Translations under genes and position numbers: made by a program
DNA from: Brevibacillus sp. JNUCC-41
GTDB lineage: Bacteria > Bacillota > Bacilli > Bacillales > DSM-1321
Assembly: GCF_014844095.1 (NCBI RefSeq)
Contig: NZ_CP062163.1
Coordinates: forward strand, 2,699,501 to 2,763,500
Length of the DNA stretch: 64,000 bases
Reading direction: 5' to 3'
Notes under the pieces: model-generated
What the model was told of the DNA's origin: nothing
Seen by the model: the letters and a program-made list of their open reading frames with translations, nothing else
Database searches by the model: none
Part shown: piece by piece, positions 1 to 64,000 of the stretch
How positions within the stretch are numbered: the first letter of the stretch is position 1
How the letters are laid out: each line of letters starts with the position of its first letter

Positions 1-101
1 AATTTGTTCAGGAGGATCGATTTGAACTCAGCTCCTACATTACTTCTTTATTTAACAAACTGAATGACTATGTTCCCAAAAGTCTTAAAGATAAAAGGTG
101 A
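1..101 (+). CDS. C-terminal end of an unidentified protein (partial)
   Basis: Thirty-two codons are open from the window edge and end in TGA at 99-101. The frame reads as ordinary protein, ending in a lysine-rich tail with Y-V-P-K-S-L-K-D-K-R. An intrinsic terminator lies directly downstream, which supports a true gene end. The fragment is too short to assign a family. Confidence 0.5.
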   Translation, partial: FVQEDRFELSSYITSLFNKLNDYVPKSLKDKR

Positions 102-119
102 ATGACAATAAAAAACGGG

Positions 120-155
120 TCAGGAAGATCTGCATGACTTCCTGATTCTTTTTTT
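120..155 (+). terminator. Intrinsic terminator of the left-edge gene
   Basis: An 8-bp stem (120-127 with 138-145) encloses a 10-nt loop and is followed by a T-rich run. It sits 19 nt after the stop codon at 101. Confidence 0.8.
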
Positions 156-209
156 ATTTTGTTTTTGGGATTTAGAGTTCTGAGGCCCAAAGTCAAAGGT
201 ACAATAATG

Positions 210-228
210 GACAATGAGAATCGTTATC
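210..228. promoter_or_regulatory. Fur box
   Basis: The 19-bp stretch matches the classical Fur consensus GATAATGATAATCATTATC at 16 of 19 positions. It lies about 70 nt upstream of an IsdG-like reading frame, which fits iron-repressed heme degradation. A second, near-perfect Fur box occurs at 50607 in this window. Confidence 0.75.
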
Positions 229-294
229 GACTAAAAATGTTTCATTATTATCATATCGATTAGAGTTGTTCATAATGTTCGTTCAGAGAGGAAA

Positions 295-717
295 ATGGTA
301 GTAAAAGAAGGAAATGCAGACCAAGTAGTAAAACGGTTCAGTGGGGAAGGGATCATTGAAAGGCAGGATGGGTTCAGCGATTTAAGTGTGATCGTGAAAA
401 AAGTGCGACGCGGCGATGAAGAGGTCATCATCAATTGGTCGGAGGCATATTTGAAGCAGTGGGAAAAGAGTGAAGCCCATATCGCAGGCCATAAAGCAAA
501 CCTTGGGAAACCAAAGCCTGAATATATCGTCAGTTCGGAAGGATCATTATATGAAGTGAAGGCTATTAAAAAGGCAGTGGACAACTTACTAGCCTTTTTT
601 GAATTCCGTACATTAGAAAAGTTAAGTTACTGGGTGGAATATCCCATTTCTCAACTATCGCGTCGTATAGGGATGCGGAATGGTGGCCGTTCACATACAA
701 TAGCTTACCTTCACTAA
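295..717 (+). CDS. IsdG/HmoA-type heme-degrading monooxygenase, possibly decayed
   Basis: The first ~95 residues resemble the antibiotic-biosynthesis-monooxygenase fold of heme-degrading IsdG/HmoA proteins. Trp56 and His66 are spaced exactly like the catalytic Trp and heme-ligand His of IsdG. Such enzymes open heme and release iron, and the Fur box at 210-228 supports the role. Oddities: the usual N-terminal catalytic Asn is not in the ORF when it starts at ATG 295, although an Asn codon lies in frame upstream with no standard start codon. The last ~45 codons also run through a terminator-like hairpin (568-600) and do not resemble the family. One or both ends may therefore have shifted frame. 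GAGAGG lies only 3 nt before the ATG, which is tight. An intact variant protein is possible. Confidence 0.55.
   Translation: MVVKEGNADQVVKRFSGEGIIERQDGFSDLSVIVKKVRRGDEEVIINWSEAYLKQWEKSEAHIAGHKANLGKPKPEYIVSSEGSLYEVKAIKKAVDNLLAFFEFRTLEKLSYWVEYPISQLSRRIGMRNGGRSHTIAYLH
568..600 (+). terminator. Terminator-like hairpin inside the heme-oxygenase frame
   Basis: AAAAAGGC (568-575) pairs with GCCTTTTT (592-599) and is followed by T. Lying inside the ORF, it suggests that the ancestral gene stopped near here and that the present tail is read-through. Confidence 0.45.
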
Positions 718-722
718 AATTC

Positions 723-749
723 AGGCTCCCTTTATGGGTGCCTCTTTTT
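723..749 (+). terminator. Intrinsic terminator
   Basis: An 8-bp stem with one mismatch (723-730 with 736-743) is followed by a T run. It lies 6 nt after the stop at 717. Confidence 0.65.
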
Positions 750-1578
750 GTCGATGGAATCATCTCAAAATAGGTTCAGGTTATTCCTATTCTGTTGATA
801 TAGTAAAATATTTTTTTAGAATGGTGACTTTGATGGAAAATTGAAGAGTGGGGGAGCAGGAAGGTCGTTTAGTATGTTGATATTTATGAACTTATAAGGG
901 GGGGAATTCTAGGGATGGCTAGGATTCCTAAGATAAAGTCAACTAAGTTTAGAAATATTAATATTTAAAAATACCATTAAGATGTCTTTAAAGTAGTGTT
1001 TAGTTTATCAGCAGATTTCGATTACGATTCGTGCGCCAGGATAGGCGTTCACCTTTTCCTTCAGGTGGAACTAAAAGAAATGAAAACGATTTCATTTGAT
1101 GACGGTTCTTATATTGGCTTGATGATCAAAAAAATATATTAAGTTGACCTTAATGAAAGGCGGAAACATTGAAAAGAAAAAATTCGTTAAGGAAGATGAG
1201 CTGATCATCCGCAAAACTTGCGGTTCCAAATTGGAAAAAAGCTTGAATGTATAAAAATGTTTGGAAAGATTGCTATGTTAGTAATAGAAGGCTCCCTTTT
1301 ATGGGAGCCTTATACGTTTGAGAGAGATTCAGGTTTATTCACTCAACACCACTAGGATTCTTATCTGGTGGAAATATCAGACTAAGCCACAGGTGTGGCA
1401 GGAGCTTCACTGACATCATTCTTAAATTAATGTAAGCTTTACCCTAAATATTTGGAAACGTAAATGATGTTTGTGAATCCCATTCATCTTGAATGTGGAT
1501 TTTTTTAATTGAATGTTTAGTGCTTTTTAGTTGGCTTTATTTACGGTTCACTTTTAGTGGATTCCAGTCCAGATGAAA
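750..1578. other. Long stretch with no convincing gene
   Basis: No frame here has a good start, ribosome site and protein-like sequence together. A 33-codon frame (1154-1255) and a 20-codon frame (1081-1143) look faintly protein-like and may be gene remnants. A perfect 9-bp hairpin at 1288-1311 lacks a T run. Confidence 0.4.
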
Positions 1579-2982
1579 TTACAGATACTGTTTGTATTTC
1601 TTTAACTTATAGATGACTGTTGGCTGGCTGATGCCCAAATGTTCTGCCATCTCGTATGTGGTTTTACATTTTTTCCATGCTTTTGCAATCAGTTGCCTTT
1701 CAACCCTTTCCAGAGTTTTCTTTAAATCGAAATTCTCTTCACAATCCTGTTCGATTGCAAGGAAGGTGGAGTCTTCAGGCTGTTCAATTTGCCCTGTGAT
1801 GGATTGCGGAAGGTGTTCCGGAAATATAATTGGTTCTTCGATGGTCAGGATTAACCGTTCAATCAAGTTTTCTAATTCCCGTATATTTCCGGGCCAATGA
1901 TAATGAGTCAAAACTTCATACGTCGATGGATGGATTTTTTTGAATTTCTGGTATTTATCACTGGTTTTCTGTAAGTAATGCTGAATTAAGAGAGGGATAT
2001 CTTCTTTACGTTCATGTAATGCCGGAATCTGGATGGGAATCACATTCAAACGATAGAATAAGTCCAATCTAAACTTACCTTGACTTACCATCTCCTTCAA
2101 GTCTTGATTAGTTGCTGCAACCAGGCGGAAGTTAATATGGCTTTCTTTTTTTCCACCGATGCGCTTTATCTTTTTTTCCTGTAATACTTTCAGTAATTTA
2201 GCTTGCATGGCAAGTGGGAGTTCCCCGATTTCATCCAAGAAAAGAGTTCCGCTGTCAGCCTGCTCAATCAGGCCTTGCCTCCCTTGTTTATTTGCCCCTG
2301 TAAATGATCCCGGCTCATAGCCGAATATTTCCGATTCAAACAAGCTATCAGGTATCGTACTGCAATTCACTTCGATAAAAGGTTCTTTCTTTCGGTTGCT
2401 TTGGTCATGAACTGCACGGGCAAAAGTGCTTTTCCCTCCCCCGGAAGGTCCTAATAATAGAATCGTGGCATCGGTTTTTGCAACATTATGGATCGTTTTT
2501 AAAATATGCTTCGTTTCATTACTTCTAGCAATCAAATAATGGTAATCCAGTTCCTTTTCTCTTAAATCCTCGACTTCGGTTTGATAGCCTTTTATTTTTC
2601 GTTGTAATTGTTCAAATTGATCCTGCAATTGCAGAATCTCGGTTTGATCCTGACCATAGCTGATTGCCCTGACGAGAAGTCCGTCCTTATTAAAAATGGG
2701 ATAGCCAGTCGACATGACAACATGACCCGTTTTCGTTTCCTGCATTATCCGCATCGCTTTCTTTTCTTTTAAAACAATCGCATTGATGGAAGGTGTGAGA
2801 AGGCCCTCGCTTTCTAATTGATAGACGGAGGTACCGATATAAGAGTCACTTTCCATACCATAAATCTCCCAAAGCTTTGGGTTGGAATATAAAATGATTC
2901 CGTCTTGATCGGTAATGAGAATGTTATTATTCGATGTTTCAATAATCTTATTTAGTTCTTCCTCCAGCATATCATCGTACAT
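1579..2982 (-). CDS. Sigma-54-dependent transcriptional activator (PAS, AAA+, HTH)
   Basis: This 467-residue enhancer-binding protein activates RNA polymerase carrying sigma-54 (SigL). In order it has a PAS sensor (about 1-115), a coiled-coil linker (about 115-148), an AAA+ domain with Walker A GPSGGGKS near 178-186, a GSFTGA loop (225-230, against the usual GAFTGA) and Walker B near 245-254, and a Fis-type helix-turn-helix at the C terminus. The layout resembles RocR-type activators of amino acid catabolism. It is divergent from the ureohydrolase operon; the gap holds a -24/-12 promoter (3143-3158) and an inverted repeat (3073-3096). It therefore most likely controls that operon, with the PAS domain sensing the substrate; the signal is unknown. 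Confidence 0.9.
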   Translation of the reverse strand: MYDDMLEEELNKIIETSNNNILITDQDGIILYSNPKLWEIYGMESDSYIGTSVYQLESEGLLTPSINAIVLKEKKAMRIMQETKTGHVVMSTGYPIFNKDGLLVRAISYGQDQTEILQLQDQFEQLQRKIKGYQTEVEDLREKELDYHYLIARSNETKHILKTIHNVAKTDATILLLGPSGGGKSTFARAVHDQSNRKKEPFIEVNCSTIPDSLFESEIFGYEPGSFTGANKQGRQGLIEQADSGTLFLDEIGELPLAMQAKLLKVLQEKKIKRIGGKKESHINFRLVAATNQDLKEMVSQGKFRLDLFYRLNVIPIQIPALHERKEDIPLLIQHYLQKTSDKYQKFKKIHPSTYEVLTHYHWPGNIRELENLIERLILTIEEPIIFPEHLPQSITGQIEQPEDSTFLAIEQDCEENFDLKKTLERVERQLIAKAWKKCKTTYEMAEHLGISQPTVIYKLKKYKQYL

Positions 2983-3072
2983 ACATTCCGCTCCTTTCGG
3001 TTTTGGGATGCTGTTTAATTAAAATATAAATTAAATAGTCCAAATAATCAAAAATTAAATCAAAAAACAAGA

Positions 3073-3096
3073 AAATGATTAAGTTTTTAATCATTT
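3073..3096. promoter_or_regulatory. Inverted repeat, likely upstream activator site
   Basis: Perfect 10-bp arms AAATGATTAA / TTAATCATTT flank GTTT. The centre is about 60 nt upstream of the -24 element at 3143, a normal distance for enhancer-binding proteins. The likely binder is the divergent activator 1579-2982. Confidence 0.6.
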
Positions 3097-3142
3097 GATG
3101 AAACAAAATAATGAAAAGCCTTATATACCGTAGCGAAATAGT

Positions 3143-3158
3143 TGGCCTGAATCTTGCT
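3143..3158 (+). promoter_or_regulatory. Sigma-54 (-24/-12) promoter
   Basis: TGGCCTG-N4-TTGCT keeps the invariant GG and GC with the required 10 nt between them. It points toward the ureohydrolase operon. The predicted start near 3170 implies a leader of about 350 nt that contains a MITE-like repeat. Confidence 0.75.
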
Positions 3159-3217
3159 TATGTAAAAGGTAAGAAGAGAATTTCCAAACAAGGTGTTATA
3201 TATGTCCATTCTATTGA

Positions 3218-3439
3218 AAGGCTCTTTTCGTAAAGAATGTTGTTTTTAAAACGAAACGATTTAAGGTTGATTGGAGCGGAAGTGCGAGAGTCCTGCGGGA
3301 GCAGCGGGACAGGTGAGACCCCACAGGCGTTCACGCCGAGGAGGCTCACCGCCCGCCCCGCGGAAAGCGAGCATTGGAGGGGAAATCAACCACACCTCAT
3401 TACTTGGTGAATAGCAACAAAGTATGCGAAAACAGCCAT
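3218..3439 (+). repeat. MITE-like Bacillaceae repeat, copy A (full length)
   Basis: A GC-rich core able to fold strongly lies between imperfect terminal inverted repeats GGCTCTTTTCG (3220-3230) and CGAAAACAGCC (3427-3437). The same element recurs at 17358-17512 and, inverted, at 35514-35699. Copy A sits between the sigma-54 promoter and the ureohydrolase start, inside the predicted 5' leader. Confidence 0.75.
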
Positions 3440-3523
3440 TTGAAAAGATGGAAGTTTGTATGACATCTGCCATTGCAGTGGAGTGAAAAATAATAGCAGA
3501 TTTAGAATTTAGGAGGATGTTAC

Positions 3524-4523
3524 ATGATGAAGTATCAACCGAAAGACTCATTCAAATCACCCCGTTTTTGTGGAGTGCGTACGTTTATGCGGCTCCCATT
3601 TGTTGAACGGGTAGATGAACATATGGATTTTGTCATTACGGGAATTCCTTTTGATTCCGGGCAATCATTTAGAACGGGTGCGAGATTCGGACCAGAAGCC
3701 ATTCGCGATTTTTCAATCCTTTTACGTCCTTATAATCCAGAACAAGATATTAATATTTTTGACTATATATCCGGAATTGATTATGGGGATATTCCGATCA
3801 TTCCGGGGTATATTTCTGAAACATATAAAAAGATCGAGGAAGAGCTTACCCCCGTCATTGAAAAAGGGATCATTCCCATTTCATTGGGGGGGCGATCATT
3901 CCATTACGCTAGGGGAGTTACGTGCGATCGTAAAAAAACATGGTCCAGTTGCCCTGCTTCAATTCGATGCTCACTCTGATACTTGGGATAGTTATTTTGA
4001 TCAAAAGTATAATCACGGAACCGTTTTTCGCCGCGCGATAGAAGAGGGTCTCATCGATGTATCACGATCTCTTCAAATTGGTATGAGGGGCGGTCTGTAT
4101 GGACCGGAAGATCTTCAGGATGCCCGGGATTTAGGTTTGGGCGTTTATACGACAAACGATTATAAACGTATCGGGGTCGAAAAGATGCTAAGGGTCATTC
4201 ATGAGCGTGTTGCGGATGGTCCGGTGTTTTTATCCTTTGACATTGATTTCTTAGATCCGGTCTATGCTCCAGGAACGGGTACCCCTGAAGTTTCAGGAGC
4301 CAGCATTGATGATGCTTTAGCCTTAGTGAGAGGATTGACGAATATAGATTTTGTTGGATTCGATCTTGTTGAGGTTTTACCATCATACGATCACGGACAA
4401 ATCACGGCTGCCGCAGCCGCTAATATTGTCTATGAATTCATCACACTCATCGCTCTCGCAAAAAAAGGGGAACTGGAGAAAAAAGAGAGAGCCGGAGATT
4501 TGGAAACCCAGCTTAACAAGTAA
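3524..4523 (+). pseudogene. Agmatinase/guanidino-acid ureohydrolase, frameshifted
   Basis: The two frames together make one ~332-residue ureohydrolase (arginase/agmatinase fold). These binuclear Mn or Ni enzymes release urea from guanidino compounds. The first frame covers the N-terminal part with F-R-T-G-A-R-F-G-P; the second carries the metal motifs GGDHS, FDAHSD and SFDIDFLDP and the conserved E in LVEV. The frames switch at a run of seven G (3886-3892) where six would keep GGDHS in frame. AGGAGG (3511-3516) serves ATG 3524 or 3527. It is first in a sigma-54 operon with a symporter, an aldolase-family enzyme and a dehydrogenase. Sequence style suggests a guanidino-acid hydrolase or guanidinase rather than biosynthetic SpeB, but the substrate is unknown. 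The frameshift may be real or a homopolymer sequencing error. Confidence 0.8.
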
Positions 4524-4623
4524 TTCCTCATTTTTACTGGAAAGAAGGAAGGTATCGGTGTAATCCCTTCCTTCCCTCTTTACAAAGCGATAGAACATAA
4601 CAAGCCCAAAAGGAGATGTGTAA

Positions 4624-6063
4624 ATGCATATTTTGGATATATCGATCATGATTCTATATTTTTCTGTTTTAATCATTGTGGGAGTAATCGGATCCAGACG
4701 GGCAAAAACGGCAGATGATTTCATTGTGGCAGGACGTAATCTTGGTCATTTTATGTATTTATCCTGTTTAGCTGCTGTGATATTAGGGGGTGCTTCTACT
4801 CTAGGAACAGCAAAGTTAGGTTATCAGTTTGGGATATCCGGTATTTGGCTAGTGGTGATGATCGGGCTCGGCATTATCGCTATCGGGTTGTTTTTAACAA
4901 ATAAGATATTTAATTTAAAAGTATTGACGATCAGTGAAATGCTTGAGAAGCGCTACAACTCTCAGACAAGATTGATCAGTGCCCTTGTCTCTGTTATCTA
5001 TACATTCATGCTGACTGTAACGCAAGTGATTGGGATGGGGACGATTTTACATGTTTTGGCTGGCTGGAATTTAACGGTTTCCATGATAGTCGGGGGTGGG
5101 ATCGTTTTATTTTATACAATATTAGGAGGTATGTGGTCAGTCACCATGACTGATGTCGTGCAATTCGTCATCATGACGATCGGTATTTTCTTTATCATGC
5201 TTCCGTTGAGCATCTCTAAGGCAGGAGGGTGGGGCTCGCTTAAAGAGAGTCTCCCTGCATCACATTTCGAGCTAGGCAACATTGGCGGAGAGACAATTTT
5301 TCAGTATTTCCTACTATTTACTCTAGGGGTAGTTGTTGGCCAGGATATTTGGCAGCGTCTTTTTACTGCACGAACCAAAGCAGTTTCTCGTGGCGGAACG
5401 ATTGGAGCGGGACTATATAGTGTTTTTTATGCAATTGCAATCAGTATCATTGGAATGTGCGCTTTTATTATCCTTCCCGATTTAGGAGATCCACAAAATG
5501 CATTTACCAGCATAGCGATGGTAACTTTACCTGCTGGTCTATTGGGGGTTGTCATTGCGAGCGTGGTATCTGCCCTAATGTCCACAGCTTCAGGAACTTT
5601 GCTAGCTTCGTCCACTTTAGTCGTTAATGACATCATTAAAAAATATATTGGTCCAAAAATGAGTGAACGACAATTTTTAAAAACATCCCGAATTACAACT
5701 TTAACGATCGGTGTATTGACCATAATCGTTTCGATATGGATTCAAGATATTTTAGTAGCATTGGATGTAGCTTACGCCATTTTATCCGGTGCTGTGTTCT
5801 TTCCGATCATCCTTGGTTTCTTTTGGAAAAGGGTCACGGCCACAGCGGCATTTTACTCCATTCTGGCCAGCATGATCGTTATTATTGTGGGATTGATGAT
5901 AAATGGACCTTCCTCCACTCAACCAATTCTGTACGGGCTTGCTACTAGTTTTGTCGTCATCACTACGATTACCTTCCTAAGTTCCAATAATGATCAAAAG
6001 AACAAAAGTGAAGTAAAGCAAGATCTAAAGGGTAAAGCTGACATGGACACAATGGCTAATTGA
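4624..6063 (+). CDS. Sodium:solute symporter (SSS family)
   Basis: This 479-residue membrane protein has about 12-13 hydrophobic segments and an N-terminal stretch typical of the PutP/PanF family (R-R-A-K-T-A-D-D-F-I-V-A-G-R). It would import a small organic solute with Na+. Start ATG 4624 follows AAAGGAG closely. It lies 100 nt after the ureohydrolase and just before the aldolase-family gene, so it probably imports the substrate of this sigma-54 operon. A hydrophilic lysine-rich tail ends the protein. The substrate cannot be read from sequence. Confidence 0.85.
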   Translation: MHILDISIMILYFSVLIIVGVIGSRRAKTADDFIVAGRNLGHFMYLSCLAAVILGGASTLGTAKLGYQFGISGIWLVVMIGLGIIAIGLFLTNKIFNLKVLTISEMLEKRYNSQTRLISALVSVIYTFMLTVTQVIGMGTILHVLAGWNLTVSMIVGGGIVLFYTILGGMWSVTMTDVVQFVIMTIGIFFIMLPLSISKAGGWGSLKESLPASHFELGNIGGETIFQYFLLFTLGVVVGQDIWQRLFTARTKAVSRGGTIGAGLYSVFYAIAISIIGMCAFIILPDLGDPQNAFTSIAMVTLPAGLLGVVIASVVSALMSTASGTLLASSTLVVNDIIKKYIGPKMSERQFLKTSRITTLTIGVLTIIVSIWIQDILVALDVAYAILSGAVFFPIILGFFWKRVTATAAFYSILASMIVIIVGLMINGPSSTQPILYGLATSFVVITTITFLSSNNDQKNKSEVKQDLKGKADMDTMAN

Positions 6064-6105
6064 TGGTTCGGCAAAAAAAAGGAAAAATTGAGGAGGAAAG
6101 TAAAA

Positions 6106-6867
6106 ATGACAAAGACAATTTCCCTGCAACCGGCAACATTCAATACATTGGAAGAAGAGCGCACTCACCGGAAGCAACGGTTGGCAGCTTCATTCCGTCT
6201 TTTTTCAAAGTTTGGTTTCGATGAAGGGATAGCTGGCCATATTACGGTCCGTGATCCTAAATATACAGACCATTTCTGGGTTAATCCTTTTGGGATGCAT
6301 TTTAGTCAAATTTCCGTTTCGGATCTAATATTGGTTAATCATAAAGGTGATATTGTAGAGGGTGAACATTCCGTGAATGGTGCTGCCTTTGCCATTCATT
6401 CTGAAATTCATAAAGCGCGACCGGATGCGATTGCAGCGGCGCATGCTCATTCGGTATATGGAAAGACATGGTCTTCCTTAGGGAGACTATTAGATCCGAT
6501 TACACAAGATGCCTGCCAATTTTACAATGACCATGCATTATTTGATGATTTTACTGGTGTGGTTTATGCATCCGAAGAAGGTAAGCGCATTGCTAAGGCT
6601 TTAGGTCAATACAAAGCTGTCATCCTCCGCAACCATGGATTGTTAACGGTCGGCCAATCTGTAGATTCAGCTGCTTGGTGGTTCATAACGATGGAACGGT
6701 CATGTCAAGCTCAGATAATGGCTGAATCTGTTGGTAAGCCGATTTTTATAGAAGAAGAGTATGCAAAGTTAACAGCAGAACAAACAGGAACGGAATATGA
6801 GGGTTGGCTGAGTTTTCAGCCTCTTTGGGACAGAATCAAAAAAGAGCAACCGGATTTCTTGAAGTGA
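6106..6867 (+). CDS. Class II aldolase/adducin-family protein
   Basis: The 253-residue protein has the class II aldolase/adducin fold, with the metal-binding HAH motif (A-A-A-H-A-H-S) mid-protein and a later N-H-G-L motif near residue 180. Family members are Zn-dependent aldolases, epimerases or decarboxylase-like enzymes acting on sugar phosphates or hydroxy acids. I place the start at ATG 6106 because AGGAGG (6091-6096) lies 9 nt before it; an upstream TTG at 6088 precedes that ribosome site. It follows the symporter by about 40 nt. With the neighbouring 2-hydroxyacid dehydrogenase it suggests degradation of a hydroxy or keto acid, but the reaction is not determined. Confidence 0.85.
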   Translation: MTKTISLQPATFNTLEEERTHRKQRLAASFRLFSKFGFDEGIAGHITVRDPKYTDHFWVNPFGMHFSQISVSDLILVNHKGDIVEGEHSVNGAAFAIHSEIHKARPDAIAAAHAHSVYGKTWSSLGRLLDPITQDACQFYNDHALFDDFTGVVYASEEGKRIAKALGQYKAVILRNHGLLTVGQSVDSAAWWFITMERSCQAQIMAESVGKPIFIEEEYAKLTAEQTGTEYEGWLSFQPLWDRIKKEQPDFLK

Positions 6868-6956
6868 TCATCATGCACGGCATGATATAGTCGCAACGGA
6901 TTGCCTTCCAATAATACAGGGAAAAGGGAATCGGAGGGTCTTGAGGAGGTTTTATA

Positions 6957-7946
6957 ATGTCTGGTTCTAAGAAAATGGCACCTTCACTTTATATCAGGGT
7001 CGATATACCGGAAAAATACATCAATGAGTTTAAGGAGATTTGTTCAGAAGTTGTTGTCGAGCCATGGGAATTCGGTGAACCTGAACCACAGCCAACAGTT
7101 GATTTATCAAAGTTTGATGTCATTTATACGCAAGGGCTTCATGATAATCTTAACATTATAAAAAAAGCTCCTAGGATTAAATGGGTCCATTCAGACAGTG
7201 CTGGAGTGGAGGCCATGCTGAATGAAGATATAGAAAACAGCGATGTCATCATCACCAATGTCAAAGGCTGCACATCAGTCCCGATAGCGGAGCATACAAT
7301 TGCGATGCTATCTTCGTTAGCAAGAGGCATACCGACAATGATCAGAAATCAAATAAACAAAACCTGGGTTGAAGTTCCTGTGAAAGATCTTGAAAATGCG
7401 ACAGTGGGGATAATTGGGTATGGTGATATTGGCTATGAGATAGCAAAGCGATGTAAAGCACTAGGCATGACCGTTATCGGGTGCCGCCGGAATCCCTCAA
7501 AGAGGAACAAAGAATACGAACCTGCTGATTTGATAATGGGTATGGATCAAGTGGATGATGTCCTTTCCATGTCCGATTTTGTCGTCTTGGCACTGCCGTA
7601 TACACAAGATACCTCATACTTTTTTAATAAAGAACGCTTAAATAAAATGAAAAAAGGCAGCTATGTAATTAATGTCGGCCGCGGCAATACGATTGTGGAT
7701 GAAGATTTAATCGATTCCTTAAACAATGGGCAAATAGCAGGAGCGGCTCTAGATGTGTTTGAAGTAGAACCTTTACCTAAGGATCACCCTTTCTGGCAGC
7801 TGGAAAATGTCATGGTTTCCCCGCATAATGCTTATAACTCTTCCAAACACATAGATCGTGTGATGGAATTATTCCTGAAAAATTTAAAGCTTTTTTCTGA
7901 CGGTAAGCCCCTAATGAACGTTGTGGAAAAAAAACTTGGTTATTAG
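6957..7946 (+). CDS. D-isomer-specific 2-hydroxyacid dehydrogenase
   Basis: The 329-residue NAD(P)-dependent dehydrogenase interconverts 2-hydroxy and 2-oxo acids. The Rossmann motif GYGDIG lies near residue 150. The catalytic triad is visible as Arg in N-V-G-R-G, Glu in D-V-F-E-V-E-P and His in V-S-P-H-N-A. GAGGAGG precedes ATG 6957 at normal spacing. It is last in the sigma-54 operon, about 90 nt after the aldolase-family gene, and a weak terminator hairpin follows (8022-8057). Its partner substrate presumably comes from the ureohydrolase or aldolase step; this is inference. Confidence 0.88.
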   Translation: MSGSKKMAPSLYIRVDIPEKYINEFKEICSEVVVEPWEFGEPEPQPTVDLSKFDVIYTQGLHDNLNIIKKAPRIKWVHSDSAGVEAMLNEDIENSDVIITNVKGCTSVPIAEHTIAMLSSLARGIPTMIRNQINKTWVEVPVKDLENATVGIIGYGDIGYEIAKRCKALGMTVIGCRRNPSKRNKEYEPADLIMGMDQVDDVLSMSDFVVLALPYTQDTSYFFNKERLNKMKKGSYVINVGRGNTIVDEDLIDSLNNGQIAGAALDVFEVEPLPKDHPFWQLENVMVSPHNAYNSSKHIDRVMELFLKNLKLFSDGKPLMNVVEKKLGY

Positions 7947-8021
7947 TAGTAATGGACTCATTGTAAGAAAATACTTTATAGAATAGTGTTCATTATTGTT
8001 GATGAGGACATAAATTGAGAG

Positions 8022-8057
8022 ACTGCAAAAGCCTAGAAAGCTTTGTGGTCTTTTTTA
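8022..8057 (+). terminator. Probable intrinsic terminator of the ureohydrolase operon
   Basis: GACTGCAAAAGC pairs imperfectly with GCTTTGTGGTC and is followed by a T6 run. It lies about 75 nt after the dehydrogenase stop. Confidence 0.6.
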
Positions 8058-8094
8058 TATTTTAGACATCATGAACTAGTAACCGGTTGATTTA

Positions 8095-8129
8095 TTTCAT
8101 TTATGAAAGATTATATTTCAGAATTGAAA
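8095..8129. promoter_or_regulatory. Two tandem upstream activator sites (TTTCA-N4-TGAAA)
   Basis: Two palindromes share the same core: TTTCA-N4-TGAAA at 8095-8108 and 8116-8129. The second extends to 9-bp arms (8112-8133). Their centres are 21 bp apart, two helical turns, so two activator dimers would sit on one DNA face. They lie about 75-110 bp upstream of the -24/-12 promoter at 8202, a classic enhancer layout. The likely binder is the activator encoded at 12896. Confidence 0.7.
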
Positions 8130-8201
8130 TATAAATTAAGATTTAGGCGATTTACCATTTTAATAATCTGAATAATCAACAAATATTATAGTTGTCTGTT
8201 T

Positions 8202-8217
8202 TGGCATGAGAATTGCA
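8202..8217 (+). promoter_or_regulatory. Sigma-54 (-24/-12) promoter of the pxp-acc operon
   Basis: TGGCATG-N4-TTGCA matches the sigma-54 consensus with exactly 10 nt between GG and GC. Transcription would begin near 8228, giving a leader of about 28 nt before TTG 8256. Confidence 0.85.
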
Positions 8218-8255
8218 ATGGTTTAGTATAAATCCAATAAATGAGGTGAAGTCCA

Positions 8256-9125
8256 TTGACCCGTTACGAATATGGCGGTGATGAGTTTATTTTTGTTGAA
8301 TTAGCTGAGGCAATGAGTCTTGAAACAAATTTTCAAGCAATGGCTATTACTAAGGTGTTACGAAAAGAGAAAGTATCAGGAATTTTGGATATTTGTCCTT
8401 CCAATGCTTCCTATATGATTCGGTTTAATCCAGATCTCATTCATCCAGATGACTTAATTTCAAAATTGAAAGAACTTGAAAAATATGTTTCCTTGGAAAA
8501 CTTTGAAATAACTGCACGTGCAGTAGATGTACCCATATTATTTGAAGATCCTTGGACACATGAGGCATTAATGCGTTTTAGAGATCGGCATCAGGATCCA
8601 ACATCAACAGATATTGAATATGTGGCACATACAAATGGCTTTCATACGAAAGAAGATTTAATTAAATCAATTACGGATGCCCCTTATCTGGTTTCGATGA
8701 TAGGCTTTGTACCGGGCTTGCCATGGTGCTATCAAATGGTTCCAAACGAGCAGCAAATCGAAGCACCTAAATATGTTCGCCCTCGAACATATACGCCAGA
8801 GAGGGCATTCGGATTCGGCGGTTCATTTGCCGTTATATATCCGGTTCAAGGTGCAGGTGGTTATCAATTGTTTGGAACTGCTGCAGCACCGATCTTTCAA
8901 AAGGAGCAACGTTTACATGATTTTAAAGAGTCAATGACCTTCCCGAGACAGGGCGATGTTTTTAGATATCGAAGCATTTCCATGGAGGAGTACGAAGATA
9001 TTCGAAAACAAGTTGAAAATGGGGAATTCCGTTATTTGACGAAGGATATAACCTTTAAACCTAAAGATGTTCTCGGAAATCCAAATGCGTTTTCAGAATC
9101 TGTGATAAGGAGGTTATATGCATGA
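8256..9125 (+). CDS. pxpB: PxpB/KipI-family subunit (allophanate-hydrolase-subunit-1 domain)
   Basis: The 289-residue protein belongs to the KipI/AHS1 family. With the KipA partner it forms the ATP-dependent half of 5-oxoprolinase PxpABC; the same two domains form the carboxyltransferase of urea carboxylase. The typical G-F-V-P-G-L-P motif is near residue 150 and the R-T-Y-T-P-E-R-A-F-G-F-G-G stretch near 180. Start TTG 8256 is set by GAGGTGA (8243-8249). It is first in a five-gene operon behind a sigma-54 promoter, and overlaps pxpC by ATGA. Because biotin carrier and carboxylase genes follow, this copy may work on a carboxylated substrate rather than plain 5-oxoproline. Confidence 0.85.
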   Translation: MTRYEYGGDEFIFVELAEAMSLETNFQAMAITKVLRKEKVSGILDICPSNASYMIRFNPDLIHPDDLISKLKELEKYVSLENFEITARAVDVPILFEDPWTHEALMRFRDRHQDPTSTDIEYVAHTNGFHTKEDLIKSITDAPYLVSMIGFVPGLPWCYQMVPNEQQIEAPKYVRPRTYTPERAFGFGGSFAVIYPVQGAGGYQLFGTAAAPIFQKEQRLHDFKESMTFPRQGDVFRYRSISMEEYEDIRKQVENGEFRYLTKDITFKPKDVLGNPNAFSESVIRRLYA

Positions 9126-10120
9126 TTAAAGTTATTAACCCTGGCCTTCAAACGACTGTTCAAGATTATGGGAGAATAGGCTTTTATGAAGTGGGTATGC
9201 CACCATCGGGAGCCATGGATAAATACTCCTTCAGGGCAAGCAACTTTCTTGTTGGGAACGATGAAAATGCAGCTGTTCTCGAGATTACTTATATGGGGCC
9301 AGTCTTAGAATTCCAACAAGATGTAACCGTTGCTATTGCAGGAGGGGAAATACCACCAAAAATTAATGATCAGTATGTTCCGATGTGGGAAACATTGGAA
9401 GTTAAAGCTGGGGATGTTTTGTCCTTTGATTTTGTTAAACAAGGAGCTCGGGTGTATTTAGCGGTAGCCGGCGGAATTGAAGTGCCGCTTATTATGGAAT
9501 CACGGTCCACATATACATTGTGCGGAATTGGAGGTTTCGAAGGAAGACCACTTCAAGCTGGGGACTTTTTGAAAATCGGTAATGCAAACCAATCAAAGAT
9601 TGCAATCGGAACACGCATAAGTGATGAATTAATTCCGGTCTTCTCAAAAACGAATATAATACGTGTTGTTGTAGGATTGTGCAGTTATCGCCTTACTGAA
9701 GAAAGTAAAAAACGCTTTTTCTCCATCGATTGGACGGTTACAACGGAAGCAAACCGTGTTGGCTACCGTTTTAAAGGGGAGCGTTTGAATTTTGTAGAGC
9801 GTCAACAACCATTTGGAGCCGGCAGCAATCCTTCAAATGTTGTGGATTTAGGGTATCCTATCGGATCGATTCAAGTACCAGATGGTGTCGAACCGATTGC
9901 TTTGTTAAACGATGCTGTGACAGGTGGAGGCTATGCGACGATTTGTACAATTATCAGTACGGATTTAGACAAAATGGCACAAATCAAAACAAATGAGAAG
10001 GTACGCTTTGTGGCTATTGACATTAATGAAGCCCTCGAGGCAAGAAATGAATACAAAGAAAAAATCCATCAAATGAAAAAACAAGTATTAGGACAAATAG
10101 GGGGAATCAATCATGGCTGA
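9122..10120 (+). CDS. pxpC: PxpC/KipA-family subunit (allophanate-hydrolase-subunit-2 domain)
   Basis: The 332-residue protein has the KipA/AHS2 hallmarks: N-terminal P-G-L-Q-T-T-V-Q-D-Y-G-R, then M-P-P-S-G-A-M-D, and a C-terminal P-I-G-S-I-Q-V-P-D-G region. KipA pairs with KipI to form 5-oxoprolinase PxpBC or, fused, the carboxyltransferase domain of urea carboxylase. Translation is coupled at both ends: its ATG overlaps the pxpB stop, and its last 8 nt overlap the next gene. It should form a heteromer with 8256-9125. A diverged paralogue is at 15830. Confidence 0.87.
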   Translation: MIKVINPGLQTTVQDYGRIGFYEVGMPPSGAMDKYSFRASNFLVGNDENAAVLEITYMGPVLEFQQDVTVAIAGGEIPPKINDQYVPMWETLEVKAGDVLSFDFVKQGARVYLAVAGGIEVPLIMESRSTYTLCGIGGFEGRPLQAGDFLKIGNANQSKIAIGTRISDELIPVFSKTNIIRVVVGLCSYRLTEESKKRFFSIDWTVTTEANRVGYRFKGERLNFVERQQPFGAGSNPSNVVDLGYPIGSIQVPDGVEPIALLNDAVTGGGYATICTIISTDLDKMAQIKTNEKVRFVAIDINEALEARNEYKEKIHQMKKQVLGQIGGINHG

Positions 10121-10361
10121 ACAAAAAACAGTTCTATCACCAATCCCAGGAGTATTTTATCGCAAACCCGCTCCCGATAAGGACGTGTACGTAAAAGAAG
10201 GAGATACAGTTAAGAATGGTGACGTTCTTGCTATGGTGGAAGTGATGAAAAACTTCTATGAAATTAAAGCAGAAACAGATGGAGTTCTTGCACAATTCTT
10301 TGTAGAGGACGAGGACATTCTAGACGCAGGACAGGAAATAGCGGTAATCATTGAACAGTAA
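10113..10361 (+). CDS. accB: Biotin carboxyl carrier protein
   Basis: This 82-residue protein is a single biotinyl/lipoyl domain without the long linker of housekeeping AccB. The biotinylation site is V-E-V-M-K46-N, a variant of the usual A-M-K-M. It would carry carboxybiotin between the carboxylase encoded next and the PxpBC pair, whose domains match a urea-carboxylase transferase. It overlaps pxpC by 8 nt. It probably serves this operon rather than fatty acid synthesis. Confidence 0.88.
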   Translation: MAEQKTVLSPIPGVFYRKPAPDKDVYVKEGDTVKNGDVLAMVEVMKNFYEIKAETDGVLAQFFVEDEDILDAGQEIAVIIEQ

Positions 10362-10392
10362 TCAATTTTGAATAAGGAAGGAGGAAAAGTAA

Positions 10393-11745
10393 ATGGGCTA
10401 TTTTAAAAAGGTGCTAATTGCAAACCGAGGGGAAATTGCTAGGAGAATTATTCGCACTTGTAAAAAGGAAGGTATTCAAACAGTCGCTGTCTATTCTGAA
10501 GCCGATGCAGAGGCTCCTTATGTCAGTGAAGCGACGGAAGCTGTATGCATCGGCCCTGCTCAAGCGAAAAAGAGTTATCTTGATATTGAAAAAGTGATTC
10601 AGGTAGCAAAAGAAACACATGCAGATGCTATTCATCCTGGGTATGGGTTCTTATCTGAAAATGCGGAATTTGTACGCAGATGTGAGGAAGAAAATATTGT
10701 CTTTATCGGTCCTTCTGCGGAAACGATACACATTATGGGCAGTAAGCTTGAAGCTCGTACCCAAATGCAAATGGCGGGCGTAAGGGTTGTGCCAGGTACG
10801 GATAAAAGCATTGAGTCAGTTGACGAAGCATTGCTGATTGCGAACGATCTTGGCTATCCACTCATGTTAAAAGCTAGCGCCGGTGGTGGTGGTATTGGGA
10901 TGCAGCTTGTTCAAAATGATGCCGAGTTAATAAAAGTGTTTGATGCGACGAAGCAACAAGCTACTTCATTTTTTAAGGATGGAACTGTCTTTTTAGAAAA
11001 ATGGATTTCAAAACCCCGCCATATTGAAGTGCAAATTGTCGCTGATACATACGGAAATGTCTTACATTTATTTGAACGGGAATGTTCAGTACAGCGCCGA
11101 AATCAAAAGGTGATAGAAGAAAGCCCTTCGCCATTTCTTAATGATACCCTTCGAAAAGAATTGTTGGAAGCAGCCATTCGAGGTGTAAAACAAATCGATT
11201 ATACAAATGTAGGCACAATGGAATTCATTTTTGATGAAAATCAAAATTTCTATTTTCTTGAAATGAACACTCGTCTGCAAGTAGAGCACCCAGTAACTGA
11301 AGAAATAACAGGAATAGATTTAGTTGAACTACAGTTGAAAATAGCTGCGAAGGAAAAACTGCAGATTACACAGGAAGAGATAAACAAAACAGGACACGCG
11401 ATTGAAAGCAGACTTTACGCAGAAGATCCTAGTACTTTCTTTCCTAGTCCTGGTGTAATTTCTAGGTTGAAATTACCCGAAAACGATGTAAGGTTGGATT
11501 TTGGCATCGTCGAAGGTAGTGCGGTGACCCCTTTTTATGATCCGATGATCGGTAAAATTATTGTTCACGGAATAACACGTGATCAAGCAATCTCAAAAAT
11601 GCAGGGAGTGCTTGAAGAAATTGAAGTACAGGGAGTTAAAACAAACCTCTTGCTTCTCAAACAAATCATGAAAAATAACCAGTTTATTAGTGGTAATTAT
11701 ACGACTCAATTTTTAGCAGAAAATAAAGTTCAAGTTGAGGGGTGA
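10393..11745 (+). CDS. accC: Biotin carboxylase (AccC family)
   Basis: The 450-residue ATP-grasp enzyme carboxylates biotin using ATP and bicarbonate. Standard features are the N-terminal V-L-I-A-N-R-G-E-I-A, the glycine-rich K-A-S-A-G-G-G-G near residue 160, the R-E-C-S-V-Q-R-R-N-Q-K motif, and the catalytic E-M-N-T-R-L-Q-V-E-H-P near 290. AGGAGG lies 8 nt before ATG 10393. Its length equals housekeeping AccC, but no AccA/AccD genes are nearby. The only transferase-like partners in the operon are PxpB and PxpC, which points to an amide, urea-like or lactam acceptor. Confidence 0.9.
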   Translation: MGYFKKVLIANRGEIARRIIRTCKKEGIQTVAVYSEADAEAPYVSEATEAVCIGPAQAKKSYLDIEKVIQVAKETHADAIHPGYGFLSENAEFVRRCEEENIVFIGPSAETIHIMGSKLEARTQMQMAGVRVVPGTDKSIESVDEALLIANDLGYPLMLKASAGGGGIGMQLVQNDAELIKVFDATKQQATSFFKDGTVFLEKWISKPRHIEVQIVADTYGNVLHLFERECSVQRRNQKVIEESPSPFLNDTLRKELLEAAIRGVKQIDYTNVGTMEFIFDENQNFYFLEMNTRLQVEHPVTEEITGIDLVELQLKIAAKEKLQITQEEINKTGHAIESRLYAEDPSTFFPSPGVISRLKLPENDVRLDFGIVEGSAVTPFYDPMIGKIIVHGITRDQAISKMQGVLEEIEVQGVKTNLLLLKQIMKNNQFISGNYTTQFLAENKVQVEG

Positions 11746-11750
11746 AAGCA

Positions 11751-12515
11751 ATGTATAAGGTAGATTTGAACTGTGATATGGGTGAGAGCTTCGGCCTTTA
11801 TGAATTAGGCTATGATGAAGAATTAATGCAGCATATTACCTCGGCTAATATTGCATGTGGTTTTCATGCCGGAGATCCCCATGTTATGAGAAAAACAGTG
11901 GAAATAGCAAAGAAATATGATGTAGGGATTGGTGCACATCCAGGTTTTCCAGATTTATTGGGTTTCGGTCGTCGCTTCATGACCTGTACACCCTCAGAAA
12001 TAAAAGACTATGTAATGTATCAAGTAGGCGCCTTAAGAGAATTCAGTGCAGCAGCAGATGTCAAAATCCAGCATTGTAAACCACACGGAGCTTTATTTAT
12101 GAAAGCAATGGAAGATAAGACTATAGCACGAGCAATATTAGAAACAATTCATGAAATCGATCCAAATATGATCATATTTGCGCTTAGCCAATCGGAAGTG
12201 ATGGAAGAAGCTATAAAAATGGGTGTCCCTGTTGCAAAAGAAGCTTATGCTGACAGGGAGCATACTGAAAGCGGGTCCATTTTGCTAACGAGAACAGGCG
12301 CACGAATCAATGATTATGAAGAAATGGCACAGCGAGTTGTTCGTATGGTCAAAGAAGGAAGAGTCATCACACACGATGGAAAAGATGTTTCCATTAAAGC
12401 AGAGACCATTTGTATACATGGAGATACACCAGGAGCGCCGACTCTGGCTAAAAAAGTTGTAGAAGCTTTAAAGGGGAGTGGCGTCGAGATTGTCCCTATT
12501 AATAAGATCATCTAA
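11751..12515 (+). CDS. pxpA: 5-oxoprolinase subunit A, LamB/YcsF family
   Basis: The 254-residue LamB/YcsF protein begins with the family signature V-D-L-N-C-D-M-G-E-S-F-G and contains C-G-F-H-A-G-D-P and G-A-H-P-G-F-P-D. PxpA does the hydrolytic step in the PxpABC 5-oxoprolinase, yielding glutamate. I choose ATG 11751 because GAGGGG (11738-11743) gives normal spacing and the family usually starts here; an in-frame GTG at 11742 overlaps that site. It is last in the sigma-54 operon and a clear terminator follows. With the carboxylase genes present, the true substrate could be a related lactam. Confidence 0.88.
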   Translation: MYKVDLNCDMGESFGLYELGYDEELMQHITSANIACGFHAGDPHVMRKTVEIAKKYDVGIGAHPGFPDLLGFGRRFMTCTPSEIKDYVMYQVGALREFSAAADVKIQHCKPHGALFMKAMEDKTIARAILETIHEIDPNMIIFALSQSEVMEEAIKMGVPVAKEAYADREHTESGSILLTRTGARINDYEEMAQRVVRMVKEGRVITHDGKDVSIKAETICIHGDTPGAPTLAKKVVEALKGSGVEIVPINKII

Positions 12516-12628
12516 TAAGATACTTGTCCTAAAATGTATATTGGTATAGTAGTGGGGTTCTAATGAATGAACTATGCTCTTTAAAATAGGACAGTCCTAA
12601 AATAGGATTAATAGATAGTTGACTAGTA

Positions 12629-12665
12629 AATGACTCCGGTATTGTTTGCCGGAGTCATTCTGTTT
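12629..12665 (+). terminator. Terminator after the pxp-acc operon
   Basis: Perfect 11-bp stem (12629-12639 with 12649-12659), 9-nt loop, short T-rich tail. Confidence 0.75.
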
Positions 12666-12895
12666 AGATCCCAATATAACGGATTGTATTGTAAATGCCT
12701 TCTAGACTCTCTTCAATTAATTTGTTAACTTCTCAAACTAAGCCGTAGTTACTTCACTAGTTGTTGAAACAAAGTATAGATATAATTGACCGAATAATCG
12801 AAATCATATTTATATTAAAATACTTCTAAATACTTATCCTTAACTAAAAAAAGTATAATAAAATAAAGATTCCGTAATCGGGAGGGGTGAGTAAG
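12666..12895 (+). promoter_or_regulatory. Upstream region of the second activator gene
   Basis: This AT-rich stretch has no ORF. A possible sigma-A promoter is TTGACC (12786-12791) with TATATT (12811-12816) at a loose 19-nt spacing. No -24/-12 motif was seen here, so the activator operon itself is probably not sigma-54 dependent. Confidence 0.3.
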
Positions 12896-14935
12896 TTGAT
12901 TATTTGGAACGATATTCTTAAACCGATTTCCGTATATGTTAATATACATTGCACCATTGGAGCTGTCATTCAAAAATTATCAAATCAAAAAGCGAATATT
13001 GTGTTTGTAAAGGATAAGGGGTCTTTAGTGGGCTATAGTACTATCGAGATTCTAATGAACCAAATTGCTCAAAATGAAGACTTATCAAAGCCAATTATCT
13101 ATAAAAATGATATTTTAAAAGTCCCACAGTTTTCGCCTGTTGAATTTTTCCATAACGTTACTCTTATTATAGGGGAGGATGCCAATGGAGAAATTATCGG
13201 CTTCACTACAATTGAACAGGCCCGAAATCAAATCAGTGAGCTGAATTTGAAGGATTTAAATCTCCTTTTACATGGAGCTGGGGTAGGAATTGTCCGAACG
13301 AATATCGATTACCAAATAGAATATATTAATGAAACAGCAGAAAGTATTTTAGGTCTCCACCGCTCATTTTTACAGTTTCGAGACTATAAAATGTTATTAA
13401 GTATCGATAAAAATCTTGATAAAGTAATGACTGGGGAAACTCTTATAAATGTGAACGCTTCTATTAATTTTAAATGCACAGTTGGTAATTTTTACCCTTT
13501 TAAGATGGAAGATAAAATAAAAGGACTCATTCATATTTTTTTCTCGCGTGAAGTTTTCGAGGATTCTGTTAAAGAATTAGACTTTGTAAGAAATCTGAAT
13601 TCTGATTTACAAACGGTATATGCTTCTTCCCAGGAACAAATACTCGTCATTGACGAAAGCGGAAAAATCATTCGAGTAGCGGGAATGTTTCTTCACGATT
13701 TTTGGAAAGTGGATAATCCAGAAAACATAATTGGTAAGAATATAAGTGAGTTTACAAGAAAAAACATTTTTCAGCCTAATGTTTTTGAACTATGTCAGAA
13801 ACAAAAGAACAAGGTTACATCGATTCAGGATTCTATGGGAAAAAGTAGAGTCTGGTCTGTAGCTACCCCGGTGTACCATGAAGGGAAATTAGAAAAAGTA
13901 GTTGTACTTTCAAGGGATATTACACAAGAAAGTTCCTCAATTCATTATCAGTCGGACGAAGGTTCTCAAACTCTACAAGATCATGATGATTTTAACAATA
14001 AACAACTTGTTTATCGTTCGAAAACAATTGAGCGCTTAGTAGTAGAGATAAAGCGAGTAGCCCAATTTAATTCGACTATTCTACTGGAAGGTGAATCCGG
14101 TGTTGGGAAAGAAGTATTTGTCCACCAAATTCATTCAGCCAGTCCTCGGAGTAACCAGCAGCTAGTCCGGATTAACTGCGGTGCTATTCCAGAGAATCTC
14201 ATTGAAAGTGAATTGTTCGGTTATGAGAAAGGGGCATTTACTGGTGCAGATAAAAATGGGAAAGCAGGGTTGTTTGAAATTGCTAATAACAGCACGCTTT
14301 TTCTCGATGAAATTGGTGAACTCCCTTTAAATATGCAAGTGAAGCTATTGCGTGTGTTGCAGGAACGAGAAGTGACTAGAATTGGCGGGACCCATCCAAG
14401 ACCTGTAGATGTTCGAATTATAACGGCAACCAATAAGGACTTACAAGAGTTGGTGAACCAAGGTGAATTCAGAGAGGATTTATACTACCGACTATATGTT
14501 ATTCCATTTAATATTCCGCCATTGCGTGAACGAAAAGATGATATCTTTCCCCTCGCCATTTATTTTTTGGAACAATTTAAAAAAATGTATGATATCAAGA
14601 AAAGTTTCACCCCAGAAGCCATTGAAGTTTTAGAGACATATACATGGCCGGGAAATGTAAGGGAACTTCAAAATATAGTGGAGCGCTTAACATTATTGGG
14701 AGAGGGAGAATGGATTAAACGGGAGCATGCATTGAAATTTTTGTACGGGGAAGTTCAAAAAAAGAAAAAACAACTATTAGTTTTAGAATTAATGCCGCTT
14801 AAAGAAGCGGTAGAAGAATTAGAAACTCAACTTATTCAAAGAGGGATGCAAAAATACGGCACTGCCGATAAATTATCTAAGGTACTAGGTGTTAGTCCTG
14901 CGACAATAAGCAGGCGGATGAAAAAGCTGAAATAA
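12896..14935 (+). CDS. Sigma-54-dependent transcriptional activator (CBS-like, PAS, AAA+, HTH)
   Basis: The 679-residue enhancer-binding protein has an N-terminal CBS-like region (about 1-110), two PAS-like domains (about 115-220 and 230-345), an AAA+ domain with Walker A G-E-S-G-V-G-K-E and an intact GAFTGA loop, and a Fis-type HTH ending in S-P-A-T-I-S-R-R-M-K-K. Start TTG 12896 is preferred because GGAGGGG lies 8-10 nt upstream; the in-frame GTG 12887 overlaps that site. It is placed between the two pxpBC pairs and is co-directional with the second. It is the best candidate to bind the tandem sites at 8095-8129 and drive the promoter at 8202. Confidence 0.9.
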   Translation: MIIWNDILKPISVYVNIHCTIGAVIQKLSNQKANIVFVKDKGSLVGYSTIEILMNQIAQNEDLSKPIIYKNDILKVPQFSPVEFFHNVTLIIGEDANGEIIGFTTIEQARNQISELNLKDLNLLLHGAGVGIVRTNIDYQIEYINETAESILGLHRSFLQFRDYKMLLSIDKNLDKVMTGETLINVNASINFKCTVGNFYPFKMEDKIKGLIHIFFSREVFEDSVKELDFVRNLNSDLQTVYASSQEQILVIDESGKIIRVAGMFLHDFWKVDNPENIIGKNISEFTRKNIFQPNVFELCQKQKNKVTSIQDSMGKSRVWSVATPVYHEGKLEKVVVLSRDITQESSSIHYQSDEGSQTLQDHDDFNNKQLVYRSKTIERLVVEIKRVAQFNSTILLEGESGVGKEVFVHQIHSASPRSNQQLVRINCGAIPENLIESELFGYEKGAFTGADKNGKAGLFEIANNSTLFLDEIGELPLNMQVKLLRVLQEREVTRIGGTHPRPVDVRIITATNKDLQELVNQGEFREDLYYRLYVIPFNIPPLRERKDDIFPLAIYFLEQFKKMYDIKKSFTPEAIEVLETYTWPGNVRELQNIVERLTLLGEGEWIKREHALKFLYGEVQKKKKQLLVLELMPLKEAVEELETQLIQRGMQKYGTADKLSKVLGVSPATISRRMKKLK

Positions 14936-14953
14936 CAAAGGGGGCGACAAGTA

Positions 14954-15829
14954 TTGTTTAATTTGCCTGAAACTCATTTTAATTTCGGGGGAGACGAATA
15001 CATTTATGCTGAAATTTCTCGTGAAATGAGAATTGAGAGTAACTTTAAAGCAATTGCGGTGACTGAGGAGCTGAGAAAAAGAGAAATTCCAGGCATTATT
15101 GATATTGTTTCATCCAATGCCTCCTATTTAGTTCGTTATAGTCCGGACATCGTCTCAGCAAGAGATTTACTGGATTATTTAAAAGAAATAGATTTAAAGA
15201 AAAGTAATCCTGAAAAATTAAATTTATCAGTACGAATAGTAGAAATTCCAGCATGGTACGACGATCCAGTGTCAAGAGAATATTCCCTGCGTTTTAAGGG
15301 CAGACACCCGGCCCCTGACTTAACAGATTTTGAATATGTGATGAAAGTAAATGGGTTTACAGACAAAGAATCATTTATTGAAACTCATTCAGAGACACCC
15401 TATTTAATTACGATGGTTGGATTTCTGCCTGGAACGGGTTGGCATTTTCCGCTTGGATTAAAGCCAAATGAGATCATTCAAGCACCAAAATATTATAGTC
15501 CCCGTACAGAAACTCCGGAAAGAAGCATTGGTATAGGTGGTGCGTTCAATGTGATTTATCCAGTCAATGGACCAGGCAGCTATCAACTAATTGGACGATC
15601 AGCTATCCCTTTAGTAGATAAAATAAACCCTTTAGAAGAGACTTCTTTTTTGGCAAGACCCGGAGATATATGGAAGTATCGTCCTGTTAAGGAATCTGAA
15701 TATAATGAGATCGAAAGCAATGTAAGTGCTGGAACATATATTAATAAAGTAAAAGAAATTGATCTTTCGCCACTTGAATATGTACAAAAGGGAAAAAAAT
15801 ATATCGATGAGCTCATGGAGGGTTTTTAA
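14954..15829 (+). CDS. pxpB: PxpB/KipI-family subunit, second copy
   Basis: This 291-residue KipI/AHS1-family protein is a diverged paralogue of 8256-9125 with the same G-F-L-P-G motif and P-R-T-E-T-P-E-R-S-I-G-I-G-G stretch. TTG 14954 follows GGGGGCG. It is 18 nt after the activator gene and abuts pxpC2, so activator, pxpB2 and pxpC2 look like one transcript. No biotin proteins accompany this pair; it may be a standard ATP-dependent PxpBC, share PxpA or the biotin proteins from the upstream operon, or act as a Kip-like regulator. Confidence 0.83.
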   Translation: MFNLPETHFNFGGDEYIYAEISREMRIESNFKAIAVTEELRKREIPGIIDIVSSNASYLVRYSPDIVSARDLLDYLKEIDLKKSNPEKLNLSVRIVEIPAWYDDPVSREYSLRFKGRHPAPDLTDFEYVMKVNGFTDKESFIETHSETPYLITMVGFLPGTGWHFPLGLKPNEIIQAPKYYSPRTETPERSIGIGGAFNVIYPVNGPGSYQLIGRSAIPLVDKINPLEETSFLARPGDIWKYRPVKESEYNEIESNVSAGTYINKVKEIDLSPLEYVQKGKKYIDELMEGF

Positions 15830-16807
15830 ATGATAGAAATTAAGGAGCCTGGGTTATGGACCACGGTACAGGATATGGGACGCGTCGGGAAGTATCATCT
15901 GGGTGTACCGCCATCAGGAGCAGCTGATAAATATTCATTTATTATTGGAAACCTTCTAGTAGGAAATCCAGCTGAATTTGCATCACTTGAGATGACATTA
16001 TTAGGGGGAAAGTTTGAAATTCATAGAAATTTAATTATCGCCCTTACAGGTGCTCCAATGGAAGCATACTTAAATCACCAACGATTATCTTTCTGGGAAA
16101 CCCATCAAGTAAAAGAAGGAGACATCTTAACGATAAAAGCTTGCCAACAGGGGGTGAAAAGCTATTTAAGTATCTCTGGTGGCATAAAGGTTCAAGATGT
16201 TTTAGGTAGTAAATCAACCTATGAACTAAGCCAGATTGGGGGCTTTTATGGCAGAAAGTTAGCTGTAGGCGATAGAATACAGATTAATGAACCACTGCCA
16301 GGAGCTTCAAAACAGGTTGGTAAATCTGTTCCACTAGAATTCGTCCCAACCTTTGATGACTTTCAAGAATTACGTGTCACGATGGGGTTATCAGGTTACT
16401 TGTTGAGCGATCAAGGGTTAAAAACTTTCCTCAATTCGGAATGGATCGTTTCGCATGAATCCAACCGGGTCGCTTACCGATATACTGGCCCAAGTGTAAC
16501 ATTCACTGAGCAATATCCACCATTCGGTGCAGGAACTAGTTTTTCGAATGTAGTTGATTTTGCGTATCCTATAGGATCTGTTATGTTTACAAATGAGGAA
16601 GAACTGATTGTTTTACATAATGATGCAATGACGGGTGGTGGTTTTGTCACAATAGGCACCGTCATAAGCCAAGATTTAGATTTAATTTCTCAATCTAGAC
16701 CTTTATCGAAATGTCACTTTATCACAGTTACCATTGATCAGGCCATCCAAGCGAGAGTAGATAGGAGGGGAAATATGGAAAAGTTGTTCAGCCTTATTAA
16801 AAGGTAA
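15830..16807 (+). CDS. pxpC: PxpC/KipA-family subunit, second copy
   Basis: The 325-residue KipA/AHS2 protein carries E-P-G-L-W-T-T-V-Q-D-M-G-R at the N terminus, V-P-P-S-G-A-A-D-K-Y and a C-terminal P-I-G-S-V-M-F. Its ATG directly follows the pxpB2 stop, so the pair is translationally coupled. It is clearly paralogous to 9122-10120 but diverged throughout, which argues for an old duplication or separate acquisition. Expected partner: 14954-15829. Confidence 0.85.
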   Translation: MIEIKEPGLWTTVQDMGRVGKYHLGVPPSGAADKYSFIIGNLLVGNPAEFASLEMTLLGGKFEIHRNLIIALTGAPMEAYLNHQRLSFWETHQVKEGDILTIKACQQGVKSYLSISGGIKVQDVLGSKSTYELSQIGGFYGRKLAVGDRIQINEPLPGASKQVGKSVPLEFVPTFDDFQELRVTMGLSGYLLSDQGLKTFLNSEWIVSHESNRVAYRYTGPSVTFTEQYPPFGAGTSFSNVVDFAYPIGSVMFTNEEELIVLHNDAMTGGGFVTIGTVISQDLDLISQSRPLSKCHFITVTIDQAIQARVDRRGNMEKLFSLIKR

Positions 16808-16868
16808 GTAATGATTTAAACTTTGGACAAACATAATAAAACTCATATCTATAACAGGAGCAAAGTGT

Positions 16869-16955
16869 ATGAGTGTATATGAAGAGGCTCAAAAAACACT
16901 CGATAGCAGAAGCGGAAATCAAGAGCTTATTGTCAATAAAGAGTTTAGATTATAG
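16869..16955 (+). CDS. Short 28-codon frame with a good ribosome site, unknown
   Basis: ATG 16869 is preceded by AGGAG at 8-nt spacing, and the hydrophilic 28-residue product starts M-S-V-Y-E-E-A-Q-K-T. It follows pxpC2 by about 60 nt. It may be a real small protein or the surviving 5' end of a deleted downstream gene. No family recognised. Confidence 0.3.
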   Translation: MSVYEEAQKTLDSRSGNQELIVNKEFRL

Positions 16956-17008
16956 TCGTTCCAATAAATATGTACTTTCGATTCCAAGGAATATGATTAT
17001 TACGTGAG

Positions 17009-17042
17009 CATATTTTAACTTGTTGGGTTGCTCTTTTTTTTA
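17009..17042 (+). terminator. Probable intrinsic terminator
   Basis: GAGCA and TGCTC close a loop of about 18 nt and are followed by a T8 run. It would end the activator-pxpB2-pxpC2 transcript. Confidence 0.5.
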
Positions 17043-17140
17043 TTAATGCAATATACCGTTTAAAAGCCCCCTCTTCATCTTTTTCTTGTATAGGACAATC
17101 TCTGATCAGGAAAAGCTGGATATAAGGAGGCGATGTATGA

Positions 17141-17233
17141 ATGGGTACTTTCGAAGTTATTTCCCTAATGCTAAGCTTTGGCATGTTTGTAATTGCTATT
17201 CTTGATTTTAAAAATCATGACAAGAATCCTTGA
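17141..17233 (+). CDS. Putative holin-like (type I) toxin peptide
   Basis: This 30-residue peptide starts M-G-T-F-E-V-I-S-L-M and continues as one hydrophobic helix with a short charged tail (D-F-K-N-H-D-K). This is the pattern of the small Firmicutes holin-like toxins, whose relatives in type I toxin-antitoxin loci insert into the membrane. AAGGAGG (17124-17130) lies 10 nt before ATG 17141; two other ATGs at 17133 and 17137 give unrelated frames. A strong terminator follows at 17327. An antisense antitoxin RNA would be expected on the opposite strand, but I cannot identify its promoter with confidence. Confidence 0.6.
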   Translation: MGTFEVISLMLSFGMFVIAILDFKNHDKNP

Positions 17234-17326
17234 AGATAATGATGGCCGGCCGATTATTTTGATCATTAATGGAAGCGTTTTAAAAAAATAGCGGATTAGG
17301 TATTGCCTCGATTTTTAAACTTGCAG

Positions 17327-17356
17327 AGAACACCATCATGAGGTGTTCTTTTTGTT
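17327..17356 (+). terminator. Intrinsic terminator after the toxin peptide
   Basis: AGAACACC pairs with GGTGTTCT (17342-17349) across a 7-nt loop, followed by T5. Confidence 0.8.
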
Positions 17357-17357
17357 T

Positions 17358-17512
17358 GGCCCTTTTCGTAAAGATTGTTGTTTTTAAAAACTAAACGATT
17401 TAAGGTTGATTGGAGCGCAAGTGCGAGACTCCTGCGGAAAGCGAGCATCTGGAGGGGAAATCAACCACACCGCTTTACTTGGTAAATAGCACCAAAGTAT
17501 GCGGAAACAGTC
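17358..17512 (+). repeat. MITE-like repeat, copy B (internal deletion)
   Basis: The outer parts match copy A (3218-3439), including both ends (GGCCCTTTTCG and CGGAAACAGTC). The middle ~71 bp are missing exactly between two GCGG direct repeats that are present in copy A. This is a deletion derivative of the full element. Confidence 0.75.
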
Positions 17513-17593
17513 TTTTGTTTTCACTGAGAAAATAGCATATTCCATTTATAGGCTTAGTCATTTTTGACAAAACAATGATATACAAGTAAAGTT

Positions 17594-17612
17594 TATAATA
17601 GACCGGTTGATA
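17594..17612 (+). promoter_or_regulatory. lmrA promoter -10 and overlapping LmrA-type operator
   Basis: TATAAT (17594-17599) is followed immediately by AGACCGGTTGATA. TAGACCGGT resembles the core of the LmrA/YxaF operator known from B. subtilis lmrAB. Binding here would block the promoter, so the repressor would control itself and the pump. The second operator half is imperfect. Confidence 0.5.
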
Positions 17613-17635
17613 TAATTTCAAGGAGTGATCCAGCT

Positions 17636-18208
17636 ATGGCAGAAAAACGAAACTCGAAAGACATTCTTATTGAAGCTGCTTCCCGACTTTTTCGGATACG
17701 TGGATATTACGGTGTAGGGCTCAAGGATATCATCGAGGAAAGTGGTATCCCAAAAGGTTCGCTGTATCATTATTTTCCGAAAGGCAAAGAAGAATTGGCG
17801 ATCGAGGCGATTATTCATACAAAAGAATTCGTGATAGATGAAATTGAACGGGGATTTGATGAAATTGAAGACCCAATCAAAGCCATTCAGTCTCATATTT
17901 TTCATTTATCCGAGGTATTTGGTGATAGTGAAAATCTATTAGGACTGCCAATCGGGACGATTGCAGCGGAAACATATACGACGAGTGAGCAGATAAGAAC
18001 GGCCTGTCAAGAAGCGATAGAAGATTGGCAATCCATATATGTGAAGAAATTACTCGAGGCGGAATTCAGTGAGAAACGGGCAAAAGAATTGAGTATCGTA
18101 ATTAATGCTTTAATCGAAGGCGGTATCCTTTTATCCTTAACGGCGAAAAACGGGGAACCTCTCCAAGCCATTGCGGAACAGATACCATTATTGCTGATAA
18201 ATAAATAA
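17636..18208 (+). CDS. lmrA: TetR-family repressor LmrA
   Basis: The 190-residue TetR protein has an N-terminal HTH (about residues 10-55) with G-I-P-K-G-S-L-Y-H-Y-F-P-K-G-K-E-E-L, the signature of the LmrA/YxaF group, and an all-alpha ligand domain. AAGGAG precedes ATG 17636. It lies 60 nt upstream of an LmrB-type drug pump, the same order as B. subtilis lmrA-lmrB, where LmrA represses both genes until lincomycin- or flavonoid-like ligands bind. An LmrA-like operator overlaps its promoter. Confidence 0.82.
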   Translation: MAEKRNSKDILIEAASRLFRIRGYYGVGLKDIIEESGIPKGSLYHYFPKGKEELAIEAIIHTKEFVIDEIERGFDEIEDPIKAIQSHIFHLSEVFGDSENLLGLPIGTIAAETYTTSEQIRTACQEAIEDWQSIYVKKLLEAEFSEKRAKELSIVINALIEGGILLSLTAKNGEPLQAIAEQIPLLLINK

Positions 18209-18267
18209 GTCATGGGAAAATTATCTTAAGCTTAGGTCGAACAGTTAGTAATTGGAGGAATTATTTT

Positions 18268-19695
18268 ATGTCTGCAGATGCAACACAGCAACAAAACCCA
18301 GTCATTAGAACGGCCCCTATATTAATAGCATTTTTAATTGCAGGGTTCATTGGGTTATTCAGCGAGACGGCATTAAACATGACGCTGGGGGATCTAATAC
18401 AAGAATTCAATGTCAGTCCTTCCACTGTTCAATGGCTGACAACGGGTTACCTATTAACATTGGGGATATTGGTACCCGTTTCGGGACTCTTGATTCAGTG
18501 GTTCAATACTCGTCAATTATTCATTGCCTCAATGGTGTTCTCCATCATTGGGACGCTCATTGCAGCAATTGCCCCTGGGTTCGACATCTTGATGCTAGCA
18601 CGTGTCATCCAGGCTATCGGAACGGGTCTTTTATTACCTCTCATGTTCAATACCATTTTATTGATTTTCCCTATTCATAAAAGGGGAGCGACGATGGGAT
18701 TGATGGGGCTGGTGATCATGTTTGCCCCAGCCATCGGACCGACGGTTTCAGGTTTGATTATCGAAAATCTAGAATGGAATTATATTTTCTGGGTGTCTTT
18801 GCCGTTCTTTGTGATCGCTTTACTATTCGGTCTCAAGTATATGCAAAACGTTTCAACAATCACCAAACCTAAAATCGATGTACCATCCATTATATTATCG
18901 ACCATTGGTTTTGGGGGAATTGTTTATGGTTTCAGTATTGTCGGAGAACAAGGATGGAGCAATGCGATAGTTCTATCATCGATCATTGTTGGACTTATAG
19001 CACTATTCCTGTTTGCTGTGAGGCAATTCAACATGGATAAACCGATGATTGATTTGCGTGTTTTTAAATATCCGATGTTCACGTTAGGGTTAATAACCGT
19101 CTTCATCACCTTCATGATCATCATGTCATCCATGATCCTCTTACCGTTATATCTGCAAACCGGTCTTGCATTAGCTGCGTTTTCTGCTGGGCTTGTACTA
19201 TTACCGGGTGGAGTGCTTAATGGTATCATGTCTCCGGTTACTGGGCGCATTTTTGATAAGTTCGGGCCAAGAGGTTTAGTGATCCCGGGCTTCATTATCA
19301 TGATTGTCATGTTATGGACTTTGACGAACGTAACGACTGAAACGGCGATCATTATGGTAATCGTCATGCATACCCTCCTTATGATTGGTGTTTCGATGGT
19401 CATGATGCCGGCCCAGACAAATGGTCTGAATCAACTGCCGAAAAATCTTTATCCGGATGGAACGGCTCTAATGAATACATTGCAGCAAGTATCGGGGGCC
19501 ATCGGTACAACCGTTGCCATTACAATCATGTCAGCATCCCAAAAAAATTATATGGCAAATGCAGAAGATCCGTTCGATCCATCTGCCATCAGCGGTTCAT
19601 TGACTGCAGGCGTTCAAGATGCCTTTATTTTCGGTCTTGTCCTTGCAATCATTGGTTTGATCGTGTCGTTTTTTATCAGGACAGCACGGGACTGA
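18268..19695 (+). CDS. lmrB: MFS drug efflux transporter LmrB (DHA2 family, 14 TM)
   Basis: The 475-residue protein has about 14 membrane segments and DHA2 motifs, including W-L-T-T-G-Y-L-L-T-L-G-I and, after TM5, F-A-P-A-I-G-P-T-V-S-G. It should export lincosamide-like or other hydrophobic drugs with protons. AGGAGG-like sequence precedes ATG 18268. It is the second gene of the lmrA-lmrB operon and ends in a terminator at 19723. Confidence 0.85.
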   Translation: MSADATQQQNPVIRTAPILIAFLIAGFIGLFSETALNMTLGDLIQEFNVSPSTVQWLTTGYLLTLGILVPVSGLLIQWFNTRQLFIASMVFSIIGTLIAAIAPGFDILMLARVIQAIGTGLLLPLMFNTILLIFPIHKRGATMGLMGLVIMFAPAIGPTVSGLIIENLEWNYIFWVSLPFFVIALLFGLKYMQNVSTITKPKIDVPSIILSTIGFGGIVYGFSIVGEQGWSNAIVLSSIIVGLIALFLFAVRQFNMDKPMIDLRVFKYPMFTLGLITVFITFMIIMSSMILLPLYLQTGLALAAFSAGLVLLPGGVLNGIMSPVTGRIFDKFGPRGLVIPGFIIMIVMLWTLTNVTTETAIIMVIVMHTLLMIGVSMVMMPAQTNGLNQLPKNLYPDGTALMNTLQQVSGAIGTTVAITIMSASQKNYMANAEDPFDPSAISGSLTAGVQDAFIFGLVLAIIGLIVSFFIRTARD

Positions 19696-19722
19696 AAAGA
19701 TATTACTGAAAAAAGATAAATT

Positions 19723-19759
19723 AGCCAGCAGGGAAAGATTTTCTCTGTCTGGCTTTTTG
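19723..19759 (+). terminator. Terminator of lmrAB
   Basis: AGCCAG...CTGGCT hairpin with an imperfect inner stem, followed by T5. Confidence 0.7.
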
Positions 19760-19926
19760 TTTGGAAAAAAACAATAACGTGCTTATTGGTCTTTATTCCC
19801 ATATTTTATCAAAAGCTTTAAAAATAGAGTGAATTATTTGAAAACCAACCACTTATCGGATAATCTTACACAGTAATAGTTACTTAAAAATTAGCCTAGG
19901 TAAAGCGGTTAACAGGAGGAATTCAA

Positions 19927-20985
19927 ATGAATACAATGAAGGCCAAAATGTTTGAACCTGTAACAATAGGTGCATGGAACTTAAAAACAAGAACGGCAAT
20001 GGCTCCTATGACACGGTCGTTTGCCGATAACGAAACGGGTGTTGTGAACGACCTGACCGTAGAATATTACCGAAAACGGGCTCAAGATGGAATCGGACTT
20101 ATCATCACTGAAGGTGTAGTGATTTCACCTAGAGCAAAGGGCAATCCTGGGGTTCCCGGAATATATACTCAAGAGCAAATTAACGGGTGGAAAAAAGTAA
20201 CGGAAGCAGTGCACGCAGAAGGCGGAACGATCATTGCGCAAATCTGGCATGTGGGCCGTGCAAGCCACCATGAAATTGCAGGAGGACTTCCTCCGCAGGC
20301 TCCATCACCCATCGCTGCAGAAGGTAAGGTTTCAAGATTCGGTAAACCTTTTGACACTCCTGAAGAAATGACAGAGACGGATATTGCAGAAGTTGTGGAC
20401 CAATATAAACAAGCTGCAAAGAATGCAATGGATGCTGGCTTTGATGGCGTTGAAATTCATGGTGCACACGGCTACTTAATTGACCAGTTCAATTCAGACA
20501 CCTCCAATAAAAGGACCGATCGGTATGGTGGTGATTTAAAACAGCGTCTGACTTTTATGAAGGAAGTGTTAAAAGCAGTTATTGATGCTGTTGGAGTGGA
20601 GCGCACCCTTATTCGTTTTTCGGCTTTGAAAATTGACCAGCCGTCCTACATGTGGGAAGACCCTGAAAAAGCGATCCAAACATTTATTGAAGCGTTCAAT
20701 GAAACAGGGGTCAAAATGATTCACCCATCCACGATGGAATTTACCAAACCGATTGCAAGAGGATTGACGATGCATGAATTGGTACGCAGCAACTGGGGTG
20801 GAATCATAATTGGTGTAGGGGGGATTGATCCTGAAATCGCAGAAGCCGCACTGGAAAAAGGCATTATTGACGTTGCGGCGATTGGGCGTCCACTTATAGC
20901 TAACCCGGATTATCTGGCACGAATTAAGCAGGATGAAAAACTTGTTGATTACGAAGCAAAGAAACATTTAGGGCAACTGATTTAA
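19927..20985 (+). CDS. Old yellow enzyme family NADH:flavin oxidoreductase
   Basis: The 352-residue FMN TIM-barrel enzyme reduces activated C=C bonds of enones, nitro compounds or similar electrophiles. Diagnostic features are A-P-M-T-R-S near residue 27, A-Q-I-W-H-V-G-R-A-S-H near 100, and the substrate-binding V-E-I-H-G-A-H-G-Y-L-I-D-Q-F near 180, with an H-x-x-H pair. AACAGGAGG lies 6-9 nt before ATG 19927. It stands alone between terminators; a detoxification role fits the neighbouring drug pump but is inferred. Confidence 0.88.
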   Translation: MNTMKAKMFEPVTIGAWNLKTRTAMAPMTRSFADNETGVVNDLTVEYYRKRAQDGIGLIITEGVVISPRAKGNPGVPGIYTQEQINGWKKVTEAVHAEGGTIIAQIWHVGRASHHEIAGGLPPQAPSPIAAEGKVSRFGKPFDTPEEMTETDIAEVVDQYKQAAKNAMDAGFDGVEIHGAHGYLIDQFNSDTSNKRTDRYGGDLKQRLTFMKEVLKAVIDAVGVERTLIRFSALKIDQPSYMWEDPEKAIQTFIEAFNETGVKMIHPSTMEFTKPIARGLTMHELVRSNWGGIIIGVGGIDPEIAEAALEKGIIDVAAIGRPLIANPDYLARIKQDEKLVDYEAKKHLGQLI

Positions 20986-21059
20986 TAAAGATAAAATAGA
21001 GTCAGGCTTGTTCATCGACAGGACACCGCAGTAACCATACTTCCTTTTCTATAACTAAT

Positions 21060-21091
21060 GCGATTCTTCATTCAAGAAGGGTCGCCTTTTC
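21060..21091 (+). terminator. Terminator after the old yellow enzyme
   Basis: GCGATTCTT pairs with AAGAAGGGTCGC (two bulged G) and is followed by CTTTTCT. Confidence 0.65.
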
Positions 21092-21199
21092 TATGGAACT
21101 AAAGGGAAGTGCAAAGGAAGAAGGCTGTTAAAAAGGTTATATATATTTGGTAGACATACTGGTCATTTCAATTAATAAAGTGAGGAAGCTGGTATATAA

Positions 21200-21721
21200 A
21201 TGGAACGTATCATGGTTATCGGAGTGTCCGCGGGTGTCGGAAAATCTACTTTTGCAAGAAGACTTGGAGATAATTTGGATATCGAAGTACATCATTTGGA
21301 TACATTCTACTGGAGGCCAGGCTGGGTGGAAGCTCCTTTAGAGGATTTTATTTCTGCTCAGAAGGAAGTATTGAGTCATGACAAGTGGATAATGGAAGGC
21401 AATTATAGTAATTCTTTTAATTTGCGTTCGGAGCTTGCCGATACGATTATTTATTTAGAGCTTCCTCTCCGTGTTTGCCTTTACCGTGTTATAAAACGTA
21501 GGTTATCTTATCTAGGTAAAACAAGACCTGATATGGGCAAAGGCTGCAATGAAAAATTAGACTGGCAGTTTGTTAAATTTATCATGACCACCTACTTTCC
21601 TCGCAAGAAAGAAATGAAAAAGAGATTTGCAGATCTTCAAAAAAGTGACCCTGAAAAGCTAATAGTTATATTGAAAAGCAAGCACGAAATGGAAGGATAT
21701 CTGTTGAAAATGAAGGGATAA
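21200..21721 (+). CDS. FlaR-like P-loop kinase / DNA topology modulation protein family
   Basis: The 173-residue adenylate-kinase-like NTPase has Walker A G-V-S-A-G-V-G-K-S-T at residues 8-17 and a lid-like basic segment (R-R-L-S-Y-L-G-K-T-R-P). Homologues are often named topology modulation protein FlaR, but true function is uncertain; a nucleotide or small-molecule kinase is plausible. The spacing of the ribosome site is ordinary. It is a single gene facing the convergent abg operon. Confidence 0.7.
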   Translation: MERIMVIGVSAGVGKSTFARRLGDNLDIEVHHLDTFYWRPGWVEAPLEDFISAQKEVLSHDKWIMEGNYSNSFNLRSELADTIIYLELPLRVCLYRVIKRRLSYLGKTRPDMGKGCNEKLDWQFVKFIMTTYFPRKKEMKKRFADLQKSDPEKLIVILKSKHEMEGYLLKMKG

Positions 21722-21788
21722 GCTTCTTCCCATCAACTTTTATGACACTTAGTGGTTTCTGAGAGTAAATATAAAGCCAAAATGGAAA

Positions 21789-21813
21789 AGGGACCTTCCA
21801 ACCGAAGGTCCCT
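21789..21813 (-). terminator. Terminator of the abgTAB operon
   Basis: AGGGACCTTC pairs with GAAGGTCCCT. On the minus strand the stem is followed by a T-rich stretch, about 60 nt past the abgB stop. Confidence 0.7.
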
Positions 21814-21869
21814 GAGACTTTAGACAAAACGGACAATTAACGGTTACGGCAACCCACTAATCTAGTTTC

Positions 21870-23276
21870 TCATCTTTTAACTAAAGGCTTTACATCTTGC
21901 GGAATAGGGGAGATATAGCTTTTCCCTTTTAATCGATCTTTTAGCTCTGTTTTTGCCTTTTCAATTAATTCCGGATTCTGAAGCACTTCTACTGCAGTTG
22001 CCGCAATAACCTTGCCAGCATGAAGCATTCCTTTATGGGCAATGGATGTTGATCCCAGTGTAACCCACTGCCAGCTATGCAAAGGTGACCCAAGAACAAA
22101 ACAAGCTGTTGTGCATTGGGCAGTAGGAACGATCCAACTAACATCTCCCACATCCGAGGAACCTGTTAATGGTGCTTGTAAGCCCTCGATGGGTTCTAAC
22201 CAATTTGCCAATGCATCATCTTGATTATCTTTAAAAGGATTGATTGTACTGTTCCTTTCTTGTTCGGTTAAGGTGGCGCGGACTTCTTTGGCAAGCTGTT
22301 TTTCGTTATCATCGTGTTGTGGAATACCTAATTCTTGAAAATTCTTGTACATGACGGATTCTAGCACATTGTTTTGGATAACATTGGAACAGGCTTTATC
22401 GAAAACGATTTCTAATTCAGTTCCTGTCATAAGGGCAGCTCCTTTAGCAATATTACAAACTCTCAAGTAAATATCTTGAACTTGTGAAACTTCCGGAGCT
22501 CGTAATAAATAAAGAACTTCTGCATCTTGTTGGACAACATTTGGCGATAATCCACCTGAATTCGTTATTGCATAATGGACTCTTGCTTCTTGAATAATAT
22601 GCTCTCTTAAATAGTTCACGCCAACATTCATAAGTTCTACGGCATCTAAAGCACTCCGTCCCAAATGTGGTGATGCTGCTGCATGAGAGCTTTTGCCTTT
22701 AAATTTATAATACACTTGGAAGTTGGAAAGTGAATCCATCGACATAACGCCGTTAACATCCATTGGGTGCCAACAAAATGCAAAATCAACGTCATCGAAC
22801 AAACCCTCTCTGACCATGAAGGTTTTGCCTGATCCGCCTTCTTCTCCTGGACATCCATAATAACGAACTGTCCCATTTATATGATTCTCTTCCATATAAT
22901 CCTTCACCGCAACAGCTGCAGCCAAAGATCCCGTACCAAGTAAATTGTGACCACATCCATGGCCATTTTCACCTTGGACTATTGGCTCTTGTTTAGCTGT
23001 AGCTTTTTTTTGACTCATACCTGACAGCGCATCAAATTCCCCCATGATTGCCACAATAGGTTTACCGGTCCCATAGCTACCGATAAATGCCGTTTCTATG
23101 TTCCCAACACCTTTTTCAACAGAAAACCCTTCGTTTTCTAACGTGCTGCACAGCAATTCAGCAGATTGATATTCTTCAAAGCGTGTTTCTGCAAAATTCC
23201 ATATACAGTCACTGACTTCAATGAATTTTTCTTTTTTTTGTTCAATGATTTCCGATAATCTCTTTACATGTGTCAT
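21870..23276 (-). CDS. abgB: M20-family amidohydrolase, AbgB type
   Basis: The 468-residue M20 metallohydrolase resembles AbgB, one of two subunits of p-aminobenzoyl-glutamate hydrolase. It has the metal motifs G-H-G-C-G-H-N and G-C-P-G-E-E-G-G and an embedded dimerisation domain. It is last in the minus-strand order abgT-abgA-abgB, 38 nt after abgA. By analogy with E. coli AbgAB it cleaves an acyl-amino acid such as aminobenzoyl-glutamate imported by AbgT; other N-acyl substrates are possible. Confidence 0.83.
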   Translation of the reverse strand: MTHVKRLSEIIEQKKEKFIEVSDCIWNFAETRFEEYQSAELLCSTLENEGFSVEKGVGNIETAFIGSYGTGKPIVAIMGEFDALSGMSQKKATAKQEPIVQGENGHGCGHNLLGTGSLAAAVAVKDYMEENHINGTVRYYGCPGEEGGSGKTFMVREGLFDDVDFAFCWHPMDVNGVMSMDSLSNFQVYYKFKGKSSHAAASPHLGRSALDAVELMNVGVNYLREHIIQEARVHYAITNSGGLSPNVVQQDAEVLYLLRAPEVSQVQDIYLRVCNIAKGAALMTGTELEIVFDKACSNVIQNNVLESVMYKNFQELGIPQHDDNEKQLAKEVRATLTEQERNSTINPFKDNQDDALANWLEPIEGLQAPLTGSSDVGDVSWIVPTAQCTTACFVLGSPLHSWQWVTLGSTSIAHKGMLHAGKVIAATAVEVLQNPELIEKAKTELKDRLKGKSYISPIPQDVKPLVKR

Positions 23277-23314
23277 TTTACACTCTTTCCTTCCTATATT
23301 TATATTTTGAAGAA

Positions 23315-24574
23315 TTATTTTAATAGGCGTCTTGCAATTAGATTCAAAAGTTCTGCACTCCTTGGTAAAACTTCTTCTTGAACATCAAATTTAGGGTGGT
23401 GATGTGGTGCAGGAATATCAGTCCCAATAATCATATATGTCCCTTTCCCGCCATTATCCTGTACTCTTCGAATCATAAAACTTGCATCTTCGCTACCAGC
23501 AGAACCGGATTCCCTGCATGCTTTGATTGTTGAAAAACCATCTACATTCCTGGCTTCTTCCATGGCCAGTTCGACAAGTTCCTGATCACAACGAATCGTA
23601 ATTGCTTGACCTATGATTTCAATTTCATGTTCAAGCTCATGCATACCTGCACTATGAGCCACGATATTTCGAACACGTCGCTCCACTTCAGTATTTGTTT
23701 CTTCGGATACAGACCGTGTCTCAATGACCATTTTTGCATGCGCTGGAATAATATTAGCGGCTGTTCCTCCGTTAAGAATACCTACATTTATGCGGGTAGA
23801 ACCTGAACTGAATCTTGGAATGGCATGTATATTTAATAATGCGGTGGCTGCCCCTAACAAAGCATTTTTCCCTTTTTCCGGAGAAGCACCTGCATGAGAA
23901 GATACCCCATGAAAATGGGCAGCCATTTTCGTACTTGCTAAAAAGCCGGAAGAACCACCATGAAATTCTCCTAGGGGGACATCTGTGCCAAGGTGCAGAC
24001 AATATAAATAATCCACATCATCCAAAATCCCTTTTTGTACAATTGAATAGGCACCGCGAACTCCCTCTTCAGCAGGTTGAAAAATAAGCTTTACCGTTCC
24101 TGAAAAATTCCCATCCGCTAATTTTTCAGCAAGTCCTAAGCCGATTGCTGTATGGCCATCGTGTGCACAGGCATGCATATTCCCTTCATATTTGGAACGA
24201 AAACCGTTTATTTGCGGGAAGTGGTCAGTATCAGTACTTTCCGTAACAGGCAATGCATCCATATCAAAGCGGAAAGCTACGGTTGGGCCATCAGTTTTTC
24301 CTTTTAATACACCAATGACAGCAGTATATCCACCCTCCATTTCTTGGAGGATTTTTGGATTGGCGCCATCTTGTAATGCTCTATTAAATGTTTCCTCCAA
24401 TACTTCTATAGGGGGTACTCCACGGCGAGACTCGCCATCTAAAGCATCTTTTCCAAATATCACGTTATATTTCAGAGAAGTTAGTGCTTCTACTACCTTT
24501 GAAGCAGTACGAAATTCCGTAAAGCCAACTTCTGGATGTCGATGAAGATCACGTCTTAAAGAAATAATATCCAA
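23315..24574 (-). CDS. abgA: M20-family amidohydrolase, AbgA type
   Basis: The 419-residue M20 peptidase-like enzyme starts with L-H-R-H-P-E-V-G-F, then has C-A-H-D-G-H-T metal ligands and Q-P-A-E-E-G-V. TTG 24574 is the start, supported by AGGAGTGA 6 nt upstream. It matches AbgA-like subunits rather than single-chain hippurate hydrolases. With abgB it would form a heteromeric cytoplasmic hydrolase fed by AbgT. Confidence 0.84.
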   Translation of the reverse strand: MDIISLRRDLHRHPEVGFTEFRTASKVVEALTSLKYNVIFGKDALDGESRRGVPPIEVLEETFNRALQDGANPKILQEMEGGYTAVIGVLKGKTDGPTVAFRFDMDALPVTESTDTDHFPQINGFRSKYEGNMHACAHDGHTAIGLGLAEKLADGNFSGTVKLIFQPAEEGVRGAYSIVQKGILDDVDYLYCLHLGTDVPLGEFHGGSSGFLASTKMAAHFHGVSSHAGASPEKGKNALLGAATALLNIHAIPRFSSGSTRINVGILNGGTAANIIPAHAKMVIETRSVSEETNTEVERRVRNIVAHSAGMHELEHEIEIIGQAITIRCDQELVELAMEEARNVDGFSTIKACRESGSAGSEDASFMIRRVQDNGGKGTYMIIGTDIPAPHHHPKFDVQEEVLPRSAELLNLIARRLLK

Positions 24575-24692
24575 TTCGTTTCACTCCTGATTTATTTGAT
24601 GATTATTCAAATAATACGATTTGTTGTTTACACCAAGCGGCCAGCCCCCCAAGTCGGATAAGGGGCAGGTGAGGCGCTTGAGAATTTTTAAA

Positions 24693-26237
24693 TTATGGTA
24701 ACTTTGGATATACTCCGGGACCAATTGGGAGGCCAAGGAAATACCAAACGACTACCAATAGCGTCCAAATGATGAAGATGATAATCGGATACGGCAAAAT
24801 AAGAGAATAATAAGTTCCTAGTTTTGCATCTTTTCGATACTCTTGTAAGAAACTTAAGAATAGTGGGACAAATGGAGATACAGGTGCCAATGGCAGTACA
24901 GATGAATCTGCTACCCTGAACAACATTTGGGCGAAGGCAGGATGATAACCTAATACCATGAACATCGGGACAAAAACGGGTGCCAATATAGACCATATTG
25001 CAGATCCGCTAGCAATGAACATGGAAAGAAGTCCAGATAAGAACATTAGCCCAATTAGGACAGGTGCACCTTCTATGTTTAGCTGTTCCAAGAGATCTGT
25101 GATGGATAAAGCCAAAAATTTACCCATATTACTCCAGTTAAAGCAAGCGACAAACTGGGAAAGCGGGAAAACCATAATGATGAATCCGGCCATTCCTTTT
25201 ATTGGGTCCACCAATAATTCCGGAATGTCATTTTGTTTCTTGATTGCTCCCACCTTAACTCCATAAGTAATAGAAACTGTAAAAAAGAAGAGTAAGATGA
25301 TTGCGACAATTCCAGACATGAATGGAGAGGGGAGAATGGCTCCAGTTTCTGGATTTCGCAATAGAGCTCCTTCTGGAACGACTAGAACGGCCATAACAGC
25401 TATAAAAATCAATGCTGAAATACCTGTAGCCAGGAGTGCTTTGTTTTGTTGCTTCGTTAATTGCTCCAGTTTTTTATGCTGACCGCCACCTTCATACTTT
25501 CCTAAGCGCGGCTCGACAAACTTATCTGTAATCAGGGATATAACTACCGTGAGTACGAGAACGGACGTCGCCATAAAGAACCAGTTATCCGTAACATTAA
25601 CGGTCAAATTTGCGTTCATGCCTTTCGCTACTTCCGAACTAATTCCTGAAAGCAAGACATCTGTTGTGACGATTAATAAGTTGGCAGTGAAACCTGAACC
25701 AACCCCAGCGATGGCAGCGAGCAATCCGGCAACAGGGTGACGTCCCACAGCAAGGAAAATCAAAGCACCAAGAGGAGGCATAATAACAAGCGCAGCATCA
25801 GAAGAAACATGACTAAAAAAAGCAACAAATACAACTAAATAACTAGCGTATTTCCCTGAGACTTTTAAGGACATCTTCCGAATCAAAACTTCCAACAATC
25901 CAACTTTTTCCGCTAATCCTACTCCTAGCATAAGAGCTAAAATAGATCCCAGTGGTAAAAAGCCGGAAAAGTTTTTAATCATATTCGGCAAGATCCATTG
26001 GATGCCTTCACGGCTTAAGAGGTTTTGAACTTCCACCTTCTCTCCACTTATGGGGTCCGATGCCGAAACATGGAAGACTGATAAGAGAGCGGTTACAACA
26101 AATAAAAAGGCAATCATATAAATAAATAAGATAAAGGGGTGGGGGATTTTGTTTCCTATTCGCTCTACTCGATTGAAAAAACCACCCGTTTTATGATTTT
26201 GAAGATTGGTTGTATCTTTCATTACTTTTTGTTCCAT
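24693..26237 (-). CDS. abgT: AbgT-family transporter
   Basis: The 514-residue membrane protein is an AbgT/YdaH-family transporter with about 11-13 hydrophobic segments. The S-S-D-A-A-L-V-I-M-P-P-L-G-A and S-G-S-A-I-W-S-I-L-A-P-V-F-V-P regions are typical. Family members import p-aminobenzoyl-glutamate or, in other cases, export sulfonamides. A TAGGAGGAG ribosome site precedes ATG 26237. It is first in the operon and divergent from a GGDEF/cyclase-like regulator; the shared gap holds a strong inverted repeat at 26400-26424. Confidence 0.88.
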   Translation of the reverse strand: MEQKVMKDTTNLQNHKTGGFFNRVERIGNKIPHPFILFIYMIAFLFVVTALLSVFHVSASDPISGEKVEVQNLLSREGIQWILPNMIKNFSGFLPLGSILALMLGVGLAEKVGLLEVLIRKMSLKVSGKYASYLVVFVAFFSHVSSDAALVIMPPLGALIFLAVGRHPVAGLLAAIAGVGSGFTANLLIVTTDVLLSGISSEVAKGMNANLTVNVTDNWFFMATSVLVLTVVISLITDKFVEPRLGKYEGGGQHKKLEQLTKQQNKALLATGISALIFIAVMAVLVVPEGALLRNPETGAILPSPFMSGIVAIILLFFFTVSITYGVKVGAIKKQNDIPELLVDPIKGMAGFIIMVFPLSQFVACFNWSNMGKFLALSITDLLEQLNIEGAPVLIGLMFLSGLLSMFIASGSAIWSILAPVFVPMFMVLGYHPAFAQMLFRVADSSVLPLAPVSPFVPLFLSFLQEYRKDAKLGTYYSLILPYPIIIFIIWTLLVVVWYFLGLPIGPGVYPKLP

Positions 26238-26389
26238 TACATTCTCCTCCTAAACCTTCTTCCATTTGTAGTTTGTGCGTTTTGCACCATTTCCTTTATA
26301 AACTTTTTCTCTAGAAATGCCTTAAACTCAAATTACCGACTTTCATACCTTTGTGAACTTCATTAATTCCTTCCAATATACTGGTTTTT

Positions 26390-26424
26390 ATTTAACGAAC
26401 ATTTAACGCTATTTTCGTTAAATG
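26390..26424. promoter_or_regulatory. Operator candidate: three ATTTAACG half-sites
   Basis: ATTTAACG occurs directly at 26390-26397 and 26401-26408 and inverted at 26416-26423. The last two form CATTTAACG-N7-CGTTAAATG, perfect 9-bp arms. It lies between abgT and the divergent regulator. The repeat at 31615-31636 upstream of a related operon shares the ATTTAA(C/G)G half-site. Confidence 0.65.
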
Positions 26425-26582
26425 TATTATATAATTAAGAATAATCTATTTCAACAAAATTTTCAGAAAAAAGGGAAATTATTTTCTGGTAATTCTTGTG
26501 AAATGAAAAATGGATTCGAAACCTTTGAATGAATAAGCTCTGCCACTCTTGGACTCATGATAGATAAGTATCCATATTAAGT

Positions 26583-26611
26583 AGCACCGTTTATTAATGT
26601 CAAACGGTGCT
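26583..26611 (+). terminator. Terminator-like hairpin in the abgT-regulator gap
   Basis: AGCACCGTTT pairs with AAACGGTGCT across a 9-nt loop, followed by TT. Its place between divergent genes is unexpected. It may be a leader attenuator of the regulator or the relic of a lost gene. Confidence 0.5.
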
Positions 26612-26710
26612 TTACATGCTTTTATATTTGGAGCTCTTATTTTATTCCCTGTTATGGTTGGTTATTTTGATATAATAAAACTAATAGTATGATGTAGGGG
26701 TGAAATAAAC

Positions 26711-28015
26711 TTGTATAAAATTGGTGTTGTAGGTCCACTTTCATCTATAAAGAAAATTCGGGATGTTACTAATGAATTTGAACATGAAATAGATTTTATT
26801 GATTTTCCGTATGAAGATGCACGTGAGGTAACGGACATTATAAAAAATCACCAAAATGCAGTAAATGGTTGGTTTTTCTCTGGACCGGTCCCATATAGAA
26901 TAGCTAAAGAAATGTTAGATTCAGATGCCAATTTTACGTATTGTCCTCCTGTAGGATCTAGTTTATATAGATGTTTTCTACAAATGTCGGCAGATCAAAA
27001 ATATTTTTTCGATAAGATATCCATCGATATGATTCGATTGGAAGACTTTTTTTTGCAAGAATCGCTACAAGAGCTGGGGATTTCCACCGAACATATTTAT
27101 GTAAAAACATTTGATGAACAATATGATTTTCAAGACATTGTCCAATTTCACCTTCATTTGTGGAGGGAAGGGGCGGTACATGGTGTCCTCACCGTTTTAC
27201 AGTCCGTATATGAGGCATTGAAGAAGGAGAATGTTCCAGTTTACAAAATAAATATGACAAAGATGGAAATCCGACAAGCGGTCAAGATTTTAATTGAAAA
27301 AGCAAAAAGTACTTATTTCAAAGATAGCCAGATAGGTGTGGAAATCATTGAAATTGATCAGTTCGATCAATTTGTTGACGAGGTTGATATTCGTTACCAT
27401 CTGCAGCATGTAGAGCTTAAGATTAAACAAACATTACTTACATTTTGTGGAAAATTAGATGGATCCCTCATCGAAAATGGAAACGGCCGTTATCAAATAT
27501 TTAGTTCACGAAAGGCAATTGAACGGGAAATTGGCAGCTTGCAAAGTACTGTTCAACAACTGGCCCTTGAAATGGATGTCCCAGTTGCAGTTGGTATTGG
27601 TTTTGGTGAGACGGCTGCATCTGCAGAAATCAATGCCCGCAAGGCAATCCGTCATTCGAAAAAGCAAGACAGTTCCGGTATTGTTGTAATCCAAGAAGAT
27701 GGTGTAATGATTGAATCCGTAGGTCAAGAAGAACAATTGGCATATACCTTTCGTTCTGATGATAAAGAACTGCTAGATAAATTGAATCAGGGTAACATTA
27801 GTGTAAAAACGTATAAAAAGATAGAAGCATTGGTTGATCGTATGGGCTGGGACGGCTTCACTTCCTCAGACTTAGCTTCTCATTTATCCATGACCGTTCG
27901 AAATGCCCAGAGAATTATGAGTAGTTTGAGTGAAAGCGGTTTAGTGGAGTACAAAGGAGAAGAACTTCAATCACCTCGGGGAAGACCTCGTAAAATTTAT
28001 ATGTTAAAGAAGTAA
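26711..28015 (+). CDS. Transcriptional regulator with nucleotide-cyclase/GGDEF-like core and winged HTH (paralogue 1)
   Basis: The 434-residue protein has three parts. An N-terminal receptor-like region (about 1-190) includes G-W-F-F-S-G-P-V-P-Y. A central domain (about 225-350) with N-G-N-G-R-Y-Q-I-F-S-S-R-K-A-I-E-R-E and V-A-V-G-I-G-F-G-E-T-A-A-S-A-E resembles the degenerate GGDEF / class III cyclase / GTP cyclohydrolase III fold. A C-terminal winged HTH (about 370-434) ends G-R-P-R-K-I-Y. Start TTG 26711 follows AGGGGTGA. It is divergent from abgT and likely controls it through 26390-26424. I do not recognise a named family; nucleotide sensing or cyclase activity is untested. Confidence 0.7.
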   Translation: MYKIGVVGPLSSIKKIRDVTNEFEHEIDFIDFPYEDAREVTDIIKNHQNAVNGWFFSGPVPYRIAKEMLDSDANFTYCPPVGSSLYRCFLQMSADQKYFFDKISIDMIRLEDFFLQESLQELGISTEHIYVKTFDEQYDFQDIVQFHLHLWREGAVHGVLTVLQSVYEALKKENVPVYKINMTKMEIRQAVKILIEKAKSTYFKDSQIGVEIIEIDQFDQFVDEVDIRYHLQHVELKIKQTLLTFCGKLDGSLIENGNGRYQIFSSRKAIEREIGSLQSTVQQLALEMDVPVAVGIGFGETAASAEINARKAIRHSKKQDSSGIVVIQEDGVMIESVGQEEQLAYTFRSDDKELLDKLNQGNISVKTYKKIEALVDRMGWDGFTSSDLASHLSMTVRNAQRIMSSLSESGLVEYKGEELQSPRGRPRKIYMLKK

Positions 28016-28057
28016 CACCCCGACGTTCTTGGTATACACGTAAATGAAATTCGAGGG

Positions 28058-28083
28058 AAGCTGTCATTGAGACAGCTTTTTTA
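28058..28083 (+). terminator. Terminator of regulator paralogue 1
   Basis: AAGCTGTC pairs with GACAGCTT (28071-28078) across a 5-nt loop, with a T run. Confidence 0.82.
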
Positions 28084-28401
28084 TTGTAATGGGCAGGAAA
28101 GTAGAATAATTCCTATGAGGAGATGTTCACGAATAAAAGTGTTGCATGATAAAATGATTCAAAAGAGAAAAGTTTGCGTGGGTATGAATACAACTATATA
28201 TACTAGTGCTATCACTCTTTTCTTTTTGCTGCCGATACGATAAGAGTAACTAGACAACTGATAATCACGACTCAATACAAATTAAGCAATAGTTAGGCAG
28301 AAGAAGAATTAGGGTTATGATACCATGACTGAGATTAAACTAGGATATTCTACAAAGAACAATGATTCTATTACAGATTATAAAAGGAAGTCGATTACTG
28401 G
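28084..28401 (+). other. Gap between the two regulator paralogues
   Basis: No gene is supported here. AAAGGAAG (28383-28390) is the ribosome site of paralogue 2. No ATTTAACG-type half-site was found. Confidence 0.4.
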
Positions 28402-29700
28402 ATGTATAAAATCGGACTGGTCGGTCTAAAAACTTCTATAGAACAAATTTTAATCTTGGCAGAAGAATATAAACATGAGTTGGAATTCATCTCTTTGCCC
28501 TATGAAAAGACAGAAGAGGTAGAGAATATTGTAAAGGAACATGATTCTAACGTACATGCATGGCTTTTTTCTGGTCCACTTCCCTATGAAATTGCCAAAA
28601 AGACACTAGGTACAGATAAAATAATGGTCCATGTTCCGGCCACGGAATCAGGTTTTTATAAATCCTTATTAGAAATGATCTACGAACAAGGGAAAATCAT
28701 CGAGCATCTAAGTATTGATACTATGTCCTCCAATAATATTAGCGAAGAAGCTTTGTCCCAGTTGAATATAAAAACCAAAAAGATTTATACGAAAGTGTAT
28801 GAGACAGATGTTGATACGGATGAATTGGTACATTTTCACTTGGATTTATGGAATGTGGGAAAGACAGAAGGAGCTTTTTCTTGTTTTCCGTCCGTGTGTG
28901 AAGCTTTAAGGGAATATGGCATTCCAGCCTACCGGTTGTCGATGAGTAAGATGGAAGTGCGGCAAACGCTTCGAATTCTTTCTGAAAAAGTAAAGACATC
29001 TTACTTTAAGGATACGCAAATCGGAGTTGAAATCATTGAAGTCGAATATTTTAACAAAGTGGCAGAGGAAATGAAAACTCCATATCATTTACAGTACTTG
29101 GAGCTTCGCCTAAAAGAAATGTTGATTCAACTTGGAGAAAAAATAAATGGTTCCTTTTCAGAGAAAGGGAATGGAAGGTACATGATTTTTAGTTCTCGCG
29201 GCGCAATTGAACGAGAAATCATTACACTCGAAGATACCATTCAAAAGTTGGCCTTTGAAGCAGATACACCCGTTACCGTTGGAATTGGCTTCGGCGAGAC
29301 TGCCTATTCAGCGGAAATCAATGCTTTTCGTGCTATTCAACACTCGAAAGAGATGAAAAAGCGTGAAATTGTGATTATTCAAGATGATGGAAAAATTATC
29401 GAATCACCAGGCAAAAAGAAAGAATTGCAATATGATACCCGTTCCCACAATAAACCTCTTATAGAAAGGTTGAAAAACGGAAATATCAGTGTTAAAACGT
29501 ATAAGAAAATATCGGCTCTCGTTCAAAGAATGGGCTGGAGTGATTTTACTACAAAGGATTTAGCGACACATCTTGAAATGACAGAGCGCAATGTACGGCG
29601 AATTGTTGCAGATATGTGCGAAGTTGATTTGGCACAATGCATTGGGGAAGAGGCTAACGCCACTCGTGGAAGGCCGAGTAAAATTTATCGATTATTATAA
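28402..29700 (+). CDS. Transcriptional regulator with nucleotide-cyclase/GGDEF-like core and winged HTH (paralogue 2)
   Basis: The 432-residue protein aligns along its whole length with 26711-28015: F-S-G-P-L-P-Y in the N-terminal region, N-G-R-Y-M-I-F-S-S-R-G-A-I-E-R-E and T-V-G-I-G-F-G-E-T in the cyclase-like core, and a winged HTH ending G-R-P-S-K-I-Y. It arose by tandem duplication. The next native gene downstream is the M20 / DUF3311 / symporter operon at 31692, now separated by an IS. That operon's promoter carries a related operator, so this paralogue probably controls it. Confidence 0.7.
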   Translation: MYKIGLVGLKTSIEQILILAEEYKHELEFISLPYEKTEEVENIVKEHDSNVHAWLFSGPLPYEIAKKTLGTDKIMVHVPATESGFYKSLLEMIYEQGKIIEHLSIDTMSSNNISEEALSQLNIKTKKIYTKVYETDVDTDELVHFHLDLWNVGKTEGAFSCFPSVCEALREYGIPAYRLSMSKMEVRQTLRILSEKVKTSYFKDTQIGVEIIEVEYFNKVAEEMKTPYHLQYLELRLKEMLIQLGEKINGSFSEKGNGRYMIFSSRGAIEREIITLEDTIQKLAFEADTPVTVGIGFGETAYSAEINAFRAIQHSKEMKKREIVIIQDDGKIIESPGKKKELQYDTRSHNKPLIERLKNGNISVKTYKKISALVQRMGWSDFTTKDLATHLEMTERNVRRIVADMCEVDLAQCIGEEANATRGRPSKIYRLL

Positions 29701-29707
29701 ATAAAAA

Positions 29708-29728
29708 GCACCCATAATTGGGGTGCTT
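29708..29728. repeat. Target duplication, left copy (terminator hairpin)
   Basis: About 20-21 bp forming the hairpin GCACCCATAATTGGGGTGCT are repeated exactly at 31471-31491, flanking the IS. The right copy still carries its T run; this left copy has lost it. Confidence 0.75.
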
Positions 29729-29792
29729 CAGACTGTAGACAAACTCGATGAAAATCGAGTTTGTCTATTTTTATGGCTTGTACAATTTGGAC

Positions 29793-29918
29793 CTTGATTT
29801 CCACTCCAGGCACTCGCTTTCCGCGGGCGGTCGGGGAGCCTCCTCGGCTTTCGCCTGCGGGGTCTCTCCTAGACGCGCATTTCCCGCAGGAGTCTCGTAC
29901 CATCCGTTCCAATCAACT
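29793..29918 (-). repeat. GC-rich repeat core, copy C (diverged, inverted, inside the IS)
   Basis: The stretch matches the core of copies A and D in reverse orientation (CGCTTTCCGCGGGCGG, GGAGCCTCCTCGGC, CCGCAGGAGTCTCG) but is diverged and lacks the MITE ends. It lies between the IS left end and the transposase start. Confidence 0.65.
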
Positions 29919-30000
29919 TTGTCTTACCTTTTAGATAGAACCTTTTGCCTGGAGTCATTTTTGTTTTAAAATAGAAGTATTAAAACTTGAGGTGATGAGG

Positions 30001-31359
30001 ATGCTTTCTAAACATGATTCTATTCAGCGAGATCAACTTGAAATGATTACTTTAGATCAACTGGTGCCACCGAACCATTTGGTTCGTAAAATAGAGGCTG
30101 CCATTGACTTCACTTTCATTTATGACTTGGTGAAAGATATGTATTCAGAGATAGGACGCCCAAGTATTGATCCCGTTATTTTAGTTAAACTGACTTTCAT
30201 TCAATATACCTTCGGTATTCGTTCCATGCGTAAAACGATTGAAGAAGTTGAAACCAATATGGCTTACCGTTGGTTCTTAGGCTATGGTTTCCATGAAAAA
30301 GCACCTCATTTCTCTACATTTGGGAAAAATTACGAACGACGCTTTAAAGATACAGACGTGTTTGAACAGATTTTCTATCGCATTTAATGACAGCTGCTAA
30401 TAAAAAGTTAATAAGTGCTGAACACGTTTTCGTGGATTCCACACATGTGAAGGCCAGTGCGAATAAACGGAAATTTGAAAAGAAAATCGTTCGTAAAGAA
30501 ACACGAGCGTATCAAGGACGTCTTCAAGAAGAAATCAATCAAGATCGTGAAAACCATGGAAAAAAGCCTTTTCCACCAGATAAATTTGATAAAGAAGAGA
30601 CCAAAGAGATTAAAGAAAGTACAACGGATTCTGAGAGTGGCTACTATGTGAAAGATGAACGAACAAAACAGTTTGCCTATTCATTCCACGCGGCCGCAGA
30701 CCGCAACGGTTTTGTATTGGGAACGATTGTAACAACTGGAAATATACATGACAGCCAGATCTTAGAGCCACTAGTTGAACAAGTGATTGGGAAAGTTGGA
30801 AAACCGGAAGCCGTTGCCGCAGATGCAGCTTATAAAACACCAGCGATTACAAGCTACCTATTTAACAAAGAAATCATACCGGCTTTACCTTATACACGTC
30901 CTCGCACTAAAGAAGGATTTTTCCGCAAACAGGACTATGTGTACAATGAACATTTTGATTGTTACCTTTGCCCTTCGGGCGAGCTATTAAAGTACTCAAC
31001 AACAAATAAAGAGGGCTATCGCGAGTATAAATCCCCCAAACACATCTGTGCAACGTGCTTATTTTTATCTCGGTGTACAGAAAGCAAAGACTGTCAAAAA
31101 GAGGGTGACACGGCATATCTGGCAAACACATGTGGAAGAAGCAGATCATCTGCGTCATCATCAAGATGTAAAACCTATATATGCGAAGCGTAAAGAAACG
31201 ATTGAGCGTGTATTCGCAGATGCAAAAGAAAAGCATGGTATGCGTTGGACTACTTTAAGGGGACTTAAAAAATTGTCGATGCAGGCGATGCTTACTTTCG
31301 CTGCCATTAATTTAAAGAAGATGGCCAATTGGACATGGCGAGGTCCAAAAATGGCATAA
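30001..31359 (+). pseudogene. IS1182-family transposase, two frameshifts
   Basis: Three frames together make one ~453-residue DDE transposase. The first (30001-30387) has the N-terminal domain with R-P-S-I-D-P-V. The second carries the first two acidic residues (V-F-V-D-S-T-H-V-K-A and A-A-D-A-A-Y-K) and a cysteine-rich C-P-S-G segment. The third carries R-K-E-T-I-E-R-V-F-A-D-A-K-E-K-H-G with the catalytic Glu. The breaks are a missing T in TTT (30383-30385) and an extra A in A5 (31096-31100). As read it is inactive; both lesions are homopolymer indels and might be sequence errors. GAGGTGA before ATG 30001 supports that start. Confidence 0.83.
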
Positions 31360-31470
31360 CATAGTGGGCTCGAAGAGCCCAATCTCTTAACTTTAGGCGA
31401 AAATTTAAATGAAATTTCAAAAAGGGTTCAGAATTTTTTAATTCCGAACCCCTTTTGTCTACAAACTGAG

Positions 31471-31497
31471 GCACCCATAATTGGGGTGCTTTTTTAT
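31471..31497 (+). terminator. Right copy of the split terminator
   Basis: The hairpin plus a T6 run is the original terminator of regulator paralogue 2, now displaced downstream of the IS. Confidence 0.75.
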
Positions 31498-31582
31498 TTT
31501 CGCTTCATGCTGCGTTTCGATTTTTTTGTAAAACATGGAGATTAGATGAAGTTTGAAGATGGTTTGGAATTTTCGAAAAATA

Positions 31583-31611
31583 TTGAAATAAACAATAAGG
31601 GAGATTATACT
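31583..31611 (+). promoter_or_regulatory. Sigma-A promoter of the M20/symporter operon
   Basis: TTGAAA (31583-31588), 17-nt spacer, TATACT (31606-31611). Confidence 0.7.
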
Positions 31612-31614
31612 CTA

Positions 31615-31636
31615 TTTAAGGAATTTTTTCCTTAAA
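31615..31636. promoter_or_regulatory. Operator candidate overlapping the transcription start
   Basis: TTTAAGGAA-TTTT-TTCCTTAAA, perfect 9-bp arms, begins 3 nt after the -10 box. Its position predicts repression by roadblock or occlusion. The half-site resembles those at 26390-26424. Confidence 0.65.
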
Positions 31637-31691
31637 CTATCCTAAAAAAAATGGATGTTATGTAAATTGAATGAAAAAGGGGTTGTAGTGG

Positions 31692-32879
31692 GTGTCTCAA
31701 ACGATAATGATTCATGATTTGATCGAGGCTGTTAAAGATGAAGTGGTGGCTTGGAGAAGATATTTACATAAGTATCCAGAGCTTTCTTTTCAGGAGGAAA
31801 AAACAGCACAATTTGTTTATGAAAAGCTGCAAGCTTTTGGTGAATTGGAAATTTCACGTCCGACAAAGACGAGTATTATGGCTCGTTTGATCGGTCAGCA
31901 GCCTGGGAAGGTTATTGCACTGCGGGCAGATATGGATGCGCTTCCAATTGAAGAAGAAAATGATTTTGACTTTGTGTCACAGAATTCAGGAGTTATGCAT
32001 GCTTGCGGACATGATGGGCATACGGCGATGCTGCTTGGTACAGCAAAAGTTCTTACACAGTTAAAGGATCAAATTAAAGGGGAGGTGCGCTTTTTATTTC
32101 AACATGCTGAGGAACTGCCGCCCGGTGGAGCTCAAGAAATGGTGAAAGCCGGTGTGCTTGATGGAGTGGATATGATCATAGGCACCCATCTCTTGTCGAC
32201 TCTTCCTTTAGGGAAAATTGGTTTGGGCTACGGTCCGGTGATGGCTGGAGCTGATACTTTTAACATTACCGTGGTGGGGAAAGGGGGGCACGCCTCACAG
32301 CCTGAACTTACCGTCGATCCCATATCGATTGGATCACAGATTGTATCGAATCTCCAGCATATTGTTTCGAGGTATCGGGATGCCCAGGAAGCCCTTGTGA
32401 TTTCAGTGACCCAGTTCCATGCGGGAAGTGCGGTTAATGTCATTCCAAGTAGTGTAAGCATTGGTGGATCAGTTCGAAGCTTCAATCCGGAACTGAGGGA
32501 AAACGTTCCAAACTATATCGACCGCATAGTAAAAGGGATTACGGAAGCGCATGGAGCCACTTATGAATTCGATTATCAGTTTGGTTATGCCCCTACCATT
32601 AATGATGAAGAAGTTACCCGATTGATGGACGAAACGATCTGTGAAGTATTTGGTGAAGTAAGTCGAGAGATTTTAAAGCCGATTATGGGAAGTGAAGATT
32701 TCTCTGCTTTTCAAAAAGTAGTTCCGGGATCCTATATTGTAATAGGGGCCCGTAATGAAGAAAAAGGGATAATACATCCTCACCATCATCCTAAATTCAC
32801 GATCGATGAACAGGCTTTACAATATGGGGTGAAGTTATATGTTCATGGGACTTTGAAAATGTTAAATCTAACATATTAG
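31692..32879 (+). CDS. M20-family amidohydrolase (N-acyl-amino acid / hippurate hydrolase type)
   Basis: The 395-residue enzyme is a single-chain M20D amidohydrolase: Y-L-H-K-Y-P-E-L-S near residue 25, H-A-C-G-H-D-G-H-T near 100, Q-H-A-E-E-L-P-P-G-G near 135 and a late H-P-H-H-H-P-K-F. It should release an amino acid from an N-acyl or amide conjugate in the cytoplasm. GTG 31692 follows AAGGGG. It heads an operon with a DUF3311 protein and a Na+ symporter, which presumably imports its substrate, and lies behind a sigma-A promoter with an operator. Confidence 0.87.
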   Translation: MSQTIMIHDLIEAVKDEVVAWRRYLHKYPELSFQEEKTAQFVYEKLQAFGELEISRPTKTSIMARLIGQQPGKVIALRADMDALPIEEENDFDFVSQNSGVMHACGHDGHTAMLLGTAKVLTQLKDQIKGEVRFLFQHAEELPPGGAQEMVKAGVLDGVDMIIGTHLLSTLPLGKIGLGYGPVMAGADTFNITVVGKGGHASQPELTVDPISIGSQIVSNLQHIVSRYRDAQEALVISVTQFHAGSAVNVIPSSVSIGGSVRSFNPELRENVPNYIDRIVKGITEAHGATYEFDYQFGYAPTINDEEVTRLMDETICEVFGEVSREILKPIMGSEDFSAFQKVVPGSYIVIGARNEEKGIIHPHHHPKFTIDEQALQYGVKLYVHGTLKMLNLTY

Positions 32880-32891
32880 GGGGATAAGAGT

Positions 32892-33092
32892 TTGAAAAAA
32901 ATATATTGGCTCGGAATTATCCCGTTTCTTGGCTTTATTGTGGGCGCTTTGTTTACAAATAAAGTGACTCCCTATGTTCTGGGAATGCCATTTTTTCATT
33001 TTTGGATTGTACTCTGGTCTGTGCTGACCACAGGTATAATGGGGGTTATTTACCTACTGGATCCTGCTAATCAGAAGGGAGATTCAAGATGA
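32892..33092 (+). CDS. DUF3311 small membrane protein
   Basis: This 66-residue protein has two hydrophobic helices and the G-I-I-P-F-L-G and W-I-V-L-W-S-V-L patterns of DUF3311. Such proteins are regularly encoded just before SSS symporters and probably act as a small partner subunit. TTG 32892 follows GGGGATAAG. Its stop overlaps the symporter ATG (ATGA). Confidence 0.8.
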   Translation: MKKIYWLGIIPFLGFIVGALFTNKVTPYVLGMPFFHFWIVLWSVLTTGIMGVIYLLDPANQKGDSR

Positions 33093-34612
33093 ATATTGCC
33101 GTTTTTTTTATCCTGTTTTTTTTCGTCATTTCTGTTTTGATCGGTATCCAGGCTAAAAAAGGGAAAGAAATGAACTTGGAACAATGGTCGGTTGGAGGAC
33201 GCGGGATGGGAGCCCTATTGATTTTCCTCTTGTCCGCTGGTGAAATGTATACAACCTTTACCTTTTTGGGTGCAAGTGGATCTGCTTATGGGGAAGGGGG
33301 TTCCATCTTTAGTATCGTATCATATGGCTGCCTGGCTACAGTGATCTCCTATTGGACATTTCCTGCTATCTGGAGGTATGCAAAGAAACACCAATTAGTT
33401 TCCCAATCTGATTTTTTTGTAAAAAAATATCAAAGTCCTTATCTTGGTGTGCTTGTTGCGGTTATAGGCGTTGTAGCTTGTACTTGCTACTTAGTGCTGC
33501 AATTGAAGGGGTTAGGATATATCGTTTCAGCAACATCCTATGGGGCAATCTCTTCTACAGCTGCCATTTGGGCCGGAGCAATTGGCGTTACTATTTTTGT
33601 AATGGTTTCCGGCATTCACGGCTCTGCGAGGACAGCTATTTTGAAGGATATTCTGATTCTTGGCATTGTCGTATTTTTAGGAGTTTATTTCCCACTTCAT
33701 TATTACGGCGGGCTCCAACCTATGTATGAGGCAATTGAAAATGCAAAGCCGAACTATACCATACTTCCAGATCAGGGAATGAGCGTTTCATGGTATATAT
33801 CCACTGTTATATTAAGCTCTATTGGATTTTATATGTGGCCGCACGGGTTTTCTCCTATATATGCTGCCTCTAGCGAAAAAGCTTTACGGAAAAACGCAAT
33901 CCTAATGCCCATGTACCAATTGATATTATTGTTTGCCTTTTTTGTTGGATTTGCAGCGATTTTACAGATGCCTGGATTAAAAGGCGGCGAAGCCGATCAA
34001 ATCTTGCTGCAGCTATCTAAACAGGATTTTGATCCATGGTTTGTGGGCTTAATCGGTGGAACTGGCGTGTTAGCCGCTTTAGTGCCAAGTTCCATGCTCT
34101 TGATGTCCATATCAACAATGCTTGCAAAAAATGTATATAGCGTATTCACTCCATCAGCAACGGAAAAACAGATTGCAAAACTGGTAAAATACTTGGTTCC
34201 CCTAATTTCTCTCTTAGGGATTTACTTGACCTTTAAAGGTGGAAATTCGCTCTTTAGTCTCGCTCTAATCGCCTATAATTTCATTACACAACTTGCTCCT
34301 GCCTTTTTCGCAAGTTTGATGAGAAAGAATTTTGTAACCAAACATGGAGCATTTGCCGGGATAATAACAGGAGGGGTGCTAGTTTCTATTATGGAACTGG
34401 GGAACATGAAAATCAGTCAACTATTTCCTCATCTTCCTCAAGCAATTAAAGACCTGAATGTAGGAATTATTGCCCTATTTGTCAATATCGTAGTCTTGGT
34501 GGTGGTTAGCTTGATGACAAAAAACATTAATTATACTCATCAAGGTACCGATAGTTTGGAAACGACAACGGAAGGGCACAAGTTTCCAACACCAAAAGAA
34601 TCAAATAGCTAA
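33089..34612 (+). CDS. Sodium:solute symporter (SSS family)
   Basis: The 507-residue membrane protein has about 13 hydrophobic segments and SSS features (W-S-V-G-G-R-G-M-G near residue 35, then G-A-S-G-S-A-Y-G-E-G-G). Translation is coupled to the DUF3311 gene by a 4-nt overlap. It probably brings in the conjugate hydrolysed by the M20 enzyme. It differs from the SSS protein at 4624 and belongs to the DUF3311-linked subgroup. A polar tail ends the protein. Confidence 0.86.
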   Translation: MNIAVFFILFFFVISVLIGIQAKKGKEMNLEQWSVGGRGMGALLIFLLSAGEMYTTFTFLGASGSAYGEGGSIFSIVSYGCLATVISYWTFPAIWRYAKKHQLVSQSDFFVKKYQSPYLGVLVAVIGVVACTCYLVLQLKGLGYIVSATSYGAISSTAAIWAGAIGVTIFVMVSGIHGSARTAILKDILILGIVVFLGVYFPLHYYGGLQPMYEAIENAKPNYTILPDQGMSVSWYISTVILSSIGFYMWPHGFSPIYAASSEKALRKNAILMPMYQLILLFAFFVGFAAILQMPGLKGGEADQILLQLSKQDFDPWFVGLIGGTGVLAALVPSSMLLMSISTMLAKNVYSVFTPSATEKQIAKLVKYLVPLISLLGIYLTFKGGNSLFSLALIAYNFITQLAPAFFASLMRKNFVTKHGAFAGIITGGVLVSIMELGNMKISQLFPHLPQAIKDLNVGIIALFVNIVVLVVVSLMTKNINYTHQGTDSLETTTEGHKFPTPKESNS

Positions 34613-34848
34613 CTTAGCATGATTAATAATTTCACTTACGATATGATAATGAAAAATGAATGCGCTCTTTTCTGGGGGCAGTTTTGCAGGACGCTATTTA
34701 CAGTTCGGATAACGCCGATAATGATTTGGACTTTCTGGAATCAAAGTTGTCCGTGCACATATGCTTGACCGCTTTCTGCCCAATAACAAAGAAGATGATC
34801 CACAAAAGGAACAAACCGGTCTGAATATGGCCGGTTTGTTTCAGTTAA
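34613..34848. other. Gap with one strong hairpin
   Basis: No gene is supported. AACAAACCGG (34810-34819) pairs perfectly with CCGGTTTGTT (34831-34840); it can end either the symporter transcript or the small minus-strand gene. Confidence 0.45.
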
Positions 34849-34977
34849 TTACTCAGTTTTGGAACTTTGATCTTTATTTCTTTTATTTCCTTTACTGTTG
34901 TCCCCACTAACAGGAGCTTGCCCGTGTAATTGCGGTGAATTTTGATTACGGCTGCCTTTATTGAATTTTTTTGTCAT
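34849..34977 (-). CDS. Small hydrophilic protein (42 aa), spore-protein-like
   Basis: The 42-codon frame has a strong AAAGGAGATG ribosome site 8-10 nt before its ATG, and a hairpin beyond its stop. The product is rich in Lys, Asn, Gln, Ser and Gly (M-T-K-K-F-N-K-G-S-R-N-Q-N-S-P), with no hydrophobic core, like minor small acid-soluble spore proteins. No specific family is claimed. It stands alone between the symporter and a MITE copy. Confidence 0.55.
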   Translation of the reverse strand: MTKKFNKGSRNQNSPQLHGQAPVSGDNSKGNKRNKDQSSKTE

Positions 34978-35513
34978 GTCTCACATCTCCTTTCTTTTTT
35001 CAAATACAGTTTGTCCCTTTTTGGTGATCTTATGTTTTCACTTGGTAAGAACATCAAATTCAAGTGATATTCAAACCATTGTTTCAAAGATAAAAACCGA
35101 AAATTGCCTTTCAGGATATAGGCATGTGATAAAAATATTTTTACGTACAATAAGAAAAAAACATGAACCTTGAGATGCAGGGAGGAAACGCATTTCTTTC
35201 ACACTGCATCTAAGGCCAGAGTAAGATTTTGTTGAAAAAGAGTCGTTCACCAATTCCAAACTGGTGGATATCATCACGTAATGAAGGAGGGTCAATTTAA
35301 GTGGGTGATTTTTCCGGAAATTACCTCGGTAGAATTTCGTACTAATTTTGGAATGACAAAAACTGATTTTGGTATGTACCTTATGAAGGGCCTGTCGAAT
35401 ATTTGCTCCACAATTACTAGCACTTGTACCATTAATTCGACATGAGGGAGCTTTTCTAGGTTACTGCTTTTTTTCTTAATTAGTGCCATTTATTTTTCAT
35501 GCTCTTTCAAAAA
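34978..35513. other. Stretch with no convincing gene
   Basis: Open frames on both strands (34961-35173, 35071-35295, 35292-35489) lack ribosome sites and protein-like composition. I see nothing functional. Confidence 0.4.
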
Positions 35514-35699
35514 GGCTGTTTTCGCATAATTTCCCCTCCAGAGATGCTCGCTTTCCGCGGGGCGGACGGTGAGCCTCCTCGGCGTAAACGCCTGTGGGGT
35601 CTCACCTGTCCCGCTGCTCCCGCAGGAGTCTCGCACTTGCGCTACAATCAACCTTAAATCGTTTAGTTTTTAAAAACAACTATCGTTACGAAAAGAGCC
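35514..35699 (-). repeat. MITE-like repeat, copy D (inverted)
   Basis: Reverse-orientation copy with ends GGCTGTTTTCG (35514-35524) and CGAAAAGAGCC (35689-35699). It keeps the full GC-rich core but lacks the ~35 bp next to one end that copy A has (the part containing CAACCACACC). Confidence 0.75.
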
Positions 35700-35760
35700 T
35701 TCAAAAAAGTTTATTAGCATATAATTTAATAGTGGGACAGAGTATCTCAGAGGAAATATA

Positions 35761-35797
35761 AAAAACAAAAGGCAGATTGATTCTGCCTTTTGTTTTT
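35761..35797. terminator. Bidirectional terminator
   Basis: A perfect 15-bp stem (AAAAACAAAAGGCAG with its complement) has A and T runs on its two sides, so it can act on either strand, including for the minus-strand gene 35953-37296. Confidence 0.8.
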
Positions 35798-35952
35798 AGT
35801 TTTAAAAATTCCCCTGTTAGTCTTTCTAAACTATATTGATTATTCCTATTCATGATTTAAAAGGAATTTGGGGAAACCAAAGAACCTGAGCCTATACACT
35901 ATAACCAGCTTTCATTCAACCCGAACACCTGAACCCGGGGGAGAAGCAATTC

Positions 35953-37296
35953 TCAATTGTTATTTTTATGGCCGTCATTACTTGTAATGTCATTTTTGTT
36001 TAAAAATTCAATGATTCCATTCACCAATCCAGGGGATAAAGGTAGTTCAGGATTTGTATAGGTTGCTAAATTTCCCTTTCGATCTTCAGGGGCTTCTTTC
36101 AATACATGATTCATCTTTTCAAGTATAAGTAATTCAGAATCTTTTTTTTCTTTATGCAATGCTTTTGCGTTGGTTGCCGGCACTTGAATATCTCTATTAC
36201 CGTTCACGATCAGAACAGGGATGTTCAGTTCCTTTACTAATTCTATCGGGTTATATTGAATCCATGATATCATGTAAGGTTGAACAGAAGGTCGGAATAC
36301 ACTTTGTAAATCAGCACTGACAGTCCCGACTTGTTTTCCTTGCTTTAGCTTTGCCAGTATATCTTTGGATTCCGTTAATAACGTCGGTGTCAATTGCTCT
36401 TCAAGCTGTTTAATGAGTACTTGGTCAATGGATTCGCCTGCACCCGCCAATGAAATGAATATGTCTGTTTCCGTTTTCTTTGCGGCTGCCATCCCAATTA
36501 AAGAGCCTTCACTATGGCCGATGATGCCAACTTTGGAAAAACGGCCATCCTTTTTGGCAAATTGAGCCCAAGCAGCTGCATCATCAATATATTGTTCAAA
36601 TCTCAGGTCCTTTTCTTTTCCTGCCAATTGCATATTTTCGCCAATTCCGCGCTTATCATACCTAATGCTTGCGATACCTTTTTCTGCAAGACTCTCGGCT
36701 AACATTTTTAAACTATTATTTTTTCCGGGATTTGCATAGGAGTTACCATCTTTATCGGTCGGACCAGAACCCGCAATTATAATCATAACAGGAAAAGGCC
36801 CTTCATTTTTTGGTGTTTCCAAAAGGCCTTTTATGGTTCCGTTCTTTAAGTCAGCCTGCACGATTTCACCTGTTTCTTTCTTTTCAACTGTCTGATCGGA
36901 TTTCTTAAGCAATTCAAAGGGGAACGCTTGCCCATTTTGAACAAATGTCCCTGAAATCCTTTCCTTATCTACTTTCCCATCAAACGTTATTTTCTGATTT
37001 TGGATATCCATATTAAAAAACAAGTCTGGATTGCTTAACTTTACGCTTGTTAAGGGGAATTCGTTCAACCCTTGTACAGGAATGCTTATCGTTCCATCTT
37101 TCTTTGTGAAATGAACAATGATTGGAAGCGGTTGATTTGGAATCTTAATATCTCCCTCCCACCTGCCTTCAATAGCTTTCAATGAGCTCACTTCCTTCGA
37201 TTTCTCTTCCACCTCTACCGTGTCCTTGGTTCTGCAACCTACCATTAATACAAAAGCACTTACGATAAAACATATAATCGCCAAAGGTCTTTTCAT
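35953..37296 (-). CDS. Alpha/beta-hydrolase lipoprotein
   Basis: The 447-residue protein begins with a lipoprotein signal peptide ending in L-M-V-G-C21, so it is anchored outside the membrane. After an N-terminal beta-rich domain (about 40-140) comes an alpha/beta-hydrolase domain (about 150-430) with oxyanion loop A-G-S-G-P-T-D, nucleophile G-H-S-E-G-S, then Asp in N-G-N-R-D-I-Q-V and His in K-M-N-H-V-L-K. This is the PF12146-like / BAAT-like secreted hydrolase type. Substrate unknown, possibly an ester. It stands alone on the minus strand. Confidence 0.82.
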   Translation of the reverse strand: MKRPLAIICFIVSAFVLMVGCRTKDTVEVEEKSKEVSSLKAIEGRWEGDIKIPNQPLPIIVHFTKKDGTISIPVQGLNEFPLTSVKLSNPDLFFNMDIQNQKITFDGKVDKERISGTFVQNGQAFPFELLKKSDQTVEKKETGEIVQADLKNGTIKGLLETPKNEGPFPVMIIIAGSGPTDKDGNSYANPGKNNSLKMLAESLAEKGIASIRYDKRGIGENMQLAGKEKDLRFEQYIDDAAAWAQFAKKDGRFSKVGIIGHSEGSLIGMAAAKKTETDIFISLAGAGESIDQVLIKQLEEQLTPTLLTESKDILAKLKQGKQVGTVSADLQSVFRPSVQPYMISWIQYNPIELVKELNIPVLIVNGNRDIQVPATNAKALHKEKKDSELLILEKMNHVLKEAPEDRKGNLATYTNPELPLSPGLVNGIIEFLNKNDITSNDGHKNNN

Positions 37297-37639
37297 TTGA
37301 GCAATCCCTTTCTTTAATAATTAGAGATAAACATGTAAAGTGTCTCTTTGTTTCATTCATTCATATCCGTCTTCATTATAAGTAAGTTTTAATATATAAT
37401 TCCAATATTTTCCCTTAAAATGATGTTTATTTTTCCAGTTTACCCTTTTAAATATGGTGGCAATATGGGACGTTTTAAAAAAATATCGAAGAGACATTCA
37501 ACCAGACTGTCTTAATCGGGAGCGCTTAAGTCGGTGTTTTTCTCATGGTACTCTTTTAAAGGTAAGATATTAGGTCAAAATTAGAATGATTTGAATCAAA
37601 CATTGACATCTAAAAGAAACTCTTTTAAAGTGGATTTGT
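37297..37639. other. Gap before the M-box
   Basis: No gene is supported. The minus-strand promoter of the lipoprotein hydrolase and the plus-strand promoter of the mgtE leader must lie here; no strong consensus could be fixed. Confidence 0.35.
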
Positions 37640-37810
37640 AAATTAAATATCCTCGTTAGGTGAGGCTCCTGTGTAGGAGATACGCTACTGCCCAAAAATG
37701 TCGAAAGACGCCAATGGGTCAACAGAAACCATCGACATAAGGTGGTTTTTAATGTAGCTGGCTTTGTCCTATGCCACACAGTGCTAAAGCTCTACGAATG
37801 GAGGAACTGG
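37640..37810 (+). ncRNA. M-box (ykoK) magnesium riboswitch aptamer
   Basis: The stretch contains the conserved M-box blocks in order: CTCGTTAGGTGAGGCTCCT, a GAGATACGCT segment, CCCA and AAAGACGCCAATGGGTCA, ACAGAAACCATCGACATAAGG, then CCTATGCCACACAGTGCT and AAAGCTCTACGA. It precedes mgtE. Mg2+ binding should favour the terminator at 37892 and shut expression. Confidence 0.95.
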
Positions 37811-37891
37811 ATTTATGCTTGTATTTGTCATTCAGTCATATACGACTGTTTGTATTTGTCATCCAGGCAATGTACGCATATAAACCGTATT

Positions 37892-37931
37892 AAGCACCTC
37901 CATTTGTAATGGAGGTGCTTTTATTTTTTTC
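37892..37931 (+). terminator. Riboswitch-controlled terminator of mgtE
   Basis: Perfect 13-bp stem (37892-37904 with 37908-37920), 3-nt loop and a T-rich run, about 160 nt before mgtE. This is the expression platform of the M-box. Confidence 0.9.
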
Positions 37932-38093
37932 TGGAGGTGAGGATAGTGGGGAACTATTCACGACGATATATTCGAAGCTTAATGAAAATTGAATGAACAC
38001 AAAGAGTTTGGGAAGGGGAATAATAATATTTTTTTATCCTTGATATTTAAGGGAAATATTTTTTGGCTCCCCTAAAAAGGAGTGAGTGACGAA

Positions 38094-39452
38094 ATGATAA
38101 AAATCCTGACGGAAGATCAAATGACTTTACAAATCATAAAAGTATTAAAAGAAGGAAAAAAGAAAGAATTTCAAGCAATATTAGAAGAACTCCAACCATA
38201 TGACATTGCGCGAATTTTTGAGGGGCTTCCAGAAAAACATCATACACGTTTCTTGTTATTACTTGATTCAGAACAAATCGCTGAACTGATTCAAGAAGTT
38301 GAAAAGGTTCATCAATTGAAAATCCTTAGTAAATTAGGAATAGAGAAATCCGGCCACGTAATGGATCTAATGGATAATGATGATCTAGCTTCATTGTTAG
38401 AGGACCTATCCCCTGAAAAAATTGAAGAACTTCTTTCAGGTATGAAACAAGAAGAATCAAAAATCGTTCAAAATATCATGAATTATCCACCTGAAACGGC
38501 AGGGCGAATAATGACAAACCGTTTCGTATGGATACCCCAACATTATACGGTTCGAGAATCAGTTGAAAAGCTGAAAATCTTTGCAGAGTTTTCGGAAACG
38601 ATCAATTATCTTTATGTAATAGATAATGATAAAAAATTAGTAGGTGTTGTGTCATATCGGGATTTAATAATAAATGATGAATCTGAAAAAATTCAAGATA
38701 TTATGTATAGCCGGGTTATCTCCGTATCTGCTTATGAAGACCAGGAAGAGGTAGCGCGTGTTATTGAGCGATATGATTTTTTAGCAATTCCTGTAGTTGA
38801 AAAAAATAATGAGTTATTAGGAATTGTGACCGTCGATGATATTATTGATGTTGTCATTAAGGAAGCGAATGAAGATATTGAAAAATTATCGGCTTCGGGT
38901 AAAGCTATAGACTTTGACACGAAGGCACACGTGGCCGCATATCGTCGGCTACCCTGGCTTATTTTACTTTTATTTATCGGATTAGTGTCCGGAACTATAA
39001 TAAGCGGTTTTGAAGAAACATTGTCCAAAGTTGTTGCACTTGCTTTCTTCATGCCGATGATCGCAGGGATGACTGGAAATACAGGTACTCAATCTTTAGC
39101 TGTTGTTGTAAGAGGCCTAATCACCAGTGATACGGATAAAGGTGTCGTAACCAGACTTATTATACGGGAAATGAAAGTTGGATTGATAATAGGAATTACC
39201 TGTGGAATATTAATTTCCATCATTGCTTATGTTTGGCAGGGAAATCCCGTTCTGGGATTAGTGGTTGGAAGTTCGTTAGTGATGACCCTAATTATCGGGA
39301 CGTTAGCTGGGACCATTATTCCTTTGATATTATATAAATTCAACATAGATCCTGCAGTTGCTTCTGGTCCGCTAATTACAACATTGAATGATATACTTTC
39401 GTTACTCATTTACTTTGGAATTGCAACGATGTTTATTTCAAAATTGATGTAG
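38094..39452 (+). CDS. mgtE: Magnesium transporter MgtE
   Basis: The 452-residue protein has the MgtE layout: an acidic N-terminal superhelical domain (about 1-130), two CBS domains (about 135-255), a plug helix and five membrane helices (about 285-450) with P-M-I-A-G-M-T-G-N-T-G-T-Q. It is a Mg2+ channel gated by cytoplasmic Mg2+ at the CBS region. ATG 38094 is chosen because AAAGGAG (38076-38082) overlaps the upstream GTG at 38082. The M-box and its terminator give direct Mg2+ control. Confidence 0.95.
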   Translation: MIKILTEDQMTLQIIKVLKEGKKKEFQAILEELQPYDIARIFEGLPEKHHTRFLLLLDSEQIAELIQEVEKVHQLKILSKLGIEKSGHVMDLMDNDDLASLLEDLSPEKIEELLSGMKQEESKIVQNIMNYPPETAGRIMTNRFVWIPQHYTVRESVEKLKIFAEFSETINYLYVIDNDKKLVGVVSYRDLIINDESEKIQDIMYSRVISVSAYEDQEEVARVIERYDFLAIPVVEKNNELLGIVTVDDIIDVVIKEANEDIEKLSASGKAIDFDTKAHVAAYRRLPWLILLLFIGLVSGTIISGFEETLSKVVALAFFMPMIAGMTGNTGTQSLAVVVRGLITSDTDKGVVTRLIIREMKVGLIIGITCGILISIIAYVWQGNPVLGLVVGSSLVMTLIIGTLAGTIIPLILYKFNIDPAVASGPLITTLNDILSLLIYFGIATMFISKLM

Positions 39453-39936
39453 ACTTTCCAGTAAACCAAGTTCACATATGCTTGTAAAGTTTTTTTAAGT
39501 GTGAACTCAGTCTCAAAGATTTCAGAACAAAATGTCCATGCCGACGTTTTAAATCGGGATTATAGATAAGAAGAAAAAAAGTAGCTGCTGAGCTTGAACA
39601 TTTGCCAAGCAGATTAAAAAAAGCTGCGGCCTTTTCCGGTATCCAAAAGGGGAAAGGCCGTTAAATTTTCCTGGGAAGCGAACCGTATAATATAGAAGTC
39701 TACGTACATGATTTATTCTTAAACGAACATTGAAGGTAAAAAAGTCATTTGCTGATGACCTTTATATGAAAGAGAAACATGGGACATAATAGGTCGTAGC
39801 AAGTTTAGGATTTTCAGGAAAGGCTACATAAAGAGTGTTATGGAAGCAATAGCCAATCATATTCTTTGACCTATGAACTTCATCAGTGATACGCTTCTTT
39901 TCGAAATTACGTATTTAAAACCAAGGAGGAACAATG
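39453..39936 (+). other. Gap between mgtE and the YfmJ-like gene
   Basis: The main feature is a hairpin at 39627-39660 (CGGCCTTTTCC with GGGGAAAGGCCG), a plausible terminator. AAGGAGG at 39923-39929 is the ribosome site of the next gene. Confidence 0.45.
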
Positions 39937-40965
39937 ATGACACAAACCAAACAGCAAATGATCACCCTGGCAAATCGTCCAAAAGGTATGCCTTCGAAAG
40001 GGGATTTTAACTTTGTTGAGAGTGACGTTCCCACACCAAAGGATAATGAGATTTTAGTACGTACACTATATTTATCTGTCGATCCATACATGCGTGGCAG
40101 AATGCAAGATACAAAATCATATATTGCTCCATTTGAATTGAATAAGGTTATCACCGGTGGAGTGGTTGCTGAAGTTGTTGAGTCCAAATCGAATTCCTTC
40201 AAACAAGGGGATGTCGTTGTTGGGAATATCGACTGGGCAGAATACACAGTTGTCACTGAAAAGGAAATCCGCGTGATTGATCCCAAGGTGGCTCCGGTCA
40301 CAACTCATTTAGGGATTCTTGGAATGACCGGTTTAACTGCATATTTTGGCTTGCTTGATATTGGTAAACCTCAAGAAGGTGAAACTGTAGTGGTTTCAGG
40401 AGCGGCTGGAGCAGTTGGTTCAGCAGTCGGACAAATTGCTAAGATTAAAGGTGCGAAGGTTGTTGGCATCGCCGGTTCAGATGAAAAACTTGAGTACTTA
40501 ACGAAAGAGCTCGGATTTGATGGAGCCGTAAATTATAAAAGAGATAGTTTTAAGACAGATTTAGCTAATGCTGTTCCCGATGGAGTCGATGTTTATTTCG
40601 ATAATGTGGGCGGCGAGGTGTCCGATGCTGTTTTCACACTTTTGAATGCAAATGCCCGAATTCCATTATGCGGAGCGATTTCCTCCTATAATGCAGAAGG
40701 GAAAGATCTAGGACCGCGTCTGCAATCGGCGATGATCAAAACGAGTGCCCTTATGAAAGGTTTCACAGTTGGGAATTATGCCGCTAGATTCCAAGAGGGG
40801 GCTACGGATTTAGGTAAGTGGCTTCAAGAAGGAAAGCTGAAGTATGAAGAAACGATTATTGAAGGGTTCGAAAACACACCTGATGCCTTTTTAGGTTTAT
40901 TTAAAGGAACGAACCTCGGTAAACAGCTTGTAAAAGTTGCTGAACCTGAATTCGCTCAACTATAA
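39937..40965 (+). CDS. yfmJ: NADPH-dependent enone/2-alkenal reductase, YfmJ/CurA-like
   Basis: The 342-residue zinc-free MDR reductase belongs to the leukotriene B4 dehydrogenase / CurA group and resembles B. subtilis YfmJ. It shows the S-V-D-P-Y-M-R-G-R-M signature near residue 50, a Rossmann loop S-G-A-A-G-A-V-G-S near 152, and D-N-V-G-G-E near 225. It would reduce alpha,beta-unsaturated carbonyls. AAGGAGG gives 7-nt spacing to ATG 39937 and only 4 nt to the adjacent ATG 39934. It is monocistronic with a strong terminator. Confidence 0.85.
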   Translation: MTQTKQQMITLANRPKGMPSKGDFNFVESDVPTPKDNEILVRTLYLSVDPYMRGRMQDTKSYIAPFELNKVITGGVVAEVVESKSNSFKQGDVVVGNIDWAEYTVVTEKEIRVIDPKVAPVTTHLGILGMTGLTAYFGLLDIGKPQEGETVVVSGAAGAVGSAVGQIAKIKGAKVVGIAGSDEKLEYLTKELGFDGAVNYKRDSFKTDLANAVPDGVDVYFDNVGGEVSDAVFTLLNANARIPLCGAISSYNAEGKDLGPRLQSAMIKTSALMKGFTVGNYAARFQEGATDLGKWLQEGKLKYEETIIEGFENTPDAFLGLFKGTNLGKQLVKVAEPEFAQL

Positions 40966-41067
40966 GATTAGGGAACAAAGTGGAGGCGGAATCTTGTTTG
41001 ACCTTTGAAAATGAGGGTGTATTAAAAGAGCTGTTATTTCAAAAAAATCCCGTTAAACCAATAATAG

Positions 41068-41117
41068 AGGTCGAAGCACATCTTTCAGCTAAATTGATGT
41101 GCTTCGACCTTTTTTAT
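41068..41117 (+). terminator. Terminator of the YfmJ-like gene
   Basis: Perfect 15-bp stem AGGTCGAAGCACATC with its complement, then T6. Confidence 0.9.
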
Positions 41118-41557
41118 TTGGATATAGGGGTGTCCATTCCTGATCATTTACAAAGCATGTCCTTCATGAAAGATAATCAACCTTAGGAATAAAATATGCA
41201 AAGAATTCTCTGTATTTTCATATGTTGGGATCAATGTCGTTTTCGGACAATTTGTTGTTATGAATAACATCCGAGATAAGAGAGTTATATATATATCATC
41301 AATAATTTCGATACTAGTCACTAACACATGAAAGGCCGTGTTTGTCTACATATCTGTTGAAGTCATGACAGTGATGTTCCTTTTTGAGAGTCAAGGACTT
41401 CGATACGTATGGAAATCATACGAAAAGTAGGTGAAAAACAAAGGTTTTAAAGAATTCCTTACCCTTTACCGTATCTTTTGTTCCATATGAAGGATATTAA
41501 AAAAGGGTCTCTATAAACATAGCTCTCGACATAATGATATGATAAAGTAAAGAATAG
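41118..41557. other. Gap before the FUSC gene
   Basis: AT-rich, no gene supported, no further hairpin of note. Confidence 0.35.
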
Positions 41558-41569
41558 TTACCTAGGTAA
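41558..41569. promoter_or_regulatory. Palindromic operator candidate
   Basis: TTACCTAGGTAA is a perfect 12-bp palindrome 26 nt before the FUSC start, in promoter or leader territory. Sites of this type are typical of MarR- or TetR-family repressors. No candidate repressor gene is adjacent. Confidence 0.5.
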
Positions 41570-41594
41570 TCATTTGATGAAAGGGAAAATTGAA

Positions 41595-43547
41595 ATGAGT
41601 AAAAATAAGCAAGGGACATCTTCAAAATCCCTGAAGTTGGATGTAATACATACGACATTTAAACAGGCTTTTGAATTAAAAAAGAATCCATTTCCTTGGA
41701 TAAAAGCTTTAAGTGCAGGGATAGCGGCTGCCTTACCTGTTTTAATTGGCTTATTATTCGGCAATTTAGCATACGGTTTACTGGCAGGAATAGGCGGGTT
41801 CACTTATTTATACGTATTTAACCAACCGTATTACCAAAGAGCTAAAAAGACTTTCTTTGTGATGGTGGGTCTTGCTTTATCTGTTGTATTAGGGACACTT
41901 TTGGCTCCATACCAATTGGGAACAGCCATAATGATGGGGATCATCGGGGGAAGTGTTTTTTTTATTTTTGGTGCATTAAAGATTACCGGTCCTTCGGCGG
42001 TTTTCTTTGTCTTGAGTTTTGCGCTAGCGACAGGTATGCCCATTGATCAGACGCTTGCGCCGTTGCGTGGAGGTCTTGTTTTATTGGGGGGGGCACTGTC
42101 TTGGATAATCTGTATGTTAGGTTGGTTTTTCAATCCTCATGGACCAGAAAAGCTTGCGGTGGAAAAGGTGTACAGAGAATTGGGTGCATTCTTTGATTCG
42201 CTAGGCACCGGGGGATTCAATGCAGCAAGACAAAGAACGGTATTGGCGATGAAACAAGCGGAAGATACATTGTTAGCCAGGTTTTCAAACAGGCGAAGCT
42301 CAGACATGTTAAAGCGGTTGTTTCTATTGAATGACCAGGCAAATGTCATTTTCCTGGAAGCATTGGAACTATCCTTGCATAAAAAGGCTGTGCTACCGCC
42401 AGAATTAGGACAATCGGTACGTGCCTTGGCCGACTCCATTGCATCTAAAACTAAAAATGAATCAAAAATTCTTCAGCCGGACCAAATGGAACTAGAGGTG
42501 GAAAAGCTATTCGTTGAAATTTACAATGCAGATGCCATCATGAATGAACCGGTTAGTAAAATCCACCAAGAAGCTTCAATCTCAAAGCCTTCATTAAAAA
42601 CGATTTTTCTTGGGGCGTTCGACAAGAACTCGATTGTCTTTCTCTCTTCCATTCGATATGGAACAATCCTTACCATTGCCGCCATCATCGCCTATTCCGC
42701 TGATTTTAACCGTTCGTATTGGATTCCCTTATCATGTGCAGCCGTTATGTCAGGTGCGACCATTGTTGCCACATTTCATCGTGCGGTACAAAGGACCTTC
42801 GGGACAATCATCGGACTCCTATTAGCAAGCTTAATTCTTGCATCCGTTCATAACGAGTTCATTATCGTTCTGATCATTTTGTGTTTGACAATCATTACAG
42901 AGCTTTTCATCGTACGGAATTATGGATTGGCGGCGATGTTTTTTACCCCTTCAGCTTTAATCATGGCGGAATATTCAACTCAAAGCTATGATTTTAGTTT
43001 TTTTGCGACCGTAAGAATAACCGATATCGTCGTTGGGAGCATGATAGGTCTTCTTGGATCGCTGTTAATCGGCAGTCAATCGGCCTCAAGCCTTCTCAAT
43101 CATTTGATGGCCAAAACAATTCGAAGCCAGGGGCAATTTCTGTTGGTGGCGTTCTCTGGACATGATAATGGACTTGCAATCGATGAAAGCAGTGAAAGGA
43201 ACAAAATGCAAACCAATATGGTGAATCTATTAACGGTCTACAATGCGGCTCTTGGTGAGATATTCAAAAACAAGGCTAGACTGGAATCTCTTTGGCCCGT
43301 GATATTTTCGATAGAACAGTTGGGATATTATTTAAATGCAAGCTTGAAATTCTCTGATTGGTCGGTACTTTCAGAGCGTGAACTTGCTCAATTACTGTAT
43401 GTTTTTGAAACAATGGCAATCGCTGCAGATAAGGGGAGGTCACTTACTAATAAAGTGGTTCCGGAAATTGAAGGGTACTCAAAAATCCGCCACGAAATTT
43501 TGGATCTTCAAAAAGCACTTCGATTTAGCGGTGAAGCAACGAGCTAA
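41595..43547 (+). CDS. FUSC-family membrane protein (aromatic acid exporter-like)
   Basis: The 650-residue protein has two blocks of membrane helices (about 35-190 and 350-505), separated and followed by soluble helical regions, the layout of FUSC/YccS-like fusaric-acid or p-hydroxybenzoic acid exporters. The second block contains F-N-R-S-Y-W-I-P-L-S-C-A-A-V-M, a family hallmark. ATG 41595 is favoured because GAAAGGGA gives 8-nt spacing; in-frame TTG 41574 and ATG 41577 lie before it. A palindromic operator immediately upstream suggests induction by its substrate. Confidence 0.8.
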   Translation: MSKNKQGTSSKSLKLDVIHTTFKQAFELKKNPFPWIKALSAGIAAALPVLIGLLFGNLAYGLLAGIGGFTYLYVFNQPYYQRAKKTFFVMVGLALSVVLGTLLAPYQLGTAIMMGIIGGSVFFIFGALKITGPSAVFFVLSFALATGMPIDQTLAPLRGGLVLLGGALSWIICMLGWFFNPHGPEKLAVEKVYRELGAFFDSLGTGGFNAARQRTVLAMKQAEDTLLARFSNRRSSDMLKRLFLLNDQANVIFLEALELSLHKKAVLPPELGQSVRALADSIASKTKNESKILQPDQMELEVEKLFVEIYNADAIMNEPVSKIHQEASISKPSLKTIFLGAFDKNSIVFLSSIRYGTILTIAAIIAYSADFNRSYWIPLSCAAVMSGATIVATFHRAVQRTFGTIIGLLLASLILASVHNEFIIVLIILCLTIITELFIVRNYGLAAMFFTPSALIMAEYSTQSYDFSFFATVRITDIVVGSMIGLLGSLLIGSQSASSLLNHLMAKTIRSQGQFLLVAFSGHDNGLAIDESSERNKMQTNMVNLLTVYNAALGEIFKNKARLESLWPVIFSIEQLGYYLNASLKFSDWSVLSERELAQLLYVFETMAIAADKGRSLTNKVVPEIEGYSKIRHEILDLQKALRFSGEATS

Positions 43548-43693
43548 TCAATCTAGTGATTCTAAAAAGGGAGTTCTTATTGGAATCTCATTCGCCACTG
43601 TTAATAGGAAGAAATTTGCAGGATTATAGAAAAGTCTGTAAAAATGCCGGTTTTCATTATAAAATGTATTTACAAACAGAAAGGTGATGAACC

Positions 43694-44107
43694 ATGTCAA
43701 ACGTTGCTAAATTTCGTGATTTTTTAACTAGTGAGAAAATCTATATGAATGAGTTGAAAGAAGATGGCACCACCTTTTTTAGAGCCGAGCAAAAGTTAAA
43801 GGACGGGTGGAAGGTCCTTTTAGTATTTGCTTTCAATCAAGATGAAAATGTGGCGGACTTATTTTGCTTTAATGTCGCCGAGTTAAAGAATCCTGATAAG
43901 AAACAGGATGTACATACACTGTTGAATGAATATAATGCTAATTTTAGGTATTCAAAGCTGTATGAAGAAAATGGGACCATTTCCATTCGGTATTCATACT
44001 CCATTGAGGGGGACATCGTACCGGATCTGGCATTCAGGAAGTTAATCATGCTGCTTGAAACGGCACAGCAGGTTTATCCGCGGTTAATGGAAGTCATTTG
44101 GTCTTAA
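43694..44107 (+). CDS. YbjN-domain protein
   Basis: The 137-residue soluble alpha/beta protein resembles the YbjN fold, a type III chaperone-like domain often called a sensory transduction regulator, with F-N-Q-D-E-N-V-A-D-L-F-C-F-N mid-protein. AGGTGATGA precedes ATG 43694. It is single, between the FUSC gene and a tRNA. Function unknown. Confidence 0.6.
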   Translation: MSNVAKFRDFLTSEKIYMNELKEDGTTFFRAEQKLKDGWKVLLVFAFNQDENVADLFCFNVAELKNPDKKQDVHTLLNEYNANFRYSKLYEENGTISIRYSYSIEGDIVPDLAFRKLIMLLETAQQVYPRLMEVIWS

Positions 44108-44124
44108 ATCATCATATAGGATGA

Positions 44125-44152
44125 AAAAGTTCTCTGAATCAGGGGACTTTTA
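44125..44152 (+). terminator. Probable terminator of the YbjN-like gene
   Basis: AAAAGTTCTC pairs with GGGGACTTTT using G-U wobbles; the T run is partly in the stem. Confidence 0.5.
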
Positions 44153-44292
44153 ACATCTTTACTAGAGTGAATGAATATATTAACGTTACAATACATTAAT
44201 TATTAAATTTTTTTAAAAGAACTATTGCATTTTTTCACATTAAACTATATAATTAATTTTGTTAGTAATTCGACAAAGTTCTACAAGGATAT

Positions 44293-44366
44293 GCGGGTGT
44301 AGTTTAGTGGTAAAACCTCAGCCTTCCAAGCTGATGATGAGGGTTCGATTCCCTTCACCCGCTCCA
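44293..44366 (+). tRNA. tRNA-Gly (anticodon UCC)
   Basis: Acceptor stem GCGGGTG (44293-44299) pairs with CACCCGC (44356-44362). The anticodon loop CTTCCAA (44323-44329) gives anticodon TCC, and the T loop reads TTCGATT. CCA is encoded (44364-44366). It reads GGA/GGG glycine codons and stands alone. Confidence 0.97.
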
Positions 44367-44737
44367 ATACATACTCATAACGTAGGGTTTCGTTACCTGG
44401 AGAACGAAGCTTTGCGTTTAAATATTATTACAAGAATTCTACTGTTTACAGTGGGATTTTTTTATTGTCCCAATTAACTACATTCTATGGAGGCGGTAAT
44501 GCCGGATGTCATACCGTAACTATTTATTGTGATCCTTCATCTGGAAGAGTGGGGATTTCGATGCAGAACAAACTTGTTCAAAGAGATTAACTACGTAAGT
44601 AGAATCAGTTTGAATAGGTGTGTGCTTTTATTGTCCAAACTGAAAAAGTTGTGTAATTAGGTATGACCGAACGGTTGAATAAAAGGATATTCGCGCACGG
44701 GTTTTATTTATCCATATAAGTTAGGGAAAAGCATGAA
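44367..44737. other. Gap after tRNA-Gly
   Basis: No gene supported; an ORF crossing the tRNA (44259-44477) is spurious. Confidence 0.4.
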
Positions 44738-44761
44738 AAGACCCCTTCCGATTGTGGAAAG
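44738..44761 (-). terminator. Terminator of the B3/B4-domain gene
   Basis: CCCTTTCC / GGAAGGGG hairpin on the minus strand followed by TCTTTTC. Confidence 0.6.
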
Positions 44762-44784
44762 GGCTTATTTCCGTTCAGTTTTAA

Positions 44785-45453
44785 TTATCCTTCTACAATC
44801 GAGTAAGTTCCTACACCCCCATGGATCTCAAGGAACATGTCCATTAAGGATTTCGTTAGCTGATTTGCTTCGGTGATTGGAGTATTGGGCTGTAAATATA
44901 TGATTTGGATGGCCTTTTTCGTTCCTTCGGTGACTTTCGTGCGTTCTGAATCAACGTAAGGACTTCCGAATGCGCCATCATGGTCGGCTGATGTAATCAT
45001 ATTTTCCATGGAATTCAAGCGGCCATTCAATCCCTCATAACCATCTGACCCTTCGCCAATCTTTATCGAGATGTCTCCTGATAATTTGTCCGCATCATAA
45101 ATGCCGATCGGAACTTCATATAACAGCGAGAAGAAGTTATTCAAATCGATGGCTGAATGGATGGGTGCCAAGTAATTCTGTTTTTTTATGCGGCGGTAAA
45201 GGGCTTCCACGGAGGGGCGATACCGTGACGGGTTTGTTCCTGTAGCCTTGAAAATCTCCCGCCACGCTTTAATGCCGGAAAAGTCGGTCAATTCCTTTTC
45301 TTCAAGGTCGAAGAAAAGTGCTTCCTGAAATAGTTGAAGTCTTCCTTTCACCATTTGCGGGGAGGGACCTACTTCGATGTTTTCATATGTAATGATCCCA
45401 ACTTTGAATTCAGGGATTTTACTGCTTAGATTAGCTGATATAGTAATTTCCAA
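44785..45453 (-). CDS. B3/B4 (PheRS-beta-like) domain protein
   Basis: The 222-residue protein matches the B3/B4 domain of phenylalanyl-tRNA synthetase beta, which occurs as free-standing proteins of the COG3382 type: T-G-T-N-P-S-R-Y-R-P-S-V-E-A-L followed by N-F-F-S-L-L-Y-E-V-P-I-G. Some relatives edit or bind aminoacyl-tRNA; the role of free proteins is unsettled. The start is TTG 45453, 7 nt after GGAGGT; an upstream in-frame TTG (45480) precedes that site. It is divergent from queG. Confidence 0.75.
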   Translation of the reverse strand: MEITISANLSSKIPEFKVGIITYENIEVGPSPQMVKGRLQLFQEALFFDLEEKELTDFSGIKAWREIFKATGTNPSRYRPSVEALYRRIKKQNYLAPIHSAIDLNNFFSLLYEVPIGIYDADKLSGDISIKIGEGSDGYEGLNGRLNSMENMITSADHDGAFGSPYVDSERTKVTEGTKKAIQIIYLQPNTPITEANQLTKSLMDMFLEIHGGVGTYSIVEG

Positions 45454-45557
45454 CCGTTTCACCTCCAAAAATGATTGCAATTAGTTTATCATAGATAGCA
45501 ATGGTTTGAAATGGATTCAAGCTTCAATGGGAATACTGAATGAAGTAGGTGATTAGT

Positions 45558-46697
45558 ATGGATATGAACTTATTCAAGCAAGAAGTTATTTTATATAGTA
45601 AGGAAATCGGCATTGATAAAATCGGCTTTACATCAGCCACGGCTTTTACCGAATTGAAAGGTAGGCTGATACGTCAACAGAAGCTGGATTATCAGTCAGG
45701 GTTTGAAGAAACCGATATAGAAAAGAGGGTAAGCCCTGAATTGATATTCGATAAACCGCAATCCATCATTTCGATTGCGCTTGCTTATCCTTCGAAATTG
45801 AAGGATGCTCCGCAAAGTACAAAAAGTGAGCGACGCGGGATCTTTTGCAGGGCTTCTTGGGGAACGGATTATCATACCGTTCTTCGAAATAGATTGCAGT
45901 TACTTGAGAATTTCATTAAAGATAAAGTGCCAGGGGCATTGACGAAATCCATGGTTGATACGGGTGAATTATCAGATAGGGCAGTGGCTGAGCGTGCGGG
46001 AATTGGCTGGAGTGGAAAAAACAGTATGATCATCACTCCGGAATTCGGGTCTTATGTATATTTGGGGGACATGATTACAAACCTGCCATTTGAACCTGAT
46101 CAACCGATGGAAGATCAATGCGGGACATGCAATAAATGTGTCGATGTTTGCCCGACTGGTGCGCTTGTTCAGGGCGGGCAGCTAAATTCCAAGCGTTGCA
46201 TTGCATTCTTAACCCAGACAAAAGGTTTCCTTCCGGATGAGTTCAGGACGAAAATAGGCAATCGTTTGTATGGTTGTGATACATGCCAGACAGTTTGTCC
46301 GAAAAACAAAGGAATGGATTTTCATTTCCATGAAGAGATGGAACCCGACCCCGAGCTGGCGAAACCGCTGTTGAAACCACTGCTTACGATTTCAAATCGG
46401 GACTTTAAAGAGAAATACGGCCATGTATCTGGCTCTTGGCGTGGTAAAAAGCCAATCCAACGAAATGCCATTTTAGCACTGGCCCACTTCAAAGATGAAA
46501 CGGCATTACCCCAATTGATACAGGTCATGAAGGAAGATCCAAGGCCTGTAATACGAGGAACTGCGGCTTGGGCAGTTGGGAAAATTGGCCGGGAGCAGGC
46601 CGTTTCCATTCTGGAGGAAGCAAGAATGAAGGAAACGGATGAAGAGGTACTGGCGGAAATTGAGAAAGGACTGCAGTTTACCTTGGAAACAAAATGA
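45558..46697 (+). CDS. queG: Epoxyqueuosine reductase QueG
   Basis: The 379-residue enzyme does the last step of queuosine synthesis, reducing epoxyqueuosine in tRNA with cobalamin and two [4Fe-4S] clusters. Both cluster motifs are visible: C-G-T-C-N-K-C-V-D-V-C-P and C-D-T-C-Q-T-V-C-P. A C-terminal HEAT-like repeat (about 300-375) helps tRNA binding. ATG 45558 has AGGTGA just upstream; an in-frame GTG (45549) overlaps it. It corresponds to B. subtilis yhbA/queG, near the YhbB-like and trmL genes as in that genome. Confidence 0.93.
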   Translation: MDMNLFKQEVILYSKEIGIDKIGFTSATAFTELKGRLIRQQKLDYQSGFEETDIEKRVSPELIFDKPQSIISIALAYPSKLKDAPQSTKSERRGIFCRASWGTDYHTVLRNRLQLLENFIKDKVPGALTKSMVDTGELSDRAVAERAGIGWSGKNSMIITPEFGSYVYLGDMITNLPFEPDQPMEDQCGTCNKCVDVCPTGALVQGGQLNSKRCIAFLTQTKGFLPDEFRTKIGNRLYGCDTCQTVCPKNKGMDFHFHEEMEPDPELAKPLLKPLLTISNRDFKEKYGHVSGSWRGKKPIQRNAILALAHFKDETALPQLIQVMKEDPRPVIRGTAAWAVGKIGREQAVSILEEARMKETDEEVLAEIEKGLQFTLETK

Positions 46698-46710
46698 TAT
46701 TTAAGATGTA

Positions 46711-46752
46711 GAGGCTGTCCCATAAGACGTAAATGACTTTTGGGGCAGCTTC
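46711..46752 (+). terminator. Terminator of queG
   Basis: GCTGTCCCATAAG pairs with CTTTTGGGGCAGC (near-perfect) and is followed by a T-rich stretch. Confidence 0.7.
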
Positions 46753-47170
46753 TTTCTCTTTTTTCTAGTTATGGACATTACCACTGAAGGTAACCGGATA
46801 GCTGTCATTTTATATTCTAAGTAGTAGTCTTTTGTAGTAAATACATTATTGAACAGAAGATAAAACCAGTATCGATTATCAGCAGAACTTACATCCCCAT
46901 AATAAGATTGCTGTTATACGGGTATATTTGTTACGGCATCTACCAATTCATACTTAAGGTGAACTGCAGCACCGCTTATTTCGGACACTTTCCATTCTGA
47001 ATAACTAGTTGTTATGCTATTCCTATGGTGGGGATATTTGTATATATATAAATATATATACCTGTGGGTACCTAAAAAGAGAGATTATTGGGCTGTTAAT
47101 AATCAGCAAATCGTTAGCTCTCGAAGCATGACTGTCCAAATTTAAATGACTTGAGTCCCCCCTATCCCTC
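46753..47170. other. Gap, possibly with a decayed frame
   Basis: No intact gene. On the minus strand around 46920-47010 a short protein-like run lacks a start and stops early; it may be a relic. A TATATA-rich tract lies at 47041-47062. Confidence 0.3.
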
Positions 47171-47863
47171 TTAACGTGGAGGAAACTGGTCATCTTGTCT
47201 TTTATCTATATACAAAGTGCCATCACTTTGTATTTCAGCATAAAATACATCTTGTAGGCATACACCAAACTGCTGTAATTGCGTTTCCAACCAGTTTTGG
47301 TTTAAACTCAGTTTACTTAAATTATGAGGAATGATTTTTCCATCCACAATAATTTCTGTAGGTATGTATAATGGTTTCACATAAGTAATATCCTTTTTGG
47401 AAACACTCTGGCTATCCACTTTTTTTAAGACAGACAATTGACCATTTGGTTCTAAAACGGCATAGTTTACCTCTTGCATGGAGAATATGCTTTGTTCTCG
47501 CAATAGCATGCTAAGGTCATCCATGTTTAATTTTTCCCCTTTCAAAGCTTTCTCTAGGATTTTTCCATCTTTGATTACAATTGTAGGTTCGCCGTCAAGT
47601 ATTATACGAGTTTTTGGAGATTTTAAATTAATAAAGCTTACAAGAATAGTGAGTACGGACCAACCGATTAAACTAACGAAGGCGTCAACCATATCAATAC
47701 TTGTATCAATTGTGATGGAAGCAGCCACCGCGCCGATAGTGATACCTGTAATATAGTTGAAGTAAGTCAACTGACTTACTTGTTTTTTTCCCATAATTCG
47801 AGTAATCAATAGTAAAACCACAAAAGCAGCGACCACCCTACTTAACACTTCAATAATGCTCAA
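47171..47863 (-). CDS. DUF421 (YetF/YdfS-like) membrane protein
   Basis: The 230-residue protein has three N-terminal membrane helices with R-I-M-G-K-K-Q-V-S-Q-L-T-Y-F-N-Y-I-T-G-I-T-I-G, then a soluble DUF421 domain with I-I-L-D-G-E-P-T-I-V-I-K-D-G. Relatives in Bacillus are linked to spore membrane and germination. TTG 47863 is preferred since GGAGACGG lies just before it and overlaps the start of the longer frame (47878). It is single and convergent to queG. Confidence 0.78.
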   Translation of the reverse strand: MSIIEVLSRVVAAFVVLLLITRIMGKKQVSQLTYFNYITGITIGAVAASITIDTSIDMVDAFVSLIGWSVLTILVSFINLKSPKTRIILDGEPTIVIKDGKILEKALKGEKLNMDDLSMLLREQSIFSMQEVNYAVLEPNGQLSVLKKVDSQSVSKKDITYVKPLYIPTEIIVDGKIIPHNLSKLSLNQNWLETQLQQFGVCLQDVFYAEIQSDGTLYIDKRQDDQFPPR

Positions 47864-47959
47864 AATTTCCGTCTCCAATCTGGTCTAATCAAGTTAGAAA
47901 ATTGTGTATTCATTCTTATAATTTCCCCAATATTACTTTGATTATAATTCAGCATAAAA

Positions 47960-48112
47960 AAGCCATACTGTAATCGACCCATACGGAAAGGCTTCACACG
48001 TGACTTTAAAATTTATGAATGTAAGGGTTGTTTGGATTGCCCTTTAAAATCAAAAGGCGAGGGAAATCGTCAGGTGCATTTTAATCCCCTTCGCACATAC
48101 ACATTAGCATAG
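47960..48112 (+). pseudogene. Transposase C-terminal remnant
   Basis: A ~50-codon frame without a start reads K-G-F-T-R-D-F-K-I-Y-E-C-K-G-C-L-D-C-P-L, matching the Cys-rich Y-E-C-x-x-C-x-x-C-P segment of IS-type transposases, then G-N-R-Q-V-H-F-N-P. It ends in TAG just before the YhbB-like gene. No ends or other domains remain. Confidence 0.6.
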
Positions 48113-48135
48113 ATGGTAAGAAGGAGGGCATGAAC

Positions 48136-48993
48136 TTGAGGGAACAATTGCAACGCCTTTTACAAGAAAGAGTGGAGTTTTATACTTCCGATGATTTGGA
48201 GCGGAGTGAAAGGAAGTTACATTTGAAGAGGGAAATGATGAGGAACCGTGCTGCTGAAATTGTTCGGGTGAATGCGGCAGGGAAGGTGCATTCGAGGAAA
48301 AAGGAAGATAATGATACAGTCCTGACATATCATGTGCATCTGCAATATTTATTGAAACAGGAGGATTCATTTTATATAGAAGAAGAAATGGAAGAAAGGG
48401 AGGCCCGGTTTCGAAATGGGTATATAGTGGATGAACGTGAGCTTTTTCCCACCTTTGAAACCGAAGAGGCACCGCCAAAATGTGATCCAGGCGCAGATCG
48501 TCTCGCATATAAATATGATCGGATGAAGGCCGTCCAATATGCCGAGCGTTGGTGGAATGAATTCAATCCGGCCTATCATAAATTCACTGATGATTGTACG
48601 AATTTCATTTCACAATGTTTACATGCGGGAGGAATACCGATGTGGGGGGCGCCAAACAAAAATAAGGGCTGGTGGATAAGGGGAAAAAGCTGGAGTTACA
48701 CATGGACGACGGCCCATTCCTTATATCATCTGCTTAAAGCCGGGAATGTCATCAGGACAAAGCGGGTGGAGTCGGCCAAGGAATTGAATTTGGGTGATAT
48801 CCTCTGCATAGATTTCGAAGGCGACGGACGGTTTGATCATAACTTGATTGTTACGGCGAAGGATCAGGACGGGATGCCGCTTGTGAATGCACATACGATG
48901 AACAGCCGTCACCGATATTGGACGTATGAAGATTCGACCAGGTATACACCGAACATCGTTTATAAATTCTTTGTGATTTTGGATGGAGGGTGA
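48136..48993 (+). CDS. yhbB: YhbB-like protein with C-terminal amidase domain
   Basis: The 285-residue protein has a charged helical N-terminal half and a C-terminal papain-like putative amidase domain (about 125-285): A-V-Q-Y-A-E-R-W-W-N, then D-D-C-T-N-F-I-S-Q-C-L with the likely nucleophile Cys, and D-H-N-L-I-V-T with the likely His. Such domains often act on cell-wall peptides, yet no signal peptide is seen. GGAGG (48123-48127) fits TTG 48136 better than ATG 48130. Location between queG and trmL matches B. subtilis yhbB. Confidence 0.8.
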   Translation: MREQLQRLLQERVEFYTSDDLERSERKLHLKREMMRNRAAEIVRVNAAGKVHSRKKEDNDTVLTYHVHLQYLLKQEDSFYIEEEMEEREARFRNGYIVDERELFPTFETEEAPPKCDPGADRLAYKYDRMKAVQYAERWWNEFNPAYHKFTDDCTNFISQCLHAGGIPMWGAPNKNKGWWIRGKSWSYTWTTAHSLYHLLKAGNVIRTKRVESAKELNLGDILCIDFEGDGRFDHNLIVTAKDQDGMPLVNAHTMNSRHRYWTYEDSTRYTPNIVYKFFVILDGG

Positions 48994-49060
48994 TTGGTTT
49001 TTAGTCTTTTTTGTTTAATGCTATAATTAAGGTGAAGTTCAAACTAGAGGTGAAAATGAA

Positions 49061-49549
49061 GTGTCAATACATGTAGTTTTATATCAACCACAGATTCCAG
49101 CAAATACAGGAAATATCGCAAGAACATGTGCAGGGACGGATACGTCTTTACATCTCATCCGCCCGCTCGGTTTCTCGACGGATGACAAACAGCTTAAACG
49201 GGCCGGTCTCGATTATTGGGAAAATGTAAAGATCCATTATTATGATTCGTTAGAAGAGTTTTATGAAAGAAATGCCGGCGGTGAATTTTATTACTTAACG
49301 AAATTTGGAGAGCAGCCGCATTCCAGCTTCGATTACAGTGATCAAGACAGTGAAATATACTTCATTTTTGGCCGTGAAACGACGGGTCTTCCGAAAGAAT
49401 TGATCAAAGAAAATATGGATCGGTGCCTGCGGATTCCGATGACGGATAAAGTACGTTCCCTTAATCTGTCGAACACGGCTGCCATCTTGGTTTATGAAGC
49501 ACTGAGACAGCAAAATTACCGTGAATTGGATTTGAAAACAAAAGGTTGA
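49061..49549 (+). CDS. trmL: tRNA (cytidine(34)-2'-O)-methyltransferase TrmL
   Basis: The 162-residue SPOUT methyltransferase modifies the wobble base of tRNA-Leu species. Family motifs: Q-P-Q-I-P-A-N-T-G-N-I-A-R-T-C at the N terminus, F-G-R-E-T-T-G-L-P near residue 105 and the knot segment I-P-M-T-D-K-V-R-S-L-N-L-S-N near 128. GTG 49061 follows GAGGTGA. It equals B. subtilis cspR/trmL. Confidence 0.93.
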   Translation: MSIHVVLYQPQIPANTGNIARTCAGTDTSLHLIRPLGFSTDDKQLKRAGLDYWENVKIHYYDSLEEFYERNAGGEFYYLTKFGEQPHSSFDYSDQDSEIYFIFGRETTGLPKELIKENMDRCLRIPMTDKVRSLNLSNTAAILVYEALRQQNYRELDLKTKG

Positions 49550-49570
49550 GTTTCACCAATGTCATACTGT

Positions 49571-49595
49571 CATCGGGGACATTTGAGCCCCGATG
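49571..49595 (+). terminator. Hairpin after trmL
   Basis: CATCGGGG pairs perfectly with CCCCGATG; the T run is weak. Confidence 0.55.
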
Positions 49596-49630
49596 ATGGA
49601 TATTTTACATATTCTTAAGGGGTGGGAGCA

Positions 49631-50380
49631 TTGAATAACATTATTGAGAAGATTTTAGATCACCGTTCCATTCGTTCTTTTGAGGACAAGTTATTGTCTG
49701 AGGAACAAATCAATACGATTGTGGAATGTGCCCAAGCGGCATCGACTTCAAGCTATATCCAAGCGTATTCAATCATAGGGGTAACCGATCCCGATAAGAA
49801 AGCCAAGCTTGCTGAACTTGCCGGACCACAATCATATGTAGAGAAGAATGGACATCTATTCGTCTTTTGCGCCGATTTATATCGTCAGGATAGGGTTTCC
49901 GAAATGGAAAACACGGACCTGTCCGAATCGATTGAAAGTACGGAGAAATTCATGGTTGCCTGTATCGATGCTGCTCTTGCGGCTCAAAATGCAGCATTGG
50001 CAGCAGAATCGATGGATCTTGGCATTTGCTATATAGGCGGGATCCGCAATAATCTCCCGGAAGTGTCAGCAATTTTGAATATACCGCATCGCGTTATACC
50101 ATTATTCGGTTTAGTGGTCGGATATCCGAAAAACCGTTCGGATAAAAAGCCGCGTTTGCCGCTGGCCAATATCTATCATGAAAATGGATATCAGGAGGAT
50201 AAGCAAGAGTTCATCGGACAACTTGAAGAGTATAATGAAACGATTTCGAGCTATTACGAGCAACGGACTAAAGGTAAACGAAAAGACACCTGGACCGGTC
50301 AAATGGCTGTAATGCTTGGAAAGAAAAGCAGGTTGTACATGAAAGATTATGTTGAAAAACAAGGTTTTAAGAAACATTGA
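49631..50380 (+). CDS. nfrA: NfrA-like NAD(P)H-dependent nitro/flavin reductase
   Basis: The 249-residue FMN nitroreductase closely resembles B. subtilis NfrA1: N-terminal H-R-S-I-R-S-F, then A-A-S-T-S-S-Y-I-Q-A-Y-S and Y-V-E-K-N-G-H, with a C-terminal K-x-R-P-like basic stretch and R-x-K-D-T-W. It reduces nitro compounds, FMN or thiols under stress. TTG 49631 suits the AAGGGGTGG site better than GTG 49622. It ends in a clear terminator. Confidence 0.86.
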   Translation: MNNIIEKILDHRSIRSFEDKLLSEEQINTIVECAQAASTSSYIQAYSIIGVTDPDKKAKLAELAGPQSYVEKNGHLFVFCADLYRQDRVSEMENTDLSESIESTEKFMVACIDAALAAQNAALAAESMDLGICYIGGIRNNLPEVSAILNIPHRVIPLFGLVVGYPKNRSDKKPRLPLANIYHENGYQEDKQEFIGQLEEYNETISSYYEQRTKGKRKDTWTGQMAVMLGKKSRLYMKDYVEKQGFKKH

Positions 50381-50460
50381 TAGATGAAATTGCTTATTAG
50401 GAATATTCTTGCCTTCCCATAAATGACATCTTTCAAAGTCCTGAATATGGGCCAAGCGGT

Positions 50461-50490
50461 AAAGATCCCGGAAATGTTTCTGGGATCTTT
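50461..50490 (+). terminator. Terminator of the NfrA-like gene
   Basis: AAAGATCCCGGAAA pairs with TTTCTGGGATCTTT (one G-U), loop TG; T-rich sequence follows. Confidence 0.75.
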
Positions 50491-50606
50491 ACCGTTTTCA
50501 TTTATATACGGCTCGGCTCAAGAAACCCCGGCAGAATTTCTTCTTATATGCCCATGAAATTACCATTGACAATATATATAGATAGAATTATAGTAATTAG
50601 GTAATG

Positions 50607-50625
50607 GATAATGATAATCATTTTC
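50607..50625. promoter_or_regulatory. Fur box of the siderophore operon
   Basis: 18 of 19 bases match GATAATGATAATCATTATC. It lies 47 nt before the ATPase start and predicts iron repression of the four-gene operon. Confidence 0.92.
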
Positions 50626-50671
50626 ATTTGAGTTTTTACTTATCTATTTTTCAGTAAATGGAGGTTAAAAA

Positions 50672-51520
50672 ATGGTTCGCCTATATACAGAGAATTTAAA
50701 TATTGGTTATGGTGAACGTTTAATTGTAAAAGATCTCAGTGTGGAAATTCCAGATAAAAAAATCACAACGATCATCGGTTCAAATGGATGTGGAAAATCC
50801 ACACTTTTGAAAGCGATCACCAGGATCATTCCAAATCAATCAGGTTCGGTTGTTTTAGATGGAGTGAATATTTCAAAAGAAAGCACTAAGATCCTTGCAA
50901 GAAAAATGGCCATACTTCCGCAGACACCCGAGAGTGCAAGCGGATTGACGGTTGGGGAGCTCGTATCATATGGGCGTTTTCCCTATCAAAAAGGTTTTGG
51001 GCGCCTGACCCAAAAAGACTATGATGTGATTGATTGGGCACTTGAAGTGACCGGAACGAAAGACTTTAAGTTCCGTCCGGTGGATGCTCTTTCAGGAGGT
51101 CAGCGCCAGCGTGTTTGGATTGCCATGGCCCTTGCCCAGGAAACGGAAATCATTTTCCTTGATGAGCCGACCACTTATTTGGATATGGCGCATCAACTGG
51201 AGGTTCTAGAATTATTACAGAAGCTGAATGTAGAACAGGGACGTACAATCGTCATGGTTCTTCATGATTTAAACCAGGCTGCTCGCTTTGCCGACTATAT
51301 CATTGCCTTAAAGGACGGGGAAATAGTGAAAGCGGGTGATTGCGAAGAAGTCATCACTCATGAAGTGCTTAAGGAAGTATTCCATATTGATGCGGTAATC
51401 GGGCGAGATCAACGAACGAACAAACCAATGTGCAGCACATACAATTTATTAAAAGGAGATTTGACAACAAATGAAAAAGATAATGATCCCGTTTATACTG
51501 CTGTTAGTGTTAATTATTAG
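50672..51520 (+). CDS. Siderophore ABC transporter ATP-binding protein (FecE/YusV-like)
   Basis: The 282-residue ATPase drives Fe3+-siderophore import. Motifs: Walker A G-S-N-G-C-G-K-S-T near 38, signature L-S-G-G-Q-R-Q-R near 145, and Walker B I-I-F-L-D-E-P-T-T-Y-L-D. It resembles YusV, which powers hydroxamate uptake in B. subtilis. GGAGG precedes ATG 50672. Its 3' end overlaps the binding-protein gene by 50 nt. It is first behind a Fur box. Confidence 0.9.
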   Translation: MVRLYTENLNIGYGERLIVKDLSVEIPDKKITTIIGSNGCGKSTLLKAITRIIPNQSGSVVLDGVNISKESTKILARKMAILPQTPESASGLTVGELVSYGRFPYQKGFGRLTQKDYDVIDWALEVTGTKDFKFRPVDALSGGQRQRVWIAMALAQETEIIFLDEPTTYLDMAHQLEVLELLQKLNVEQGRTIVMVLHDLNQAARFADYIIALKDGEIVKAGDCEEVITHEVLKEVFHIDAVIGRDQRTNKPMCSTYNLLKGDLTTNEKDNDPVYTAVSVNY

Positions 51521-52391
51521 TGCTTGTGGTAACGAGTCAACCGAAAAAGAAAAAAGCACCGCTTCAAAAAAGGGAAAATCAGGTACCATCACATATCAAT
51601 CTGAAAATGGTCCTGTTGAAGTTCCGGCAGATCCTCAGCGTGTTTTAGTACTATCATCTTTCGCAGGTAACGTAATGGCATTGGATGTTAACCTTGTAGG
51701 GGTTGATTCGTGGTCTAAAATGAACCCGAACTTTAAAGAGTTAAAAAATGTCGAGGAAGTAACGGACGAAAACCTGGAAAAAATCATCGAGTTGAATCCG
51801 GATTTAATCATTGGTTTATCAACGATTAAAAATGTGGATAAATTAAAGGAAATTGCTCCAACTGTAACGTATACATACGGAAAAGTGGACTATTTAACAC
51901 AACATGTAGAAATTGGTAAACTTTTGAATAAAGAAAAAGAAGCTCAAGCATGGGTGGATGATTTCAAAAAACGGGCAAAAACAACCGGTGATGAAATTAA
52001 GGCTAAAATTGGAGAAGATGCTACCGTTTCCGTTTTCGAAAAGTTTGACAAACAGTTCTATGTATACGGCGATAATTGGGGCCGTGGAACGGAAATCCTT
52101 TATCAAGAAATGAAATTGGGCATGCCGGAAAAGGTAAAAGAAACGGCATTGAAAGATGGTTACTTTGCCTTATCATTAGAAGTCCTGAAAGACTATGCCG
52201 GTGATTATGTGATTTTGAGCAATAACAAAGATCAGGACAATTCATTCCAGCAAACAGATACGTTTAAAAACATACCTGCCGTTAAAAACAATCAACTATA
52301 TGAAGCTGATGCAAAAAAATTCTACTTCAATGATCCAATAACATTAGAATATCAATTAGACTTCTTTTCCAAAAGTTTTCTTGGAAAATAA
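51471..52391 (+). CDS. Siderophore-binding lipoprotein (YfiY/FeuA-like)
   Basis: The 306-residue cluster A binding protein has a lipoprotein signal ending in I-I-S-A-C19, a Lys/Ser linker and a two-lobed periplasmic-binding domain joined by a long helix (about 150-180). It captures ferric siderophore at the cell surface and delivers it to the permeases encoded next. The protein resembles YfiY, which binds schizokinen-type hydroxamates, but the ligand is not certain. Translation is likely coupled to the overlapping ATPase gene. Confidence 0.88.
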   Translation: MKKIMIPFILLLVLIISACGNESTEKEKSTASKKGKSGTITYQSENGPVEVPADPQRVLVLSSFAGNVMALDVNLVGVDSWSKMNPNFKELKNVEEVTDENLEKIIELNPDLIIGLSTIKNVDKLKEIAPTVTYTYGKVDYLTQHVEIGKLLNKEKEAQAWVDDFKKRAKTTGDEIKAKIGEDATVSVFEKFDKQFYVYGDNWGRGTEILYQEMKLGMPEKVKETALKDGYFALSLEVLKDYAGDYVILSNNKDQDNSFQQTDTFKNIPAVKNNQLYEADAKKFYFNDPITLEYQLDFFSKSFLGK

Positions 52392-52400
52392 TACAGCGAG

Positions 52401-52424
52401 GGAGAGGGATTCCAATTCCTCTCC
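52401..52424 (+). terminator. Intercistronic hairpin (attenuator)
   Basis: GGAGAGG pairs with CCTCTCC, followed by TTTTAT. Placed between the binding-protein and permease genes, it could raise the level of binding protein by partial termination and RNA protection. Confidence 0.6.
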
Positions 52425-52457
52425 TTTTATTCTATAAAAAAGAGATGAGAGAGACAG

Positions 52458-53468
52458 ATGACTAATGAAAATCAACGTTTCATCCCATTTATATATAAAC
52501 TGATCATAGGGATCGCTCTATTCATAGGCATGTTCATTATTTCAATGGCATTTGGTGCTGCGGATGTTACCGTAAAAGATGTCTGGCAAGCACTGACATC
52601 AAATGCTGCTGGTGAAAAGCTTTCAATCATTCGGGAAATCCGTTTCCCTCGAGAAGTGGGGGCAATCTTTGTGGGTGCAGCACTTGCCGTTTCCGGTGCC
52701 ATCATGCAGGGAATGACTAGGAATCCACTTGCTGATCCGGGGTTGCTTGGATTGACGGCAGGAGCCAATGCAGGTCTCGCCATTACTTTGGCATTTATTC
52801 CAAATGCCAATAATTTAGGAATCATGATTGCGTGTTTCATAGGTTCTGCTGTGGGGGCAACCATGGTTTTCGGGATCGGTGCTATGAAAAAGGGAGGATT
52901 TTCTCCATTACGGATCGTATTGGCTGGTGCTGCAGTCTCTGCATTCCTTTTTGCCGTTTCGCAAGGGGTCGGCCTATATTTCAAAGTATCAAAAGATGTA
53001 TCGATGTGGACTGCAGGCGGGAATATCGGAACATCATGGGACCAGCTTCGTGTAATCGTCCCGTTCATTTTAATAGGCATCCTTATCTCCCTTATCTTTT
53101 CCAGACAGCTCACCATACTGAGCTTAAGTGAAGAAGTGGCGGTAGGATTAGGTCAAAAGACCACACAAATAAAGGCGGTTCTCTTCGTAGTCATCATTCT
53201 CCTGGCAGGCGCTGCCGTTGCACTTGTTGGGAATATGGTATTCATCGGGTTAATGGTCCCCCATATGGTCCGGGCTTTCGTGGGTACGGATTATCGATTC
53301 ATCCTGCCTATGTCTGCGATTTTAGGGGCCACTTTCATGCTACTTGCCGATACGATCGGCCGTACAATCAATTCTCCATATGAAACACCTGTGGTAGCGA
53401 TTGTTGCGATGATAGGTTTACCTTTCTTCCTCCTAATCGTGCGTAAAGGAGGTAAAGCATTTTCATGA
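52458..53468 (+). CDS. yfiZ: FecCD-family siderophore permease 1 (YfiZ-like)
   Basis: The 336-residue permease has about 10 membrane helices and FecCD motifs: R-F-P-R-E-V-G-A-I-F, G-A-I-M-Q-G-M-T-R-N-P-L-A-D-P-G-L-L-G near residue 80, and the coupling-helix region with F-I-G-L-M-V-P-H-M-V-R. It pairs with the next permease to form the channel. The stop overlaps the next ATG by 4 nt. Confidence 0.9.
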   Translation: MTNENQRFIPFIYKLIIGIALFIGMFIISMAFGAADVTVKDVWQALTSNAAGEKLSIIREIRFPREVGAIFVGAALAVSGAIMQGMTRNPLADPGLLGLTAGANAGLAITLAFIPNANNLGIMIACFIGSAVGATMVFGIGAMKKGGFSPLRIVLAGAAVSAFLFAVSQGVGLYFKVSKDVSMWTAGGNIGTSWDQLRVIVPFILIGILISLIFSRQLTILSLSEEVAVGLGQKTTQIKAVLFVVIILLAGAAVALVGNMVFIGLMVPHMVRAFVGTDYRFILPMSAILGATFMLLADTIGRTINSPYETPVVAIVAMIGLPFFLLIVRKGGKAFS

Positions 53469-54472
53469 TCCAGTCAGCTCTAGTCAAAAAACAGCGATGG
53501 ATAGTAGGTGCACTATCCGCACTCATTATCATTACAATCATTATAGGGACGTGTTCGGGATATTCGAATCTTTCTTTAGGGAGACTGATTCCAACGCTTT
53601 TCGGGCAAGGGACATTTAAAGAGGAATTCATATTATTTTCCGTCCGATTACCACGAATCATCATTACCATTTTAGCAGGCATGGCTCTTGCACTGTCGGG
53701 AGCCATCCTTCAAGGAATCACACGTAATGATTTAGCCGACCCTGGAATCATCGGGATCAACTCAGGAGCCGGTGTTGCCATAGCCGCTTTCTTTCTGTTT
53801 TTCCCGCTTGACGCTGGATCGTTTGTTTATATGGTTCCGCTTGTCGGTTTTATCGGCGCGTTATTGACGGCCTGCTTAATATATATCCTCTCATTTAAGA
53901 GAAGGAGCGGCCTTGAACCCGTTCGGTTAGTATTGATAGGGGTTGGTTTTTCAATGGCGCTTTCAGGCCTGATGATTGTCCTCATTTCATCAGCGGAACG
54001 AGCCAAAGTCGATTTCATCGCAAAATGGTTGGCGGGAAATATATGGGGAACGGATTGGCCTTTCATTTGGGCAGTTCTTCCATGGTTAATTATCCTCATT
54101 CCATTCACTTTATATAAAGCAAATCGTTTGAATCTGCTTGGTTTAAGTGAACCGGTAGCAATTGGGGTCGGTGTTTCGATTGAAAAGGAGCGGATCATAT
54201 TGCTAATCACGGCTGTAGCACTGGCCGCTGCTGCCGTTTCTGTTACAGGCGGAATTGCATTCATTGGACTTATGTCCCCGCATATAGCAAAATCTTTGGT
54301 AGGACCTCGAAATCAACTATTCATTCCGGTTGCCATTTTACTCGGCGGATGGCTATTGTTGCTTGCCGATACAATTGGCCGTAATATAATTGAACCAGAG
54401 GGGATTCCTGCAGGTATCATGGTTGCATTGATCGGTGCTCCTTATTTCATGTATTTATTGTTGAAAAAATAA
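53465..54472 (+). CDS. yfhA: FecCD-family siderophore permease 2 (YfhA-like)
   Basis: The 335-residue permease repeats the FecCD pattern (R-L-P-R-I-I-I-T-I-L-A-G, G-A-I-L-Q-G-I-T-R-N-D-L-A-D-P-G-I-I-G, F-I-G-L-M-S-P-H-I-A-K). It forms a heterodimer with 52458-53468. It is last in the Fur-regulated operon, ended by a strong terminator. Confidence 0.9.
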   Translation: MIQSALVKKQRWIVGALSALIIITIIIGTCSGYSNLSLGRLIPTLFGQGTFKEEFILFSVRLPRIIITILAGMALALSGAILQGITRNDLADPGIIGINSGAGVAIAAFFLFFPLDAGSFVYMVPLVGFIGALLTACLIYILSFKRRSGLEPVRLVLIGVGFSMALSGLMIVLISSAERAKVDFIAKWLAGNIWGTDWPFIWAVLPWLIILIPFTLYKANRLNLLGLSEPVAIGVGVSIEKERIILLITAVALAAAAVSVTGGIAFIGLMSPHIAKSLVGPRNQLFIPVAILLGGWLLLLADTIGRNIIEPEGIPAGIMVALIGAPYFMYLLLKK

Positions 54473-54482
54473 AATCTTGCAA

Positions 54483-54510
54483 AAATCCCCTGAAATTTTT
54501 CAGGGGATTT
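54483..54510. terminator. Terminator between yfhA-like and glnL genes
   Basis: AAATCCCCTGA pairs with TCAGGGGATTT; it can serve both convergent genes. Confidence 0.8.
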
Positions 54511-54550
54511 GATGTCTTTTCAATGCTTCCGTTTTTGGTTTTAATCAGGA

Positions 54551-55498
54551 TTATGTATATCTAATTATTTCATCAGGACTCAATCGTTTCGCTTCGAAAT
54601 AAAACACTTGAATAAACTTTTTTGTATTTACCCGGGTAGGTGTAAGGACTATTGTTGAATCATTTTGCAGTTCTTTCATCTTTTGACGAACGACTGTGAA
54701 ATCAAAAAATTTAGAAGCGTAATTTTCAAACTTCGGATTTGAAAAATCCGTTAAACCGAGCGAAGCAAAATGATTTAACGAATGGTTAATCGTTCTGCGT
54801 ATTCGCTGTTCGGCAGCTTTTATTTCCCGGTTGATATCAACCTGCAAAGCTGATGTGCCGAGCTTTTTTTTGGTGATTTCTACAAAGATATCTTTAAGGG
54901 TCGGGAAATGCCTTCCAAAAGTAAAAGTCCGTTCATACATAAATAAATATTGCAGCATTTCGATTAAATCTTTTGCACCCTTTTCTCCAACGATCCCTAA
55001 TTCCGATAAAAGGAACTCACCCACCTCTCTTATACTTTTTTCATTATAACGATTGGATTTATCAACTTTTGGCTGTTCAAAGTTCAATACACTGTTTAAT
55101 GAGGCCTGGATATTTGTGATCGATCTTTCTAAATGAATGCGTTCCATGACTTTTCGGATGACTGTTAATATTTCAATACGATTGATTGGTTTAGTAATAT
55201 AATAATCGATTCCAAGTGAGTATGCCTCACCAATCAGATCCTTTGATTCAACCTGCGAAATCATTATTATTTTCCCGTTAAATGTATTTTTTATATGACG
55301 AAGTGTCTCAATGCCATCCCGGATCGGCATTAATAAATCAATAAATAGTATATCGATTTGTTTTAAATTCAAAATATGTCCTTCTAATAGACTTCCATCC
55401 TCGGCTTCCTCCACCACTTCTCCTAAATCTTCGCTCTCAATAATTTGGCTCAAGTTTGAACGTATCGCACAATCATCATCTGTTATAAAAAAACGCAT
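54551..55498 (-). CDS. glnL: Response regulator GlnL (YcbB family)
   Basis: The 315-residue regulator has an N-terminal receiver domain (D-D-D pocket near residues 7-9, phosphoacceptor Asp in F-I-D-L-L-M-P-I-R-D-G near 54, Lys in T-K-P near 104) and a C-terminal YcbB DNA-binding domain. In B. subtilis GlnK-GlnL senses glutamine and activates the glutaminase-transporter operon. Here the partner kinase lies upstream with 4 nt between the genes, and glsA is divergent. Confidence 0.87.
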   Translation of the reverse strand: MRFFITDDDCAIRSNLSQIIESEDLGEVVEEAEDGSLLEGHILNLKQIDILFIDLLMPIRDGIETLRHIKNTFNGKIIMISQVESKDLIGEAYSLGIDYYITKPINRIEILTVIRKVMERIHLERSITNIQASLNSVLNFEQPKVDKSNRYNEKSIREVGEFLLSELGIVGEKGAKDLIEMLQYLFMYERTFTFGRHFPTLKDIFVEITKKKLGTSALQVDINREIKAAEQRIRRTINHSLNHFASLGLTDFSNPKFENYASKFFDFTVVRQKMKELQNDSTIVLTPTRVNTKKFIQVFYFEAKRLSPDEIIRYT

Positions 55499-55502
55499 GG
55501 AA

Positions 55503-56813
55503 TCATCCCTTCTGGATCAACTTATGAATGGGTAATTTTATTGAAAAAACGGCACCGTTAAAACTATTCTCAAACAGGATATCGCCTCCCAGTTCTTTTA
55601 CGACTTCTTTAACATATGAGAGACCAATCCCTGTTGAAGGTGTCCCAAAATGATCATATTTTGAAGTGAATCCAGGTTTGAATATGACAGTCTGATATTT
55701 TTGAGGAATTCCAGGTCCGGTATCAGCAACCCTGAATTCTACATTGTCGCGACTTTCACTCAAACTTAAATGTACGATTCCCTTTTCTTTAATTGCTTCC
55801 ACTGCATTAGCGACTAAATTATTGAAAAGGGATAACACGGTATATACATGATAATGTGAATCGTTTTTTCCATCTAATGAGTATTCAAATTGAATATCCT
55901 TTCCTAATGATAAGGCATATTTTTCATTAATTCGGATGATTAAATGAAAAAGCTCAGCAGCATTCATATAATCCCTAAAGCTCTCATTGGAAATCAATTT
56001 GGAGAGACCAGCAAAAATTCGTTGATTATCTTTCTTGACTTCATGCATTTCACCCGCGATGCGCAATGCTTTTTGACTATATGGTTCTGTAGGAACATGA
56101 AAGTGTTTTTCCCGTTTTTCCAATGCTTTTAATTCCCGATACAAATCATACGATTTCTTTGTAATATTCTCTGCATTTTTTAATGTTTTTTTTAAGTGGA
56201 TCGTTTCCTCGTATAAATTGGAAATGAGCATCAGCATATGTTCATTTTGTTTTCTGATTTGCCGTTCCCTTGATTGTGCTTCATATAGTTTCATCATATT
56301 AAAAAAGCTTAAAACGATAAAACTGTGGGCGAATGCGATCATGATCATCTCGTTTAGTGAACCTAACGTAATTGTTGTTTCTAATACAATATATTGAAAG
56401 ATTAATTCTATTGAGTCAGACAATATTTCGATAATAAGACCAATAAATCCAATTATCAACGATCGGTTTTGAAAGCGATTGATTTTCACTAAATAAAAAA
56501 GAAAGGAGTAGGTGAAATAAAAAAAGAAACTTGGAAAATGAACTTGAAAAGAGGAAGACCAGGAAAAACTATCAAGCATGAAAAAGTCTATTAGAATACG
56601 AAATACCACAACCATTGTTCCTGTCAGGAAGCCTGAAAAAATGGCAGGTGTTTTCTGTAATAATAGTAAAAAGAAGAAAAGTACAGGCGGACCAAAGCTT
56701 ACCCGAAACGTTTCATTTAAAGGATAAAAACTCAATTCGCCTGCTAACGGCACTGTTAACAACATCAAAGCAAGGATATTGACCTCTTTTTTCATTAACG
56801 TACTGAGATTCAA
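55503..56813 (-). CDS. glnK: Sensor histidine kinase GlnK (YcbA family)
   Basis: The 436-residue kinase has about six membrane helices (1-185), a coiled coil (about 190-235) and a kinase domain with the phosphoacceptor region M-H-E-V-K-K-D-N-Q, N-box N-L-V-A-N-A-V-E-A-I, and G boxes A-D-T-G-P-G-I-P and S-T-G-I-G-L-S. GGGTGGTGAC fits TTG 56813; the longer frame from TTG 56867 lacks a ribosome site. With GlnL it should control glsA and the permease downstream. Confidence 0.86.
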   Translation of the reverse strand: MNLSTLMKKEVNILALMLLTVPLAGELSFYPLNETFRVSFGPPVLFFFLLLLQKTPAIFSGFLTGTMVVVFRILIDFFMLDSFSWSSSFQVHFPSFFFYFTYSFLFYLVKINRFQNRSLIIGFIGLIIEILSDSIELIFQYIVLETTITLGSLNEMIMIAFAHSFIVLSFFNMMKLYEAQSRERQIRKQNEHMLMLISNLYEETIHLKKTLKNAENITKKSYDLYRELKALEKREKHFHVPTEPYSQKALRIAGEMHEVKKDNQRIFAGLSKLISNESFRDYMNAAELFHLIIRINEKYALSLGKDIQFEYSLDGKNDSHYHVYTVLSLFNNLVANAVEAIKEKGIVHLSLSESRDNVEFRVADTGPGIPQKYQTVIFKPGFTSKYDHFGTPSTGIGLSYVKEVVKELGGDILFENSFNGAVFSIKLPIHKLIQKG

Positions 56814-56952
56814 GTCGTCACCACCCAATTTGTTTAAAAAATCAGTATACAGTTTCATCGGCTTCAATACAACGCTTACTTTGTTTCTGAATAGAACGGC
56901 TTATTACGATTATGGTAATCCCAATCTTTTTTCTATATGTGAAATAAACACG

Positions 56953-56984
56953 TTTTTTTTGGTTTTTTATTTTTTGATTTTGTA
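56953..56984 (+). promoter_or_regulatory. T-rich direct repeats, possible GlnL site
   Basis: Runs of the type TTTTTTG/A repeat at about 7-8 bp spacing and end in ATTTTGT. GlnL in B. subtilis binds T-rich direct repeats (TTTTGT-N4-TTTTGT). The match here is loose but the position, upstream of glsA, is right. Confidence 0.35.
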
Positions 56985-57169
56985 GGTTTTCGTATGATTA
57001 TGTAGTTCCCAATTTAAAATGAACGGTAGATAGAAATATTTGAAAGCGCTTAATAATATTTAGAATATTCATTGTGTTTTCATCGAATCTATTACAAGTA
57101 AGCTTGATGGCATTCGGAAAGACGCTCATATTCAAAAAAATGATACAACAACTGAAGAGGTGGAAGAAT

Positions 57170-58162
57170 GTGATTGAAGAATTGTCAAAAGAGTATGACA
57201 TTCATGTTAATAGTCAAAGAATAGCCGACTTAGATGAATGGGTAGCACATTACAGATCCTTTGCTACTGAAGGGCAAACCGCCAATTATATACCGGCATT
57301 GAGAAATGCACATTTACCGCAATTGGGCATTTGCATATTGGAGCCTGGTGGAACAATGATCAAGACAGGGGATTGGGAAGTCCCCTTCACGCTGCAAAGT
57401 ATTTCAAAAGTGCTCAGCTTTATAGCCGCATGCTTGGGGTGCGGCATTTCTTATGTGCTAGAGAGGGTCGATGTGGAACCAACCGGGGATGCTTTCAATT
57501 CAATTATTCGTTTAGAAATGAATAAGCCGGGAAAGCCATTTAATCCTATGATAAATGCAGGAGCGATTACCATAGCATCGCTTCTCCCAGGGGATTCATC
57601 ACGAAAAAAATTGGAATTTCTCTATGCATTATTTGAAAATTTGTTAGGGAAGCGCCCAACCATCAATGAGGAAGTATATCAATCTGAGTGGCAAACTTCC
57701 CATAGAAATAGAGCTTTAGCCCACTATTTAAAAGAGATGAATTATTTAGAGTCGGATGTAGAGGAAGCTTTAGAGGTCTACCTCAAGCAATGTTCCATAG
57801 AAGTAACCACAGAAGACATAGCCTTGCTTGGACTGATTCTTGCACAAGATGGATACCATCCTATTCGTAAAGAACAAGTACTCCCTAAAAAAGTGGCTAA
57901 GCTGGCCAAAGCATTAATGCTTACTTGTGGTATGTACAATGCTTCGGGGAAATTTGCGGCTTTTGTTGGGGTGCCAGCCAAAAGTGGAGTATCTGGCGGG
58001 ATTATGGCACTAGTTCCTCCAAGTGCCCGAAGCGGAATGCCTTTTCAAGATGGATGTGGCATTGGCATATATGGACCTGCCATTGATGAATATGGGAATA
58101 GTGTAACAGGTAGTATGTTATTGAAACAAATGGCACAGGAATGGGATCTAAGCATTTTCTAA
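57170..58162 (+). CDS. glsA: Glutaminase GlsA
   Basis: The 330-residue serine beta-lactamase-fold glutaminase turns glutamine into glutamate and ammonia. The S-x-x-K catalytic pair is in Q-S-I-S-K, and P-M-I-N-A-G-A-I and K-S-G-V-S-G-G are family hallmarks. GTG 57170 is chosen because GAAGAGGTGG gives 6-nt spacing; the upstream 32 codons from 57074 look non-coding. It lies divergent to glnK-glnL, as in the B. subtilis ybgJ locus. Confidence 0.92.
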   Translation: MIEELSKEYDIHVNSQRIADLDEWVAHYRSFATEGQTANYIPALRNAHLPQLGICILEPGGTMIKTGDWEVPFTLQSISKVLSFIAACLGCGISYVLERVDVEPTGDAFNSIIRLEMNKPGKPFNPMINAGAITIASLLPGDSSRKKLEFLYALFENLLGKRPTINEEVYQSEWQTSHRNRALAHYLKEMNYLESDVEEALEVYLKQCSIEVTTEDIALLGLILAQDGYHPIRKEQVLPKKVAKLAKALMLTCGMYNASGKFAAFVGVPAKSGVSGGIMALVPPSARSGMPFQDGCGIGIYGPAIDEYGNSVTGSMLLKQMAQEWDLSIF

Positions 58163-58328
58163 AAGCAGGGAAATTCATTCTTATAAAAAAGCAATCTTTA
58201 ACAAGTGGTTATGTAATTCAGCAATTACTTTAAGATTCAGTTGAATGTACTTGAGACCAATCATAAATCCAATTACTTTAAGGACCTTATTATAAAGGAA
58301 TAATTTTGGAAAGCATGGTGATGAACAT

Positions 58329-59963
58329 ATGAATAATTTGCAGCGAAAGATGGGAACGTTTTCGTTAACGATGGTAGGACTCGGGTCTATTATTGGCTCA
58401 GGTTGGTTATTCGGTGCTTGGAGAGCGGCGCAAATCGCAGGACCCGCTGCCATTATCTCTTGGATTATCGGGATGGTCGTTATTTTATTTATCGCACTTT
58501 CTTACAGTGAATTAGGGTCTATGTTTCCTGAAGCTGGGGGAATGGTAAAATATACGCAATACTCTCATGGTTCTTTTTTAGGGTTTCTTGCAGGTTGGGC
58601 AAACTGGATTGCAATCGTTTCCGTAATTCCAGTTGAAGCGATCGCTTCTGTTCAATATATGAGCTCATGGCCATGGGAATGGGCACGGTGGACTCATCGA
58701 TTAGTAGAAAACGGAAGTCTTACTGGGGGAGGCCTGGCAATTGCTTCTGCCTTACTGATCGTGTACTTTTTATTAAATTACTGGACAGTTAGTTTGTTTT
58801 CGAAAGCTAATTCATTCATTACAGTCTTTAAGGTTATTATACCTGGACTTACGATTGGGTCACTTTTATTTGCAGGGTTTCATGGATCCAATTTTACCTC
58901 TGCAGGAAGTATCGCTCCAAATGGTTGGGCAAGTGTACTTACAGCTGTAGCAACTTCTGGTATCATCTTTGCATTTAACGGTTTTCAAAGTCCAATTAAT
59001 ATGGCAGGTGAGGCAAAGAATCCTGGACGTTCGATCCCAATTGCCGTAATTGGATCCATTTTAATTGCAACGGTCATCTACGTTTTATTACAGGTTGCGT
59101 TTATAGGAGCCGTGGATCCGTCCATGATCGTGAACGGATGGCAACATTTGAATTTCAATTCACCGTTTGCTGACTTAGCAATTGTTCTAGGCATAAACTG
59201 GTTAGTTATTTTACTATATGTCGATGCATTTATTTCTCCATCCGGGACAGGAATAACTTACACGGCGACAACGTCACGAATGCTTTATGGAATGGAAAAG
59301 AATAAATATTTGCCAAGCGTTTTTGGAAAACTGCATCCACTTTATGGAATTCCTCGTCAAGCCATGTTTTTGAATTTAGGGGTATCTTTCTTATTTTTAT
59401 TCATGTTTAGGGGCTGGGGCGTTTTGGCAGAGGTTATTTCGGTTGCGACATTAGTTTCTTATATTACAGGTCCAGTCACAGTTATGACATTAAGGCGCAC
59501 AGGTCAGAATTTGTACAGACCATTACGTCTAAAAGGATTAAGCATCATCGCACCACTTGGTTTTGTTTTCGCTTCCTTGGTTCTATATTGGGCAAGATGG
59601 CCGCTGACAGGACAAGTATTATTTATCATTATGATTGGTCTTCCCATTTATTTCTATTATCAATCAAAAATGAAATGGAAGGGATTCCGTCAAAACTTTT
59701 CAGCTGGGCTTTGGATGGTTGTTTACTTACTCTGTATGATGACCGTTTCATACTTAGGCAGTGAAAAGTTTGGAGGACTGAACATAATCCCATTTGGTTG
59801 GGATATGGTCATCATTACATGTTTAGCCTTAGGGTTTTATAGTTGGGCAATAAAGAGTGGATTCCAAACAGAATATTTGGAACAAGGACAAAAAGTAAAT
59901 GAAGACTTGAGATCGATGGAGAACGACGTTGCATCCCAAACTGATAAAATGAACGCTGTATAA
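58329..59963 (+). CDS. APC-family amino acid permease
   Basis: The 544-residue protein has about 12-14 membrane helices and the APC start G-S-I-I-G-S-G-W-L-F-G-A-W-R-A-A, with A-L-S-Y-S-E-L-G-S-M-F-P-E-A-G-G near TM2-3. The W-L-F-G-A-W-R form recalls the acidic amino acid permease YveA of B. subtilis. Located 166 nt after glsA, it likely supplies glutamine or glutamate. It replaces the GlnT-type symporter of the B. subtilis operon. It ends at a very strong terminator. Confidence 0.82.
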   Translation: MNNLQRKMGTFSLTMVGLGSIIGSGWLFGAWRAAQIAGPAAIISWIIGMVVILFIALSYSELGSMFPEAGGMVKYTQYSHGSFLGFLAGWANWIAIVSVIPVEAIASVQYMSSWPWEWARWTHRLVENGSLTGGGLAIASALLIVYFLLNYWTVSLFSKANSFITVFKVIIPGLTIGSLLFAGFHGSNFTSAGSIAPNGWASVLTAVATSGIIFAFNGFQSPINMAGEAKNPGRSIPIAVIGSILIATVIYVLLQVAFIGAVDPSMIVNGWQHLNFNSPFADLAIVLGINWLVILLYVDAFISPSGTGITYTATTSRMLYGMEKNKYLPSVFGKLHPLYGIPRQAMFLNLGVSFLFLFMFRGWGVLAEVISVATLVSYITGPVTVMTLRRTGQNLYRPLRLKGLSIIAPLGFVFASLVLYWARWPLTGQVLFIIMIGLPIYFYYQSKMKWKGFRQNFSAGLWMVVYLLCMMTVSYLGSEKFGGLNIIPFGWDMVIITCLALGFYSWAIKSGFQTEYLEQGQKVNEDLRSMENDVASQTDKMNAV

Positions 59964-60063
59964 ATGATGAAACCACTTCATTGGTTAGCATGTTCCAATA
60001 AGCTATTACATTCGTAGAATGACATCGAAAGTGCTTATTTCTATTTATATTGATGAGGACACA

Positions 60064-60104
60064 AAAAAGGGGGACGGCAAATTTAATTTGCCGTCCCCCT
60101 TTTT
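60064..60104. terminator. Strong bidirectional terminator
   Basis: Perfect 19-bp stem (60064-60082 with 60086-60104) with a 3-nt loop and A/T runs on its sides. It serves the permease and the small minus-strand gene at 60132. Confidence 0.92.
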
Positions 60105-60131
60105 GGAATGTAAGAAAAGGCTGTTATTCTT

Positions 60132-60221
60132 TTATTTCACACCTGGTTTATCTTCATATCCGGCAGTGAAGATAGCAGCTAAAAATGTAATAGCAACTCC
60201 AACGATAACAACTGTGCCCAT
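60132..60221 (-). CDS. Small membrane protein (29 aa)
   Basis: The 29-codon frame has GGGAGG 7-8 nt before ATG and a product with one hydrophobic helix (M-G-T-V-V-I-V-G-V-A-I-T-F-L-A-A-I-F-T-A-G-Y) and a charged tail ending P-G-V-K. Terminator 60064-60104 follows. It is a credible single-pass peptide of unknown role. Confidence 0.6.
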   Translation of the reverse strand: MGTVVIVGVAITFLAAIFTAGYEDKPGVK

Positions 60222-60475
60222 GTTATGACCTCCCTTTACCCATAATGTCCCACTTAAGTATAGGCTTAGTATACCCTAATTTTTAGCAGGAGTGCACACA
60301 AATTTTCTTGTCAGCATATTAATCATCAATTCTCAATGATTAAGCCTTTTTCGATACATGGAGAGTCAAGGGGGATTCGAAACATTGCCCGGCCACTTTT
60401 TAAAGTCTGACATGTTTGTCAGACTTGGAGCATAGATTTAAGTATTCTCTGAAAGTGACAGGGGGAGGTTCCTTA
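60222..60475 (+). promoter_or_regulatory. Upstream region of prkA
   Basis: No gene. GGGGGAGG (60461-60468) is the prkA ribosome site. In related bacilli prkA is sporulation-controlled, but no clear sigma-E or sigma-K box was fixed by eye. Confidence 0.35.
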
Positions 60476-62371
60476 ATGGATATTTTAAAGAAAATCGAAA
60501 AATTTAGAGAAGATGAACAGAAGCTGAAGTGGGAAGGCACCTTCGCAGAGTACTTAGAAATATTGAAAGAAACGCCTTTAGTTGCTCAATCTGCTCATTC
60601 ACGTGTATACAACATGATCAGAGATGCAGGGATAGAGGAAGTAAATGGGACAAAGAAATACAATTTTTTCAGCGGTCAGTTGTTTGGACTAGAGGATTCA
60701 CTGGAAAGGCTCATCGAAGAATATTTCCATCCAGCGGCAAAGCGGCTCGATGTCCGTAAGCGGATATTGCTTCTCATGGGTCCTGTGTCAGGTGGGAAGT
60801 CCACACTCGTTTCTTTACTGAAGCGTGGACTTGAAAATTATTCATTAAAAGACTCTGGCGCGATTTATGCAATAAAAGGATGCCCGATGCATGAAGATCC
60901 ACTGCATCTCATTCCGCAGTATTTACGGAATGATTTTTTTGAAGAATATGGCATCCGGATTGAAGGAAACCTATCGCCGCTGAATGTAATGAGGTTAGAA
61001 CAGGAGTATGGAAGCAGGATTGAAGATGTGATGGTCGAGCGTATTTTCCTTTCAGAGGATAAGCGTGTTGGAATTGGAACATTCAGTCCTTCAGACCCTA
61101 AGTCACAGGATATTGCTGATTTGACGGGCAGCATCGATTTTTCGACCATTGCCGAATACGGATCGGAATCAGATCCGCGTGCCTATCGCTTTGATGGTGA
61201 GCTGAACAAGGCGAACCGCGGGATGATGGAGTTCCAGGAGATGCTGAAATGTGATGAGAAGTTCTTATGGCATTTGCTATCATTGACACAAGAGGGGAAT
61301 TTTAAAGCTGGCCGTTTTGCATTAATCAGTGCAGATGAACTCATTGTGGCTCATACGAATGAAACGGAGTATAAAGCGTTCATTTCCAACAAGAAAAATG
61401 AAGCATTGCATTCCCGTATCATTGTCATGCCTATTCCATATAATCTTAAGGTTACCGAGGAAGAAAAGATTTATGAAAAAATGATCCGTGAAAGTGATGT
61501 CTCGGATGTTCATATAGCCCCGCATACATTAAGGGTGGCGGCAATCTTCAGCATCATGACCCGCTTGAAGGATCCCAAAAAGGGCGATATCGATTTAGTG
61601 AAAAAGATGAGGCTTTATGATGGGGAAAATGTCGAAGGATTTAATTCCGCAGACATCAATGAATTGAAAAAAGAATACCAGGATGAAGGCATGAGCGGAA
61701 TCGATCCGCGTTACGTGATTAACCGAATTTCCTCTACGATCATTCGGAAGGAAAATCCGTCCATTAATGCATTGGATGTACTTATGTCATTAAAGGCAGG
61801 TCTTGACCAGCATCCGTCCATTACGAACGAACTTCGGGAGAGGTATTTGAATTTCATTTCACTGGCTCGTAAAGAATACGATGCCATTGCAAAAAATGAA
61901 GTGCAAAAGGCATTTGTTTATTCGTACGAAGAGTCGGCGAAGATCCTCATGGATAACTATCTTGATAATGTCGAAGCATACTGCAATAAATCAAGGCTGC
62001 GCGATCCATTGACTGGGGAGGAAATTAACCCTGATGAAAAATTGATGCGCTCGATAGAAGAGCAAATTGGAATATCCGAGAATGCGAAAAAAGCATTCCG
62101 CGAAGAAATATTGATTCGCATTTCTGCATATGCGCGTAAAGGGAAGAGATTCGATTATAATTCCCATGATCGTTTACGGGAAGCGATCCAGAAAAAACTA
62201 TTTGCGGATTTGAAGGATGTCGTCAAGATCACTACCTCAACTAAGACACCAGACGAAAGGCAACTGAAGAAAGTGAACGAGGTCATCACGAGACTTATCG
62301 ATGAGCACGGATATAATTCGACTTCAGCCAATGATTTGCTGCGCTATGTGGGCAGCTTGTTAAATCGGTAA
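60476..62371 (+). CDS. prkA: PrkA serine protein kinase / AAA+ protease-like protein
   Basis: The 631-residue protein equals the usual PrkA length. It has an N-terminal AAA+ region with Walker A G-P-V-S-G-G-K-S-T (102-110) and a C-terminal PrkA domain. PrkA has been described both as a serine kinase and as a Lon-like protease acting in sporulation. ATG 60476 has GGGGGAGG at 7 nt; the frame stays open upstream to 60416 without a better site. yhbH follows, with two small genes and a terminator in between, as in the B. subtilis prkA-yhbH locus. Confidence 0.95.
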   Translation: MDILKKIEKFREDEQKLKWEGTFAEYLEILKETPLVAQSAHSRVYNMIRDAGIEEVNGTKKYNFFSGQLFGLEDSLERLIEEYFHPAAKRLDVRKRILLLMGPVSGGKSTLVSLLKRGLENYSLKDSGAIYAIKGCPMHEDPLHLIPQYLRNDFFEEYGIRIEGNLSPLNVMRLEQEYGSRIEDVMVERIFLSEDKRVGIGTFSPSDPKSQDIADLTGSIDFSTIAEYGSESDPRAYRFDGELNKANRGMMEFQEMLKCDEKFLWHLLSLTQEGNFKAGRFALISADELIVAHTNETEYKAFISNKKNEALHSRIIVMPIPYNLKVTEEEKIYEKMIRESDVSDVHIAPHTLRVAAIFSIMTRLKDPKKGDIDLVKKMRLYDGENVEGFNSADINELKKEYQDEGMSGIDPRYVINRISSTIIRKENPSINALDVLMSLKAGLDQHPSITNELRERYLNFISLARKEYDAIAKNEVQKAFVYSYEESAKILMDNYLDNVEAYCNKSRLRDPLTGEEINPDEKLMRSIEEQIGISENAKKAFREEILIRISAYARKGKRFDYNSHDRLREAIQKKLFADLKDVVKITTSTKTPDERQLKKVNEVITRLIDEHGYNSTSANDLLRYVGSLLNR

Positions 62372-62385
62372 TCCATAATTTTTTG

Positions 62386-62412
62386 CCCCTGCCCCATATC
62401 GGGCAGGGGTTT
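62386..62412 (+). terminator. Terminator of prkA
   Basis: CCCCTGCCC pairs with GGGCAGGGG (62401-62409), then TTT. Confidence 0.8.
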
Positions 62413-62532
62413 ATCCCCTTTTGCGGAAGGCGAGAGGAAATCCAATCAATTCCTCTGAATTACATTGAAATCAGCACCTTCTGAAAGTGTTAAAGGGTCC
62501 TTCGAAAAGGAATGAGAAATAATGAGCCAAAC

Positions 62533-62575
62533 AAAGCACCGGGCCCTACGGTATGAAGTGGAGCCCGGTGCTTTT
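62533..62575. terminator. Terminator, mainly for the HMA-like gene
   Basis: AAAGCACCGGGC pairs with GCCCGGTGCTTT across an 18-nt loop; usable on both strands. Confidence 0.7.
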
Positions 62576-62580
62576 GATTA

Positions 62581-62790
62581 CTATTTAGTTACATTCAACC
62601 CATACTGCTCAATCAGTGTAATAAGTTGATTCGGTGATAGCTTGTCTTCGCTATGATCGATTTTAATTTCCCCATCATCAACATCGATGATTGCACGTTC
62701 CACACCTTCCGTTTTCAAAAGTATGGACTCCAGATTTAAAATCGGACCTTCTGACGTTGCTTCCTTTACATAAAGTGTAGTTGTTTGCAT
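62581..62790 (-). CDS. HMA-like (heavy-metal-associated fold) small protein lacking CxxC
   Basis: The 69-residue protein fits the ferredoxin-like HMA pattern in its second half: L-L-K-T-E-G-V-E-R-A-I-I-D-V-D-D-G-E-I-K-I-D-H, then L-I-T-L-I-E-Q-Y-G-L-N-V. The metal-binding M-x-C-x-x-C loop is absent, so copper-chaperone function is unlikely. AGGAGGTG lies before ATG 62790. It is a single minus-strand gene with its own terminator. Confidence 0.7.
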   Translation of the reverse strand: MQTTTLYVKEATSEGPILNLESILLKTEGVERAIIDVDDGEIKIDHSEDKLSPNQLITLIEQYGLNVTK

Positions 62791-62908
62791 ACTTCCTGCA
62801 CCTCCTTAGATTTGTTCATGATGTTTTATCTATACCCGATATTTCCATAAGATATGTTACGTTTTGGATTTGGAAATATTGGGTATCAATAAGTAGGGGT
62901 GATGTTAA

Positions 62909-63088
62909 ATGAGTAAAGAGGAATTGAAAAAAGAACATGTTCCGGAAAACAGCTCCATGGCCAAGGATTATGAAGAGATGAAAGAACTGGGGAAGCAGAT
63001 GGAAAATCAAAGGACGAATGAAGAATTGAAAGAGTGGGATAAACGCCCAGGTACAGTTCAACATGAAATTGAGGAAGATAAAGATTGA
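62909..63088 (+). CDS. Small hydrophilic protein (59 aa), unknown
   Basis: The 59-codon frame has AGGGGTGATG before ATG 62909 and a terminator at 63122. The highly charged product (M-S-K-E-E-L-K-K-E-H-V-P-E-N) is rich in Glu, Lys and Met, probably helical, with no hydrophobic core. It is likely a small stress- or spore-type protein; no family recognised. Confidence 0.65.
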   Translation: MSKEELKKEHVPENSSMAKDYEEMKELGKQMENQRTNEELKEWDKRPGTVQHEIEEDKD

Positions 63089-63121
63089 CGAATATCACAT
63101 CCAGAATCAATCTATCTGTTT

Positions 63122-63162
63122 AAAAGGGGTGTCCAGAAAAACTACTGGGGCACCTTTTTTGT
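63122..63162 (+). terminator. Terminator of the 59-aa gene
   Basis: AAAAGGGGTGTCCAG pairs imperfectly with CTGGGGCACCTTTT and is followed by T. Confidence 0.7.
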
Positions 63163-63280
63163 TGTATTTCATTGCTTTTGATGTCCTTGGAGGTTTCTGT
63201 TTTGCAGATCAATTACGTGGCTAAGTCAAAAAGATATTTTAAGTTATCCTATAATCCGACAAATAAAACCTGCTTTAAAA

Positions 63281-63317
63281 AAGAACAGACCTGATAATCA
63301 TCAAGTCTGTTCTTTTT
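63281..63317. terminator. Hairpin with flanking A and T runs
   Basis: AAGAACAGAC pairs with GTCTGTTCTT; A6 before and T5 after allow action on both strands. No gene of its own is evident in 63163-63596. Confidence 0.65.
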
Positions 63318-63596
63318 CTTGAAATACTTATTTACAGTAACATTTAGAAAACAACCTTATAGGGCCCATAATGCCCTTGCCAGGACTTGTCTAGTCCGTA
63401 GGCAAACGTCCATTATTGAATTTTGTTGTAAATTATCCTGCATCGCTGCATAAGATAGAGTAATACTTTTCTTTTAATCCGTTTTTTCGCACTGTATTTT
63501 TCATTGGAAAACCGGAATGATGTGGGCATTCCCACACTAACTTATTATATGAAGGAATGATGAAAAGCGTGCAAACATTTTTAAGGGGGGAAGAGA

Positions 63597-64000
63597 ATGT
63601 CGGAAGAGAGTAATCAACAGTATGTTATCTCACAGGAAAATTGGTCCCTCCATCGGAAAGGTTTTGATGATCAACAACGTCATCAGGAAAAGGTGCAGGA
63701 AGCGATCAAGAATAATTTGCCTGATCTAATTTCAGAAGAAAGCATCGTAATGTCCAATGGCCGGGATGTTATCAAGATTCCCATTCGCTCCTTGGATGAA
63801 TACAAAATTCGTTATAACTATGATAAAAACAAACATGTAGGGCAAGGCGATGGAGACAGTAAAGTGGGGGATGTGGTCGCAAGGGATGGCTCACCGTCCG
63901 ATGCAGGAGCCGGTAAGGGCCAAGGTGCGGGTGACAAGGCAGGTGAGGATTATTATGAAGCCGAAGTGTCGATGATGGAATTGGAGGAAGCCCTGTTCAG
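63597..64000 (+). CDS. yhbH: YhbH family sporulation protein (partial, N-terminal part)
   Basis: The frame opens at ATG 63597 after AAGGGGGG and is open for 134 codons to the window edge. The N-terminal [15 protein letters not shown] and [15 protein letters not shown], then a glycine-rich stretch, are typical of the DUF444/YhbH family. YhbH is co-conserved with PrkA (and SpoVR) and takes part in sporulation. Its place after prkA supports the call. Confidence 0.9.

Follow-up and report, generated by a model that had tools for sequence, protein, structure and literature searches.

What does an operon do that joins two carboxyltransferase-like genes to a biotin carrier, a biotin carboxylase, and a PxpA-like hydrolase? 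Such a locus lies within a 64,000-nucleotide stretch of the Brevibacillus sp. JNUCC-41 genome, the whole of which we refer to as the window. A first-pass annotation had proposed that the encoded proteins N-carboxylate a lactam, amide, or urea-like compound that PxpA then opens, either as a biotin-dependent variant of 5-oxoprolinase or as a pathway for another lactam. A 2011 report drew attention to split carboxyltransferase genes of the urea-carboxylase type that had no assigned function, and its available text poses as an open question whether split carboxyltransferases work with other biotin carboxylases (PMC3199775). The operon described here makes that question directly testable. Judging from sequence comparisons, we consider it reasonably probable that the products of its five genes are a hydrolase and a split, biotin-dependent carboxylase of amides (lactams).

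A five-gene operon groups biotin genes with KipI, KipA, and PxpA

The ORFs for KipI, KipA, a biotin carboxyl carrier protein (BCCP), a biotin carboxylase (BC), and a LamB/YcsF protein form a single run on the + strand (window positions 8256-12515). The grouping that had first been described for them held up, with every ORF in its place on that strand and matched to its family. The KipI-type carboxyltransferase subunit, which is urea-carboxylase-like (8256..9125, +; TTG start, 289 aa), carries the CT_C_D domain (PF02682). It overlaps by 4 nt the KipA-type subunit (9122..10120, +; 332 aa), which carries the CT_A_B domain (PF02626) and scores above the TIGR00724 cut-off. The stand-alone BCCP (10113..10361, +; 82 aa, above the NF005457 cut-off) follows with an 8-nt overlap, and BC (10393..11745, +; 450 aa, above the NF006367 cut-off) after a 31-nt gap. 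The last gene, encoding a putative LamB/YcsF (PxpA-like) amide hydrolase (11742..12515, +; GTG start, 257 aa), overlaps BC by 4 nt, and its product belongs to the PxpA family at 341 bits against an NF003814 cut-off of 226.

The biotinylation motif of BCCP reads EVMK, with K46 as the biotin site; M45 and K46 are conserved at ≥95% across 71 BCCPs. Conserved working residues are retained in both BC and BCCP, whose genes adjoin KipI-KipA, and physical coupling of these proteins is predicted. As had been reported, inspection by eye of the ORFs listed beside the cluster revealed neither accA nor accD.

The window holds a second KipI-KipA pair (14954-16807) that the first-pass finding did not mention. 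KipI2 (14954..15829, +) is 41% identical to KipI and has no BC, BCCP, or PxpA of its own; KipA2 (15830..16807, +) follows directly. Possible further parts of the system lie upstream: an agmatinase/arginase-family ureohydrolase (3524..4523, +) whose frame is broken in the window and whose counterpart in locus L090 is a single 332-aa ORF, a sodium:solute symporter (4624..6063, +), a class II aldolase family protein (6088..6867, +), and a D-2-hydroxyacid dehydrogenase family protein (6957..7946, +).

KipI sides with urea carboxylase

In a tree of KipI sequences, KipI clusters with the carboxyltransferase of urea carboxylase and apart from the 5-oxoprolinase subunit PxpB (split 100/99); the tree is unrooted, includes urea carboxylases from Bacilli only, and has long branches that meet, as the tool warned. 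Residue comparison places KipI on the same side. In a fold comparison, 275 residues, nearly the full length of KipI, aligned with urea carboxylase, and the match to 5i8i reached a Z score of 21.9, a lead of only about 1 over the top PxpB-type chain. Judged by tree, residues, and fold, KipI is of the urea-carboxylase type. Both proteins fall far below the equivalog cut-offs for PxpB and PxpC (KipI, 67 versus 145.6 bits; KipA, 238 versus 500 bits). They are also not urea carboxylase as modeled in a single chain (TIGR02712, EC 6.3.4.6): the separate proteins score 126, 265, 27, and 577 bits, and the cut-off is 1304. No allophanate hydrolase partner was seen by eye among the listed neighboring ORFs.

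Conservation of the operon and its neighbors

The operon is conserved in 290 relatives in GTDB genomes, of which we examined the best 80 loci. Chance does not explain the grouping, since relatives with as little as 55% KipI identity, from both Bacillota and Actinomycetota, carry it too. In Peribacillus butanolivorans DSM 18926 (L090), KipI, KipA, BCCP, BC, and PxpA are 94.6-96.4% identical to their counterparts in the window. Of 81 loci, 79 have BCCP and 68 have BC within 4 kb of PxpA, so the carrier accompanies KipI-KipA-PxpA more often than BC does. BC is absent at 6 of the 80 loci with full flanks (best 80 of 290), and G323, G280, G461, G478, and G462 have none at the locus. The counts of KipA and PxpA in relatives are lower bounds, since some are missed when ORFs are picked in high-GC loci.

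A CoxL-type Mo hydroxylase is present in 28 of 39 Bacillota loci (those of the 49 with at least 17.5 kb) and in none of 20 hand-picked ordinary pxp loci, whereas a GABA-T-like gene alone is not enriched (4/39 versus 0/20, p 0.29); the Fisher tests on these neighbor counts ignore kinship. Among the best 80 of the 290 loci, CoxL is present in 42 and absent from 21, and 17 have too little flank to call absence. It also occurs at 25 of 81 operon loci and at none of 46 comparison loci, one of which has CoxM. Absence of accBC and KipI was the criterion for choosing these 46, and since their lack of BCCP is thus by selection, only their lack of CoxL was used.

At two loci (L099 and L111), gabR and gabT adjoin the operon; gabT is found in other relatives as well, and aldehyde dehydrogenase is also among the neighbors. 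The SSADH-like genes of L099 and L111 fall narrowly short of the TIGR01780 cut-off (644 versus 646), and that of L118 passes it (662). Taken together, the relatives' neighbors point to a lactam that would yield an omega-amino acid. One aminotransferase in the neighbor count is hemL-like. The names HMG-CoA-lyase-like and NCS1-like at L089, and likewise the moeA-, moaA-, and mod-like names, were read from sequence starts rather than from scans.

Sigma-54 promoter-like sites and activators

A sigma-54 (-24/-12) promoter-like site (TGGCATGAGAATTGCA; 8202..8217, +) ends 38 nt upstream of the KipI start codon. By window count alone this site is not significant. Among 49 Bacillota loci, 24 have such a site ahead of KipI, compared with 15 of 804 other upstream regions, and similar sites also stand before some aminotransferase and Mo genes. 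Five further KipI loci yielded a site in L072 only, and none was found before CapA or KipI2 where looked for. Within three aldehyde dehydrogenase stretches of the window's genome, sigma-54-like sites occurred at 3 of 43 ORFs, one belonging to a different operon.

Downstream of the operon lies a gene for a sigma-54-dependent activator with PAS, AAA, and HTH regions (12887..14935, +), the likely regulator; a related activator belongs to the cluster at 22 of the best 80 of 290 loci. A second sigma-54-dependent activator (1579..2982, -) is a possible part of the system. Neither activator gene nor the site at 8202-8217 had figured in the first-pass finding.

Proposed function and alternative readings

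We observe gene content, the kinship of KipI, retained residues, a linkage that is conserved, and sigma-54-like sites in common; N-carboxylation, the order of steps, and a lactam as the substrate are what we infer. BC would carboxylate the biotin on the small BCCP using ATP and bicarbonate, and KipI-KipA, as a urea-carboxylase-type carboxyltransferase, would move the carboxyl group onto the ring nitrogen of the lactam. PxpA would hydrolyze the activated ring amide, and the resulting carbamate would lose CO2 to give an omega-amino acid, to be degraded further by an aminotransferase and an aldehyde dehydrogenase. In the window's organism, an aminotransferase-aldehyde dehydrogenase pair at another place in the genome could carry out these later steps. 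Our best guess at the substrate, a tentative one, is the GABA lactam 2-pyrrolidinone or a compound closely related to it. In many relatives the CoxL-type molybdenum hydroxylase would produce the lactam from a cyclic imine. It is conceivable, if doubtful, that the whole forms one sigma-54-controlled route: a form II CoxL-type Mo hydroxylase (cyclic imine, e.g., 1-pyrroline, to lactam), the four-protein biotin N-carboxylase, opening by PxpA, and a GABA-type transaminase with a semialdehyde dehydrogenase.

The operon might instead encode an ordinary ATP-dependent 5-oxoprolinase, PxpABC, with BC and BCCP as bystanders or as half of a second acetyl-CoA carboxylase. PxpA indeed matches 5-oxoprolinase subunit A models, the top score of KipA is to a 5-oxoprolinase/urea amidolyase domain model, and BC belongs to the AccC subfamily. 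We nevertheless regard this reading as improbable: the scores of KipI and KipA lie far short of the PxpB and PxpC cut-offs, both tree and fold place KipI with urea carboxylase, and BCCP is present in 79 of 81 loci. The genome also holds another, ordinary pxpABC set and its own separate accB-accC (at L006). With that pxpABC set in place, plain 5-oxoproline is an unlikely substrate, and the suggested biotin-dependent variant of 5-oxoprolinase is not favored. Equally improbable is a split carboxylase for urea or guanidine that makes allophanate or carboxyguanidine, with PxpA replacing allophanate hydrolase. KipI and KipA score higher on the urea carboxylase model than on the PxpB and PxpC models, and the window and some Rubrobacter-type loci have a ureohydrolase gene close by. 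However, fused urea carboxylases form a separate clade in the same taxonomic order, one of them (G430) in a genome that also carries this operon; no Rfam match was found in window positions 1-20000, and seven relatives gave only an unrelated RNA; and the neighbors are aminotransferases, aldehyde dehydrogenases, and Mo hydroxylase.

Somewhat less remote, though still unlikely, is a biotin-dependent carboxylase for another cyclic or open amide (2-piperidone, hydantoin, an N-amidino-lactam, or a cyclic imide), the GABA genes of relatives being lineage-specific. In the window's genome, neither a close GABA transaminase (best, 36%) nor a close CoxL of the relatives' type (43%) was found, so the GABA/Mo context may not carry over to it. 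The aminotransferase beside L092 is of another subfamily, those of L093, L094, L096, and L097 are just as distant from GabT (33-34%), and an NCS1 permease and caprolactamase-like CapAB lie near KipI2 loci, CapAB-like genes adjoining KipI2-KipA2 in G370, G376, G194, and L104. Against this reading stands gabT beside the operon in relatives, with gabR in two of them. The earlier proposal of a biotin carboxylase working with a KipI-KipA carboxyltransferase and a PxpA opener thus gains from tree, residues, fold, and linkage, and its 5-oxoprolinase variant is not favored; of its substrates, another lactam is the better half, in view of the relatives' neighbors, and urea or guanidine is less likely.

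Among the matches listed, our search of the open-licence literature found no paper on biotin genes with KipI-KipA-PxpA acting on a lactam, which is weak evidence of absence, and the available portions of PMC5770610, PMC10620731, PMC7642360, and PMC3534580 hold nothing on biotin genes with KipI-KipA-PxpA. In Lactiplantibacillus pentosus, the available text takes an extra accB-accC copy to serve lipid synthesis and reports pxpB-pxpC apart from it (PMC12427679). If our reading is true, a route by N-carboxylation would be added to ATP-driven lactam opening, and the names "acetyl-CoA carboxylase" and "5-oxoprolinase" that standard models give such genes would be corrected. A possible role would also emerge for one group among the form II CoxL enzymes; what substrate these act on is disputed, according to the accessible text of PMC7248562. 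The full imine/lactam route, if true, would provide that group of form II "CO dehydrogenases" with a substrate class. It would also suggest that carboxyltransferases borrowing biotin carriers account for many of the stray KipI-KipA pairs. To our knowledge, it would include the first biotin-dependent lactamase.

Comparison with known systems

The partner of urea carboxylase is an amidase-type allophanate hydrolase, whereas the operon pairs its carboxyltransferase with a PxpA hydrolase. Urea and guanidine carboxylases (e.g., the urea carboxylase of K. lactis, PDB 3va7) have BC, BCCP, and a KipI-KipA-type carboxyltransferase in common with the operon; in the tree KipI falls on their side, and it matches over nearly its full length, but the operon encodes four separate proteins in a different neighborhood. 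Prokaryotic PxpABC comprises the same three protein kinds as KipI, KipA, and PxpA, and the operon's PxpA agrees with the genome's canonical PxpA at 45 of 48 conserved positions. It differs in that the operon's KipI and KipA score below the PxpB and PxpC cut-offs, KipI lies outside the PxpB clade, and biotin genes are present. In the available text of PMC13274462, PxpBC is assumed to phosphorylate 5-oxoproline.

Family f173 (PxpB-PxpC-AccB-AccC-PxpA) shares the operon's five kinds of gene and their order, with a PxpB-type KipI in a separate clade and a longer AccB (~145 aa). The biotin link thus also occurs with a PxpB-type KipI, which counts against our best reading; it does so at 8 of 60 PxpA loci, all f173, the 60 being hand-picked from listed matches, top matches first. 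The same order presumably occurs in staphylococci as well.

Caprolactamase CapAB and related ATP-dependent lactamases open lactams with ATP, as proposed for the operon, but CapAB uses no biotin, and we take its proteins to be unrelated to those of the operon. For CapAB-type opening, the available text of PMC8453981 describes bicarbonate dependence and a proposed carboxy-lactim. According to its title, PDB entry 9yx5 contains a KipI-KipA-type pair from M. smegmatis, MSMEG_0435-0436, bound to a long-chain acyl-CoA carboxylase complex, with a shared AccA3 chain; we found no paper on this complex. The pair is thus physically associated with a biotin-dependent carboxylase, as we propose for the operon, but it is docked on another carboxylase, whereas the operon's KipI-KipA has a BC and BCCP of its own.

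The five-gene operon and its genomic context

Inspection of open reading frames (ORFs) bore out the five genes that the first-pass annotation had placed at 8256-12515, and its gene names agree with matches to family models: KipI (8256-9125), KipA (9122-10120), a biotin carrier protein (BCCP; 10113-10361), a biotin carboxylase (BC; 10393-11745), and the LamB/YcsF protein PxpA (11742-12515), all on the forward strand. The five-gene operon is a real observation. Its junctions comprise overlaps of 4, 8, and 4 nt and a sole gap of 31 nt, and the five genes therefore look like one transcription unit. KipI and KipA score well under the cut-offs of the PxpB and PxpC models, and both give higher scores with the urea carboxylase model than with those two.

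The genome containing the window (5.49 Mb, one contig) encodes three KipA and two PxpA proteins, along with four biotin carboxylases: the operon BC, that of the true accB-accC, a 449-aa BC, and a pyruvate-carboxylase-sized protein. The 449-aa BC precedes a gene that reads, from its sequence, as HMG-CoA-lyase-like. The other pxpA adjoins a pxpB-pxpC pair (loci L079 and L003), which means that an ordinary 5-oxoprolinase set is already present in this organism. Elsewhere in the window, two tandem paralogous genes of ~430 aa with a C-terminal helix-turn-helix-like part (26711-29700) follow a peptidase-transporter group encoded on the opposite strand.

Among the matches listed from 150 genomes of the order, KipI orthologs at ≥64% identity occur in six genomes, including its own; the remaining matches listed comprise KipI2 at 39-43%, fused urea carboxylase at 26-31%, and PxpB-type proteins. 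A phylum-level search of 299 genomes returned eight matches at E ≤ 1e-20, and together with the gene neighborhood in genome G280 it revealed a clear KipI ortholog only in the window's own genome and G280. Scanning GTDB contigs yielded 290 relatives, the best 80 of which were kept; these belong to Bacillota and to Rubrobacter-type and other Actinomycetota. The window's arrangement is shared by Peribacillus butanolivorans (L090), with 86-98% identity in the compared genes.

Genomic association of biotin proteins with KipI and KipA

BC residues K118, K160, H210, E277, E290, N292, R294, and R340, which correspond to functional residues in the E. coli enzyme, are kept at ≥95% across 68 BC rows, and M45 and K46 are kept across 71 BCCPs. 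PxpA matches the genome's canonical PxpA at 45 of 48 conserved positions.

Of 81 KipI loci, 79 have BCCP and 68 have BC within 4 kb of PxpA. Among Bacillota KipI loci of at least 17.5 kb, 34/39 have BC and 39/39 have BCCP, whereas only one of 20 hand-picked ordinary pxp loci with similar flanks has matches to both (L245, inside a 20-kb stretch). Loci without BC, of which G462 has one, mostly still have the carrier, which suggests that the carrier is dedicated to KipI-KipA and that BC is borrowed from elsewhere. L089 (8852-15882), a relative in another class, carries PxpA-KipI-KipA-BCCP (BCCP motif ESMKM) with no BC among the listed ORFs of the locus. It also has genes for a class III aminotransferase and a MerR-like regulator, along with a permease-like gene spread over two overlapping ORFs; the gene names in this locus come from reading the sequences.

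A class sample of 60 PxpA loci contained six of the KipI kind, eight with PxpB-PxpC-AccB-AccC-PxpA, and one further locus with a lone BC piece. The eight (L196, L201, L205, L206, L211, L217, L225, and L234), all in family f173, share the gene order of the operon and have a PxpB-type KipI. Given both kinds of cluster, the biotin genes became linked to these proteins at least twice or were shared early. The title of PDB entry 9yx5 describes an M. smegmatis long-chain acyl-CoA carboxylase complex bound by MSMEG_0435-MSMEG_0436. Chain V of this entry is KipA-like and chain W is KipI-like, and the entry shares the AccA3 chain.

A second KipI-KipA pair (14954-16807) lies directly behind a sigma-54 activator gene (12887-14935). 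This trio adjoins caprolactamase-like CapAB in G370, G376, G194, and L104, and sits beside BCCP in G370 (L076); CapAB is also found elsewhere in the window's genome as a 74-77% match (L176). KipI2-KipA2 may serve as an additional carboxyltransferase or as a CapAB partner.

Neighboring genes and candidate substrate

Among the best 80 of 290 relatives, a CoxL-type Mo hydroxylase large subunit is encoded in 40 loci (42 counting two cut-off genes), and CoxM, CoxS, and CoxG in 28, 25, and 24, respectively; 22 loci have a sigma-54 activator, 20 a class III aminotransferase, and 14 an aldehyde dehydrogenase (ALDH). Two loci, L098 and L104, have molybdopterin-like genes, judged by sequence starts. With kinship ignored, the 39 Bacillota KipI loci exceed the 20 ordinary pxp loci in CoxL (28 versus 0), class III aminotransferase and ALDH (each 11 versus 0), and sigma-54 activators (19 versus 4); GABA-T-like genes alone (4/39 versus 0/20), and likewise NCS1, did not differ significantly between these sets. 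CoxL lies within 4 kb of PxpA in 25/81 KipI loci compared with 0/46 comparison loci. The Mo genes are downstream of the operon in some loci and upstream in others, and a quick KipI tree requires 11 or more changes to explain their presence, so the link was remade or kept repeatedly. All 40 CoxL proteins carry [AS]YRGAG, the form II motif; form II enzymes are described as lacking the cysteine found in genuine CO dehydrogenase, and what they act on is disputed (excerpt of PMC7248562).

The relatives' genes point to GABA, and thus to 2-pyrrolidinone as substrate. Of the 21 aminotransferases, 14 hit models of GABA transaminase at E ≤ 1e-150, while one is instead a match to hemL. Locus L099 reads gabR (over cut-off), gabT, SSADH-like, KipI, KipA, BCCP, BC, PxpA, coxG, coxS, coxL, coxM, and L118 reads GntR-gabT-SSADH-KipI-KipA-BCCP-BC-PxpA with gaps of -44 to 62 nt. 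This is the expected set for conversion of lactam to GABA, succinate semialdehyde, and succinate. The 2-pyrrolidinone could be made from 1-pyrroline by the Mo enzyme.

However, the window's genome lacks a close GabT (best 36%) and a close CoxL (best 43%), and the genes upstream of its operon are unusual (ureohydrolase, symporter, class II aldolase, hydroxyacid dehydrogenase), all of which count against GABA lactam there. Three Rubrobacter-type loci (L138, L140, and L157) again have a ureohydrolase close to an SSS symporter and a GABA-T-like gene, a linkage that would be consistent with entry of agmatine or a guanidino acid into the same path. The window's agmatinase/arginase-family gene (3524-4523), one ORF of 332 aa in P. 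butanolivorans L090, occupies two reading frames here and is a recent pseudogene or a sequence error. Before the ureohydrolase gene, the A+T-rich intergenic DNA contains a short G+C-rich stretch (3260-3390) that resembles a dispersed repeat element. Overall, we consider GABA lactam a tentative and rather doubtful choice of substrate, while the broader assignment as a biotin-dependent lactam or cyclic-amide carboxylase is the reading we moderately favor.

Sigma-54 promoter-like sites

In the window, a -24/-12 site with the sequence TGGCATGAGAATTGCA stops 38 nt short of the KipI start codon. By itself, this type of site is not significant in the window (3 matches versus 1.7 expected). Across relatives, a site precedes KipI in 24 of 49 Bacillota loci (24/79 of all) compared with 15 of 804 other upstream regions (Fisher 4e-23, kinship ignored). 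The 17 non-KipI sites listed, two of them in actinobacterial loci, precede aminotransferases (5), CoxG (2), a moeA-like gene (1), NCS1 permeases (2, one a poor match), an SSS transporter (1), and other genes (5); the last is inside gabT, behind gabR, and is probably due to chance. Of five further KipI loci, only L072 has a site, there also before gabT (L070, L071, L074, and L075 have none). No site was found before KipI2 or CapA in L076-L078, nor before the own genome's capA. The own-genome ortholog (73%) of the L092 aminotransferase-ALDH pair, ~290 kb off, has its own site, as does the next ALDH; in the three stretches of this genome looked at, 3/43 ORFs have sites, the third preceding an unrelated operon. 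These predicted sites support, without proving, a single regulon.

Proposed mechanism and comparison with known systems

In urea carboxylase, the carboxyl group is placed on an amide nitrogen. If KipI-KipA acts analogously, a lactam would be N-carboxylated, which would leave its ring amide easily cleaved; PxpA would then cut it, and the carbamate left would fall apart. The net cost would be one ATP per lactam opened, like other ATP-driven lactamases. This proposed role is directly testable.

The operon draws on known gene families, and its five-gene order is also present in another group. Searches of the open-licence literature turned up nothing describing a lactam carboxylase that depends on biotin, and a 2011 carboxylase study, in the excerpt available, left the function of split carboxyltransferase genes open (PMC3199775). 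Caprolactamase, which is a different protein, requires bicarbonate, and a carboxylated lactim is one of three routes proposed for it (excerpt of PMC8453981). In contrast to the N-carboxylation proposed for KipI-KipA, canonical PxpBC is assumed to phosphorylate (excerpt of PMC13274462).
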